Shown here: piece by piece, positions 1 to 64,000 of the stretch
Layout: each line of letters starts with the position of its first letter
How positions within the stretch are numbered: the stretch's first letter is position 1
Origin: Nautilus pompilius
Taxonomy: Eukaryota > Mollusca > Cephalopoda > Nautilida > Nautilidae
Assembly: GCA_018389105.1 (NCBI GenBank)
Contig: JACATO010001102.1
Coordinates: 160,353 to 224,352, forward strand
DNA: 64,000 nt
Reading direction: 5' to 3'
Notes under the pieces: generated by a model
Database searches by the model: none
Told to the model about the DNA's origin: nothing
The model's input: the letters and a program-made list of their open reading frames with translations, nothing else
Made by a program: the position numbers and the translations under genes

Positions 1-430
1 AAGAGCGTGTAGAAACTGTGCTTGTTGGAAGGGGTGGGTGGGTGGTTGACGGAGTGATTCGGTCACTTACAGGGATGAAGCTGTATGAATTCCGGTTAGT
101 AATGGCGATAGGAAATCGATGCAGTGGGGCTGGTACAGCGAAGTAAAAGGAGTTGGACTAGATCCACCACTTTAATGAGGTTTCACACTACACTGACTCG
201 TTTCTTGAAGTGTATTTGAACTTAGCTGGACCACAGACAGGTAGGTACTTCCATACTTAGTACTGACATTCTCCGAATAAACAAACAAGTGACAACTAAA
301 AGCAAGAAAATACCATTGGCCTACTACATAAACTCGTTATGGAATACAGGTAATAAAACTCTGCTGTCACAGTCCAGGTGATCAGATTTAGTCACCCTAA
401 CACACAGACATTTGTAAATTTTTTAGGCAG
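1..430. other. 5' flank / intron upstream of EndoU exon
   Basis: No exon could be placed with confidence here. The 3' end of the stretch reads into a pyrimidine-rich tract and an AG acceptor just before the EndoU exon at 431 (a second AG lies four bases upstream at 425-426). Earlier EndoU exons are expected either here or before the window. A donor-like CAG/GTAGGT occurs near 240, but the reading frame before it does not resemble the family. Confidence 0.4.
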
Positions 431-577
431 TTTGATTCATCAAGTTTCGAACATGTTTTTGTTGGTGAGAGGAGAAACGAATCGGTGATTGGCTTGCACA
501 ACTGGCTGCAGTACTATCTTCTGGAGAAAACTGGCGACATTGATTATCAGGGATTTTGTCGAAAACACACCGAATTT
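431..577 (+). CDS. EndoU-domain endoribonuclease, internal exon (49 codons)
   Basis: The exon encodes the N-terminal half of the EndoU catalytic fold. Visible motifs are FEHVFVGE (first catalytic His), then GLHNWLQYYLLEK (second His in HNW), then DIDYQGF. Family members (XendoU, placental protein 11, nsp15-like fold) are metal-assisted, uridine-preferring endoribonucleases, and the two histidines plus a later lysine form the active site. The acceptor is AG at 429-430 and the donor is GTAAGT at 578. The exon is 147 bases, ending in phase 0 and joining in frame to 3201. Whether the upstream AG at 425-426 is used instead is open. The N-terminal part of the protein is not seen, so signal peptide or extra domains cannot be judged. 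Confidence 0.85.
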
Positions 578-3200
578 GTAAGTAGTTCACCTTAGGTTAG
601 TGATTTTGCCAAGATTTTTTAGCTTTAAAATGTGTAATTAAAAATATATATATATATATCAGTATTGATTAATGCTGTTTACCAGTGTCTTCACATTGCT
701 ATGTTTAGCTTTAAATATGTAAGACCTATTATCTATCTATCTTTCATCAGTGATTTATTTTTGCATGAAACAAAATAATTATTCGTTATAACTGATTATA
801 GTTTGCATAAGCTTTGTTAAAAACCAAAAAAAGGTCACTTGAATCTCGTTACATAACAGGGGAGATAATGTATAATTTCGGAGCAAACAGTTGCCGAGCA
901 TTTAGAGGGCATTTACTTCTATAGCTACCAAGAGTTTCTTAAATATTACGTAAGTTCAATAGATAATTTGAATAAATAAAAAAAAAAAGATGTTATCTGC
1001 AGTGATGATGATGATGATTAGATTTGAAGTTTGGGTCAATTGTTTTAAAATGTTTTAATCCTCAGAATTGTACCAAATGGTTGGTCAGGATGGTTGTGAA
1101 CATTGCAGTATTTGATTGGATTTTGTGTGGGCCAATCACAGGCTGACAAGTCACTGACACATCTCCATTTAAAGCCCTGTGCAACGCCTGGTTATTTCTT
1201 GTGATTCACTTCACAGGTGGAAGATTTGTCGAGACACTTCAATTTGTAGGTGGAGATCATGGAATGGGGGATTTTGTGGGGCTTATTCTACTTGAGGCAT
1301 CTGCAAGGTAGCTGGAATAATGAAAAGCTCTTGTCCACCTCGCCATTCCATCGAGGATTGTGCTGATTGGAAATTCACACTTGAACATGACAGTGACCTT
1401 AAACAGTCACAAAAGTTGTGTACGAACCGTTCATAAGCCTTAAAAGTTGTAAAATGCAGCGAACAAAACGCTGTAGTCTCCATATTAGTTCCTGTGTCAC
1501 ATGAAAATGTAGCAGATTTCAAACTTAAAACAACTTTGCAAATGTCTTGGCTACAAGAAGGTAAACAAATAGTGGATACATTCTAAAACTCATAGAAAAA
1601 GCCTTTGATCTAAGGCAGAGGATGGCTGCCTACTTTGATGAATCAGCAGTTTGTTGAGATGATTCCCTGACTATGTTGCCACCATGAATTCTTTAAAAGG
1701 AAATGCAAAAATAGAATGCACAATTTATGCTATAAGAATGGGAAGTTATTAGTAATTTAGCCCCATTACTTTCTGTACGTAACAAGTCTGGGCATTTCTT
1801 ATCTCCAGCTTTGCGGACCCTTGTCTTGACACACAGCAATGAGATAGAAAGTTGACCGCTTGAGTTATCTGGGTACCGTTGGAGGATCTTGAGTGGGATC
1901 ACAGCGTAAGCCAGTCAAGAATTTCCTCCACAAGTACTCGCAATATCCCTGCTAGAATACTTCGCTTTTAGACGTCAGAACCCACGAGGCTGGCAGATGG
2001 AGAAGAGTTAGAAGAAATCTGACTTAGCTGCTGCTCCCAGCTTGGAACAGTTGACTTTAGCAGTCCAGTGGTCTACTATTGGATGACTGATTACCAATCT
2101 TGTCACCATAGTAATTTAACCGACTAATGAGCCTATATTTGTGTAATCTTTCTGGCACTTTCATTTAAGGTTTTAAATCTGAGGAGGCCTGTTTTAGGAT
2201 GAATTGGTTGTTGCTGAGTTTTAATGTAGTTTTTTTTTTTTTTTTAACCAATTGAAGTGTGGTGAATACAATAGCTCCTAGGAAGGAAATAGCGCATGAC
2301 AAGTGTATAGAAATCAGTGTCTTAGCTAGTAAAGGCTACTCCATGTAGCAGACTCCAGCTCATCATTTTAGAACCTGTATGAAATCCTCTGAGGAGGAGG
2401 ATACACAAAAACGGTACTGTTAATAACAGATGCAGGTGAGGAAGAAAGCTCAAACTCTCCAGAAGTGATGATGAGTACCACAGGGTGTGTTCTGTATACA
2501 ATAGATGATGAGTCAGTAGAGATCTCACAAATGACCTGGCTACGTGTGTTAAGGTTTCTTCAGGAACAGTAAGATACACATCAGCATGGAGTGCTCTTGG
2601 TGAATGTGTAGCTGCCAAGAAGCCTTTGCTGAGAGGCAACCGAACGGCAAAGCTGAAATGGCAGCAGAAACGAAGAATGCCAACAGATACAGGCAGGAAT
2701 TCTCCTTCTAACATGACGATGACACCAAACGCAGCCAGTGTAAGGAAAAGCTATCTGAAGCATAAAGCTAACAGAATAGTCAGAGATGCCTTGATCTGCT
2801 CAAAGTCCTGATAGAAATGCTGATGCTATGCTAACCGAGAAAGTCTAATGGAAACTAAACAGCTCGGGTGAATTGTGTAAAGTGCTAAAGAATATTTTGA
2901 ACATTCCAGTCATATGTTGGTAATCTATATGAGAGCATAAAACAATTGTCATGCTCTATATAAAACAAAAGACTCAGATACCAAATATGATGCATTGTAC
3001 AATGTTATTTTATTTTTGTATATTTTCTGTAATAATGCATCATGTACATGCATACATCATATAGTCCCCCAGTTGGAATTATTCATTTGTGCATATCCTT
3101 TGTTTTCTGTGCCACAAGTTGTTGCTTTACAATGATATGTTAAATTAATTAATTTATCTCTCTTTAATGCAAATGTTCTCGATCTGATTGAATCTTTCAG
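578..3200 (+). other. EndoU intron
   Basis: AT-rich intron beginning GTAAGT and ending TTTCAG. It has short simple repeats, such as (TA)n near 643-658 and (GAT)n near 1003-1018, and a poly-T run near 2230. No exon-like open frame of the EndoU type was found between the two coding exons, and the homology joins without a gap. Confidence 0.6.
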
Positions 3201-3446
3201 GCTGATGAAATCCTCAGACTGATCTGTATCAACTTCGCCTGGAGAGGCTTGAAAGGGAAGCCAATGTGTAGCATCTTGCTCGGCACCAGCCCAGAGTTTG
3301 AAATAGCTATTTTTACAATCAGTTACCTGCTAAACAAAGAGGGATATACTGATGTTAAACTTGGAGAGTATGAAATTGAACTGGTGTTCTACCCTATTGG
3401 TCGCAGCATCGGGACATCATACGTGGTAGCTGCAAGAATGGAATAA
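3201..3446 (+). CDS. EndoU-domain endoribonuclease, terminal coding exon
   Basis: Acceptor TTTCAG ends at 3200. The frame runs 81 codons to TAA at 3444-3446. It supplies the C-terminal half of the EndoU domain: an INFAWRG strand, then a KP segment carrying the expected catalytic lysine, the diagnostic SPEFEIAIFTI core, and the closing IGTSYVVAA strand (family consensus IGTAYP). Phase 0 agrees with the exon at 431-577, so together they give an almost complete EndoU catalytic domain with all three catalytic residues. The protein ends at the domain boundary, as is usual in the family. Secretion or cytosolic location cannot be decided without the missing 5' exons. Confidence 0.88.
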   Translation, partial: ADEILRLICINFAWRGLKGKPMCSILLGTSPEFEIAIFTISYLLNKEGYTDVKLGEYEIELVFYPIGRSIGTSYVVAARME

Positions 3447-6400
3447 TATGTAAGACAAATGCATGTAAAATCTTTTTTTAATTACGTTTTATAAATCATA
3501 CCTAATCACCATTTTTCAATACCACTGTTGATATTCATCAGAACTCTGGCTGATATTTCAAATTAATTTTATATATAAATATTCATCAGTGACTTGATGT
3601 ATTGGAATTTCTACTTTTTGAAATGGTAACAATATCTGAACTCATACAGAGTTGCTCCTATAAAGTTAGTGAAACTAAACCCATTTAATTTTTATTTTGT
3701 ACATCTAGTTATGATTCACTGATTGAATAAGTTTGAAATAGTAAAAAAAGAAAAACAATGTCCTAAATTAAGAATCATCTTCACAAACATTTGTTACCTA
3801 TCCTCCTTCCAAGTGTATGGAGTATGGTTCTCTATTTTTGGATAGAAATTAACCAATCCAGCCAAATTGATCATTGGCATAGAAATCAATTTCAGAAGGG
3901 GTTTAAATGGCTGTCTCTTTTCAATAAAGGGGGGCTAAGTTTGATAGAAAGTATTTATAAGAACTTAAAATAAATGTAATTCAGAAAATTCTACACTTAA
4001 GCCAGCATTCAGCTGGAATGACATTTTTTGGAATATTTCTTTTCTATCATTTTCAACCATTAATAACCATAACAAAAATACTTTCTGCTATCTGAAGTAT
4101 ATTATTGACTTTTGTGTGTGTAGCTTTACAAGAGAAAATTGCTTGTCAATAAAAGCTTAAAATCTATAGATTTTCTTCACTTTTTAAAAAATGTAAACCT
4201 ATTTTATGCTGATACACATACAACGAACTTCAATCTCACATTCGTACTCCATAAATCCCAATTTACACTTGTTATTGCTTGGATGCAACATGGCACATGC
4301 GTGATATCTACAGACTTTAATGATGTGTATGAGTCTCTCTCACAGATGACATTCTAAGCATTATTTTGATAGTGTCAAGGTGCCCAGTCCAGTATGTTAA
4401 TGTCTTAAAGCTGTCAGTTGTGCTGTATTGTCCAGTTGACTGTCACATGCAGTCCATCTTGTTGCAGATTTGGAAGAATGTGATTCACGTGCAACTGGGT
4501 AATATTCTGGTTCAGAACCACTAGCTAACTGAAAATTGCTATTCAATGTAATCCATACCATGATGCTATCACTGCCAAATCTCATGATACCATTTGTAAA
4601 TCATTCATGCAAAGAGCAAGATCCAGATTTACCACTGTCAGCAATTTATGAATTGTAATTAGTCCACAATAAGTCCATTTTGCATCTTTGAATGTATAGC
4701 TGAGCAAATTACTGAGATGCTGGAGGCTGCTGTTCAGGTAGGATTATCCCATTGAATGTTGTTAAATGGATGCATTGATACACTAATCCCTTACAGCTAA
4801 ATCTATGGAATTGCTACTTTATCTATTGGTCCTGATGCTGTCATAACATGGGGATTTGCCAGGTCTATTGCTAGTGTTGCCTCTTGCTTGGGTGATGAAA
4901 CAATTTAAATAGACACCTAGCCAAACAGCATCCCATCTTTGAGAAAGGCACTATCCAGCACGCCTAAGTTATAATCTCCACCACCTTGTTCTTGTGATGG
5001 CATCTTGACATGTTGTTGAAAGCTTTGCTTATAAAACGATTTTTGTTTCAATCACTTACTGTCCAAGTGCAAAAATCTATCGATGCATTTAGTTCTGCAT
5101 GAAGAATTAATCTGCAAAATCTTTTTTTTTTTTTAAGCTGATAACTTTGAATGTGTACTGTAACTGACAGGAATGAGAAATGTAGAGACATCGTTGTGAT
5201 AATTTTTATCCATTCTCCTGCAAGTACTTCCGACATGATGCACGAGTTTCCAGACCATAATAAATACCGCCATAGGAATACAACAAAGACTAAAAAATAA
5301 AAAAAGACAGACATTTATTAAATTAAATTAAAAAAAAAAAAAAACACTTCTCATTTGACAAGGTGAGCAACTGCCAATAAAAGTGGTGTTATGATTAATA
5401 CTAGATAAAACCAATTAGTTTTTGGCAGTTGTCAACAGGTTACAACACAGTATTAATACAATACCACATATACAGCTCAGGCACACATCTTAATTTCTAA
5501 TTACAGTGTAATTAGTGAGTCTGACTAGACTTATCTCGCCATGCTATCAAAAATAAACTTAATTTACAAAATATTGAAAGAAAAGGAAGAAATGGAATTT
5601 TATTTGAGAATAAAGCTAAAGATTTCTTTATTATCCATTCAAAACTCGTGTTAAAAAAAAAACAACCAATGCCCTCTGACGGTGATTTGTAGCATTGCTG
5701 TCTAGTTCTGGGAGTTTATAATGAAGAGCGAGCAGCTGGCTTCAGGTTAAACTTCTCTTAAAATCATAGAGTTAGTTACCAGAAGATTCCATATGGCTGG
5801 ATGAAATTAACGAAACTACAGCCTTCCTGCAAAAACACACAAGATGTCATGTTAGCAGTGCGGCTAATTGTCAATAGAACAAACCTAACCAAAAGACTAA
5901 GAGAAGACTATTATTCCTCAGTGGTGGTTCTTTGTTCACATGCATGGATTCAATAAGCGAGCTATTCATCTGCTGTGAAAGAATGTAGAAAACCTGGTAG
6001 ACTACAAGAGAGAGATGGGTTCCTGAGGGGCTTCAAGTCAGCCAGCTTGTAATGATGAAATCTTAGTGCATGAAGCTGAATTATAAAATATCACAAACTT
6101 ATTTAATTCATTGTTGTAATAAAAAAGCTAAAATACTATATACGTGGATTACACTAAAAGACCTATTCCCTGAGGGAACAGCACAGCATGTACTAAATAG
6201 GTAGTGTGCTACATTTAGAGAGAAAAACTAATTTTTTTCTTTTACTTAATCCAAAATATGCCAACCATCATGGGAAAGATTACTATGTATGTATATATAT
6301 ATATATATATATAGTAGTAAAGTCATAACAAGATAGTGTCTGTGATAGATTTGTACACAGATTTGGGTTGTTGCGTATAGTGTTATGGAAGAAACAATAT

Positions 6401-7269
6401 TAAAGCATTTTTACACAACTTAGAGTTACATTTTGCCAAGTAGGGATCAAGTTTAGAAAATCTCTAAGCCGTTAGGAAGTCTACGTCCCTCTAAAGTGAA
6501 GAAATAAGAACGGCTCGTACCTCTAACTTTGGCAATCGCAGCTCATCGACTTCACCCAAGGCACTACATTTAAGAAAAATCACTTAATTTTCACCAGATT
6601 TAGTTTAAAGCTAATAATAAAAGTACCCATCATTTAGAGTTGCATTATAAGCATTCAAAAAAATGAAAACAATTGGATTTTGTTATGACATCAATGTTTT
6701 GGTTAGGCAGGGCACATTATAATTAAAACCAAGTGTTAATATTTTAACTGGACTTGGGAGTTCCATGAACATTTAAATTTTTTGAAATTAAAAAATAAGC
6801 ACTACATCATTTTACACTTGATGATTTCTATTCCATAATGTTACTGACAATTTTTTTTTAAAAAAATCAGGGATATTTCTACATGAAGCCAAGAACATTA
6901 TACTATTTTTTTTTAGAACAAGGTTAAAAATAAAACTATGCTTGATATTTTTAACAATCAAAATACCATTTATCATTACTCGTTGGCTTCACTTTCAGTG
7001 CTAAAATTACTACAGTAAAGTATCTGTCAACCAAAAAAATACTTCATGAAAGATTTGAGCATTCTAAATTCCCCACACTTGACCCCTGATGAGTTAGTCA
7101 TCCTGAATTCCTGCCATTATGACCAATGCTGGGTCAAATGTCAATCTTCAAAGAGTCTTGGTTCCTGCTGGGCATGCTCTATACTCTGTTTAATATTAGT
7201 TTTATTTTGCCCTCAGTACTATTATTTTGTTTGACTAACAGTACAAGTATAAAAGAAAAAGTGGAAATT
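3447..7269. other. Intergenic, including EndoU 3' UTR
   Basis: AT-rich and CpG-poor. AATAAA hexamers near 3922 and 3967 are plausible EndoU polyadenylation signals. Poly-A/T tracts and a (TA)n run near 6293-6312 are present. I see no convincing gene; the short open frames have no recognisable domain. Confidence 0.5.
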
Positions 7270-7445
7270 CTCCATAAAATAGACCAAGGATGCTAAGCTG
7301 GTTCAAGAAGAGAATCTGAGCCTTGAATAAATCTACAATGCTGATGACACTGGTCTTTTCTGGTGAAGTACACCAAGAAATGCACTGGCAGGTAGGAACA
7401 AATGCATTGTTTCAGGGGTGAAGGAAATTAAAGACAGTGACGGTG
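7270..7445 (+). pseudogene. Pogo/Tigger-like transposase relic
   Basis: In one frame the sequence reads KVEILHKIDQG (resembling the start of a CENP-B/Tigger DNA-binding helix), a stop, and then IYNADDTGLFW followed by a segment like the GRNK..VSGVKEIKD region. The Tigger/pogo DDE_1 consensus is IYNADETGLFW, which carries the first catalytic Asp. At least three in-frame stops interrupt it. The two blocks are closer together than in an intact transposase, so an internal deletion is likely. It is a dead fragment, assigned by motif only. Confidence 0.55.
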
Positions 7446-9195
7446 TGAGTGATGAGTTTACTTGTCCTCACATTGAGTTTGTATGGTAATTTGAGGAAAA
7501 TGACACATTGAAAGTTTATTTGTAGATTTAATAACATTGCAAGTGTTAGAGAATAATGAAATAAGCTAGTATATAGGTATTTGTAGAAACTGATATGAGT
7601 ACACTACTTTATTACATTTTGCTTGGATAGATGTTCATGATAGTATCAACTTTACACAACCATTTCACAGAAGCCTCTTGGTCCTGAACATTTTGACTGA
7701 CAAATACTTTACTGTATTCACAAATAAATGTATATTCCATATCAATACTCTGGAAAACAATATACAGCATCTGAACTCTCTTGAAGTAAAAGCAAAAAAA
7801 TTGTAATAACTTCAGCTTTGGTAACAGCAATTTCCGAAATTCTCTTGAAATTAAAGATGTCACTTTACTCTGTAAATAAAAACATAACCTAGGTCTGAAG
7901 AAATACTGAAACATTAGTAAACAAATCAGGAAATAGAAGGGTATGATATGGAAAAGTATAAATTGCTATCCTCCAAGAACATGACAGCTGCAACAGATGG
8001 ACAATCTCTACCATCTTTCATCTGTAGTCTACTAAACCTTAGTACTAATCATCTTCAGTATCATTGCATTGTGGGAATATTTTCTTAGTGTTAAGATTAC
8101 ACTTTTAACATACATCAGTAGGCAAAATTATTGAATCACTCAAACCGCAAAATGTTTAAGCATTGGCTAAAGTTATGAATATTTAAATATTTCTTTTGTT
8201 AAAAATAAAAAAATTCTTTAGTCAAAGCAATATTGCAATGAGTGCATTTATTTAGGTTTCCTCCTTTATTCCTGGATATCCACAAAAATGACCAAATTAA
8301 GGATGTTTGGTATAATGGTCCCATGAATAAGCATATATATCTATTTTTTAACAATGCACCCACCACACACACTATTGCTTAAAAAAGGTTATGCAGTAAT
8401 TTTCAATTTTCCAAATTTACATTAAACTTCATTATTTAATTTTTTTTTTAAAAAAAAAGAAAAATAATGCTACCCTTTCTGGGTTCAAAGCGTAGTTGCT
8501 GCAATTAGGATGGAAATTTTCTTAAATATTTCTTACAGCCAAGGCAATGCCACCTTGAATTTGTTCCTCTACTAACTCCTTTTAGCCAGTGCCAGGCACT
8601 CACAGACAAAACAGAAACCACAGTTAGTAGTGACATCTTGCAGATAAACTAATTGCTTGACCATGGGTCAAATGGAATTACTTCCTTAAAAACTCATGCT
8701 CCTGTCATGTCAGCCTTTGCTAGATACAACAAAGAATTCAAAGGTTCTCTCCCTTTGGAACAATTCTGATAGCAAAAAGGTTAATTATAATGACATTCAT
8801 TCATTCATTCGGTTTTATGTAGGTAAAACATTATTTACAAAATTCCTAACAAGGTGGAAAATGTAGTGATTAAACATCCATTTGAATATATAATTGTAAA
8901 TACTAACAAAAAGATTGATTGTTGTAAGAGATTGGTAATCACTTGATATTTCAAAACCATGAGTGTTGGAAACTATGAAACTAGTTCCTCTAATAAATAT
9001 CTCTTCCATTACAACAATAACAAAGATAATGAAAAAATCTAAAATTAGCAAGCAAAAGGGGAACAACTCTTGTTAATCTCAAATATTTTTTCTGATTAAC
9101 TTATTTATTGACCAGACTAGAGCAGTAAGGAAATTAATTTAGCACCTTTAAACTTATTACATCTTGCAAAGTGAAATTCTGTTAACACTAACTCA
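7446..9195. other. Intergenic, no gene seen
   Basis: AT-rich and CpG-poor sequence with poly-A/T tracts (for example near 8440-8460). Open frames on the minus strand (7612-7914, 8815-9066) have low-complexity, AT-driven composition and no motif I recognise. Confidence 0.5.
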
Positions 9196-9420
9196 GGCTG
9201 GCACAGTGGTAGAGTACTGGACTACTAAGGCTGAAGGCCTGAGTTTGAATCCCAGACAAAAATTCAGACAGAGACCACACCTAAAAAATGAAAAAGTAGT
9301 TCTGATACAGCCTTTTGCACCCACCACAACCCCTGCCACTGGAGCTCAAGAAAGCAGGGGAGCCACCATTCAAGTTCTGCTGCTAAGGAAGGTTGAGAAG
9401 GACTAAGCCCCAAAAGTACA
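9196..9420 (+). repeat. tRNA-derived SINE (family 1)
   Basis: The head has a good RNA polymerase III A box, TGGCACAGTGG (9199-9209), and a B box, AGTTTGAATCC (9242-9252), about 33 bases apart, which is tRNA-like spacing. A tRNA-unrelated body of about 165 bases follows. The anticodon region cannot fold as a working tRNA, so a SINE copy is much more likely than a tRNA gene. The exact 3' end is uncertain. Confidence 0.7.
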
Positions 9421-10431
9421 GACAAAAACAAACAACTTGAATGTTATACTGATCTTATCTCCATCTTTTCACCAGTTCTGTTGTATGGCACTATACTTTA
9501 GACGGCCCACATGGTGCAGAATATACCAATGCTTCTTCACGAGGGCTGTCTACCATGTAGACGCAGCTTACACTAATAATCACAACAGGAATAAAACCTG
9601 AAGGTAATGGAAATAATTTCTTTCTGACTTTGCATTCAGCTTTCTCAAAGGAATAAGATGGAGTTAAGATAATCACTTATCCGATTTGTTTTCTTTGAAT
9701 AACTAGTGGTCAACCTAGAACCAGCCTGGGCATTAGCTATACAGCTGCTTCTGTATGCATTCTGGAACATTAAGGTTTTAAAAACCTTTTGACTAATGAC
9801 CTGTTAAGTACAATTCCCTAACCTGAATGCACCAGCAGAACAATCCAAAATGGTCCAGGTTCCTTGTATTAAGTATAACATCCTGATGATATTAGTACCA
9901 CAGTCATTCCAACAAATGCTCTGGTGATTATTATTAAAAGATAGTTTTGGAATGGCTACATAAAAAAAATACAAGAAAATACTAGAGGCCTACTAGAAGT
10001 GTTTTGAAAGCATCCATAAAGAAAATGTTTCCACAATGTAACATTATCACCAGTAATTAGAAAAAAAATTATAAATACAAATCCCAGGGCAGGGGCAGGA
10101 CAATAATGTGGTAAACTTCTTAACATAATAATTAATAAACAGAAAAGTGAAAGCCAAAAAAAAAATACTAGTAAAGAGAAACAATTTTAGGACTAACTTC
10201 ACTGTTTTTAATGTTGAAGCAACTAGTTTAATTACAGCTCCCCCTGGTGGTAATTAGAAAGCCTATTACAGAAAATACTAAGCAATGACAAATCCAGATT
10301 AGAAAAAAAAAAAAAAGGAATCTGCAATTTTTATCAGAGTCCCCCTTCCACTCCTTTTCTTTCTTGCCTCATCATTGAAATGGTGCTGGGAAATTAGCAC
10401 AGGTTAGGTCTTCTGTTAAAAAATATTAGCA
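9421..10431. other. Intergenic between the SINE and the EPT1 3' end
   Basis: AT-rich and CpG-poor, with several poly-A tracts. No gene is recognised. The minus-strand EPT1 transcript probably ends near the right border of this stretch. Confidence 0.5.
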
Positions 10432-10437
10432 TTTATT
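10432..10437 (-). promoter_or_regulatory. Candidate EPT1 polyadenylation signal
   Basis: On the minus strand this reads AATAAA. It is the first canonical hexamer downstream of the EPT1 stop codon at 10827-10829 and implies a 3' UTR of roughly 0.4 kb. Confidence 0.55.
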
Positions 10438-10826
10438 AATTTTACATGAAATTAATGAAAAATGTTTTCTCTTAGGATGACAGGACGGTTTATCATTTTT
10501 ACATATGATGCAACTACGTGGGAGAGGCTGACTGTGTAGGAACCTTCAACTAAAACAGAACTGAGATTAACAACTGTACGCCTTAAGATAAATTCATTTA
10601 AATAAAAGATCAAAATCTTGGTCATTGATGATCCCAAAATGCACTAGGCTGGTATCGGTAAACCTGCCCAATTTGCTTGGCTGCCACAAAGGCAGCCAGA
10701 CTAGGGTGGCCATTGGAAAATGAGTTCTTAAATGGCAGTAAAGTAGACAGCTCTCTCTGAGCAAATGGCTGAATGACCAGGCGGACTCCAGTTTGATAAA
10801 CTGTTGACGATGCATGACTGCTGTGC

Positions 10827-10892
10827 TTACTCCTCTTGCACTTTCTGTAATGAAAATGCATGAATTTTGAAATGCTTGCACATCTGCTTCAC
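10827..10892 (-). CDS. EPT1: EPT1 exon 9 (C-terminus and stop)
   Basis: Acceptor CTTCAG, then a frame coding [15 protein letters not shown], which matches the human tail VKQLSSHFQIYPFSL. A short QKVQEE end and TAA follow. In vertebrate SELENOI the frame continues through a selenocysteine UGA a few residues further on; here that extension is absent. The overlapping minus-strand open frames at 10594-10956 and 10622-10861 are other frames of this exon and the 3' UTR. Confidence 0.9.
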   Translation of the reverse strand: MKQMCKHFKIHAFSLQKVQEE

Positions 10893-13800
10893 CTGAAGAA
10901 GAAATGGGAAAAAAAATATTAGGAACATTTAAAAACTGTTTCAGAAAACTATGCAAAGCGCAGTTCTTCCCCTCAAAGTTATGTTATGTCAGAACATTGA
11001 AGTTCTCATTGGAAAGCAGTACAATTTTTTTCTTCTTTTTCTAGAAGTACAACTAAGCTGAACTATTTCATTTAAAAAATAGCAAAAGTTATTTAATTTC
11101 ATTCAGGAGTGGCAAGTTAGAAGTATGCTTGGACACCAGGGTAGTGGCTGGAATTTAGCACTGATGGCCAGGGCAATGAGAGGAACCATAGTCAGAGGCA
11201 CATGCCCTCTCCCTTTTCCATAGTAGCTTCTCTCTCTGAACTCAGTAGCATTCAGTCTAATGTGCAGTTTTCCCCAAACTGTAGAGCTCAGATTATAGGG
11301 TGATAAAGCATATATGAAAACGATTAGTTTTAAATGACAGCATTGAGCATTTACAAGGAATTGATTGGGAAAATAAGTCACAGTTTTGCATAAGCTGCTC
11401 ACTATAGTAACAAGAGTAGACTGTTGGGAGGCAGATCATCTAAACCAGCAGCATTAGTTGTGTCAGAAATTCCCAGAAGGTAATGCAGGCATTAGATTTG
11501 ATGCGGTACCAGTGGCGTAACTAGGGGGGGGCAGAGGGGGCAGGTGCCCCCAGGCGTCGTTTTGAGGGGGGCACAAAATTTACCAAGCTCATCGGGACCA
11601 ACTATTATGAATGGTGAGATATGTCGACGTTGACTTCGACAAAAGGACTGTTTGTGTCCGAGTCCTTTCTTGGGTTCACCCTACTCGAAAAGAAAGATGC
11701 AGCCAGTATTGTCGACATAATTTTGAAGGAATTGGCAGATGATGACCTTGCACTGAGTGATTGCAAGGCACAATGTTACGACAATGCTGTGGTCATGGCT
11801 GGACACACCAGTGGAGTTCAGCAACGCATATCGGACTTGAACGAAAAGGTGATATTTGTGAATTGCGGCAAACATTCACTCAACCTTGTTGGTTTAAGTG
11901 CAGCAAAGAGCAGTTTTAAGATTATTTCATTTTTCAATGTCATCGATTCCCCATTTGCGTCCTTTTCGTGATCAACATGGCGTTGGGAAAAGTTGAAGCA
12001 AGCCATCCCTTTTCTTCTCAAATCTCCATCGGACACCAGGTGGAGTGCAAGAGCAGATGCCGTGAAACATCTTGCAACATTTGGTAGATGATAATGATGA
12101 GACATCCGACACACACTGTGATGCTGACCATCTTTTAAGCCAAATGCTGGTCTTCCATTTCTTTGCATTGTTTGGATTTTGGAACAGGACTCTCCCTCGA
12201 ATCGACCGGGTTCAGAAACGGCTACAAGATCCAACGATGAACTTCCAGGATGCCGCAGATGATATCAAAGCCCTTCAGCAGCATTTCTTGGATAATGGAA
12301 ATGCTCTTGTCCACCAATCTCTAAATGAAGGCATTGAGCTTATTCAACACTGGAACGTTGACATCAACAAACATCGCAGAAGACCAAAACGATGGCCTTA
12401 AGATGAAACATCAGCACCAACCAATGAGATAGAACAAATCATGAAGACTGTTCTTCATAGTCTTCAATCCGAAATGCAGCATAGATTCACCAGTTTACAT
12501 GATATTGATGCAAAGTTTGGTTTCCTCCTTGATGTTCGTACTCTATGTTATCCCTCACTTCCAGACGATGTTGCACTTCGTTGGCTAATCATTACGGTGC
12601 TGACATTGATGGCGAGGAGCTCTTCGAAGAAATCATTGACTGCCAGGCGTTGTTGTCCACTTGCGCCAAAGTTTCAATATCAAGACCAGAACATCTCCTC
12701 AAATTTATTGTTCAATACGGAGATAACAGCGTCTTTCCTAATTTGCACATCGGTCTTCAGGTTATGTTAACAATAGCCGTTTCAATTGCAAGCTGCGAAA
12801 GGTCATTCAGCAAACTCGAGCTAATTTTGTCATATTTGCGGACATCAATGTCTCAAAGCCGCCTGCGTGACCTTGCCCTCCTCAGCATCGAAAGTGAAGA
12901 AACAAACACAACCGATTTTGAAGATATAATCGATCAATTTGCATCAATGAAAGCTAGAAAGATCCCTTTGTAAATAGTTTCTGTTACTCTTTTGTTCCAT
13001 TTCAATTCATAAGAGTATTTTTAGATTATGCATTCATGGTATTTTCAATAGTTAGTACTTGGGATAAAGTTAACTTTAAAAAATCCTTAAAGGGGTTAAA
13101 TCGGACTACTGTCTAAGAATTCTTAGTTCATAGATTTGTGAAGTAACTAACCTAACCCATTTAGCTCTAGAGGGCTTAAAGTTAGGAATATCCGTACTTC
13201 ATTTCAGCAGATAAACGAAATTTGACAAGAATAATTTCTTTGCTTAACAGGTACATGACAGTATAAGCATTTTTATATGATACTTGCAAGAACGACTCAT
13301 TTGTTCATTGCTTTTTACGGTATGTCCTATAAAAAGGATGGTTTGGAATTAGTGGGTTGAATATTATGGAGCAGTAATAATATTGGGCAAAATTAGAAAA
13401 ATAAAATGAAATGATTTAGTTACTTATAACTCATAAGTAATAAATAATAGGACGATTTTTTACTTGGGGGGGGGCGCAAATTTCGAGCTTGCCCCCGGGC
13501 GCCATTTACCCTAGATACGCCACTGCGCAGTACTACCCAACTACTCATCTCGCAGTGTTTAGGGTTGTTGAATGATATAACATCTAAGCATGTCCCATAC
13601 ATAGAGCTCATTGCTGGCCATGGAAAACTCGCTATATGAACTGACAAACATTGCATGGCAAATATTTGTGTCGCAAGATGTGGAATATCTACTGGAACAC
13701 AAACACTGCCCCTGCCTATGAGCTACATTCTGTTTTGTTGCGGTTGTGCTGCTGCCTGAGTCCCACATGATATTCTCCCCTTTACATGGTTTCTGATTCA

Positions 13801-16800
13801 TCTCCCTTCTACAGGCTCCTCCATATCAATATTTCTGCTTACGACCATGTTACTCCTTAATTTCTTTTCTTTTTGAGAGCCAAAAAAAAAAGAAAAAAGT
13901 TTTGATTACTTGTTCCTATAAGTTAAGTTCAAAATTCAAATAATTTACTTATCTCTGCACATCAAAAATCTCGCTGACTCTGGCCAGGAATCATAAAACA
14001 TGGCCCACTTCCTCTGCCTTAACACTTCCAATACTGTAGCAGATTGTTCAATTTGTTTGCACTGTGGAACAGGCTTCACAACTGCATCTCCAAACTTTAT
14101 TACTTTGATTGGGCATTCTCACAACTTCCAAGAGAACAATACCAATACAGCCCCTGATGCCCGCAGTGGTGCGATTTGTTAGATGAGAGAAAACTATGCA
14201 AAGCCTTTAGCAACGAATTGTGGCCTTTAGGCTTCCTTGATCCGTGCAAGATTTATTTAGTACATTTACACCAGGAATGCACCAACCATTTCAGCTTGCA
14301 ACAAACTTCCTTCAACGTATAAAGGTCAAAATTCTATAACTCGTGCTACATGACAGATTCCCTTTTAGCAATTGCGTTACGGCCAGTTCTCATAGACAGA
14401 TCAGTAAAAATTAGCCATAGAATCTGTCTCCAGTTTATCCTTTCCAACGTTGTCCATCCATTCCCAACAAGGTGGTCAGGGAAAGAAAAAACAACCCCCC
14501 CCCCCTGGGATTCCAGCAAGAGGATTTTGACAAAGACAAAAGCTATCACACAGCTATTCACAGAGAAGAGTAATTCAGGAAACTTATTGAAAACAAAAAA
14601 AAAATCTTGACATCCCAGCTGCATGCATCAAATCTGATGAACTTTCTTCAGGTTTATAATATATTTAAAAAAAAAAAAAAAAAAATCAAAATGGCGATTT
14701 TAATTATGGTTCAAACTGTTGATCATGGCAATGTAAACTCTTAAAAGATCGTATAAACATTCATTTTTCACCGAATTTCTAAATAAATTTAATTCACATC
14801 TTGTTCTTCACTGAGTTAGCATCTCTTCTAATTAAAACATTAAATCAAATATTTAATTATATAAAGAAAAACCTGCAGCCAATAACTGGCTAAGTAGAAC
14901 CGACCCAGCTACACCACATACATTTGCAAACTTAACAAACAGGCCATAACAATTACATCACACCACCCCCCCCCCCCAAGAAAAAAAATTACAGAAGAGT
15001 TAGGGTGAGGTACACTAATACTAAAAAATAATACAGGTTGAAATAAGACCTCACTTATAAACAGCTGAGGCGGCAGGTTGTGGAATTGACCCAGCTCCCA
15101 CCGCACACTTGCAACTTCACACACATGCCCCAACAATTGTACCATCCCCCAAAAAAAGTACAGAAGATACCACAATTTCAAAACAATGTATTTTCAATTT
15201 TGCTCTCTGTTCCAAAACTCTCCAAAGATGAGCAGCAGGTACGTTCATTGTTAACTTGTTCACCCATTGCAAGTTTGAATTTTAAACAAATCTATTTGAT
15301 CTAACTTTTGACAAATTAATTTTAAAGTTTCTATTCCTTTGTTAGATGACATTATTAGTAGATAACAATGCTGAATTTTAAGAAAAAAAAAAGAAGAGCA
15401 AACGAGGATGTAAACTAGAATTTAATGTCGATGATAATAGCCATGTTTATTATTCACCTATTAATTTTGAGTCAATACAAACATTATTTGCCGTTAGCAT
15501 GAGTGTTTTTCAGTGACACAAATCCCAATAACCCATTTAATGGCTTGCTTTTGTCCATGTAGTGGACAACAATTGCTTAATTTCCTTTTACTGAAAAATC
15601 TGTTGCTGTCAATTATAATGCCAGTGGTTTTTCTTTAATCTTCATTAATAAAAAGTATCTGTAAAAGAAATGGTTCCAACAGCATATCCACATTATGCCA
15701 GTAATGCCAAAAGAAATTTCCAGTCTTTCTTTTTTTTTTCTAATTAAATTAAAGAATCGACCCAGTACTTCTTCCTTTGCCACAGGCTGAGCAGTGTTAC
15801 TTTCTATTGCTAAACCTAGACAATTCTCTGCCATTTTCTGTTCACCATTACAAATTTACTGTGCTGGGTCTTCAACCCTTTGTTTGTGATGGATCACAGG
15901 CCAATTCCGATGTGAAATGCTAGCAGCATGACAAATTAAAGTTTACCTTTTAGTTTTTTCTTTTCCTTCCACAAATGATAACCACAAAACTTCTTTAACC
16001 ATTCATTCCTTTTTGGCATTTGTTATAGCATCTATCATCAATAAATCTTTTCTTTGTATCAAACAAAATTCAGGTTACTTGCATTTTCTGACAATTTGAA
16101 TCGAGAAGTAATTATGAAGTACAAAAGTGTTGAGTGTGTGAAAACTAGATAGAAATTTTTCATCTTTTTAAGAATTTTAGGTGGAAAAAAAAAAATTAGT
16201 TACACCTGTGACAGAGTTCATCACAAAATAGAACCCTTATCATTTCCCATTTCTGGCATCAATCTCTCACAAAGCCATGATGACAATGATAGCATGAAGT
16301 CTTGTTGTTAGCCTGACATCCAAAGCCTAGTCTGTCAGCTTTATATACCTGGCCCCAAACCCAGTTATTGTGAAAGGAAGCGAGATAACACCTGGAAGTA
16401 CATTCCAGTTTCATAGGACCCTAAACCCTGACTCAACTGTGAGAATACAACACATAACAAAAATCCTTGTGCAAAATACATGTAGGTATGCAATGTTTAC
16501 ATGTTTGTGACTTAATTTTATTCAGATTTAAAATCATTAATAGCTATTCTATTCACTTGTTTGTAATTTATTTTTCAAATAAAAACATTTTAAAAAAGCT
16601 AATATCCTCTACTTTCTTCAGAAAGTTCCAAAATATATTGCTTTTCATAATTTATATTAAAATGAATATATTATAGTCTTTGTTGCATACATATGAAGGA
16701 TAGAATAACTAAATGCAATTTCCTGCAGTTTTTTAAAAATATATGTTAATATGGTGTGTTGTTTAGTTCTGCAAGATGAGCAGTAGAGTCAGTGAAATTC

Positions 16801-19800
16801 CATGATATGAGAGAGAGAAATTCTTCCTATCATTGGTCCAAAGTGGCCGACCCTAAAGTTAAAATCCTAAAGCTTAGGAAAGGTCCAAGCGCCAGACTGG
16901 CAATACTTACCACCAGGAAGCCATAGAAAATGTGTGCCGAGGTTACCAGTAAACAGTATGCCCACAACATAAGAAACTCTACCATACCAGGCTTGAAGAC
17001 TATCACGCAGAACAGCAAGCCACAGAGAACTATGAGCAGCGGGTTGAACAGTTCACACCTTGTATTGCTCATCTGGGCAACTATCAGACGGCACTGAAAG
17101 AGAGTAAAAAATCAAGGGCATCATAAAAACTTTACCATGGCTTATGGCTGCCAAACCGTTCCCCTTCTATGGGATTAAAAACAGACACTTGCCGCTATAT
17201 TTGAAAATGCTGTTCCTGTTGTCCATAGAAAAAGCCGAGGGTGTTTTTCTAATATGTCATAGGATGACATTCCTATCCAAAGTAGCATCAATGTAAACAG
17301 AACAAATGTGGAAACTAGTGGCCGCATTGCTTCTGGAAATGTTCTCAACTTCCCAGTTTTATCTCTGTATGACCTGAAAGTGAAAGATTCAAAGGTTTTA
17401 AACTAAAGCTCATGGAATGGTGCGTGTATTTGCGATGTTTATTTACTTTGATATGAAAACTACCTGGACTTTTGTTAAAAATCATTAATAGAAACATTTT
17501 GAGAGCTTAGCTGCTACATTGACAGCTATTACACTTGCTTCTGGGATACAGTGAATACCAAAATTCTTTCACAAACCAGATTCCTAAAAAGCTTTGATCC
17601 TGTTAATTAATGTATACCACAGCAAGAATCTTACCTCCCTATAAGACTTAATATTTTCTCCTAAACCAAGGGATATTGTTAAAAATAGAATCATTTTTTT
17701 TCTTTTCTTTTTTAATAGGAAATTATAGAGAAAATAGAGAATTAGTTGAGCTTTCCCAATCTTCATTAGTAGTAAATGAAATGACAAATGAATCTACATT
17801 TCACTGATCTTTCTCTCATGCCATCATCATAGTTTACTAAGAATTGTACTGGTCTAGAATGATAAGTTGCAGTAAAGCTTTTTTTTCAGTAAGCACCTAT
17901 TTTCTTTAATATACAAACAGCCCAAACTGCTTTTAAAACTATGACTTGTTGGTTGCTGGTTTTAATGTAGTTTTTGCCGCTGTGACACTGAAGGCTATAG
18001 TTTCTATACTTGAGTTATTTTGCAACAAAAATAAATAATAGATGTCAAAGACAACAGTAACATCTAAACAACTTGATGAAAATGGAATTTCTGTAAATAT
18101 TAATATTTTTCAAATCATGTGACAAAATATATTTAAAAGGATGAATGAATAAACTGAAATATCTTTTTAAAAAAAAAAAATAAATTAAAAATTCAGATTT
18201 ACATACATTCCTTCCCTTTACATAAAGGACTATACAATACTCACACATATATATTCCAAAACGTTGGTGGAAAGGTCAGTCCGATAAAGCCGGCTGGAAA
18301 ACAATACAAAAAACATTTGTAGTTGCAGTTTACAATGTAAGCAACTGAAAAGAATCTAGTTTCCATACTTTTCCTTTACTTCCTGGTAGGTAGGTTATCA
18401 CGTCACTTACCATCCAAAACTCTCCCTGGCTGGTGAAATGGCAGGGTGGGGAAGTGTGAGATACCAAAAACCCCAACTGCAAAGTAGTGTCTTGTGCACC
18501 CCAACATCAGCCAATCTAATGAACGTTCTCACTAGAACTCTTCCTCTCTTTTTTTTTTTTTTTTAGACAGAGGAGGAAAGCCACACAGCCACCTGTTAAA
18601 GAATAGCAAGAAAACACCATGCTGCCAAAACACTACTGGAATCCAAACTCAGTCACTCAAGCAGTCTGGCGGTTCATCACCAAACCACTTACCCAGTTCT
18701 TACACTGTCGACGAAACAATTAATCATAATTGTAAAAATCTGACAGACAGTGACGAAAATAAAAACAAAGACAAAAGAGCATTTTGTGAAAGTACTTCAC
18801 CAAATAACCACATTTTCAAGGATTAAGTTACACTCCCTTTGCAAATTTTTTTTGCAATTCATTTTTATGCACCTGGTTATTAGTAAGCTCACAGCTGAAA
18901 CCTGTTATGTTCTCTCACCTGTGCATGTGAACACACACACACACACAAGACACCAATGAAAGTAGTAAAAATCATACAGAAAGTAGAGTCATTTCAATGC
19001 TTTCCACATCACCTGAACTAAAGGACCTTCCCCAATCAAAAGCTAAGTTGCAGTAGGTGTTTTCTTTTTGATTGTAGTAGTTACCCGAACCTGTTGGGTG
19101 CCAGTTCTTTGATGTTTTCTTTTTTCACTCTATGAATACTTCAGCCTACTACACCAATGCTACTACTATTGTGAGATGTTCAAACCTTCCTAACAATTAA
19201 CAGGGGTCTTCTATAGTCGTGCTGTCAAGGATGGAGCAGTCATCCACCTGACATAATCATCATCCGACAGTGACGAATGACCTGCTAATGCTGAATTTCT
19301 AGCTGATGCTGCGAGAGCAACAGAGATGGTGTAAATTGTTCCTTGCTGGATAGCAGATCTTTAGTTTCATAAGTGGCATTTTACTCATCAGCTCAGCACA
19401 ATGATTAATTATGGCCAAAATTTTTTTTGCACAACTGGATTTATTGCAATTAACAGCAGTTTACAGGAACCTTTGTTAATTATTGGAGTTTTTTTTTTTA
19501 ATCTTTCAAATCAACTTCCATGCCTCCATCTTAGGGGGATATAACTGGAAAATCCTGACAACTGAAGTGTTGCTTCATTAAACAAAATTGAACTAAACCA
19601 GAAGTTTAGTGAAAGAAATAACAGCTCAGGAAGCCTGGAGTTTGGGGTGTAAGGCTAAAGGGATTACATTAAACTACTTACCGTAGACGATAAATTCCAC
19701 AACTTGCGCTGCTGTGCAATCAATGACAGGTACAGTAAACTTCCACATCTCATATCCTTCAATAAATGTAATCAGATAGAAAAAAGTCATGGCCTGAAAT

Positions 19801-22800
19801 AACAATGAGACAAAACATCGTTACCAACCCTGCCATAGCCTAAACGCTCAGAAAGTCATTGTCCTTGGCGAACAGTTCTGAGAAACAAGCATCCAGCTCA
19901 CCCTGTTCAGTAGGATAAATCATTTCTATAAAAAATTTTAAAAAGTCAAGTTATGAAAAACAGTAGTCTTGTAATATATATAGGAAAAATCTTAATTATT
20001 TGTATTTTTTAAGATATGTAAGCAAACGGATGATTAAAACCATTTGAAAATGTCAAAACTGAGTGAATGAACACCAAGATAAAACAGTTCAGTCTGCTTT
20101 ATAGCAGATATCAGTTTTTGTCAGAATGGGATGGTACAAGACTGTCTCAAGGACACCACATGCAGTTTAGTGATTCTGATTTTAAATTCTCTAAGTCTAC
20201 AGATTCTTTGCAATCCCTTGTGGGTTCCCTGGATTACAGACAAAAAGTCTGAGTGACACCGCAATGAAAACGATATCCTTTACCATACATCGGTTTCTGC
20301 TAGTACACAAATTCCATGCAATACAAACTGTTTTAGCCAGTTGTCCGTTCTGTGGAATTTGTATGAAAAATAGGCATTTAAATGCTATTTCAGAGTTGAC
20401 TTCTGCTGTTAAGTAGTAAAAAAAAAAATCAGGTGAAGCAAAACTATCGAGTAGCAAAATTTTTTGCTGTCAACTGGTTTAAAAATTTATTGCAAAGTTT
20501 TTGAAAATACATTCAAATCATGAATAAGAACTGAATGCTAACCCCACCCACCGTATCACAGGGACAGATTTCCTGCAGTTCTAATTTCAAATTCTGGAAG
20601 TCCAGGCCACCATCACAGATGTCAAATGCACCTATTATTCTCCTGTGTGGTGGTACTGCAACAGATATTTGCATTAAAAGCCCAGTCCATCTCAGGATTA
20701 AAAGGCAGGGATGGCAACAGGGAAACTGGATGATTTGCTGTAGTACAAAAGGATCTATGAAAAACAAGAACAGATCCTACAAGGAGAGACCACACAAATA
20801 ACCTTAGATGTTTGACAGCTGTAGGGTTCAGATGTCGACAAGTGAAGATTGAAATTTAAAAAAAAAAAAAAAAAAAAACTATTTGAACTCAATTTTAATA
20901 ATAAACTTTTATTAAAATTACAAAAAGTTTTTTCAAACACAGTGGAGTATTGAAATACAGCAGCAGGGTCCTCGGCTGTGTAAAGAGTCAGGGATGTGAG
21001 GAATAGGTGACTAGACCCCAGGGGTCAGGTAGGCTGGTGAGATTATTAGATTCGTGACAAGATGAATAAGCAAACAACAACTCACCAATTGGCTAAGATC
21101 ATAACCCCAGGGTAAGAACAGAACCCCGGTGTTGTATTTTTCCCAGTGAGACAAGATGAAGCATAGCATCACCCCAAGGAGGACGCTGTAGACACGTAAG
21201 ACGCTGACGCTGTACTCTCCCCGCCCGAATACTGAGTACAAGGCTATCGGTAGGAACAGGGTGGCCCAGCTGTCCAGTCCATGGTCAAAAAGTTCACCGA
21301 GTGGGGTACTGGAGTTTGTTCTTCTTGCCTGCTTTCCATCTATACCATCTAAAAACAAGCAAAAATCAATTAAAACTATTTATCCACCTGAGCCGAAGGG
21401 TTTGTATATATTCCCCCTTCCCAAATTATCAGATTAAAAATAAACAAACAAACAAAATCTAGGCATTCACAGGCACCACCAGCCTACACAAATACAGCAA
21501 CACCATTTCAGCACCAGGATTAAACCAACAGAGAGAGAGAAAGTTCCACTATAAATAACACATTCTTAAAACCTCCACACACTACTAACTGGTTACCAGC
21601 TTCACTTTCATTGTCCTTTTTAAATACTAATGCGACAGTTGCTGCTTCCCGCTCACTGATAAGAGGAAGATCTTTTTCATAATGAAGAAATAGTAGAAGC
21701 AACAAACAAAACCCTAAATGTTTACAGATGAACTGAGCACTTCCAGCATTCTTGGAAAAATGTCATCGGGCCCTGCACGCTACCTCACCAATTTAATGAC
21801 CTCATTTTATTTAAAATCATTGACTTTTGATTTAATGTGGCTCCTTGCTAATTTGACCCACTCCTGGTATATTAGATGCATCTTCTAAGGTGAAAATGCT
21901 AGAAAAATAATTACTTAGAATTTCAGCTTATTAAAAGCATGCCTGGAATCATGAGTCTCAACTAAACAAACATCCCTGAGACAAGACAAGACAAGATAAA
22001 AAAAAAAAAAAAAAAAAAAAAAAGGGCCTTTAACTGAATCAGTAAATAGGATGGTGAAAATGACTAGCTGATACATGCTTCACTTTGCTGGAAACCAAGC
22101 AAGCATTCCAATAGCTGACAGGACTTCCTTTCTCTAGCTGTTCTTGACTGCATCCCCACGCACACTCCACTCTCCCGCTGGCAATAATCATTCCAAGAGC
22201 CAACCACACTCATAAGCTAACATTTACAAACTGCTTGCATCGAGTGATGTTTGGATAACTGAAAAAATGGATGGCTCTTAAGATCTTTTATGCCGGCACA
22301 TTTTAATTCATAGCATGCATTTAGTGCAACAGGGTTTTTAATCACACAAGTTGCCAGCTGAGCTGATGCTTGCAATAACTGGAAAACCACTTCTTTCAGC
22401 TGAAGGTTCATCACAGAAGATCCCAAATGGGATCACAAGAGAGAGCTCGCAAAGCCAACCAGTATCAGGATTACTTTCATGCAAAATTTAATCATTTGAC
22501 TGCTATTTTCCATGGTATAATCTATAGCAGTGTAAGTAAGGTAGTAGTATCAGAGACCAACATATTAGTATATAATGCATAAAAAAGACAAACTTTCAGT
22601 TTGTACTTTGCCTTATCAATCATCCAGCATAGAAGAGCAGTCAGTAACTGTCACTTTCATTATTTAGGATTTTAGAAATCTTACCTAATGTGTGAGAGAT
22701 GAAATTGTTGATTCCACACACAAGCCACACCCAATTAGGAATTGGTGGGTACCCTGGGTGGTCATTACTTGATGCATAAAACTCTAGGTCATAGTATGTC

Positions 22801-25800
22801 ATCAGAGAAAAGTTCAGCAACAGCAGCAGAAAGCCAATGAACGTCAACAGGTTTGGTGCAAACCACAGTGGGACAAACTGGAAAAATCACAAGACAACAG
22901 AACAGATAGTAAATGTACTTGGAAAATGGTGCCACAACTTAGGCAATCAACAGATACATTTTAAGAAAAAGATACAGGCCAATTGTTTTCTTTTCTATAA
23001 CTGTTTGTAGTGGAATAAGTTGAAATAGATACAAAATCAGAAAAAAAATAATCAAGAGTTTCAGAATGGATGGCATTACCATTGGCACACATTACTATAT
23101 AGATTACTTGCTTTCTTTTAAAAATAAGCCACCTGATGAAAACAGTGAATGGTATTCTTCTTTCTGTACACCACAATGCCTACAAGGGAGACAACCCTAT
23201 TGAGGAAGTGTAGTACAGTGATTGTCCACTAGGATGAATTACCAATCCTGCATCATGAAGGACCTGGCAGTTCCAATATCAGCAGGGAAAGATCTACAAA
23301 CCTTCATTTTTTGATGTGGGGAGGAAAAAACTGAAGAGCCCAGAGGTAACACCATTCTGGTAAGAGTGAGAAACCATTGAATCGTCCTGCGATCTTAGCA
23401 ATCTAGTGGTTAACTAGTGGACCACCAGCCAGCCAGCCAGTAAATGATATCAGAGTAGAAAGTTAAACGCCAGTACAAACAGTTAAGCAGTTTCATGTTC
23501 TGAAATCCTATGAGTCTTAAGAAAAATTTTTTTCAACATTACTAAAGCAAAAAGATGCAGAGAATCCAAAACAAGTTTCTAATATTTCCCACAATGCAAT
23601 GCTACAAACTGACGTGCCCCAAAAGTGCAAACTCTGGTGGTGGTTATCTTCGAGCCAAAGACATTCTTTATGGCCACGTGGAAATGCTTTGCTTAATTAC
23701 CAGTGGACAGAAACTACAATTCAGATTCCAGATCACCCACCACCTCTGCAGCTTTAGAGTGAAGCATTTAAAGCAATAACTTTAACAAAAAATACAAAGG
23801 GTTCAGATTCAGAACACTTTCATTTTTGGCTTTGTTAAGTAGAGTTTAAAACAACTGAGGTTTATAAAAAATTCACATTTTTACAATTGATCAAACAAAC
23901 AAGGATTTGACATGCTTACACAATCAAAAGTACATAAAACTCAATCTAATTTCTTCAAATGATTTTAATAAGTTGATTAAAAAAAAAACTGATTAATCTT
24001 TTTATTATTACAAAATGAAAAAAAAAACAAAACCAGCACATTTACAAAATTCTAATTGTTACCAATGCACTGTTTCACACATTTGTAATAAATGGCAGTA
24101 TGAAGCCTAAGGGATGAGCTCATGTTGTCATAGTAACTAAGAACATTTTCCTTGATTGCTTCTTGGCCTTCTCTGGTAAGACCTCGCGGTGATGTCCGAA
24201 AAATTAAATTATCAAGAGTAACAGACCATTTTTCACGAAGAATTCTTCAAGGTGAGTGTTTTGATTGTTTTCTGGTTTTTGCTTTTTTTTTTGTTGAATT
24301 TTTGGAATTTTTGCATTTCCTTTTCAGTTTCAGTTCTTGTTGTTGCTATCTTTAATTCTCATTGCCTAGTTCTTGGTTTTTCTTGTGCTTTTCATACTAA
24401 ACCCTTTGACTTCTTTTTGTTACTAACCTTTGTTTTGTTTGCGGTGTGGTGTGAGGCTTCTCAATTGCCATGGAGCCTCAACCTTCGACGTCCACGGATA
24501 CCACCATTTTCGCCCAAGTAACGAACCAGAGCATCTTCAAGGTAACTGAGAGACTAAACTATCTGGAAGATGCGGAGACAAATGAAGACACCTTATCCTT
24601 CAAGAAATTCTTGGAAGATTTGGACATCAAACCCAAGGTCAACCTAAAAAAAAAACTTTGACCGAAAATGTTCCCTGTTCCTGCATGCTGTCAAGGAAAT
24701 AAATAATATGGATGCAGGGCAAGCCATTATGCAGGCTGGCTTAACTGATAAGGTATAGGCTGTAGTAGAAGGATATAACAAGCCTATTGAGATAGTCTGT
24801 AAGTTAAACAAAGATGCAGACTTACTATCCTCCAAAAGCCTAAAAATTAAAGGTATTGCTCATCCTTTGAGAGGAGCAAACCCGGTGGCGTGGGTGAAAG
24901 TCCGCGGACTTCCCCTCACTGCTGATGAGGATATACCTTCAAAGATCCTCAGAAACTATGGAAAGATACTGGTTCGCTTCAAGTATGATTGTCTTCCCGG
25001 TATGCCCTTCCGGTCAGGGCAAAGGAGCAGGAAGATGATCATAAGGGAACCCATACTCAGAAGAATAACAGAAACAATAGCAGGTAGGACATACTCAGTA
25101 ACAATAGTATACAAGGATCAACCAAGCCTGCCACCATATTGCCCAAATTTCCAAATGAGGGGGCATACGGTAATTAGTTGCCTCTCATTGAAAGAAACAG
25201 AAGGCAACCCAGATGTCAACCCAAATAATAACAGTCAAATTGACTGCTGAAAAATCAGACTGAATTTCCAGTGGACGACGACTCACCGACTGGGGAGGCA
25301 GAAATTAAGATCAAGGCCTCTAAAGGAAGAGTTCGGCAGAGGTCAGCAGTGAGATCTCCACCAAAAAAAAAGGAAAAAAATCTGAGAGGTCCAAGTCCTT
25401 TGAGACACCATCCAAACCAACTGTTACTCGAACAACAATCCCTTCACAACCTGCACTGATGACTCAGGTGGTTGAAGGCATGGAAATGACCACCTGAATG
25501 GGGATAAAATTCAACAAACATTGGAATGATTTTCTAGATCACACACAACACAGTAATTTGCATGCAAGAACTTCACTTACAAACTAACCAAGAAGTAGGT
25601 AGGTACTTTACTAACTGGACAGGATTAACACTTAGAAGCCTAGATCCAGTAGGGAGGAAAAAAAGGTGTAGCCATTTTATTTCATTATAGTGATAATCAA
25701 GGAAGAATTGTTATAGCTAGTTACCAAAATCAGTTCCAAAGAAAAGTAATGATCGTATCTGTGTATGTTCCTACCATCGGGAAGGAACGTGCAGCATTCC

Positions 25801-28800
25801 TTCAGAACTTCAACGACAGATTAGAGCAGGAACTTAGGTCCTACCCTGCAGATACAGGGTGCGGCAAAATGATCTGACACATTTGTATTTTTAATAAAAG
25901 CCAAATGGAGTAAAGAACGAAAAATTTGTTTTTATTTTCGAAATGTACATAGAATGCCATTTTGTTTCACAGTTGCTGACATGAATTGGACAGGCGAACA
26001 TCGCGCTTTCATCGTGGAAACCTTTATCAAAAACAACGAATCCGTAATTGCAACACAAAGAGCATTCCGTGTACACTTCAGGCTTGGTAGACATGATCCC
26101 GTACCTACTCGAAACACGATTTTGCTGTGGGTTACCAACTTGAGTTACTGGATCAGCATTGAAACGAAAATCAACCGGCCGACCTCGGACTGCCAGAACT
26201 CCGGAAAATGTGGCAGCGGTAAGAGGTTCAGTTCAACAGTCTCCACGACGTTCGGCACGGAAACACGCCGCTGCTCTTAGCCTTTCCGATAGAAGTTTGC
26301 GAAGAATTCTTCACATGGAGCTGCAAATGCATCCATACAAAATGATGTTGGCACAACAACTCAGCGAAAGAGACTTTAAAACTCGCAGAGCATCGTGTTT
26401 GGAAATTCAACAACATGTCCCCCGTGCAGCTGTTGTGTTGTTCAGTGACGAGGCGCATTTTCACCTGTGTGGCAGCGTGAATAAGCAAAACTTACAATAC
26501 TGGGCTGAGAATAACCCTTGTGAGTTGCACCAACACCCTTTGCATTGTCCTCGGGTAACCATATGGTGTGCGGTAGCAGAATTTGGCATTTGGGGTCCTT
26601 ACTTCTTCGAAGAAGACAATGTAACAGTGACTGTGAACTCTGGTCGATATTGTGTGATGCTAGAGACTTTTCTGAAACCCAAATTGAATGAACTTGACGA
26701 TAAGGACAATGTTTGGTTTAAACAGGATGGGGCAACAGCCCACACTTCTCGACGTGCGATGGGAATTTTGAGGGAGATGTTCCCCGGTCATTTGATTTCA
26801 TTGCGTGGTGACATCGGTTGGCCCGCCCGATCACCTGATTTGAACCTGTGCGATTTTTTTCTGTGGGGATATCTGAAATCAAAGGTATACACTCATCGCC
26901 CTCGATCTATTGAGCGATTAAAAGATGTCATTCGCCAAGAAATTGCTGCCATTCCACATGAAATGAATGACCTGCCGGGTTATGGACAACTTTCGTGAAC
27001 GCCTTTGACAGTGTGTGGACAATAATGGTACCCACTTGAGTGATTTAATTTTTAAAACAAAATGAAACAAAATGGCATTCTATGTACATTTCGAAAATAA
27101 AAACAAATTTTTCGTTCTTTACTCCATTTGGCTTTTATTAAAAATACAAATGTGTCAGATCATTTTGCCGCACCCTGTATTTATATACTAGGCGATTTTA
27201 ATTGCACCCACTCCCATGAACTCCATAGGCAGGGACTAGACATTAAGAGTAGGATGCATCTGATCAGAAAGTTGGAGCTGCAAACACATGGTTTAAATAT
27301 AAACAGCCAAGCGTTAAATCGTACACTCATTACTGTAAGAAATATAAGGTAGCAACTAGATTAGACTGAGTGTACATCTCTAAAAATGTAGCTAGACAAC
27401 TCCAAGATGTTCCGCACGACGTTATCGCATGGAGTGACCACTTTCAGGTTAAGGCCAGCTTTCTAGCTCAGAACACCAAGGGACCTAGGCTCTGGAAACT
27501 CAAAAACATTATTCTGATGGAGTTGGAATATATTGAGCGCGTACAGTTTCTGGGAAGACTGGTTGCTTCGTCTGGGCGAGTTTGATGACCCCCTAGAGTG
27601 GTGGGACTTGGGTAAGGCTAAGTTAAGGGATTTTAGTATAAAATATTGTCAGGCGCGTAATGCGTATAGGGTTAGATAGAGTCGATAAAATTGAAGTCAT
27701 CAAAACCCAGTTAGCCAGAATGCAATTAAACAAAACAGAAGGCACTAGAATTAGGACCAGAGTACTGGCCATGAACGGCAAAGGTTGTAGGCTTTTCTGT
27801 GGTTTAGAAAAGGCTAAGGCAGAAAGGAAATCTATAAATAAACTTATAAATAAGGAAGGCCGCATCTTAACTGAAATAGGTGATATAATTTTGGAAGAGT
27901 TATACACTAGTAAAGACACTTGTCTATCTGCTCAGGACAGCATCCTGGAATGTCTAGAAAATAAACTAGACCCTCTAGAAGCTGAGCTCTGCAAAGGGAC
28001 CCCTAACCATCCAAGAAATAAAACAAACCATTAGGGCTTCAAATAAAGATAAAACCCCAGGAAATGATGGCCTTATGCTGGATTTCTATAAGAGATTTGA
28101 ATATCTCCTAGCTAAGGACCTGATGAAGATTGCGAATAGCACATACAGTAATGAGGTACACTCAGAAAGCCAACGTACTGCTACTGTCGTCCAGCTACCA
28201 AAGGGGGGTGACAGAGTGTGCTTGGACAATTGGAGGCCCATCAGTCTCCTAAATAGTGATTATAAAATCATAGCTAAGGCATTAGCAAATAGGCTAGCCA
28301 AAGTTATGGATAAAGTTATCAGTGTAGACCAGATCTATTCAGTTCCAGGCAGAAGCATTGTAAGCACGTTCCAACTGTTCAGAGAAATAACAAGTAGGCT
28401 AAACATAGAAAATTTCATAGGAATAATGCTAGCCGTTGAACAAAAAGCCTTTGACAGGGTAGATTGGAATTTTCTGCTTAAGACACTTAAAACCCTTGGC
28501 CTAGAGGAGTATTTTATTAACTTTATCAAACTAATCTACAATTAAATAGAAACCTCAAATCCATCAAAACGGCTTTACCACTTCGTCTTTCCACCCATCA
28601 AGGGCATCAGGCAGGGGTGCCCCCTAAGTGCCATGCTATACGTGATAACAGCAGAACCTATGGCAGCTTTAGTATGAAGAAATAACGGAATAAATGGCAT
28701 CAAAGGAATAAAAATCTAACAATATGAGGATGACACTACCCTCCTGCTGCAGGATGAAGCCAGCATGGAGGAAGTCTTCAAAGCCCTTGAGGTCTACCAA

Positions 28801-31800
28801 AGGGCCTCAGGGGCAAAGATAAACGAAAGGAAGACCAAGGCAGTATGGCTTGGGGCGCTCAAGCGCCTTTACAGCAATTCAACATCGAATGGGTGGAAGA
28901 CAAGATAAAAATTCTTGGTATCATCTTCCCCACTAACAACTGTACTAACACACAGAAAGATAACTGGAATCCCACCATTAACAAAATAAAAGCCCAACTA
29001 ACAGGCTGGTCCTCTTCTAACCTTTTCTTTTTCACAAAAAACTTATTTAATCAACACCTACACCACCCCCAAAATTTACTATAAGTCTGAAATCATAGGG
29101 CTGCCAGGTTGGGCGCACTCCTCCATTGACGCTGATCTTGATCGGTTTCTCTGGCAGGGGGCGCAAACACCTGGTGAACAAACAAATAACTAGACTCCCT
29201 CAAAGTCAAGGTGGTTTAAACCTAAATCTAGAGAGCAAAATAGGTGCTCAACAAATTAAAAATATCATAGACATCATAAGGACGGTAGATAATAGACCAA
29301 GATGGCAAAATCTTTTCATCGATCGCTTAGCTAGGACATTCAATATAACAAATGGTCTGCATGCTCTAACTAACAAACTAAAACTATATGGAGCCAAGAG
29401 AAAACTATTAACCGACTACCACGTAACAGCACTAACCAATTGGATCAACTCTAACATTAACATAAACACCAACAACGAAACAAACTTAGGGACTAAAACC
29501 TTTGATCTAGACAAACTATCCCAACGTGACATCTACTTCTTCCTGGCGTCACGACCTATCAAGGAACTGGACTACAGGGGGAAGTGGGAAAGTAACGATA
29601 ACTCCAGGACCACTTCCATAGGATAGAATCTGGAAAAGCTCCATCAATCACCTCATGGATGGATACTCACTGGAAATTTTTAAGAAATGTACTACCTACG
29701 AGGGAAAATGAGCATAAATGGAAACTTGTTAAATCACCAAAATGCCTCGTCTGTTCCGAGGACGACGAAGCGGTAATCCACCGTATATTTTCATGTCCCA
29801 TGAATATATAGAACTGTGGGGCCTAGTCCGAGATTTGATCTTCAAAATTAAAAGTCCCCAGGACAAACGTAATTCACCCCAGTGAAGGAGCATGCACCAT
29901 TGTTGTCTGCTAGAAAGTGTTGCCAATCCTGCACATTGAGGGGCCCTGCAAAAAGTAAAAAGGACTGCCTTTCGAACTTCCTGGTCTTCACCGCACAGCG
30001 GATAGCTTGGGGTAGTCATAAGGCTTTAGAGCGGTCAGCTCACCTCAACCAAAAAACTATTTAAAAATATGCAATGTATTGGTTACGCAAAAATTATGCA
30101 GTCATGAATTCCAGCATTACTGACAGAGCGACATATTCATCCATCTGGTTGATCAACAACGTCCTAGGACACACCAACTCACCACTTCAACTGCCCAGTT
30201 GATCAACCCGTCAACTTCAACAACCTCATTTTCCAAGTCCTTCCTTTTTTTTTTTTAAAACCACCTTTATCACTTATTACCCTTCTATCAAAAGCCTCTC
30301 TCTATTTATAACTTACTTCCTTAAACGTTAAACCCCACAAATGGACTAACCATGCTTTTGTTTTCGTTTTTAAATATTGCTTAATTACAGGTATCGTGAA
30401 ACCATTTGGAAATCCCCATGGGATAACTACATTTTTGATGTGGAAATAGGTGCCAACTATTGTGATGAACACCACTGCAATGTTCGGGCTACTTCCCGTC
30501 AACCCAGTATAAAAGCAAGCCTCTGGCTTTCCAAAGAGGGATGAATTTCACCAACATCATCCAATTAAGTCTCCATCCATTTTCCAAAAAAGCAAAATCA
30601 GCTCACCCCCTCCCTTCACCACAGCTGGACTTAATAAAAATAAATAGTGGCAAAGCAATACCCCCATAGACTGCTAAGCACATAGAGAGATAAAACTCTG
30701 TTTTGAGAGTTAAGCTTAGACAAATCCTACCTGTCCTGCCATATTTACGAAGGAGTTTGGGTAGCCCACTGCTCTCTTAGAGATAGGTACACTAATACAA
30801 ACACAGGTCAAAATAAGACCTCACTTATAAACAGCTGTGGCGGCTGAACGTGGAACCGACCCAGCTCCCAACACACAAACAACTTTACACACAAACCCAC
30901 CCCCGCAAAAAAATCAAAGTGGGTCTCTGGTGGATGGCATACCGAACCTGCCATTTGGGGTACCGAACAGGTGCCAGGCCCTTTTTTGGGCATGGTCACT
31001 TGGAGTCGGCCCTGGCAGGGAGAAGGCCTTTCCACTTTGAGTTTCCACAGTTGAAAAAGTCCTCTGCTTGAAAGGGCAGAGGCAGGGATGCTTCTTGCCC
31101 TGGTCCACTGTCCGGTCGAGAAGACTAGGTGTTAGCTCGGACTGGTTTCAGACCGAGCGCACCGAGGCTTTTTCTCCTGAGGGTTTCGGCTGGGGAAGCG
31201 ATCACTCGGTGGAGGCTTTCACTTAGGGACATTGTCCCTGACAGGAGTTTCGACTCCATTTGGCTTCGGCAAACTCACAGGAGCTTTTGCTCCATCAAAG
31301 TTTTGGCCTCACAACCCATGCCCTTCTCTTCGGAGATGAACACACACATTTCCAAATTCACATGCACCTACACTTGCCCACACCACCCAAAAATAAAAAA
31401 AAGAACATTTCCGTTTAATTACAGTGATTTTGCCATACAAAAACAAAAGCAATGCTTAATTAATTGCCTAGAAAATTTTTTAAATGGCATTCAACCCCAC
31501 AGTTTCTAGTTACATTTGTCGAAAATAGTATGTGCCAATCCCCTTTAATATTATCCATTGTTTTTGGTTTTTTAAAATAGTGTATGGGATACTACTGACT
31601 TTTTTTATTACTCTTATTTGTGTTGGGGAGAGCACTTTGTTACAGTTTTCTTATCACAATATCATCCACCAAATTTTATAAGCAGGCTGTGATAACTTAG
31701 GGGTCACTGGACTTGTTCATTAGGTTCCTGTTTCTGAGCACTTTCAAAATTTTGTACATTGTGACATCTATGACTTAATTGTTTCTAAATTTTGAGAAAA

Positions 31801-34800
31801 AAAAATCCAGTTACACCAAATAAACTACAGCTAACAACTTTCAGGTTAGCAATTATTTAGACAGAAAAATATAATGATCTAAATATACACAGACACAGAT
31901 TCCCATTTGAGATACCACTGACTTTGAAAATTTCAGCAGATTTTTAACTGTTGCAGTCCTTGAAGTTTGATAGTTGGTGGGATGTGAATAGTGGTGGGAT
32001 GGCATTGTAAAGCAGTTCCCATTCTTCACCTCAGTGCATCCCCATTAACAGTGAAAAATTTCTCAAACCCTAACTTCCAACACCATCATCCTATCTACAT
32101 CATGCTTATCTGAACTAGACAGACTTGGTCTTGCACCTTGTGATACAACCTTTTGAAGTTTGGTTTTTGTGGTAGTAATGGAAAATGCAATTTCTGAAGC
32201 GCTTCGCAAAGTAGAATGGCAGTGGGACTTGACAGAAACCAGAGCATGGAACCCTGTTTCACCCAAGCGGTGGCAAAAAACAAAAGCACTTAAAAAATGT
32301 GTGTTGATGAAGTAGTATAGCCATTCTTCACGCTAAACCAGAAGTCATCAGCAGGAAGCAGAGCAAGTGAGGTCTGAAGGCTTAGCCACAGAAAAGTTTG
32401 ATAAGCTGGTCTACTTCTTGCACCATGCTGACACTGAAAAGGGCATTGTACAGAGTCAACCTAAGACAAGTACAAAACTGGAAAGAACAACTAAAACTGA
32501 TCCTCATTGAAATTACCAATCACTTGTGTTGTGGTGGCTGCGTACTGCTTTTTTTCACTCAGAAAGCTGCAGAGATCACAAAAAATTCAACAAATTTTTG
32601 ATTGTTGCGGGCCACTGCAAATGCATGTAGTTTATCTCCAAGTACTTTTATTTTAAAAGCCATCAGGCTTCTGTGTAGAACAGCAGTACATCATGCTATG
32701 ATCACATTTCTTCACATAGCTTAGCAAAGAAATGAGCTTGAATAGTTGATATAGTTCACTAAAGAAGTAATTTGCATTGCTTTTCTCAGTTCTAGATTTA
32801 GATCCTTTGATGCCAGCTCTTCTAGATGAACAGACAGTGCAATTTTTCTGAACTGGTTTCCTCCAGCAGGTTTGTTCTCATCCACATGATCATTGCAAGA
32901 GCTTGAAGCAGATGCTTTTCACAAGAAAACAATCCATGCTATTGCTTGCCTCTCAAAATAAAAACAAATCAATGCATGCAGGCTGTGATAACTTAATCCA
33001 CAGTACAACTAGTACAGCTGAAGAAGCAAGCTTCTGTTGTAAGGACTAATGTGAACCAGCAAATGAAAATCTGCAGATCAGTTTATATACCCACAGCCTG
33101 TCACCATTAAATCATGATAATGGAAGTCTTCAAACAAAGGCCATACAACTCCAACCTCTTGGGTTCTCCATTTGTCCTGCCTGTTTTATACACTGTTCTG
33201 CATATTAGTTCTGCCCCCAGATATTCGGTGTGAGATCAGGGCAGCAGATTCAAAGAACCATGAGTGATGTTGTTGTAATAGTCATCTTCACAGCCAACAA
33301 CAGATGTGTTATGCTGGGAGCTATGTAGGGCACCCTCTTCAGAAGACATCCTGCTGAAGATCATAGGAACTACTTGTGTGAACAGTGTCAAAATGTAGAA
33401 AGATTAAATATATGAAATGACACTGGTCAGCTTCATGATCCCTTCCCCTCTTGTTGCAATCCATAGTTCAAGAACCCCTGCTGTAGTAGTTACTGATACA
33501 GAAAAGTAAATGTAAGGAACAAACTAAGATTTAAAGATTAAAAAAAAAAAAACAAACTAGGGGAGTAATTAAGCCTACCATTTTCATTTCCTAACAAAAA
33601 AAAAAAAAGGCTGCGGTGTCTTCTAATTGCAACAAGTTGGGTAGGTTGGTACCATTGTTAGTAAAAATTTGGACTATCAAAGTGGCCTGAATACCTAGAA
33701 GTGTTGCAAATGGTCAAGGTCAGAAGGTATGGTCAGTGAAATTATAAAATGTTCACCTACCTGGACAATCCAGTTCCAGAAGGGGTGAGTAATGTAGTTA
33801 CTGACAGGGCTTGTATCAACTGCACTGTACTGAAAGAATGAAAATAAAATGTAAGTTACAGATTTCATGTGCAGAAAAGTTTGATATATGAAACAAGTTT
33901 CCTTTCAATAAACAGTTTCCTCTTTTTTTATCCCCTTCATTGTAGAATTCCATTCCAATCGAGTTTAATCTGAAGTCTTTAATAACCACAGTTGTAGTGT
34001 CAAGGTTCTGTCTCACTTGCACCTAAATAATTCATCAGTTCTAAAGGAAAAAATGCCAAACTTTACCCCATTTCTAAAAACACCAGTTCCATATGCACAG
34101 TATAGGAGTAACAAGTGAAGGATGAAGAATGATCCATCTATTTTTTTTTTTTTACTTCTCCATGGAGTTTATAAATTTAATATAAAAATTTTTTAAAGTG
34201 TTTTCATGACAAGCTAGCCACCTCTTTTTTTTTTTGTCAGAATCTAAAACCTGCACCAACCAACCAAAGTAAATACAAAATAAAACCTTAGATAAACACT
34301 GGTTGCTGCTGACTTCTCAAAACATGGATTGATAATTTCATTTATATATAACAAATATAAAAGTACCTATCTCAGAGAAACAGTAAGTACCAAACATCAC
34401 CAAAAAAAAAACGTATAGTTTTCAGAAGACAGACTGGAAAGCAGCTATAGGTTTGTTTCTAAGCAAACCCTCAACAGAGTTTTTACTGAAATCATTTAAA
34501 ACAAATCTGAATGTAAGAAAAATTCCTCATTGGTTCTTAAACGAAGTCCTCTATAAACATATGTAGGTATATATATTAAATTTCGTGACACAATATCTTC
34601 TTTATAAAAAAATAATTGTTTAAAATTTCTTAAGAATCAGAAATAATTTAAAGCAAATTTGGGGGGAAATTCCTTTACACAATGGATTTAAGGCGATGTC
34701 TTCATCTAATCAAGTTACCGTTCTTGTACATCGTTGCCAGACATTTCAAATTCTACACCAGTTCCAAATTGGACTATTTATGTCTTGCAAAACTCAAAGA

Positions 34801-35786
34801 CGGAAAATGTTGCAATTTTGCAAGATCATTAATTGGAAATATTGCCTCACTTGAGAAAAATGCGTTTTAGGCGTCCAAATTTAAAAGAAAAAAAAGGAAT
34901 AAAAATCTCTGCCTACTTTGGAACAGCAATTTTCCTGTGAACGATGCAGCAGATCAAATTGCGGACTAATTGTTCTTTAGTAATTGATGCAAGTGATTTT
35001 CCTACTACATTAGAATTTATAGAATCCGGTTTATTGAGGAGGAAAACCTTCAGGATATTATTATTATTATTATTATTAATACCTTTTTTTTGTGTAGTCA
35101 GTATGTTTTCAGGATTACACGGGGCGGGGTGTTAAAAGAAGAAGAAGAAAACCATCCGCTGGGGATTCAGCTGCATGTGTGACATGGTTCAAGTTAAGGG
35201 GTCAGGGGAGGGGTTATGAGAGAGGGGGTTATGGGAGAGGGGGTTATGAGAGGGGGTTATGAGAGGGGTCCCCCCCCCACTGCTACTATTAGTCTTAGGT
35301 AAGAACCAGAGACGAGCAGAGACGGCTTTCCCATTAAAACTGAATATTTAAAAAAAAACCAAACACACAAACCCCGAGAGGGTGCCGAAACGGCCCGGGG
35401 GGTGGGGGTGGGGGTGATGACACGAGCGGGAAGTCTGCTCCAAAATATCCCCGCGCAATCGGCAGTCGCAGATAAATAGGCGGCGGCGGGTAAATAATCA
35501 CAGCTTCTCTCATTCTTATCGGAGTCAGGCGGACAGGGAGACGGGGGGTGGTGGTGTGACCGTCTGACGATACCCCACCACCTCACACACACACACACAC
35601 ACATGCGAGCCGACCGTCACGTTCTGCCAGTCATTTTCCACAATTTACGACGCCTGTCACACCGGACGACCGACCGCGTCCTCACAAAATATTCCAGACC
35701 CCCCCCCCACCCCACACCGCTATACAGACCTTGTACTGGCCGAATCCTCTGAGAACCTCGTTCGATAGGCACTCGAAATTGGCCAT
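10827..35786 (-). CDS. EPT1: Ethanolaminephosphotransferase 1 (EPT1/SELENOI family), nine coding exons
   Basis: The enzyme transfers phosphoethanolamine from CDP-ethanolamine to diacylglycerol (or an alkyl-acylglycerol), the last step of the Kennedy pathway for phosphatidylethanolamine, in ER/Golgi membranes. Coding exons in transcript order are 35730-35786, 33761-33829, 22685-22877, 21086-21348, 19682-19793, 18245-18293, 17193-17373, 16911-17093 and 10827-10892. Phases agree throughout and give 390 residues; human SELENOI is 397. The CDP-alcohol phosphotransferase signature is complete with exact spacing: D110-G111-x2-A114-R115-x8-G124-x3-D128-x3-D132. Multiple hydrophobic segments fit the polytopic family. 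Family-specific blocks include [29 protein letters not shown] and LPWGYD. It ends in TAA with no UGA or selenocysteine tail. The CEPT1/CHPT1 paralogues are the alternative, but the N-terminus and C-terminus match EPT1 better. Confidence 0.95.
11510..13525 (+). mobile_element. hAT-superfamily DNA transposon, 2,016 bp, degenerate
   Basis: Terminal inverted repeats are CAGTGGCGTAACTAGGG at the left and CAGTGGCGTATCTAGGG at the right (reverse complement), 16 of 17 identical, followed by G/C-rich subterminal tracts at both ends. The flanking 8-mers TGCGGTAC (11502-11509) and CGCAGTAC (13526-13533) match at 6 of 8 positions, fitting an aged 8-bp hAT target duplication. Inside is a broken transposase of the ZMYM1/DUF4371 type. 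The element has more CpG than the surrounding intron, so it is younger than the intron sequence but old enough to have decayed. Confidence 0.9.
11621..12973 (+). pseudogene. hAT transposase remnant (DUF4371/ZMYM1-like plus hAT C-terminal domain)
   Basis: The first block (11621-11971) contains the [19 protein letters not shown] and [13 protein letters not shown] motifs typical of the transposase catalytic core in DUF4371/ZMYM1-like proteins. After an in-frame TGA the same frame continues with [16 protein letters not shown] and a [12 protein letters not shown] motif, followed by further stops. Frames then shift (12072-12401, 12441-12770). The last block (12545-12973) ends with the hAT dimerisation region, including [20 protein letters not shown]. 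The N-terminal zinc finger and much of the middle are missing. It is not functional as read. Confidence 0.85.
14897..15140. repeat. Dispersed repeat, one partial and one fuller copy
   Basis: The segment 15010-15140 shares long near-identical stretches with 30784-30905: GGTACACTAATAC, ATAAGACCTCACTTATAAAC and GACCCAGCTCCCA, in the same order. A partial copy sits just upstream (14897-14970: GAACCGACCCAGCTACACC and onward to a C-rich end). No tRNA-type promoter boxes or coding domain were recognised; the class is unknown. On the minus strand both fuller copies can be read as [17 protein letters not shown], probably by chance. Confidence 0.65.
16911..17093 (-). CDS. EPT1: EPT1 exon 8
   Basis: 61 codons in phase 0, acceptor TTTCAG and donor GTAAGT. 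It encodes [14 protein letters not shown] followed by two hydrophobic membrane segments and AHIFYGFLV. The human equivalent is CQLIVCQMSSTRCP and AHIHYGVRV. Confidence 0.93.
17094..17192 (-). other. EPT1 intron 7, 99 bp, probable GC-AG intron
   Basis: On the minus strand the intron begins GCAAGT and ends TTTCAG. Using GC keeps the protein gapless against human EPT1 (GTAFANSTCQLIV versus [13 protein letters not shown]). The next frame-keeping GT lies six bases downstream, has a poor consensus (GTCTGT) and would insert two residues. GC donors with an otherwise strong AAGT context are a known minor class. Confidence 0.75.
17193..17373 (-). CDS. EPT1: EPT1 exon 7
   Basis: 181 bases, acceptor TTTCAG. 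It encodes [19 protein letters not shown], a hydrophobic segment, [10 protein letters not shown] and GTAFSNIA. The donor is the non-canonical GC described for intron 7. The following upstream intron 6 (17374-18244) is AT-rich with no gene. Confidence 0.92.
18245..18293 (-). CDS. EPT1: EPT1 exon 6 (49-bp short exon)
   Basis: Acceptor CCAG and donor GTGAGT. The exon enters and leaves in split codons (G/CC and GT/G) that match exons 5 and 7. It encodes [15 protein letters not shown], aligned with the membrane segment before the RSYKNN loop in human EPT1. It has little sequence identity, so the call rests on position, phase and splice sites. Confidence 0.82.
18294..19681 (-). other. EPT1 intron 5
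   Basis: AT-rich intron with a poly-T run near 18550 and a (CA)n tract near 18932-18948. No gene recognised. Confidence 0.7.
19682..19793 (-). CDS. EPT1: EPT1 exon 5
   Basis: 112 bases, acceptor TTTCAG and donor GTAAGT. It encodes [19 protein letters not shown] and a second part ending VVEFIVY, a membrane segment followed by a loop as in the human protein (SFVYIVTAVVGVEAW). Confidence 0.88.
19794..21085 (-). other. EPT1 intron 4
   Basis: AT-rich intron starting GTGAGT on the minus strand, with a poly-A/T tract near 20858-20878. No gene recognised; small open frames on both strands are not supported. Confidence 0.7.
21086..21348 (-). CDS. EPT1: EPT1 exon 4 (catalytic motif exon)
   Basis: 263 bases, acceptor TTTAG and donor GTGAGT. 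It carries the whole CDP-alcohol phosphotransferase signature (residues 110-132), which binds the two metal ions and CDP, then [28 protein letters not shown] and SQL. This is the best-conserved part of the gene and fixes the family assignment. Confidence 0.97.
21349..22684 (-). other. EPT1 intron 3
   Basis: AT-rich intron with a long poly-A run (about 21998-22023) preceded by short ACAAG repeats. No gene recognised. Confidence 0.7.
22685..22877 (-). CDS. EPT1: EPT1 exon 3
   Basis: 193 bases, acceptor TTTCCAG and donor GTAAG. It encodes [20 protein letters not shown], the first membrane segment, then [15 protein letters not shown] and [18 protein letters not shown]. It aligns with human IFPTWLAPNLITFSGFLLVV and [20 protein letters not shown]. 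Confidence 0.95.
23190..23440 (-). repeat. tRNA-derived SINE (family 2) with a conserved 3' domain
   Basis: On the minus strand the head reads TGGTCCACTAGTTAACCAC, GATTGCTAAGATCGCAGG, then a B-box-like GGACGATTCAA (23377-23387). The tail, about 23199-23275, shares a pattern with three other places in this window (29884-29950, 39140-39225, 44270-44345). Its core on the plus strand is TGTCCACTAGGATG followed by CCAATCCTGCATCA. The shared tail and the tRNA-like head together suggest a SINE family whose 3' module is found alone elsewhere. Confidence 0.6.
24470..25250 (+). pseudogene. LINE ORF1 (gag-like) remnant
   Basis: Starts [14 protein letters not shown] and is open to 24661, then continues in another frame ([15 protein letters not shown]) with one stop. 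From 24867 it is open for 127 codons, including [19 protein letters not shown], an RRM/esterase-like strand region common in L1/Tx1 ORF1. The end has a zinc-knuckle-like [14 protein letters not shown] in which the second Cys of C-x2-C-x4-H-x4-C is replaced by Phe. A basic, Lys/Arg-rich tail continues in 25271-25459. At least one frameshift and a lost knuckle residue show decay. Confidence 0.8.
25855..25969 (+). repeat. Left terminal inverted repeat of the mariner
   Basis: 115 bp beginning CAGGGTGCGGCAAAATGATC; its reverse complement is found at 27063-27177 without a mismatch that I could see. Confidence 0.95.
25979..27056 (+). pseudogene. DD41D mariner transposase, frameshifted
   Basis: The N-terminal helix-turn-helix region is open from about 25979 ([19 protein letters not shown]) to about 26140. 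A 1-2 base indel near 26139-26148 moves the frame to [17 protein letters not shown], a GRPR linker motif. That frame is open to 26998 and contains [12 protein letters not shown] (first Asp), [22 protein letters not shown] (second Asp), [19 protein letters not shown] (third Asp). Near 26965-26980 a second frameshift occurs; the old frame then shows [10 protein letters not shown], a TGA, and a tail ending at 27056. Two shifts and a stop make this copy non-autonomous. Confidence 0.9.
27063..27177 (-). repeat. Right terminal inverted repeat of the mariner
   Basis: Reverse complement of 25855-25969, ending CCGCACCCTG and followed by the TA target duplicate. Confidence 0.95.
27660..29080 (+). pseudogene. 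LINE reverse transcriptase remnant
   Basis: 27660-28034 gives the linker before the RT palm. 28075-28545 gives the RT fingers and palm: [31 protein letters not shown] and [14 protein letters not shown] (motif A with the catalytic Asp). Near 28616 the next frame shows [10 protein letters not shown] (motif B). The catalytic YxDD box is at about 28720-28734 as [10 protein letters not shown] (usual YADD). It is followed by [17 protein letters not shown] (motif D-E region). Frame changes near 28030, 28545 and 28840 disable it. Confidence 0.9.
29126..30064 (+). pseudogene. LINE ORF2 C-terminal segment
   Basis: Frames 29126-29626 and following code for the C-terminal part. [22 protein letters not shown] near 29735-29800 is a Cys-x2-Cys...His...Cys motif typical of L1/Tx1 ORF2 ends, and [12 protein letters not shown] near 29995 is the terminal helix. 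About 70 bases at 29884-29950 look like an inserted copy of the SINE family 2 tail, since they break the expected spacing between these two blocks. Confidence 0.75.
29884..29950 (-). repeat. SINE family 2 tail-like insertion in the LINE
   Basis: The plus strand reads TTGTCTGCTAGAAAGTGTTG, CCAATCCTGCACATTGAGG, matching in order the tail of the SINE at 23190-23440. It lies at a point where the LINE coding sequence is interrupted. Confidence 0.45.
30066..30783. other. Intron 2 sequence between LINE and dispersed repeat
   Basis: Possible LINE 3' UTR, with a poly-T run near 30245-30257. Otherwise no feature recognised. Confidence 0.45.
30784..30905. repeat. Dispersed repeat, second location
   Basis: Matches 15010-15140 in the order GGTACACTAATAC, ATAAGACCTCACTTATAAAC, ACAGCTG.GGCGGC, GACCCAGCTCCCA, ending in a C/A-rich stretch. 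Here it leads directly into the hairpin cluster. Confidence 0.65.
30972..31336. other. Hairpin cluster with TTCG/TTTT loops
   Basis: Nine short inverted repeats were found by eye in about 365 bp: 30978-30991 (GCCC-T6-GGGC, inside an outer 7-bp stem 30972-30978/31011-31017), 31061-31082 (7-bp stem), 31083-31102 (5 bp), 31135-31158 (GCTCGG/CCGAGC with inner CTG-GTTT-CAG), 31226-31238 (GGGAC-ATT-GTCCC), 31244-31257 (GGAGT-TTCG-ACTCC), 31258-31273 (core GC-TTCG-GC), 31280-31293 (GGAGC-TTTT-GCTCC) and 31325-31336 (TCTC-TTCG-GAGA). The part after 31100 is CpG-rich, unlike the surrounding intron. No protein domain was recognised. Function unknown. Confidence 0.6.
31337..32062. other. Intron 2 sequence, no clear feature
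   Basis: AT-rich. An exact 18-mer, GCAGGCTGTGATAACTTA, occurs here (31682-31699) and again at 32978-32995; see the hAT relic. Confidence 0.4.
32063..33480 (-). pseudogene. hAT-type transposon relic (ZBED/FAM200-like C-terminus)
   Basis: On the minus strand, frames at 32063-32289 combine to a pattern like the hAT C-terminal block: LLCEA in one frame, then [10 protein letters not shown] in the next, compared with the family's TTYLCE-GFS---T-IKTK. The right border at 33480 reads CAGGGGTTCTTGAACTATGG on the minus strand, the style of hAT-Charlie terminal repeats. The other end was not found. Heavily decayed; low-confidence family call. Confidence 0.4.
33761..33829 (-). CDS. EPT1: EPT1 exon 2
   Basis: 69 bases, acceptor TTTCAG and donor GTAGGT. 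It encodes [23 protein letters not shown] in phase 0. Human has [23 protein letters not shown] at the same place. Confidence 0.95.
33830..35729 (-). other. EPT1 intron 1
   Basis: The downstream two-thirds is AT-rich and CpG-poor. The part nearest exon 1 (from about 34.5 kb) becomes CpG-richer and includes a G-run repeat (35198-35268) and a (CA)n tract (about 35584-35602). No gene recognised. Confidence 0.7.
35198..35268 (+). repeat. G-run tandem repeat, G-quadruplex candidate
   Basis: Repeats of GAGAGGGGGTTAT with seven or more runs of four to five G, spaced by about 3-9 bases. It ends against a C-run that could pair with one G-run. It lies in EPT1 intron 1, about 0.5 kb inside the gene, with the G-rich strand being the EPT1 template strand. 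Confidence 0.7.
35730..35786 (-). CDS. EPT1: EPT1 exon 1 with start codon
   Basis: Start ATG at 35786 in the context CAAGATGG (purine at -3, G at +4). It encodes [19 protein letters not shown], then donor GTCTGT. Human EPT1 begins MAGYEYVSPEQLAGFDKYK. The donor is weak, but the junction codon and homology are exact. Confidence 0.93.
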
Positions 35787-36257
35787 CTTGATTCACTCCA
35801 CGGTTGCTTGAACCGCGAACGTCGATAAGTTAATGAGGCAGAATCTGGACAGGAGTCCGACCAATCAAAAACGGCGACTGAACCAAACCCCGGGGGGGGG
35901 GGGGGAATGGTTCTGCCGCACGTGGTTCTAGGCAGTTAATTTTTATGAAACCGCGATAATTAAATTAACTCGTCTCTGGTCTTTATGGCTAATGAAGGAG
36001 GTGAAGTTTAACTTCCCCAACATATTTAATTTTTTTCTAAAATAGAGCATTAAAAAAAAAAAAAGTTATTAAAAATTTAAAAAAAAACAAACAAACAAAC
36101 TATTTTAGCTCTACGCAAAAACTCCCGATTATCTCCCTTACATTGTTTGTTGTCATGACTCCAAACGCAACACAGAGGCAACACAGATACAGGCCTGCAA
36201 CAGAACAGTCCCCCCCCACCAGCCAAGTCGGCACAAGAGTAAGGAATCAGAAGAAAG
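35787..36257. promoter_or_regulatory. Divergent EPT1/FBPase promoter region (471 bp)
   Basis: The two start codons are only 471 bp apart and point away from each other. The half next to EPT1 is CpG-rich. It holds a CCAAT box (35858-35862, in GACCAATCAAAAACGG) about 75 bp from the EPT1 ATG, a long G-run (about 35892-35905) and an E-box CACGTG (35919-35924). The half next to FBPase is AT-rich, with poly-A (about 36052-36063). No clear TATA box could be assigned to either side, so start sites are not known. Confidence 0.65.
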
Positions 36258-37316
36258 ATGGCTTCTGAGAAATACGCGGATATCGAATGCATGACCCTGA
36301 CTCGGTATCTGATGGAAGAACAGAAGAAACACCCGGACGCCACGGGCGACTTGTCGCGGTTGATCAACTCCATCGTCACAGCCGTCAAGGCCGTGGCGTC
36401 CGCCGTCAGGAAGGCAGGCATCCACTCCGTGTTCGGGATCCCCGGGAAGCCCACCGAGTCCCAGGATGAGATCAAGCGGCTGAACGAACTCGCCAACGAG
36501 CTCTTCATCAACATGATCAAGTCCTCCTTCGCCGTGTGCCTGATCGTCTCCGAGGAAAACAAGAAGGCCGTGGAGGTGGAGGAGGAGAAGCGGGGCAAGT
36601 ACATCGTCTACATCGATCCCGTCGACGGTTCCAACAACATCGACTGCCTGGTCTCCGTCGGCTCCATCTTCTGCATCATGAAGAAGTCGAACACGGAGCC
36701 GGCGACGGAGAAGGACTGCCTCCAGTGCGGGCGGAACATTGTCGCCGCCGGCTACGCCCTCTACGGCAGCGCTACCATGATGGTCCTGTCGGTCGGGAGT
36801 GGCGTGAACGGGTTCATGTACGACCCCGCCATCGGCGAGTTCCTGCTGACGGAGAACAACATGAAGATCAAGCACAGGGGAAGCATATACTCCATCAACG
36901 AAGGGTACACGAAGTACTGGGATGACCAGGTCATTCAGTATGTCAAAAATAAGAAACACCCGGAAAGCGGGAAGCCGTACTCCAGCAGATACATTGGCTC
37001 GATGGTGGCCGACGTCCACAGAACGTTGTGCTACGGCGGGATATTTATGTATCCCGCCACGATGGAAGACCCCAACGGAAAGCTGCGATTGCTGTACGAA
37101 GTGGACCCCTTGGCATACATCATCGAGCAGGCCGGCGGGAAGGCTTGTGCCTCCACTGTGGACGTCCTGGATATAGTCCCCCAAGACATCCACCAACAAA
37201 CGCCCATATTTATGGGCTCCAGAGACGACGTGAACGACCTGTTGAAGTTGTACGAAATACAGCCACGCATTAAATTTACCACATTCTCGGGGATTGAACG
37301 CAAAATAAAGGCTTAG
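36258..37316 (+). CDS. FBP1: Fructose-1,6-bisphosphatase, intronless, 352 residues
   Basis: Hydrolyses fructose 1,6-bisphosphate to fructose 6-phosphate in gluconeogenesis (cytosol). The open frame is complete and unspliced, with ATG in the context AAAGATGG. Visible: N-terminal AMP-site helix and TGDL (29-32); metal ligands VSEE (98-101) and DPVDG (D120, D123); KRGKY (111-115); substrate residues RYIGSMVADVHRTL (244-257) and Y265; KLRLLYE (K275, E281), the family signature. Mammalian forms have about 338 residues; the extra length is mostly a C-terminal tail (334-352). Departures from normally invariant residues: KLD to RLN (catalytic loop Asp), DPLDGSSN to DPVDGSNN, and IYRK to IMKK near the AMP-site Arg. 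GC-rich third positions dominate the first 600 bases. A diverged or retrocopied paralogue is possible. Confidence 0.96.
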   Translation: MASEKYADIECMTLTRYLMEEQKKHPDATGDLSRLINSIVTAVKAVASAVRKAGIHSVFGIPGKPTESQDEIKRLNELANELFINMIKSSFAVCLIVSEENKKAVEVEEEKRGKYIVYIDPVDGSNNIDCLVSVGSIFCIMKKSNTEPATEKDCLQCGRNIVAAGYALYGSATMMVLSVGSGVNGFMYDPAIGEFLLTENNMKIKHRGSIYSINEGYTKYWDDQVIQYVKNKKHPESGKPYSSRYIGSMVADVHRTLCYGGIFMYPATMEDPNGKLRLLYEVDPLAYIIEQAGGKACASTVDVLDIVPQDIHQQTPIFMGSRDDVNDLLKLYEIQPRIKFTTFSGIERKIKA

Positions 37317-37427
37317 GATTCGGGGACTAAAGATTTCTTAATAAGTTTATTCCTTCTATTTTTTTTTTTCTTTACGCATTAGAACGAGACTTAAGTTCGT
37401 TTTTATTAAAATTTGAAATGCAGAGAA

Positions 37428-37433
37428 AATAAA
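37428..37433 (+). promoter_or_regulatory. Candidate FBPase polyadenylation signal
   Basis: AATAAA 112 bases after the FBPase stop codon. Another AATAAA at about 37304 overlaps the last codons and is too early. Confidence 0.6.
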
Positions 37434-39139
37434 CCTTGTTTGCTTTTTTAAATACACCTTTCGCAGGACTAATGATACCTGTGACGTCAATTACACTTCT
37501 TGCTTGTTGTGAAAGCTCCCGATCATTCTATTATTACGTATTCCACAAACATTCTTGTCCCTGACGATCTTTGTGCAGACTGTTAACCTTTAAACAATAC
37601 TTTGGTAACCTGCGTCATTTCCCTTAGATCGGAACAAAGAGCAAATAACTCTTTGTTTGAGATTTGTGCAATGTATTAAAAAAATTACTTTGCGATCATA
37701 TACTGATTGGTAATTAAAACTGTACAGTCATTAAAAAAATTGTTAAACGGAGTGTGATATTTTTATTTTTATTACCTCGTGTGTGTGTGCGTGTGTTACA
37801 GAACTTGTTTCTCAAATAAGTTTTAGTCCAAGGGACGTAATTCATGCAAGAGAACGTAATCCTAAGTTTTTTTTTTTTTAATTAATATACAATAAGTTAA
37901 TCGAAACTGTACGCAAAAAAAAAAAAAATACTGCAAAATACAGTAAAATGTAAGGATGTTACTGCAACAACCATAAACATACAGGTATTTAATGTACAAG
38001 GTATTTTACTTTCATAGAGTAACCGCTCAAAATGTCTGCTTTCCAGACTTACACAAGTTACTCGATAATTCCCCCATTTCTGACACTTCGTCCACAAAAT
38101 CACGGCGCCCCCATTCCGCTGACAGGTTGTAGTTGCAAATAACTCCTTTTTCTAAAGTACAATGGATTTGTAGAAGCTCTAAAGGTGACTTTTCAGCTTA
38201 AGTAGAGCCAGTAGATTAACTTAAGGATTACAATGTATTTTCAAACTTCATCTTAAAAAAAAAAAGAATTAGTGGGAAAAAATTTAAAATAATTACACTG
38301 CATTTGAGGACTAATCATTCACTTGCCTTGATGTCAGAAAAAAAAAACAACTTTGCTAACACAGCAAATAACAATCCAAACAGTACAAACAAAATTACCA
38401 AAACGAAATAAGTTATAGTAGTTCTATAGATACACAAACTCTCATGACTGACCAGTTGTTTGTTATAATCTATTGCGGACACTGGAGTATTCATTCATCA
38501 TTCACGAGTTTTATTTACTATAGTAGTATCGTGCGTGTATTTTGACCACCAATCTTCGCCCTTGGTACCAATTCTCAGTAAGTACCCCAAGATTGAAGAG
38601 TCTGGAAAAGAATTCATAAAAAAAAAACCGTTAAAGCTGTGTTTGCCGAAAAGAGAAAGAGCAACACAGAACAACCACTATAAGCAGACAGAGAGGCATC
38701 TTTAAAAATAGTCCCAACAAAATATAAAATATCCTTTCGTTGGTTGTTTTAAATTACTATTTTAAAACTAATTTGCACATACATGGAGGAGTTCTATTGA
38801 TTCTCAAGAATAACGAGCGTGTTTAAAAATAAAGTAGTTTTTCGCTTAGGTTATGAATGAGTGCTTTGGTTTAAACAGAAAATGGCGAAGTTGACCAGTC
38901 TTTTAAAACTATAAACACAAAGGGTCAAGAACGTTTTTTTTAAAAAAGGCGAATTGAATCGACTTATTAATAAGAACTTTTAGAGAATTTACAGCCTAAA
39001 GATATGTTTAAAGTTTGGACAAAATATTTTCAAACCAGCTACTGGCAATAACTTAAATTCCAAATAAATCAGGGTGGGTGGGTGGGAGAGACAGAAGACT
39101 GAAGCAGAACAAATAGGAAAACAACAAGTAAGTAATTCG
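37434..39139. other. Intergenic, downstream of FBPase
   Basis: AT-rich but not CpG-depleted. A perfect TGACGTCA palindrome lies at 37492-37499. Poly-A/T tracts near 37870 and 37916. The minus-strand open frame at 37897-38103 has no recognised domain. Confidence 0.5.
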
Positions 39140-39225
39140 GTTAGCGTGGACAACCGTAGTGAAAAATCGCGGTGCTTCGGTTGTCTGCTAGGAGGCGATG
39201 TAAATCTTGCGCCAAGTTGGTAGAT
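39140..39225 (-). repeat. SINE family 2 tail-like fragment
   Basis: The plus strand reads TTGTCTGCTAGGAGG and then AAATCTTGCGCCAAGTTGG, in the order of the tail of the SINE at 23190-23440. No tRNA head is visible nearby. Confidence 0.45.
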
Positions 39226-42200
39226 TCCGCTTTCACCATCACCCCCAGTAATGGCAATTGCGTTAATATGACTCTTTAATTCTCCATAAATATTTAACTT
39301 ATTTTCAACGTCATTTTATATAACTAAGGTCGACTTAGCATCAGTCAAAACTCCGCCTAGCGCACTTATGCCGAGATTGTGTTTTCTATCTGTACACACA
39401 GGCGACGCGTGTAATTAGAAGATATTTTTATTCCTCTGTCCAGTATAAACGATTCTAGTTTAAAGGGACAACAACACAATGGGTCGGACTCTTTCTTTGT
39501 GGAATAAAATTTAAAAAAACACAAACAACAACAACAACAAAAGAGAAAAGTCAATTCATTAGTAAAGGCGAAATAACAGAAAATTTTTTTTTTAAAGTTA
39601 TTTTATAAAAATAAATTGCAAAATATTTAAAATGCTTTTGTAATTTTTTTTCCTTTTCTCTCTTGATGCGCATTGAGCCCTTCATTTAAAATAAATAGTT
39701 TAATAGATTTTACTTCTAACAAATAAGCGCAGCTTCGGTCTTAAGAGTTTCGAAGCGGTTCTATTTCATCCCTATATGACAACAAACAACCTGTCGCTGA
39801 AAATCTCCTCATAAACAACGATAACTTTGTATCTTTTTTTTTTTTTTAGGTTCAAAGAAATTTTATTTAAATTTCGATTAGTAACAAAAATTTATAATTT
39901 TTTTAAAAATGAAAACTTATGGTCTTAAAGGATTTTAGCCAATATTAGTTTACACTGAGACTGCGAGCCAGCTACCCAACCCTACTCCCACTCTCTCTGG
40001 AGGGAGGTAGGATTGTCCCAATGCTCTGACCAGTAGAAAGGTGTTTTCTCACCCAGGAATTTGGAGTCGAAAGAATTTAGTTAAACAAAAGCATATGTTT
40101 ATCTTATTTACTTGTAGCTCCTTTCCGTACCTGAAAATATAAGCTTTGTCGACGTAGCGCTCACGAGAAGTTACTTATTTTAAAATCGTCCATTAGTGAG
40201 GGTGGCTGGAGGCCGATCTTCCGCACGTGGGGTCGGTCATCAGGGGGGGGTCAGCGAGTTCACTTCACTTCAACAGTCGGCAAAGCGAGCAGCCAAGCGG
40301 AACGGTGGACCACTGCAGTCAGTAACTTACACCAGGCATCATCACCAATCCCAGGAAAACTGTAGGTAGAAGCCATAAAAGAAACAATCAGTTCATCCAC
40401 CGGCCCTTTTCCCCCTTCAGGAAGCCCCAACTTTCCAACTAAATATTCGCATGTACTCGTTGCTCGCTTCAATAACGGGATGGCTAACACACACACACAC
40501 ACAATGCAACTTCAGCATCGCACATCCGCTGGACCACACGATCTCCTGGTCGGTCCTCTTCCTATCGATCGAGGGAGCCCCGCCTTAACCTGCGAGATAA
40601 AAAACACTGCAGTGACAACCCTTACCCCCCCCCACTTCCTTTCCCCACAAATTTACATAATTGTTAGCATCTATAAACTTTACGAAATAAAAAAACGCAT
40701 CAGCTTTAATAAGGTTCTACAATTAGAATACAAAGAGAAAAAAATTGCTGACAAACCGAGCTTCAAATGAAAAACAGCCGACTAGTGGGGGGGGGGTTCG
40801 TTCTCCCCCCCCCCGACTGGCAGACACCGCTTCACCATCCGTTCGATACGAGCCAGCATCATTCCTCCGAAGCCTCATTAATTTCTACAAAAAAGACTAG
40901 AAAAGGGTTGGTTCCCCACCCGACCAAAATAAGCGACTAACTCAAAATTTACATTATTTATTATGTAGTATTATTTACATACATACATTATATATATATA
41001 TATTGACTTTAGAAAAGAGAAATAACCATTTGCAAGTCATATAATTTTTTAAAAAATCATTTACCAAGGGAGACAATAACAGAAAAGGTAATCACTTCAG
41101 ATAAACTTGAATAATGTCCCTTAGATTATTAATTTCCTGGCGATAACTTGGAATTTCACATCTATCACTGTGTTGCGAAAGCATTCCGTGGGCGCTACCT
41201 GAGAAAAGAAAATCTAACTTTCTTCTCGTGTTCCCGGCCAATCTCGCTGCACCACCCCCCCCCAAACCACGGCGGCAAATACTTTCCCAGTGAAGCTTGC
41301 GATTCTTCATTTTACAGAAATAAAATATTTGGAATTAACGAACGTAAACACGAGAACTAAGAGTCTTTTTATATTCGAGGACGAAGGGGCAAAGACTGGA
41401 CGTGGAAGGTACGGGGGCAGAGGTGATTCAAATGCTATAGAAATGGTGATAGAGCTTGCATAGCTTTCAGTATTGCTTAATAGAATTAATTATGAAATCA
41501 TTCATTCGAAATTGAAAATCATCCCTATCTCTGAAATACCAACGTAATGGATTCTGTAACTAATATTTTATAGATGCCAGTGTTACCGTGCAACATGCTG
41601 ACGACAAACCAAAGCGATCATCCAACTCGGCGAAAGGGAATCGGCAGGGCAAGGAAGCGGATGGTCCTGTGAACGTAACCCACGGGCCCAGGAACCGGTT
41701 GGGCAGGCAGTTCACGAAACGCCATTACACCGAATTACGCTGAATATTTGCCCTAACAACGAACGAGTTGAAACTTGTACTTAATAAAACAAAGCAAAAA
41801 AGGTTTCTTCTGTCAATGGCCATGTTAGACACCTTGTTTCTATTATGACTTACACAGCGATAAAGATTAAAGAGTGGAAGATGTTTAATTTTAGTATTTT
41901 TCTGCCAAATGTCGGCCATGTTGAATTCATTGTACATGATTACAAATACATCGGGTTTTCAGTGCGCAACGGTTAGCCAACTAACCCCAAATAATAATTT
42001 TAAAATAATGCTGCTGAAAAATCGCTTGCCTTACCTCCCCAACACATTATTATAGATTTTGAGAAAACTGTATTAATTTTTTCAGCGTTCCAACTTTGTC
42101 CTCTCTTCCCACTATTGCTGCGCGATTCTGCTCTCATCATGGCCCCTCTTATCTCTTTGTCTCCCCTCCCCCTAGCGGCAGGTGTTTCTCAATAGAGCCT

Positions 42201-44269
42201 TTTGGAATTAGCTCGCCCATCTTCACGGTCCAATTAAGGCGAGACCCGTTCTCTCTGTTCCGACAGGCGAACACAGTAAGTAGATTTCAACCCTGAACTC
42301 TTACTTCAACTCTCAAACCGACACCGAAATTCCCCTATACCTTAATCCGAAATCCGGTTATGCCTGTAAGTCCGCTGAAAGATAACAAACGCTTTCATAT
42401 TCAGAAGTATTATGAATTTACTTTCTATTTCACATATCAGGATGGGGTAGCGGCGGCTGGGAATACTTCTGCTAGGACTAGACATTGAGTGTTCGCAGAT
42501 AGAGTTCAGAAGTCAATACATTTGCGAGACAGCGCTTATTGAGAGACCGGGCTCCGCTCCTGTCAGATGGATTACAGGAGAGGGTCGGAAGATGATTGGA
42601 ATACATTGGTTGATCCCATTTCGGCGCTGACGCTAAAAGAAGACAAAAGAATCCTGTGGATTGAGTGAAGGCTTGAAATGCGAGGCTATGCCAGTAACGT
42701 TTTCGCCATGGCCTTCTTTGATGAAGCAGCTTTCTCTCCCCCCCCCCCCGCTGTTGTCACATTATCCCGGTCGTACACTGCGACCGTGATAGATGTCCGT
42801 TTGGTGGAGAAAGCCCTTATCCGGTGGCAGGTCATGTACGGCTGTCTGCTGTAAAACGGGAAATGCCCGAGTAAGTAAAGCCAGCAAAATACGTGAAACA
42901 TAATATATTCGGGTCATCACGAGATGAACAGCTTCTTCTAAACAACAAAAGGAACCCCGTCAAAGTATTAGAGGGTAAAGAGAGCCTCCATTCACGCGGA
43001 CTCTTTCCCCAGAAGTCTCTTCGCCCCCCGATCTCGCCGTTTGGTGAAAGAAACGAAGCCGAACAACTCTGCATAGTTGAGGGACCTATTCAGCCGCCTC
43101 AGAAGAAACGAGAAAGTTTCCATCTTCGAGACGGATGACCTACTGGCTGCGTTAGTTAAATGGCTTTCCTTCCTACTCATAAACATTGGTGGGCAGCTAA
43201 TTCTTTCAGGCCTTTTAGCGGCCCAGTCTGACAAGAGAGTCAGTCAGTCACCTGGCCGGGCAAAGAAGTAAAACTCAATTTACTTTCAATTTCTCAGACT
43301 TTACGCCCACAGGTGAATTTTCTGAAGTGTTTTTGCTTGAGTATTGGTTTAAAGACTTTGCTGTAAGGCATAGTGCAAACAATCCCAATTAATTTCTCTT
43401 TAATATTTATTTTTCATAGCCATATAATATTTTAAAATAATAATATTTACACCGCACAAATTCATATACGTTTAAAAAATGTTAATTTTGAATTTTTGTC
43501 ATAACGTTTTGGTTAGAAATATCCACCTTTCTGCTTGATCAGTTTTTAATATTATTATTATTATTATCGGCGAGTCCATAATTATGGATGCCAGTGTATA
43601 CAATGTAATGATTGCTGTTTACGCTGTGTTGATAAAAGCTGTTAACTCTCACGGCAGGAACGGTAGTTTCCGTAGTTTATCTACCGTTTATTCCCTTCCT
43701 GCTGCTTCTATTCGGAATTCAGCACACAAAGAATTAAGCAAAAAGCGGTTGTTTCCAAGCCTCCTGCGCTGAATGTAGGATACGCTGCTCACACCTGTTC
43801 ATGTTCCGAGAACCTGTACGTTGATCCAAACTCTCCAATAATAATAATAATAATCTGATGGCAGTAGGAGCTAAGTTAAATTGTTGGCTGTGAACAAGAT
43901 TGTGTGCAAAATGGCAAGGATGGCAAAATGACTTTGACAGAAGAGGCTGTCAGTACGTGAGTGACCATCACTGAGCCTGTACGTGTATTGGTAGGTATCG
44001 ATCAAATCGGACCATGAAGCTGTCGTTGAGAGACGTCGCGCCAACAGTTGATCAAGAGACTGCGGAAGGACCTGGCGACCACACACCCCACGTCCCTCTA
44101 CAATAGTTAGAAATCTGTTCAGTCGGATTTATGTTCGGAGCTCGTGCGACCGCGCCATAAGACTGATGTCGCGGACCTGAAGTGCAACGCTGACAACAAG
44201 TGCGCAGTGTAGAGGGCGTTGCTATCCGTGCTGTGTCGTACATCGATGTCCATAAGATAGACCCACCTT
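39226..44269. other. Intergenic, no gene recognised
   Basis: Mixed AT-rich and balanced sequence, CpG retained. Contains (CA)n at about 40485-40501, poly-C/poly-G runs (about 40788-40813, 42738-42750), (TA)n at about 40991-41002, and AAT/ATT microsatellites at about 43549-43567 and 43838-43853. Open frames of 60-81 codons occur on both strands with no domain I recognise. Confidence 0.5.
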
Positions 44270-44345
44270 GGTGAGGAAGAGTAGTACCGCGGGTGTCCGC
44301 TAGGAAGTTTTGTTAATCTTGCGTCACAAGGGACTTGGCACTTCG
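44270..44345 (-). repeat. SINE family 2 tail-like fragment beside CRE array A
   Basis: The plus strand reads GAGGAAGAGTAGTACCGCGG, GTGTCCGCTAGGAAG and AATCTTGCGTCACAAGGGAC. This is the closest match to the SINE at 23190-23440 tail (GAGGAAGTGTAGTAC...TGTCCACTAGGATG...AATCCTGCATCA). It ends about 30 bases before the CT tract that opens array A. Confidence 0.55.
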
Positions 44346-44375
44346 GACGACTTGGGCATGATGGAAAGCCTTAGT

Positions 44376-44378
<3 letters not shown>

Positions 44379-44413
<35 letters not shown>

Positions 44414-45064
44414 ACGTCATCTCTCTCTGTAATGACGTCATCTCTCTCTCCTGTCTCTTTCTCTGTACTGACGTCACATATCTCTCTGTAATGACGTCAT
44501 CTCTCTCCTGTCTCTTTCTCTGTACTGACGTCACATCTCTCTCTGTAATGACGTCATCTCTCCTGTCTCTTTCTCTGTACTGACGTCACATCTCTCTGTA
44601 ATGACGTCATCTCTCCTGTCTCTTTCTCTGTACTGACGTCACATCTCACTCTGTAATGACGTCATCTCTCTCCTGTCTCTTTCTCTGTACTGACGTCACA
44701 TCTCTCTCTGTAATGACGTCATCTCTCTCTCCTGTCTCTTTCTCTGTACTGACGTCACATCTCTCTGTAATGACGTCATCTCTCTCTCCTGTCTCTTTCT
44801 CTGTACTGACGTCACATCTCTCTGTAATGACATCATCTCTCTCTGTAATGACGTCATCTCTCTCTGTAATGACGTCATCTCTCTCCTGTCTCTTTCTCTG
44901 TACTGACGTCACATCTCTCTGTAATGACGTCATCTCTCTCTTCTGTCTCTTTCTCTGTACTGACGTCACATCTCTCTCTGTAATGACGTCATCTCTCTCT
45001 CCTGTCTCTTTCTCTGTACTGACGTCACATCTCTCTCTGTAATGACGTCATCTCTCTCTCTCTT
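44379..45064. repeat. Minisatellite A with about 23 perfect TGACGTCA palindromes
   Basis: Starts with (CT)n, then a composite unit of about 55-60 bp repeated about 11 times. One half is CTCTGTAATGACGTCATCTC, the other CTCTGTACTGACGTCACATC, separated by CTCTCCTGTCTCTTT. By my count 23 copies of TGACGTCA are perfect and one is TGACATCA. Spacings between palindromes in the first part alternate between 21-23 and 32-36 bp. Open frames here are repeat translations, not genes. Confidence 0.93.
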
Positions 45065-46350
45065 TGATGCGAGAGGAATCCAGAGAGCCCGGAGCCAACC
45101 CACGCGGAAAGCTAGTGAAGAAAGAGAGAAACCACGCTAGAGAGCGCTCCAGTGCCCGGCGGTCCATCACGGTAGCACCAAGTCGCCTTGCTGTCAAGTC
45201 GCACAATTTACTAACGTTATGACTTGGAACAAATTTAAACCTATTTTCAAAAAGGTTTCAGTTCTTGACTTTAGAAATGAATACCGAATTTCCCGAATAA
45301 GTTGTGTGATAAATGTACAATAGCAAGTTGCACATCTATGATTATGGTCACACATTCCAGTCATTCACGTCATAGACGACGGAAGTTGCGCATATTTCAC
45401 CTGCTGTTTGCATGACGGACTTCCAGAAAAATGCCTAAAATATATCTATTCCTTTTCTTTTGCCCAGCGACACTGAAACAAACTTCTTCATTTTTCCTCT
45501 TCGTTTGCTTCTGTCATTGACAACTGCTGAGCTAAGCAACCGCCGGTCCCGTTTATGACGTCATACCGACGATGGGCTCGTGTCACGTTGATGATGGAAA
45601 TGCGATATACGCGATGAGCTAAATTCAAAACGTACCGTGGGGTTAATAACTGGGACAGTATTGAAAACTCCCAGTAAGGTGGCAGAATTATCAGATATCA
45701 TTAAAAGGGTCGCAGGTCAGACATTTCGAATTTCCATTCTCATAACGCAGACAATGCTTGCGACGGGAAGATGAGGAAGAAATAAATATAAAATGGAACA
45801 AAACCAGAGGTTCACCGACAGTGCGTTAATAATAAGAGAAAAGCGAGAAAAGGGACATTCGCTGTAGATAGTAGGATAAGGAGCGGGGGCAGGTTAGATC
45901 GTGCACCGGGGATAGCGGACGCCTCTATTCTTGGTTATACCACGTTCAGAGTTTGCAGTATCAGCCGTTTGCGTTGGTCACGAGAAGGCAGACTTTCTCC
46001 TCTTCCTACAAACCGTCTAAAGAGAACAAATAAAGCACTTAATTTTTTTTTACCCCCTCCCCTCCTGACAAAGAGCATATCAGAAAATAGGGAGTTTTTC
46101 ATACTAGCAGCGTGCTACTGCTTCACCCAAAGGCCGACACAGCGGCGGAAAGCAATCTACGCAGATTCACGAAATATACAGTCAGGTGAGAGACGGCCGG
46201 GGAGATCGGTTGCAGGTCTGCTGGATTCTGCTTATCTTCACCGTGCGGTGTAACACGGCTGCAATAAACAAAACGGATAAACCAATTTGATCTCGCCTTT
46301 GCTTTAATCCGTTGTCCAATTTCCACAATATACGCCAAGGGCATAAACGC
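45065..46350. other. Spacer between the two TGACGTCA arrays
   Basis: Non-repetitive, CpG-rich. One further isolated perfect TGACGTCA lies at 45556-45563 in TTTATGACGTCATACC. No gene recognised. Confidence 0.55.
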
Positions 46351-46351
46351 T

Positions 46352-46382
<31 letters not shown>

Positions 46383-47000
46383 ACTACTGACGTCATCTCT
46401 CTCTCTCTGTATACTGACGTCCTTTCTTTCTCTGTGTACTGACGTCATCCCTCTCTCTGTGTAATGACATCATCTCTCTCTGTGTACTGACGTCATCCCT
46501 CTCTCTGTGTAATGACATCATCTCTCTCTGTGTAATGACGTCATCCCTTTCTCTCTCTGTACTACTGACGTCAACTCTCTCTGTGTGTGTACTGACGTCA
46601 TTTCTCTCTCTGTACTACTGACGTCATCTCTCTCTGTACTACTGACGTCATCTCTCTCTCTGTGTACTGACGTCATCTCTCTCTGTGTACTGACGTCATC
46701 TCTCTCTGTACTACAGACGTCATCTCTCTCTCTGTGTACTGACGTCATCCCTTTCTCTCTCTGTACTACTGACGTCATTTCTCTCTCTGTGTACTGACGT
46801 CATCTCTCTCTGTACTACAGACGTCATCTCTATCTCTGTGTACTGACGTCATCTCTCTCTCTGTACTGACGTCCTTTCTCTCTCTGTATACTGACGTCAT
46901 CTCTCTCTCTCTCTGTACTACTGACGTCAACTCTCTGTGTGTGTACTGACGTCATTTCTCTCTCTGTATACTGACGTCATCTCTCTCTCTCTCTCTCTCA
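46351..47000. repeat. Minisatellite B with about 18 perfect TGACGTCA palindromes
   Basis: A simpler unit of about 23-28 bp, CTCTCTCTGTGTACTGACGTCAT, with variants ACTACTGACGTCA, TGACATCA, AGACGTCA and TGACGTCC. Begins and ends in (CT)n. By my count about 18 palindromes are perfect. It shares the core but not the composite unit of array A. Confidence 0.92.
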
Positions 47001-48136
47001 ATAAATCGAGGTTACTGACCGAATCCAGATCAGATCTGGAATTTCCTTTGGAAATCGGTAATTTGTAATCGCCCACGCAACGCCAAGCAAAGCAGCCAGC
47101 AGAATTCTCTCTCTCTCTTCTCGTCTAAACTTACCGCTCTCTCATTAGGCAAAAGTGTTATCGCTGCTTCAGAACGGAGCGTCACCACAGGTTTTTATCT
47201 TCTTCGTACGTCGCTGTAAAACAGCCACGTTTCTGTCGAGAGAGGTGGAGGCGGACTGTGGGCAACACGGAATCCGTCGATAAAATGTGACTTAGTCGGT
47301 TTTAATATCCCGCGATCGTCGCGCCGCCCGTGGGGGGGGGGGCAGGAGAAGGTCTGACGTCGAAACCACGTGACGACGAAGATGGTCCCACAATTATTCT
47401 AAATGGCAGAGAAAAAAGCCATTTTTTTTTGCTTACACGAGATAGGTCAGTTTTTTTTTTTTTTTTTTGTCTTTTACCAAATAACCTCGTAACGATTAAT
47501 AGGCAGCAAACCGAGATTTTGCATAACCGAAAGCGATCTTAACCGCTGCTAACTCTTTGTCAGACAGCCAGCAAGATATCAGAAACACGGAGCCCCCGGG
47601 CTTCCGTTCTTCCCACGCCACTGATTCCATAATTGACGTCGCTCGTCCGGGTGGCGGATAACGAAGCGAGACGACCCGGAGACAGGAGTCTGGAACGCTA
47701 CACTTCCGCGCGGCTCCATCTAGAAATAGCTCCAGCAACAAACAGAGTCTGTCCGTGCCTGGGAGTCATCCCTCGATTTATCTGAAAAGTCATCGAATTC
47801 GCTCTGCAGTTGAAATAGGCGGGTGCAAGCAAACGATTTTCATTAAGGGGAAGAAATATATATATATAAAAAAAGCGACATTACCAGATATTTACGTCAA
47901 TGTATCAGGTGTGGTTAGCAGCACCTGGCCGGCCGGCATCTCTGAATCCGTCGGAGTAGTCGCCTCATGTTCCGAAATAGCGTCAGTACCAAAAACATGA
48001 ACTTCGAGGGTATGGAATATTTATGAAACAGCCAAGATTAACTGGGGCCGGGAATTGTGCGGGTGGGTCAGAATATTCCTTGTCATGTTATCATGAAATA
48101 TAGGGAGGTAAAACAGCTTTTACGAACACTTCCTGT
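47001..48136. other. Intergenic, no gene recognised
   Basis: CpG-rich. Contains poly-G (about 47332-47342) and poly-T (about 47451-47468). Short open frames are not supported. Confidence 0.5.
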
Positions 48137-48166
48137 TGATGATGATGATGATAATAATAATAATAA

Positions 48167-48247
<81 letters not shown>
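48137..48247. repeat. (GAT)n/(ATA)n trinucleotide microsatellite
   Basis: About 110 bp of GAT then ATA repeats with one imperfection near 48165. Confidence 0.95.
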
Positions 48248-48248
<1 letters not shown>

Positions 48249-49352
48249 TCCTTCAGGCCCCACCCCAGGGGACCCTACCGCCGCCTCCTCTGGTTATTGT
48301 AAGAAAGATATCGGCTAGAAGAATAAAAGCCAAGCGGAATTAAAGGGTTGTCGTGTATTGTCCGGTAGGAAAGTTGTTAGTGAGCGGTACTATAGAGAGG
48401 AAAGTGAAAGTGAATGGTGTGTCGAACCGGGGTCCACCTGTCGTTTCCCAAAGGCAACAACAAAAATAATAATAATAATAACAAAAAAACCCCCAGTGTG
48501 ACAAATTCACGCTGGATTACAACAACTATAAGAGTCAAACTGACTCCGTTGCCTTCCTTCGGGGTTTAAATGCAGTAGTGCCAAACAATTTTGAAACATA
48601 CGGCTCAATTTGCTCAAACAAACCTGGACGAGTTACGTCCCTTTATGATTTAAAATACAATGTGAATTTAGGTTTTTTTTTATTTAAAAAAAGCGTGACG
48701 TTTGGAGGGAACTGTAGCGGCACCTGTACGGCCGCTGCCATCAAGGCTTGTAGACCTCAGGTTGCGGTCGGATTCCAATCACGGTAGCCAAAACTTTTGC
48801 TAATTGACGTCCAGTACAAGACCTCCTGCAGTCACATCCGCCATCGCATTTACCAGAGATCTGGTTAGCGCTGAGGGTTTCGCAGAGACGGTTCTCCGTG
48901 ATTGCCGCCCGAAGCCTCACCGCGGCGACTGTGCTTTAAAATCGGGAATCCTTGGCAGAAGAACAGGGGAAAAAAAAGAAAAAGGGGGGGGCTATTGTTT
49001 ACTTTTACTGTTTTGCTTTGTGTAGGCGGTGGTAACTCTAGGGGTTTTAGGGAAAAACCGACGCATTGTTGCAGATGGATATCCGCTTAAATTGGGCAAG
49101 AGCACTCTTCACCCGAAATAACAGCTTCGATAATTGCGTATAGAAGATTTTAGATGCAACAACAGGAAAAAAAAAGTTTGTTTTTTTTTCTTTTTTTTTA
49201 AAAAAAAAAGGAAATATTTCTCTGATATTTTGTATTTCTTAAAATTTACAAACCTCATCAAATGATACATCCAATTTACGAGCTGTTTTTTTATTATTAT
49301 TATTTAAATGTCCTATATAAGTTTCATATTTCAAGACATACTGAACAAATAG
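48248..49352. other. Intergenic, no gene recognised
   Basis: CpG-retaining sequence with ATA and poly-A/T tracts (about 48462-48485, 49170-49210). A B-box-like GGTCGGATTCCAATC near 48767 has no matching A box. Confidence 0.45.
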
Positions 49353-49745
49353 CTTATTCAAGGGAATATTCTATTATATGGGTGTCTCGTTCATGAGTCT
49401 CACCTTTCATGAACATTCTAAAAGATAGCTTATCCAAGCTAATATTTTATCTGACTGTCTCATAAATAAGTCGCACCTCTCATGAAAACTAACAAAGACT
49501 TATCCAAGCTAATATTTTATCTGACTGTCTCATAAATAAGTCGCACCTCTCATGAAAACTAACAAAGACTTATCCAAGCTAATATTTTATCTGACTGTCT
49601 CATAAATAAGTCGCACCTCTCATGAAAATTAACAAAGACTTATCCAAGCTAATATTTTATCTGACTGTCTCATAAATAAGTCGCACCTCTCATGAAAACT
49701 AACAAAGACTTATCCAAGCTAATATTTTATCTGAATGTATTATAA
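49353..49745. repeat. 70-bp tandem repeat, about five copies
   Basis: The unit contains AATATTTTATCTGACTGTCT, CATAAATAAGTCGCACCTCT, CATGAAAACTAACAAAGACT and TATCCAAGCT. Copies start 70 bp apart at 49441, 49511, 49581, 49651 and 49721. A more diverged copy lies just before (about 49353-49430). The middle copies are nearly identical, which suggests recent homogenisation. Confidence 0.93.
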
Positions 49746-51377
49746 AACAACAAAATCTGTTTATTTCATTTCATATATAAATTGAATCAAACATAGAGTC
49801 TTTTAGGAAAAATTCCAAAATAAAAAAAAAATTCAATTTATGCACATTTTATCTTTCTTTTTCTTTAAAAAAAAAAAAACATTTCTCGTAACATTTTAAC
49901 ATTTTTTCTGGCATAAATGCCATGCGGAGCTCCACTGGTTGATGACTTTTCTGTCTGCAATACCGCAGGTGGATGCCACGTGGTATCCTTTTCTTCAAGA
50001 ATCGGAACTTCTTGCCTGGTAAGAGACAAATGCTGTGATGATTTTACGAGTCGACTCTTTAAAACTCAGTGCAGTTTTAATTACATTTTCGTCATTTCAA
50101 CTCTTCTCGAAAGAAAAAAATAAAGTATACTGTACAATACGCGGCAAAAGCTCTAGAGGTCTAAAAAAGACAGCATTTACCAAACCGACAATGCCATTTA
50201 ATAAACGTTAGAAAATGGTTCTTCGAGCATCAGTTCAGCTTACGCCGGCTTTGGTTCCGTGTAGTTTTTTTTTAAAGGAACTTTCCAACTGACGAATCAT
50301 CAGTAATACGGTGTTGGATTTTCCAAAAACATATCCGACACTGGAGCGATAGAAAGAATACCCCCAAGGTTTAATTTCCAGGCGGGTATTCGCTTTACTT
50401 TAATGGGAAACCGTTTTATACCAATCGCTCACGGCCTCCGACCTCGCAGGTACGCGTTTTTGAAAGTTAGGGAGCTTATAGTTCTAGCTAACTGTTCTTA
50501 ACTGCGGACTGTTGTCATTATCCAACTGTAAAATTGTCATCTGGTCTTTCTCTCGTCTACCGCGATGACGAAACGATTTTCTTTCATAAATAAATAAATA
50601 AATAAATAAATAGTTTTCAGAAAATATTTTAAAAAACCGAAGAAGTATAATTTCCGAAATGATTTAAATTTAGATGGAATATTTCACTTATTATGGAATC
50701 CATGTCGGCTGAAGTAAAGGCGTAAAGGCGACGAGCGCAGTAATTTCCATTCCTTTGAACTATGAAATGGTGTCGAGTTTCCACCAGACGGCGCCGTTCT
50801 AGCCAGCTAATTCGTGATGCTATTAAGGTAAACCTCTAAAATTTCGAAACAATAGAAACTTTCAGTTCTACGATTTCGCGTCGTCGACCCGTAGAAAATA
50901 TTCATGGGTTGAAAGGAAATTAGAATGGATGCAAACCGGAAATTGTCACACAAAGTACAGCAGCAATTTCCGGTCTTATTTAGACTAATACACAGGCACG
51001 GGGTATTGAGGCATGCGCTTGTACACGGAATTAGTCAGAGGACCGCTTGCACCAAAACTTTCTTCCGTATTAACGTTCCCATCTGAACATCTCAGTTTTG
51101 GAATCAGATCTGTGGCTGCAACGGATTTGCGCAGAGTCGGCTATAACGCGACGGATGACTCAGACGTAATCTACGTATTTTAGGATTCTAAAAGTACATC
51201 CAAATTCAAATAAATCAAAAAGAGTAGGTAAAACAAATGCTGTTAAAAGATAAACTGATATATATATAAAAAACACAACAACAAATGAAAGTAGAAGGGA
51301 TGAAAGGGATATACGGAGAGTATTTAAAAAATGGTTGAGAAGAATAAACCGTGGCAAAATATCCGAAAGGCTTCACC
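49746..51377. other. Intergenic, no gene recognised
   Basis: CpG-rich after 50 kb (14 CpG in 50701-50880). (AAAT)n tract at about 50588-50611. The 68-codon open frame at 49917-50123 has no recognised domain. Confidence 0.5.
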
Positions 51378-51600
51378 GGCCTGGCGGTGTGGCTCAGTGG
51401 TGAGTGTGTTGGCTTCGGGACCTAAGGGTCCTGGGTTCGATTCCCGCTGCTGGTACATCGTTGTGACCCTCGAACGAGGTACTTTACTGGCATCGCTCCA
51501 GTTGCTGCTGGGGTGTGGCCTGTGTAGGCACTCAGACAGAGGAACCGAGGTCAAGGGGGGGGACGCTCTATAGCCATGACAGAGGCAAGTCCCCTATGAG
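51378..51600 (+). repeat. tRNA-derived SINE (family 3)
   Basis: Strong A box TGGCTCAGTGG (51390-51400) and perfect B box GGTTCGATTCC (51434-51444) at tRNA spacing. A body including ACGAGGTACTTTACTGGCATC and GCTCCAGTTGCTG follows. The B box matches consensus, so this copy is younger than the other SINEs. A real tRNA gene is unlikely, because the acceptor stem does not close after the B box. Confidence 0.82.
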
Positions 51601-51870
51601 AAGTCAGAAGAATGAACCACCGCTGAAGTCGGACGCACTGGGCCAGAGCCCGCACAACGACGGTGCAGCGCATCCCACTCTTATGAAACGAGTAGATCGA
51701 AGAAGGAGAAAGACCTCACCTTGTTTAACTTCCCTATTTAACGCCTTTCTAAATTTATTATCGTATACAGTAGATGGCCGTTAGAAATTTCAAACAAAAG
51801 TTTGTTTACGATCTTCTGTCACACTAGACATTTTATCGGAATATATCTGTTTTCACGCTCGATGAATTAG

Positions 51871-52389
51871 TTAAGTGACGAGTCGACAGATGACTCGGCG
51901 ATCGCTATTCAGGTTTTGCCTAGCTGAAAGATTTGAAGGTAACGGTAGGACAAGAAGTTTTACCTGTCTTATCTGGGGGGCTATCGCTTTCCTGCTCTCT
52001 TTCTGTACATCACTTTGGCGGGCATCTGGGAAGAAATGTTTCTTTTTCTGTGGGATTTCGCCGAGCACTTTGTCTGTTGATGCCACAATTTCTTTCCGGT
52101 CAACTGCCTGGCATTTTCCGTGAACTCCGGAGCTTTCCTTCCAATGAGATTGCAAACAATCCACCTTTTTGTTTGCCAGTCTTCGTTTCGTTACCCGTTT
52201 CACATTTTTGTTTTGTTTTTTTTTTTCTTCTGAGAAATGTCCGAAGTTCCGCTTCGTCACTTCCTCTATCACAGAAACCATTCGATTGTAGAGTTGAGCC
52301 GCGACACACTGAACAATCTCAGCCGCTAGCGACACATTATTCTTTTTTTCTCTGAAGGAAGAACTAGAAACGGTGCATGGACATTGCAT
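51871..52389 (-). CDS. Hypothetical 172-codon open frame, unsupported
   Basis: The longest open frame in the gene-poor right half. The sequence is Lys/Arg/Val/Gln-rich (VSLAAEIVQCVAAQLYNRM near the N-terminus, KRVTKRRLANKK in the middle). No domain was recognised, no splice or promoter signals were identified, and the opposite strand is open for 140 codons over the same DNA. It may be chance or a lineage-specific gene. Confidence 0.2.
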   Translation of the reverse strand: MQCPCTVSSSSFREKKNNVSLAAEIVQCVAAQLYNRMVSVIEEVTKRNFGHFSEEKKKQNKNVKRVTKRRLANKKVDCLQSHWKESSGVHGKCQAVDRKEIVASTDKVLGEIPQKKKHFFPDARQSDVQKESRKAIAPQIRQVKLLVLPLPSNLSARQNLNSDRRVICRLVT

Positions 52390-53690
52390 ACAAGTCAGGT
52401 AGGAAACAGTAATTGCACTCGCAGCGTGGGCGGTACACCGACACGTTAGAAATTGCCCCTGGAATCAAGATATCGAAATATTCCACGAGAAAAAAAAAGC
52501 ACATCCTTTTGGTGCAGCAGCCCTTACGCGTGCAGTGACTAATGAGATGTACCCGATTAATTAGGGATGCATAAAATTCTGCGAAGAGCACTCTTCTTCT
52601 CTGGACCTGTTTCAAACAGATCTATATTTACTGAATATAACGTAAAACCGGTTCGCTTTTACTCGCCAAGTGTTTTTTGCTCCAAGGACCGAGTTGGACC
52701 GGTCTCTCATCATTATCTCCCAACCCTAACCTCCTCATCATCTGAGCCCTCGACTCTTCATATCAGAGACGCACTGCCGAGCATCGCTCATCTCACCAAC
52801 GCCACCGGAGATTCGCTGACCGAAAAGAACTCACGGTCGTAATCTTGTTCTGGTAATAGTCTCTTTAAATTAAAATCAGATAAACAACCACCAGTCCACA
52901 CGTTTAAATGGAATATGATCAAATTATTTAAAAAAAAAAAAAAAACACTTTTGGAGCGAGTAGTTCAGACGTGGAATCCGTCTTACGTAAAGGACGTTGA
53001 CAGATTAGAGAAAAATGCAGAGGACCTACAACCTCAGCTGTGGAGCGACTTCACCTGACAAGAGTTTAACCTACGGTCATTTTTCCGTAGAGAAGTCGAA
53101 TTAAGTTTTCCTAAATGTTCCAGTAAAGAACACTCTCAGTTAGATCAACTTTTCGACGGTTCCGGGGGTGGGGTACATTTTAGGAAACCAGCTCGGGGGG
53201 AGGCGGCAAGATGATTTAAAGCAACGTTCAAAATTGGACGAGAAAATGGGTTTTTGCAGCAACCGTAGCCGCCTCGGCTCGGAACTGCGCACCAAATCAG
53301 ATCGATACCTTCAAGAATAGGCCACACGCTTATTTCTCGGAAAGTTGTTTTGCTGGCCTGGTGGTCGGCTCGCCAAGATCGAGCGTGCGATCCTGGATCG
53401 ATCGATCGATATTGATATCGATCGATTCGGTTCGGTGCGCCTACCTGGTAGCTTGGGGGGGGTTATCTTTTTTTTTTTTTTCTTTCTTTCTTACGACTCT
53501 TCTCCGCCAGCCGGCTGTGTGGCTTCAGAAAAGTGACACCAGGGGGAGGGAGTGTTTCCAAAGTGGTAAGACATCGAGAAGATTTACTTCAGTTCGGCCA
53601 GCGGCGGCTGTTAAAGGTTCGCTGTTGAGCCCCAAGTTTTAAAGCCAGTACAGACGAACCAACTAAATAGTTGAAAGCACGGAGTCGGCT
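52390..53690. other. Intergenic, no gene recognised
   Basis: CpG-rich. A SINE-head-like stretch at 53350-53397 (GGCCTGGTGGTCGGCTCGCC, AAGATCGAGCGTGCGATCC) may be a relic of SINE family 2. It is followed by a palindrome-rich (ATCG)n segment (53397-53426). Confidence 0.4.
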
Positions 53691-53698
53691 AAACTCTG

Positions 53699-53804
53699 CA
53701 CCTGCTCAGGTGTAAGTAAAATACCGCCATTTTAGCCCGGAGGCCGTCTGCACCTACTCAGGTCTAAGTAAAATACCGCCATTTTAGCCCGGAGGCCGTC
53801 TGCA
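53699..53804. repeat. 52-bp tandem duplication
   Basis: Two copies of CACCTGCTCAGGTGTAAGTAAAATACC... (second with CACCTACTCAGGTCTAAG), each ending CCCGGAGGCCGTCTG. The offset is 52 bp. Confidence 0.85.
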
Positions 53805-54907
53805 CCCATTCGTTCTGAGATAACTGCCTTCCAAAGCTTGGCCCTCTGTATAATACGCGGGTGGGAGCCTAGAAGCGCTAGTATTTGTTTTGAACTGATG
53901 CATAAGTTAGTCCGGCACGCAGAGGGTTAATATTAACGAGGAAGCCGCCTGGCATTACAGAGTAAAGGTCTGAAGGTGTGGTGGCGTGTAAGTAAACTAC
54001 ACCTGACATGTTTCAGTTAAGTCACACTGAAGATCAAGCTGCTGCTTTATTTTAGTTTTCAATATTGAAGAATGTAACAGTTTGGATGCAGCTTTCCAAC
54101 CCAGAATATAACATGCAATTATTTACTAAATTAATAACTTCCAAGATGGCTCTGATCTTGAACAAGTATTTCTGTAAAGGATGGGATTCCGAAATCAATA
54201 TGCTTTTGTGAGGCGATATGAATTCTAAAACTCTAAATTCTTTTGTCTTACTGACCCCTCCACCTTATCGGGCTAAAGGCCGCGACATTGCGAAGATATT
54301 GCTCACCTGGCCCCTTTTGATAAACGAATTTATTTTAAATCGGTTACTTTCGTCGGTTTCATGAGAGCAAATCGACGATCACCTGTCGCCTTCAATGGGA
54401 AATGTCTCCGTTCTCCCGACACATTGAAACCTTCTACTTCCAACGTCAGGTTGCTTCCGGTGGCGACACCACATCTGTCTAGGCTCTCAGGCTTACCGAG
54501 AAGGTTTCGCACACAAAAAGGGAGTTTGGAATACTTCGATTACTGCCATTCCAAACGATTAAAATTTTTCAGCAATAGAGTTAACCGGTCAGATTCTTTG
54601 AGGAAATCCCAAGAGCAGTCTGAAGAGCTAATGTGAATGTACAACCGTGGGAGTTTCGCGACTATTTAAATACAGGACGAGTTCTCCTATATATTGAGCG
54701 TTTATATTTCGAAAACAACAACCCAAAATGAGCTGGAATAGAAGCATAGTTACAAGAAATGTTGAAAAATATGCTTTTTTTGAAAACCCATTCTGGTTCT
54801 TGGTTAAAATTTCGGACTGGGAAGTTTCATTTATCCACCAAAAAAAAAAAAAAAAAATAGAAAGAAAAGAAATTAGCAATTTTACCGGAGAACTTTCGGG
54901 GCTTTCG
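53805..54907. other. Intergenic, no gene recognised
   Basis: Balanced composition. The 91-codon plus-strand and 107-codon minus-strand open frames (54361-54636, 54628-54951) have no recognised domain. Confidence 0.45.
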
Positions 54908-55010
54908 AAGACCTGATGGTTAGTATTCCGGCTTGAAGCCGTGGGGTACATTCCCCTCCTGCATCGGATGGCTATAAATCGTTTCCAGCATCGTAAAGGT
55001 TAAGTAAAAA
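54908..55010 (+). repeat. Possible degenerate tRNA-derived SINE
   Basis: Reads CCTGATGGTTAGTATTCCGG (A-box-like), GGGGTACATTCCCC (B-box-like, one or two changes from GGTTCATTCCC) and a tail CATCGTAAAGGTTAAGTAAA. Weak, but the order and spacing are tRNA-like. Confidence 0.4.
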
Positions 55011-55189
55011 GCAGAATTACGATTTCAGAGAGCGCAAAATGTTCCTTTTGGTGAGGAAATTAGCCGAAAGACTATTTCTTAATTAATCACAGCAACCGAC
55101 TTAGTTTTCTACGCCTCGAGTGTCGAGACCCCGGCTCCAGCTGACTCCATCACTGCTTCAGGAAAACTCGTGAACAATTTCTGAGCATC

Positions 55190-55319
<130 letters not shown>

Positions 55320-56126
55320 TTCTCAATACATAAAATTTACTTTAACGATTTTCTAAATCTTACTGAACTTACTAATTTCGGATTTTAATGGATTATCCAG
55401 GCACAGCCGTAAATGCTTACACCAGCGTCGACTGCGATTCGAGACGGGTAATAGTTATCTTTAAATTTAGCTTTCAGCCTCTATGACCTAGGACATGAAC
55501 AGCCAGCAATCGGTTTAGGCGGATTAGATAGAAAATCTCTGATTCGTGAGAGGAACGGAATCGCATTCGATAATTTCCTTGCACTGAGGCCAGAACGCCA
55601 TCAGTAGAGATGGTCTCGATTATTTGTCGACGCTAAAATCGAAGCAGAGTGCTTAAAATCTAATTGTGGACCTTTTTTCTTCTTCTTTGTTATTGTGGTG
55701 TAAGATTCTGCTATCAACTTAGCATGAACGCCACCAGGATGTCATCCACAGGGAATCCACCTTGATGATGGCAACAGCGAAAGGTCGTCGAAACGTCGGC
55801 TCGTTAGAGCTTTATCACCGCCAGTGAGGCGATGAAAAGTCCCTAAATCAGCTTTCGTGACGCCCACTCAATAAGGTCTCGTCCTGATCTGCAGTTATAT
55901 TACCAAGAAAACATCTAAAATCTTTTTACTTAAAATTCATAATCATTTGCTTTCACTGATATCATTCTTTAGCCGGCCCTTAACTTTCAGCTGTCATTCA
56001 TTATATACTACATATCTTTTCATAGGTTCCTTCACCCCCTCATCCTGCCTATTTTTTTCTTTCCCCCTTTAAACAAATGGCTACCATCTTATCGTCTCTC
56101 TGGTTTTACTCTCCTAGAAATCTGAC
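55320..56126. other. Intergenic with a Penelope/hammerhead-like motif
   Basis: At 55762-55800 the sequence runs CTTGATGATGGCAACAGCG, AAAGGTCGTCGAAACGTCGG. It resembles the GATGA...GAAACGTC ends seen in Penelope-like and other elements with hammerhead ribozymes. The core CTGATGA is altered to TTGATGA and stem II is poor. No reverse transcriptase is visible. Otherwise no gene. Confidence 0.35.
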
Positions 56127-56455
56127 GGTTTAGGGCTGTAAGTGTGATCCTTAAAACTAACCCTAAATCTAAAGGTTTAAGGCTGTATGTGTGATCCTTA
56201 AAACTAAACCTAAATCTAAAGGTTTAAGGCTGTATGTGTGATCCTTAAAACTAACCCTAAATCTAAAGGTTTAAGGCTGTATGTGTGATCCTTAAAACTA
56301 ACCCTAAATCTGACGGTTTAAGGCTGTATGTGTGATCCTTAAAACTAACTCTAAATCTGACGGTTTAAGGCTGTATGTGTGATCCTTAAAACTAACCCTA
56401 AATCTAAAGGTTTAAGGCTGTATGTGTGATCCTTAAAACTAACCCTAAAATTGAA
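56127..56455. repeat. 47-bp tandem repeat, seven copies
   Basis: The unit begins GGTTTAAGGCTGTATGTGTG and contains ATCCTTAAAACTAACCCTAA. Copies start at 56127, 56174, 56221, 56268, 56315, 56362 and 56409, exactly 47 bp apart. Each unit carries a telomere-like CTAACCCTAA. Confidence 0.93.
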
Positions 56456-57215
56456 TCCTAACTCTAAATTCTAACCGTAACAAGAACCCCAAACCGTCAC
56501 CGCAGCTTTATCTTTAAGAATAAACCAAATCTGTTACTCTAACCTTAAAGTTAACCCTAATCTCACGCTTAATCCTATACCTCAACCTTAAACTATAACC
56601 TTGTCTAACTATTACATGAACCATAATTATAATTCCAGTTCAGATAAACCATAATACTGTGAAACTTTAGCTCTACGCTAGTCTTAAAATCTTAACCTAA
56701 AGTCTAGTCCTAACCCCAATCGTAAACCTAAATCATAAACTTAACTTTAAATAGAGACCCTTAACTTTACTGAGCCATAACACCACCATACCGTAGCCAT
56801 ATCATAATCCAAAACCCTTAACCTAAACTCTAACCCTAACCTTTACCAGCATCTTAAGCCCAAACCATACACTTAACCATAACCTTAACCCTAACATTAA
56901 ATCTTAAATCTAGATCCTAACTTTAAAACTAAACCATAATCCTAAAACCTAAACAATAACTATAATCTAAAATCCTGACCATAACCTTAATCCCTAGAAA
57001 CGTAAACCGTATTCTTATGCTTAACCCCGAACCCTAAATTCAAAACATAACTCTAACCATAACCATAATCCTAAAGTCTAAACCTTAACCTAAGCTACAC
57101 CTTAACCTTATTGCTAATCTGAATCTCAACCCGAAACCCCAACTTAAACCTTAACACGAATCCTAGGCGTTAACTAACATAGATTTTAACCCTAAAACTA
57201 CCAACCTAACTGTAA
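56456..57215. repeat. Degenerate telomere-like (CCCTAA)-related block
   Basis: About 750 bp composed almost entirely of diverged AACCCTAA/AACCTTAA/AATCCTAA words, all on the same strand. Perfect tandem hexamers are rare. It follows directly from the 47-bp repeat. A short, cleaner run, CTAACCCTAACCCTAACC, occurs alone at about 60532-60549. Confidence 0.8.
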
Positions 57216-57990
57216 AACTATCCAGGAAGATGTCAAGACTTGAGTTTTTTGTATTGAAATAACCCACACCCCTCGTGCTTTGGAACTTTCTTTCTTTTGT
57301 GTTTTTTTGTTGTAAAACTGGTTCCGGTAACCGAACTATCTGCCTGAATGGGGCTTTAAAATTGCCTCACCGAGACAGGATTCGACTGTAAACTAACCAG
57401 TCCCGGATCTTTAGCTTCCATATATTTTTCTTAAAACTGATAGTTGTAAGCTGATGGAAACAAAGATTTAGGTTAAATTAGGCCATACTGAGTTTGGCTT
57501 TAGGATGGTGTCTCGAACTTAAACCGTAATATGAACTTTTGATGGGTTCCGGAATCTTTGCAGGACAGGACCGAATCAGCCCGTTTGCTGATTCCTGGTC
57601 GCTCTCGCCCATGTGGTCCTCGGTCCCGCCGCTAATTTAAAGGTGTCGCCACCGACGCGATAACATTCATTCTTCTTCCTGTTTGGGTACAAACCGGAAA
57701 CGACGATCACGTGCATGTCCGTCCAGCCGGTGTCCGGTGATGGTTGGTTTGCTCTCTCTCTCTCTCTTTTTTACCAGCAGCTTTGAAGACAGTAGAGTTT
57801 TATCGCAGAGAGAAATAAGACATCATTTTCTCTTCCATTTTAAAGTCTTAGTCTCTCTCAACATTGTCGTTATGGCAGGTTTCCCTTTTTTAACATCGAG
57901 ATTTAGGCTTCTAAAAACCTTAGTTTTGAAAATGTCTAAAAACTCTAGAAAAAATATCTGAGTTTCCGATCTCCGTCAGCTTTAGGGGAG
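57216..57990. other. Intergenic, no gene recognised
   Basis: Balanced composition. The 92-codon open frame at 57683-57961 has no recognised domain. Confidence 0.45.
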
Positions 57991-57999
57991 TTTATATAT

Positions 58000-58122
58000 A
58001 TATATATATATTTTAATTTGAAACTTCCCGCGGAGTTAGGGAGATAGATGGGCATTTTGGTATATATATATTTTAATTTGAAACTTCCCGCGGTGTTAAG
58101 GAGATAGATGGGCATTTTGGTA
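58000..58122. repeat. 60-bp tandem duplication with (TA)n
   Basis: AAACTTCCCGCGG...GATAGATGGGCATTTTGG occurs at 58021 and 58081, exactly 60 bp apart, each preceded by (TA)n-TTTTAATTTG. Confidence 0.9.
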
Positions 58123-61100
58123 AAAAAAAATAAATCTATTCAATTTCATCTCTCCAAGAGAGGTATTTAAAATCTGAATAAGTTATAATTTTTATTTTTT
58201 TAATTCGAGAAAAAAGAACTCTAAGAAAAAAAAAAGGTATCGATTTTACAGTATATATTTATTTTTTCTTTCGAATTTCTGTGGTCGTCTCCTAGGGGAA
58301 GTTCCTAAAATTAAGGAGCAAAGGAAGTAAAATCAAATCAAATTCACCTTACAAAAATGAAAAAAAAAAATTTACTGCCTTGCCCTTTAGGGCAGCTTCA
58401 GAACCCGAATGAAATAATCTTCTGACTTCTTAGCAAGTGGTTTTTATCGCACCTCGAAGCAGTTTAAAAGTGATCCGAATCAGAAATTACACATGGAAAG
58501 AACACGTATCGACTGAAAGCTTCCAGTCAGTCTTGCTATCTCCCAGGGATGATGTCGTCTTGGAAAACCCAAAAGAAAAACAACTTTAATTAGACTTTGA
58601 AGTTCTGATGTCGTAAATGTGTCTTAACGTTTCCACGATTTAGTTACAGCTGGCAGGCTACTTTTGTTTTGTTTTTTTTTTATGGTGATTCCATACTGCA
58701 TTAGATTAATTAAAACCAACCCCCCCTTTTACCAGAAAGTAGACTAGTCCTTGAGGCGTCTTCTAAGAGTGATTACCCCTCCCCCACGGATCGCACCTGC
58801 GACCGTTGCTTGGATCAACAATAGAATATCGCATAACATCCTGGTGAAGTATTTCTTGCACGATCAAAGTCCTCGCCATAGTTACCGTAACGTGTCATCA
58901 CGTCTGTATTATCGAACGGCTATGCGTTGGCGTACATGAAAGGTGAGATATTCCATTGGTGAATTCGCTGCATTTATGGCTACCGGTCTATCTGTGTATG
59001 GAACGGAAGAATGTTTTCGAAATGGCAGGAATCAGAGTACCGCTAAACGATAAAATAATTTATAGTAAAAAAAAGAATATAAATATATATATATATATAT
59101 TTTTTTTTTTAAAAAAATTTACGTATTATTTATGTTTTCTTGTAGAAATTTTCTTACCATTTAGCCACGCCTTCGTCTTTTCGTTTGTTTCCGTGGGAAA
59201 CTTGTAGTTGCATAATCTTCGGAAGGCACCGTGGATTAACAGCGAAGGGTGGAGACACAATAGGTTTGCTGTCTCTGTGTTTCAGCTTTGTGAAAGATAG
59301 GAAAGGAACCGGATGTGTGGTGGGGGAGCAAAAATCAACGAAGCCTAAGCTTCTTGGAACTCTGCTCCAACTCGAGCAGTAGAAATGTTTCCAATTGTTG
59401 CGACTCGGGTATTCAATTTTGTTTTCTTTTGGATAGAAAACTACTGGTCAGTTTCCAAAGCCGTCGTTTCTCGGTTTCCGGTCTCAGTGCCACAGTGTTG
59501 GGAAACGAGAATAGATTTTTGGTAAAATCGGCCGGATCGAATAGGAATCTGCCGAGTAAACGTTGGTAGATGTTATCTTGTATTTTAACGTGTACCGTTT
59601 TGTTTTAGCCAATTCCTCTTCGATTTCTTTCATATCGTATTCGCGAACACTCAGGTCCATTGTGGGAAAGTTCCAGAAGTATTTAAGCTCTGCGCCCGGC
59701 GTTTAGGAAGAAGTTGGCAAAAGAGCATTTGACATTACCGTGATCTTCGGATATATGGTGGAAACGAAGATTTTAAGCCCACCTTTTTTAGATGCGGCCG
59801 GTAAGGGGGGGGGAGAGGGAAACAACAACAATATAGGGATACTTTCCATACAACAGGAGTACGACTATTTATAGTAACCTTCGAGCATTGTGGAAGGTGT
59901 CACAAAGACGTTCAAATGTTTGTCTTCCTACAACTGGAGTCGTGTGACAGTTACGTCACGTCAGGTGTTTTACCTGTCTTTTTTCTTTTGTCACTGGGTG
60001 GGTGTACCAGCTTAAGTCATATCTATTATATGATTCCAAATTTGAATAAAACGGTCAAATTGCGTGTAAAACCTGTTACAAATGCTCCCGTAATGCAGTT
60101 ATCGAAGTATTAAGAGTTTGGCTCTTCGAGAACTTGTCGATGGGCAGCGCCAAAGTAATCTTGCAAGTCACTTCACCAACCTGATATCAGCAGCTTGCAC
60201 AGGGTTAAATTAGACACCAGGCTCCCCTGTTCAGAATTCTTATTTAACTCTCGAGTTACACCACCTGCCCGGTCTGAGGTATCTGCGCTGTTTCGGTATG
60301 TTCAGTCCAGCTGGTCTGGATCTGAGCTCCGATCAAACTGTACGGAATCGGATCGGCCAAAGTCTACTAATCTACACGCTGGACAGTCTAGTGTTTCACG
60401 CCCCTAACACCAACAGACCATGGAGGAAAGCTTTCGAGTGGACTAAAGCTCATCTGGAACCAGGCTCTCTTCAGTGACGGCGGTAGATCAAAACTTCACT
60501 CTGTTGTTGGAGGTTGTATGTTTGGCCAGAACTAACCCTAACCCTAACCTGACTAAAGAACCCTCTTTCTGGTAGTATCCCTGCTATAGTCCGGAGCGAT
60601 GCATCACGTGACCACGAAAATAAACCATTTCTCTTGGTTAATCATGTTAGGCTGTCGGAAGAAGCGAGTGACCTTGTCTGATCTTTCAGTGGTAAACAGA
60701 CTGATGGTTAGCTCTGATCATTTTAAAGGGGCAATATCAGTCCCTTTTCTCAGTAAACTTTGGACAACTCTCTCGGTGATTGCAGTGGGGAAGATTTTGA
60801 GTTTATGATTGAATTCTTCATCCACCTTAACGATGCGAGACAGCAGAAAACAACGTCAGCCGCACGGAGGAAGAAAGGGCCAGTCTCACCAATAAAGGAA
60901 TTAGTTATTAGCGAAAAGATTACCAGAGAACAAATTCTTCAGGGGTAAACAGCAGGGGTCCGCATTCAGTTTGAATGTGGCAAGTGCTCGGTAGGATCCA
61001 TATCCGATCTGAATAGGAAACGCACAGCAGACAATCACATCTGTAAAAAAAAAAACAACAACAAAATCTCTAATGTAAGAATACGTCTTTATATTACTTG

Positions 61101-64000
61101 AGGGACTACGTTTTTCAATAAGTTGTTCGGTCAGCTGAAGACGGTTCTGTACCATTAGGTATACGATGCCGGAAGTGACGTCATTAATGATATCCGGGTA
61201 CGCGGATATTTATTGCTTCTCGGTATGATGATCTTGTTTAAACTTTTAACATGTTTAATATACTCCAATAATCGGCAGTCGCGCATGCCAGACGGCTAAG
61301 ATAGTTTATCACACGTCTAAAATGACGGCAGCCGTGCTAAGCGCCACCATTTCAAAGGGGACAAAGAGCCAGGAGAACTGCTAATCGGCCGAGGGAATGA
61401 GGTGAACGGGGAAGACCGGGGTCCACCGGCTGACGCAGAGTACGGTTTGGATTCAGAAGGATTCGCGGTCGGAAGCAGGACAAGTAGAGATGGCTACCAC
61501 GACGGCCACCCGTTAACAATAGGCGAATGCTAGGGATTTCGTCTTATTCGAAAATGGTTTTTCAATGGAAAAATTTAAAAAAAAAAAAAAAAAATAGGAG
61601 TTATGGACTTCGCCTGTCCATTTTGGTGGTGAGGTGTTTTGCCTGACTTTCACTGTAGGTTCCCTTTTTGAAATATGCATATAATTACATGTCCGGGCAG
61701 TTTACCAGGGGGGCTGTGATTGAGGGATCGCCGATCGCTAACCAGCGCGGAGCGATCGATCCTTTTACTTTGCTTTGATCTACATCGACTGTAGTCTGAT
61801 CGGGGAATGAATGCGGTATTTACGGTTCCCCCCTCTTTGTAAACTCGCCCGACCACGAAAACGATTTAACAAAACGAGATGTCTCGGGGGTGTAAACAGG
61901 AACCGAGTCGACGAACCGGCAGCTCTTCGTGCAGTCTTTTCACTGTTGTCGAACAATCGGTTACCTTTGTTGCTGTCGTCGGTGGTGGGAGGGAGAAAGG
62001 GAGAGAGATCCTTTATTTCTCCTGGAGACAGCGGCTGGTTCGTGTCGGCTCCTTCTCGGCAAACTGTCCACCACGTGTTGCAGGCCGGCGTTAAAATCCT
62101 GCCCCGAGAAGACTCCCTCCCAGGTAGTCTGCTGATTGGTTCGATACCGGGGTCGGTTTAGCGTCCCTTCGTTGGATATATTTTTTTTAACCCTCCCTCT
62201 CCAATCCGAGCCGGTTGTATGGGTTTCCTCTTAGTAGGGGGGCCATTTCTGGCGAAGCCCGGATCTGCCTGGTTCGTAATAGACGGCCTAACCGGCAGCA
62301 ACTCGCTTAAGAGACGTCATCTCGGCTGATGAGACTGGCGTACGATAAAACATCTAGGCTCCCTTATGTCTGCTATTTTTCGTATTATAGAGATCTGATT
62401 AAGAAAAAAAAGGTAAGACCTTAATGCTGTATCCAGTAGGGCCGTCATGGCTTTGTCTCCTTATTCGGGGGATTAACTATCTCGGTAGATCCCAGGTTGA
62501 GGGGTTCAAACAGGGGAAACTGTACCTTATTTTTCTTCTTCTGAGTTGTAGTTCCTTACTGTTGCCAGCGATAGCGAACAAAACCTCACGCCTCTGCCGT
62601 TCTTTAGAAGTCCTTTCGCAGGGGTCTATTAAGGGAATTGGTCTGGTTCTCTCAATTATTTGTTCGGCTAGCCGTTCACGTAGTCCTAACAACTTATCTA
62701 CCAACGAGGACGTCGCTGAATGGACACGCCCCACAGGTACCCGCGTTAAAAAAAAAACAACCAGATGGTTCTATAGACGGATCTGCGGTGGAAAACAGAG
62801 ATTTCTGTCTGTCGCAGCTGAGATGGCAGCACCATCTCGACTACTCGCAGATATTAAAATAAAAAAAGAACTAAGAGAAAAAGAGCCGAGGATATTCTCT
62901 TGACGGAATGAGCTCTTTTCGATTTATTAGACGACCCAGTTCTAAACACCCGTATACAAGAGAGCGAGAAGACTGCGCCGAAGAATCTGGGAGTTTGCGA
63001 AGTTAAGGAGTTTAAACTATTGCGATTGCAGTTTGGACCAAAGTATACTCTGCTTAATGTTAACCACCGTAGTCTACTCCCGGCGCACACAGCAGGCGCA
63101 GAAACCCAGGGACACCGGAACCTAACGTTCTTGGCTTTAATTCCGTTTGTGAAGGCGCACAAAGCGATCGGAAGTCAGGGAAACAAATTTCCGTTAGTCA
63201 GGTTAGACTCTGATTTCATTAGAGGTTAGCGTAGGAACCACGACCAAACTTATAAGGCGGGGGTTAGGGAGCGGGTATCAAGCGGGTCTCCGGTGTTGTC
63301 TCGTCGGCACCGTTGGGGAAATAGCCTGCTTCAGGGATTCTCTTGTCATCTTACGTCTGCCTTCTGACCACTGCTGTGGATTTCGCTGCACAGCTGATGA
63401 TGTCGTCTACAATGTCTCTTCGTTAGACTTTAAACGCACAAGTCGACGGGTGATTGCCATTCTGGTCACCCGTAATAACTTTGATAACATTCCACTGCGG
63501 TGTTAATAAATTCTTCTGTTTTCTTTTCTTTTCTTGCTGCATATATTGGGGAAAAAGACGAGAAAAGCCGCTAAATCCCAAATAAAAAAGACATTGCTGA
63601 CACATTTTCATGCAGGGATAGTTTCTGAATGACACCGATCACCAATCACTTCCCCCTCCAGTAGCCTACTGTATCATTTTAACAACTCCCCACTTTCTAG
63701 CTGCAGTGTTCGTGATCGATCAGCATGGTACTTACAGCGAGACGCCATCTCTTGTCAGCAAAGAGCATTTATGGGACTATCCGGGAAGGAGAACGAGAGA
63801 AAATGACCCACTAAAACCTGCTGACTTGACTCAGGCATTGCACCAGGAGTAAGCAAAAACATTGAAAAATAGTGATGCCAAACATGAAGCCAAAAATGCA
63901 ATTCTATTCCACGTAAAACGAAGTGGATAAACTAGATACTGAGATTTTATACGATGGCGACTCTAAATATCTCTAATAGCTCTTCATTAACTGGACTGAA
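58123..64000. other. Intergenic, no gene recognised
   Basis: CpG-rich throughout. Contains (TA)n at about 59079-59100, an isolated TGACGTCA at 61176-61183, poly-A at about 61577-61594, and B-box-like fragments (58783-58812 reversed, 62124-62137 and 62497-62512) that may be old SINE pieces. Open frames up to 159 codons (62424-62903) show no domain I recognise. Confidence 0.45.

Follow-up and report, generated by a model that had tools for sequence, protein, structure and literature searches.

In the 64-kb stretch of Nautilus pompilius DNA analysed here (the window), two arrays of the full CRE palindrome TGACGTCA, which we call A and B, belong to a dispersed minisatellite family that, by our estimate, occupies thousands of places in the genome. 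We consider it probable, at about two chances in three, that this family grew within CT tracts by unequal exchange and gene conversion, and that the CRE was carried as a passenger. This reading draws on the number of octamers in the genome, on the excess of close octamer pairs and of flank-only sites over reversed controls, on units that are specific to each locus and outer flanks that are unrelated between loci, on the absence of octamer-specific constraint over 55 arrays, on a retention of the central CG that tracks the CpG content of the flanks, and on octamer spacing that shows no helical phase.

Two octamer arrays in the window

The window contains 44 exact copies of TGACGTCA, compared to a mean of 0.62 and a maximum of 3 in shuffled sequence, and three of these copies are solitary (37482, 45556 and 61176). 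An earlier, sequence-only reading had described an octamer-rich minisatellite at 44379-45064, and its 24 slots (23 perfect TGACGTCA and one variant, TGACATCA), its two alternating flanks (GTAATGACGTCATC and GTACTGACGTCACA) and its start-to-start spacings of 21-23 and 32-36 bp were all recovered; the coordinates hold for array A, but a sister array, B (46352-47000), lies outside them (Table 1). Array A has CT-rich linkers, short ones (13-15 bp) alternating with long ones (24-28 bp), and a higher-order unit of ~57 bp. In array B the unit is ~25 bp, most linker ends read GTGTAC, GTACTAC, GTATAC or GTGTAA, and the imperfect slots are TGACATCA, AGACGTCA and TGACGTCC, twice each. CT tracts bound both arrays on both sides, and the units of ~57 and 25 bp fall within the minisatellite range (units of ~10-100 bp, arrays of up to a few kb).

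Table 1. Coordinates of arrays A and B, their bounding CT tracts and their setting in the window.
Feature	Position	Strand	Remark
CpG-undepleted half holding arrays A and B	34001..64000	.	CpG o/e 0.75-1.20 per 2 kb
(TC)n microsatellite, left edge of array A	44379..44407	+	
Array A	44408..45050	+	24 octamer slots (23 TGACGTCA, one TGACATCA at 44828)
CT tract, right end of array A	45051..45064	+	
Lone TGACGTCA between arrays A and B	45556..45563	.	outside CT tract
(TC)13 microsatellite, left edge of array B	46352..46377	+	
Array B	46378..46979	+	24 octamer slots, 18 perfect
(TC)10 tract, right end of array B	46980..46999	+	

No Rfam family matched the window at the gathering threshold, and hence no RNA gene was found in it. 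Searches of phages and plasmids returned no relatives of array A, nor did a scan of a genome-contig collection with one pattern, and a pattern scan of viral contigs gave five stretches with one match each, which by rough reckoning is about the chance level.

The window also holds other tandem repeats, at 49429-49746 (70 bp unit), 53695-53806 (52 bp unit), 56118-56449 (47 bp) and 58001-58122 (60 bp), together with transposon remnants, namely a hAT dimerisation domain (12533-12973), a reverse transcriptase (27979-28545) and a DDE_3-like transposase that scores below the curated cut-off (26144-26998). A fructose-1,6-bisphosphatase is encoded at 36261-37313 (+) in a single open frame without introns; either a retrocopy or a gene poor in introns would fit. 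Among its best 120 matches, four vertebrate proteins of greater length score highest, and next comes the protein of Octopus bimaculoides (66%), the leading match of ordinary length, which other molluscs and Limulus follow closely; no relatives of the bisphosphatase were found in viral contigs. A protein search with the phosphotransferase exon was taxonomically uninformative. A COX1-like stretch is best matched by a sequence whose label reads Octopus vulgaris mitochondrion (90%, with 96% of the query covered); insects, at 83-84%, are the next matches that carry a name, and the genome contains 117 COX1-family matches on many contigs, most of them with in-frame TGA, as nuclear mitochondrial insertions would have.

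A dispersed family with a common core

Genome counts were taken in the window's own assembly (727.6 Mb, 2558 contigs). TGACGTCA occurs 93,914 times in it, which is one full CRE per ~7.7 kb, compared to a chance level of ~7,000 (a rough scaling of the shuffle mean of the window to the genome) and to 19,528 copies of the reversed form ACTGCAGT, which lacks the CpG; this count, which the sequence-only reading had proposed as a check, makes arrays A and B part of a larger family. Octamer pairs 5-35 bases apart number 33,652, versus 88 for the reversed control, with at least one third of all genomic TGACGTCA standing in close tandem pairs, and GTAATGACGTCATC occurs 3,085 times, versus 8 for its reversed control. 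The first 100 close pairs listed resolve into ~15 places within 287 kb of one contig (C1), and extrapolation from that single contig gives an estimate of ~5,000 array loci genome-wide. No octamer was present in 20 stretches of 2 kb whose positions on array-bearing contigs had been fixed beforehand.

A search on the flanks alone, CTCTGTA-N9-TCTCTC with the 8-mer left unspecified, returned 19,702 sites versus 291 for the reversed control. Among the first 100 sites listed, 42 hold a perfect octamer, 41 differ from it by one change, 12 by two and 5 by more; 95 thus lie within two changes of TGACGTCA, and imperfect cores make up over half. These 100 sites belong to 32 loci, 21 of which contain at least one perfect octamer. 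The family can therefore be defined by its core together with its CT flank.

To compare arrays between loci, we fetched 30 stretches covering 100 listed places of GTAATGACGTCATC (of the 3,085), 16 of the 32 flank-picked loci (those listed first) and 4 hand-picked ones. Of the 30 GTAATGACGTCATC-picked stretches, 28 contain an array with four or more octamer-like sites. Common to the loci is the core GTA[A/C]TGACGTCAT, flanked by CT tracts, and around it the units are locus-specific, varying between loci in length, order and linker; over 55 arrays, called units measure 19-120 bp and arrays 0.07-1.1 kb. Locus consensuses from 47 of 52 sequences (five with fewer than four slots were left out) agree in 44-47 of 47 cases at each octamer position and in 45-47 of 47 at the GTA before it. 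A census of repeats in L014-L083 and the window (period of at least 8 bp, at least 2.5 copies) yielded 56 with octamer-like sites, a count inflated by the choice of most census loci for family membership, 9 that are CT-rich without such sites, mainly plain microsatellite or low-complexity tracts, and 12 that are neither. Among the papers listed by literature searches, which covered few subscription journals, none describes a cephalopod CRE minisatellite, and TGACGTCA in combination with cephalopod and genome gave no match in the literature searched.

Octamer change and CpG setting

The sequence-only reading had held the octamer to be better preserved than its surroundings. Within the window this stands as a trend: array A has 1 substitution in 192 octamer bases versus 9 in 447 linker bases (p = 0.30), array B has 6 in 192 versus 23 in 382 (p = 0.16), and octamer changes are fewer than linker changes when both arrays are pooled (p = 0.08; multiply changed slots and linkers of once-seen length left out). 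The genome sample, however, does not bear it out. Over 55 arrays, the substitution rate was 0.058 in the octamer and 0.050 at all other positions (p = 0.24), which, on the sequence side, is the equality of rates that the same reading had named as counting against its claim. These arrays are 57 chosen repeats minus two poly-T artefacts, repeats with a unit above 130 bp, fewer than 3 copies, less than 60% pyrimidine or a consensus without an octamer-like site having been left out; these exclusions would, if anything, bias the comparison in favour of the octamer. The four bases upstream of the octamer had a higher rate that did not reach significance (0.074, p = 0.11), and CT tracts had a lower one (0.034, p = 0.0017), perhaps underestimated because slippage can absorb changes.

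Within the octamer, changes are commonest at the central CG, on which both half-sites depend: it takes 36 of 79 distinct single changes (each variant counted once per locus), where equal mutability of all positions would give 19.75 (p = 7e-5); since CpG is mutable anyway, this excess indicates a lack of visible protection and is not to be taken as a rate. Visible purifying selection on the octamer finds no support in the rates over 55 arrays or in the concentration of changes at the CG; weak selection is possible.

The two halves of the window differ in CpG content. At 1-34000, CpG o/e is 0.12-0.78 per 2 kb, and around 34-35 kb (in 33000-36000) it switches sharply from depleted values (mostly 0.12-0.5, with TpG raised) to ~1.0, the pattern expected of mosaic invertebrate methylation. 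Array loci elsewhere have similarly undepleted flanks: around the 30 octamer-picked stretches the median CpG o/e was 0.97 and 2 of 30 values lay below 0.6, compared to a median of 0.35 for random stretches, of which 14 of 20 lay below 0.6. The first 16 flank-picked loci all lie on contig C1; 3 of them fell below 0.6 (p = 0.003 versus random), and 4 of 20 did so when the 4 hand-picked loci were included. With CpG o/e read as a proxy of germline methylation history, the arrays sit mainly in CpG-rich, presumably unmethylated DNA.

Octamers keep their CG more often where the flanks are richer in CpG (Spearman 0.35, p = 0.021, 43 loci), whereas retention at the other octamer positions shows no relation to flank CpG (0.09, p = 0.59); this analysis left out 209 of 969 slots, each with more than 4 changes, and the correlation used loci of at least 4 slots. 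Two array loci, L029 and L043, have CpG-poor flanks (o/e 0.22) and perfect octamers in 7/7 and 9/27 slots, respectively, and the intact state of L029 despite such flanks indicates that flank CpG predicts octamer decay incompletely.

The CRE as a probable passenger, and alternatives

Of the four possibilities raised by the sequence-only reading, a factor sink, an enhancer-like array, a cruciform-prone locus or a satellite simply carrying the site, the last is best supported by the similar rates in octamer and flanks and by the CG as the most changed part. An array would have started as a single core or a few cores in or beside (CT)n tracts, and unequal exchange, gene conversion and CT slippage would then have enlarged and locally homogenised it into locus-specific higher-order units. 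The locus-specific structure is directly visible; unequal exchange and conversion are the process of growth that we infer. The CRE palindrome would have belonged to the ancestral core and been carried passively, its copies decaying within arrays like ordinary DNA, fastest at the CpG, and intact octamers would persist mainly in a CpG-rich, presumably germline-unmethylated compartment. As a guess, the seed may have reached unrelated loci by ectopic conversion from one CT tract to another. The arrays resemble minisatellites that arise out of CT microsatellites (cryptic or compound simple repeats) in having units of tens of bases, lengths of ~1 kb or less, locus-specific higher-order variants and CT slippage between cores; they differ in that one transcription-factor palindrome is common to an estimated several thousand loci with no visible carrier. 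From the motif, ATF/CREB proteins would be expected to bind the arrays in vivo, and upkeep of the arrays for such binding is unsupported here.

Some observations count against a purely passive CRE. Nearly all CT-rich minisatellites in the census (56 versus 9) have the core, which may actively promote expansion, and no vehicle of dispersal was found. In 158 kb of DNA close to arrays, 19 octamers stand alone, away from any array or CT tract, where a first-order expectation gives 1.78; this roughly tenfold excess is not expected of a minisatellite alone, and the isolated copies in the array-free flanks of L014-L043 have mostly varied, non-CT surroundings. Control palindromes in the same 158 kb are also in excess (ACTGCAGT 7 versus 1.81, TCACGTGA 14 versus 1.78), and part of the effect may therefore lie in the expectation. 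Together, the core-rich census, the isolated octamers and the absent carrier leave room for an active role of the core. The pooled trend in arrays A and B and the perfect slots of L029 also weigh against the passenger. The enrichment of TCACGTGA near arrays was itself set aside, 6 of 15 listed occurrences coming from one satellite in L014 (23-460), whose 61-bp unit repeatedly holds this palindrome.

One such active role, suggested by analogy with fission yeast, would be that of a recombination hotspot, in which CRE-bound ATF/CREB opens germ-cell chromatin and draws meiotic breaks, and repair by unequal exchange enlarges and spreads the arrays; we regard this as unlikely. In fission yeast, ATGACGT(CAT) with Atf1-Pcr1 bound to it accomplishes the first of these steps. 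The M26 hotspot requires Atf1-Pcr1, and the 10-mer ATGACGTCAT, tested as an M26 hotspot, has very high activity in S. pombe (PMC3534124, PMC2677671, PMC9775316). Both motifs are present here: ATGACGT occurs, on both strands together, 26 times in array A and 19 times in array B, and the 10-mer occurs 13 times in array A and once in array B, and it encloses 151 of the 474 array octamers in 52 fetched sequences. One core at many unrelated loci, with few CT-rich minisatellites lacking it, also fits core-dependent expansion. However, CG-poor arrays are still multi-copy, with CG in 3/20 slots at L077 and in 2/16 at L080, and changes that would abolish binding are not depleted in the octamer. M26 sites also showed no significant association with budding-yeast breaks in PMC3534124, where this is said not to prove inactivity. 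The likeness to the ade6-M26 / CRE hotspot of Schizosaccharomyces pombe, through ATGACGT(CAT), is a resemblance of sequence, and unlike the single site in yeast, the motif here lies in tandem arrays of an animal. More doubtful still, and again argued by analogy, is the wider proposal that thousands of self-amplifying minisatellites use the ATF/CREB palindrome as a recombination-initiating signal, as a selfish genome-wide repeat possibly reshaping CREB availability.

We think it quite improbable that CREB/ATF-bound arrays act as cAMP-responsive enhancers or as a factor sink and are kept for that function. CRE promoters and enhancers are bound by CREB/ATF, and the arrays share their full palindrome TGACGTCA, with the exact site in many copies, tens of thousands of full palindromic sites across the genome, a location mainly in CpG-undepleted, presumably accessible DNA, and isolated CREs enriched nearby. 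Set against this, the site is not more conserved than its flanks over the genome sample (the window arrays alone show a trend the other way, pooled p = 0.08), binding-destroying changes are not depleted, octamer CG retention drops with flank CpG, and the spacing of octamers shows no helical phasing (resultant 0.02-0.06 for periods 10-10.8, n = 417). The commonest spacings are instead 2 bp apart, as CT slippage would give. Unlike CRE promoters and enhancers, moreover, the arrays have up to dozens of copies per locus and no site constraint. The proposed enhancer-like array thus finds no support in constraint or helical phasing, and with 93,914 sites a sink may arise as a side effect.

A seed unit spread inside a transposable element, with arrays growing after insertion, is very improbable: dispersal to many loci needs a vehicle, and one inverted TGACGTCA pair in L016 (2604 and 4449, ~1.85 kb apart) resembles the ends of an inverted-repeat DNA element, but different loci do not share sequence beyond the array. 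The 108 outer flanks of 54 arrays contain a single pair with similarity (25 bp), and matches between window 42000-50000, arrays aside, and the 30 loci are confined to a triplet repeat. For the arrays under comparison, these unrelated flanks largely refute a recent carrier; an ancient carrier that has since eroded completely is possible. PcH-Sat of a limpet, a transposon-derived satellite, is likewise a tandem repeat family in a mollusc, and the Nautilus arrays differ from it in being short and dispersed, with no shared flank or element found. A cruciform-prone locus would seem doubtful, a palindrome of 8-10 bp being short for such a structure.

For Nautilus pompilius, counts of CREB motifs in the genome are swollen by a repeat and call for caution. 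The CpG-rich and CpG-poor settings of the arrays offer a built-in test of CRE decay through methylation, and the family supplies a large replicated set for asking whether a binding site can drive the birth of minisatellites. At one full CRE per ~7.7 kb, by counts, the genome would present an unusual natural background for CREB/ATF signalling.
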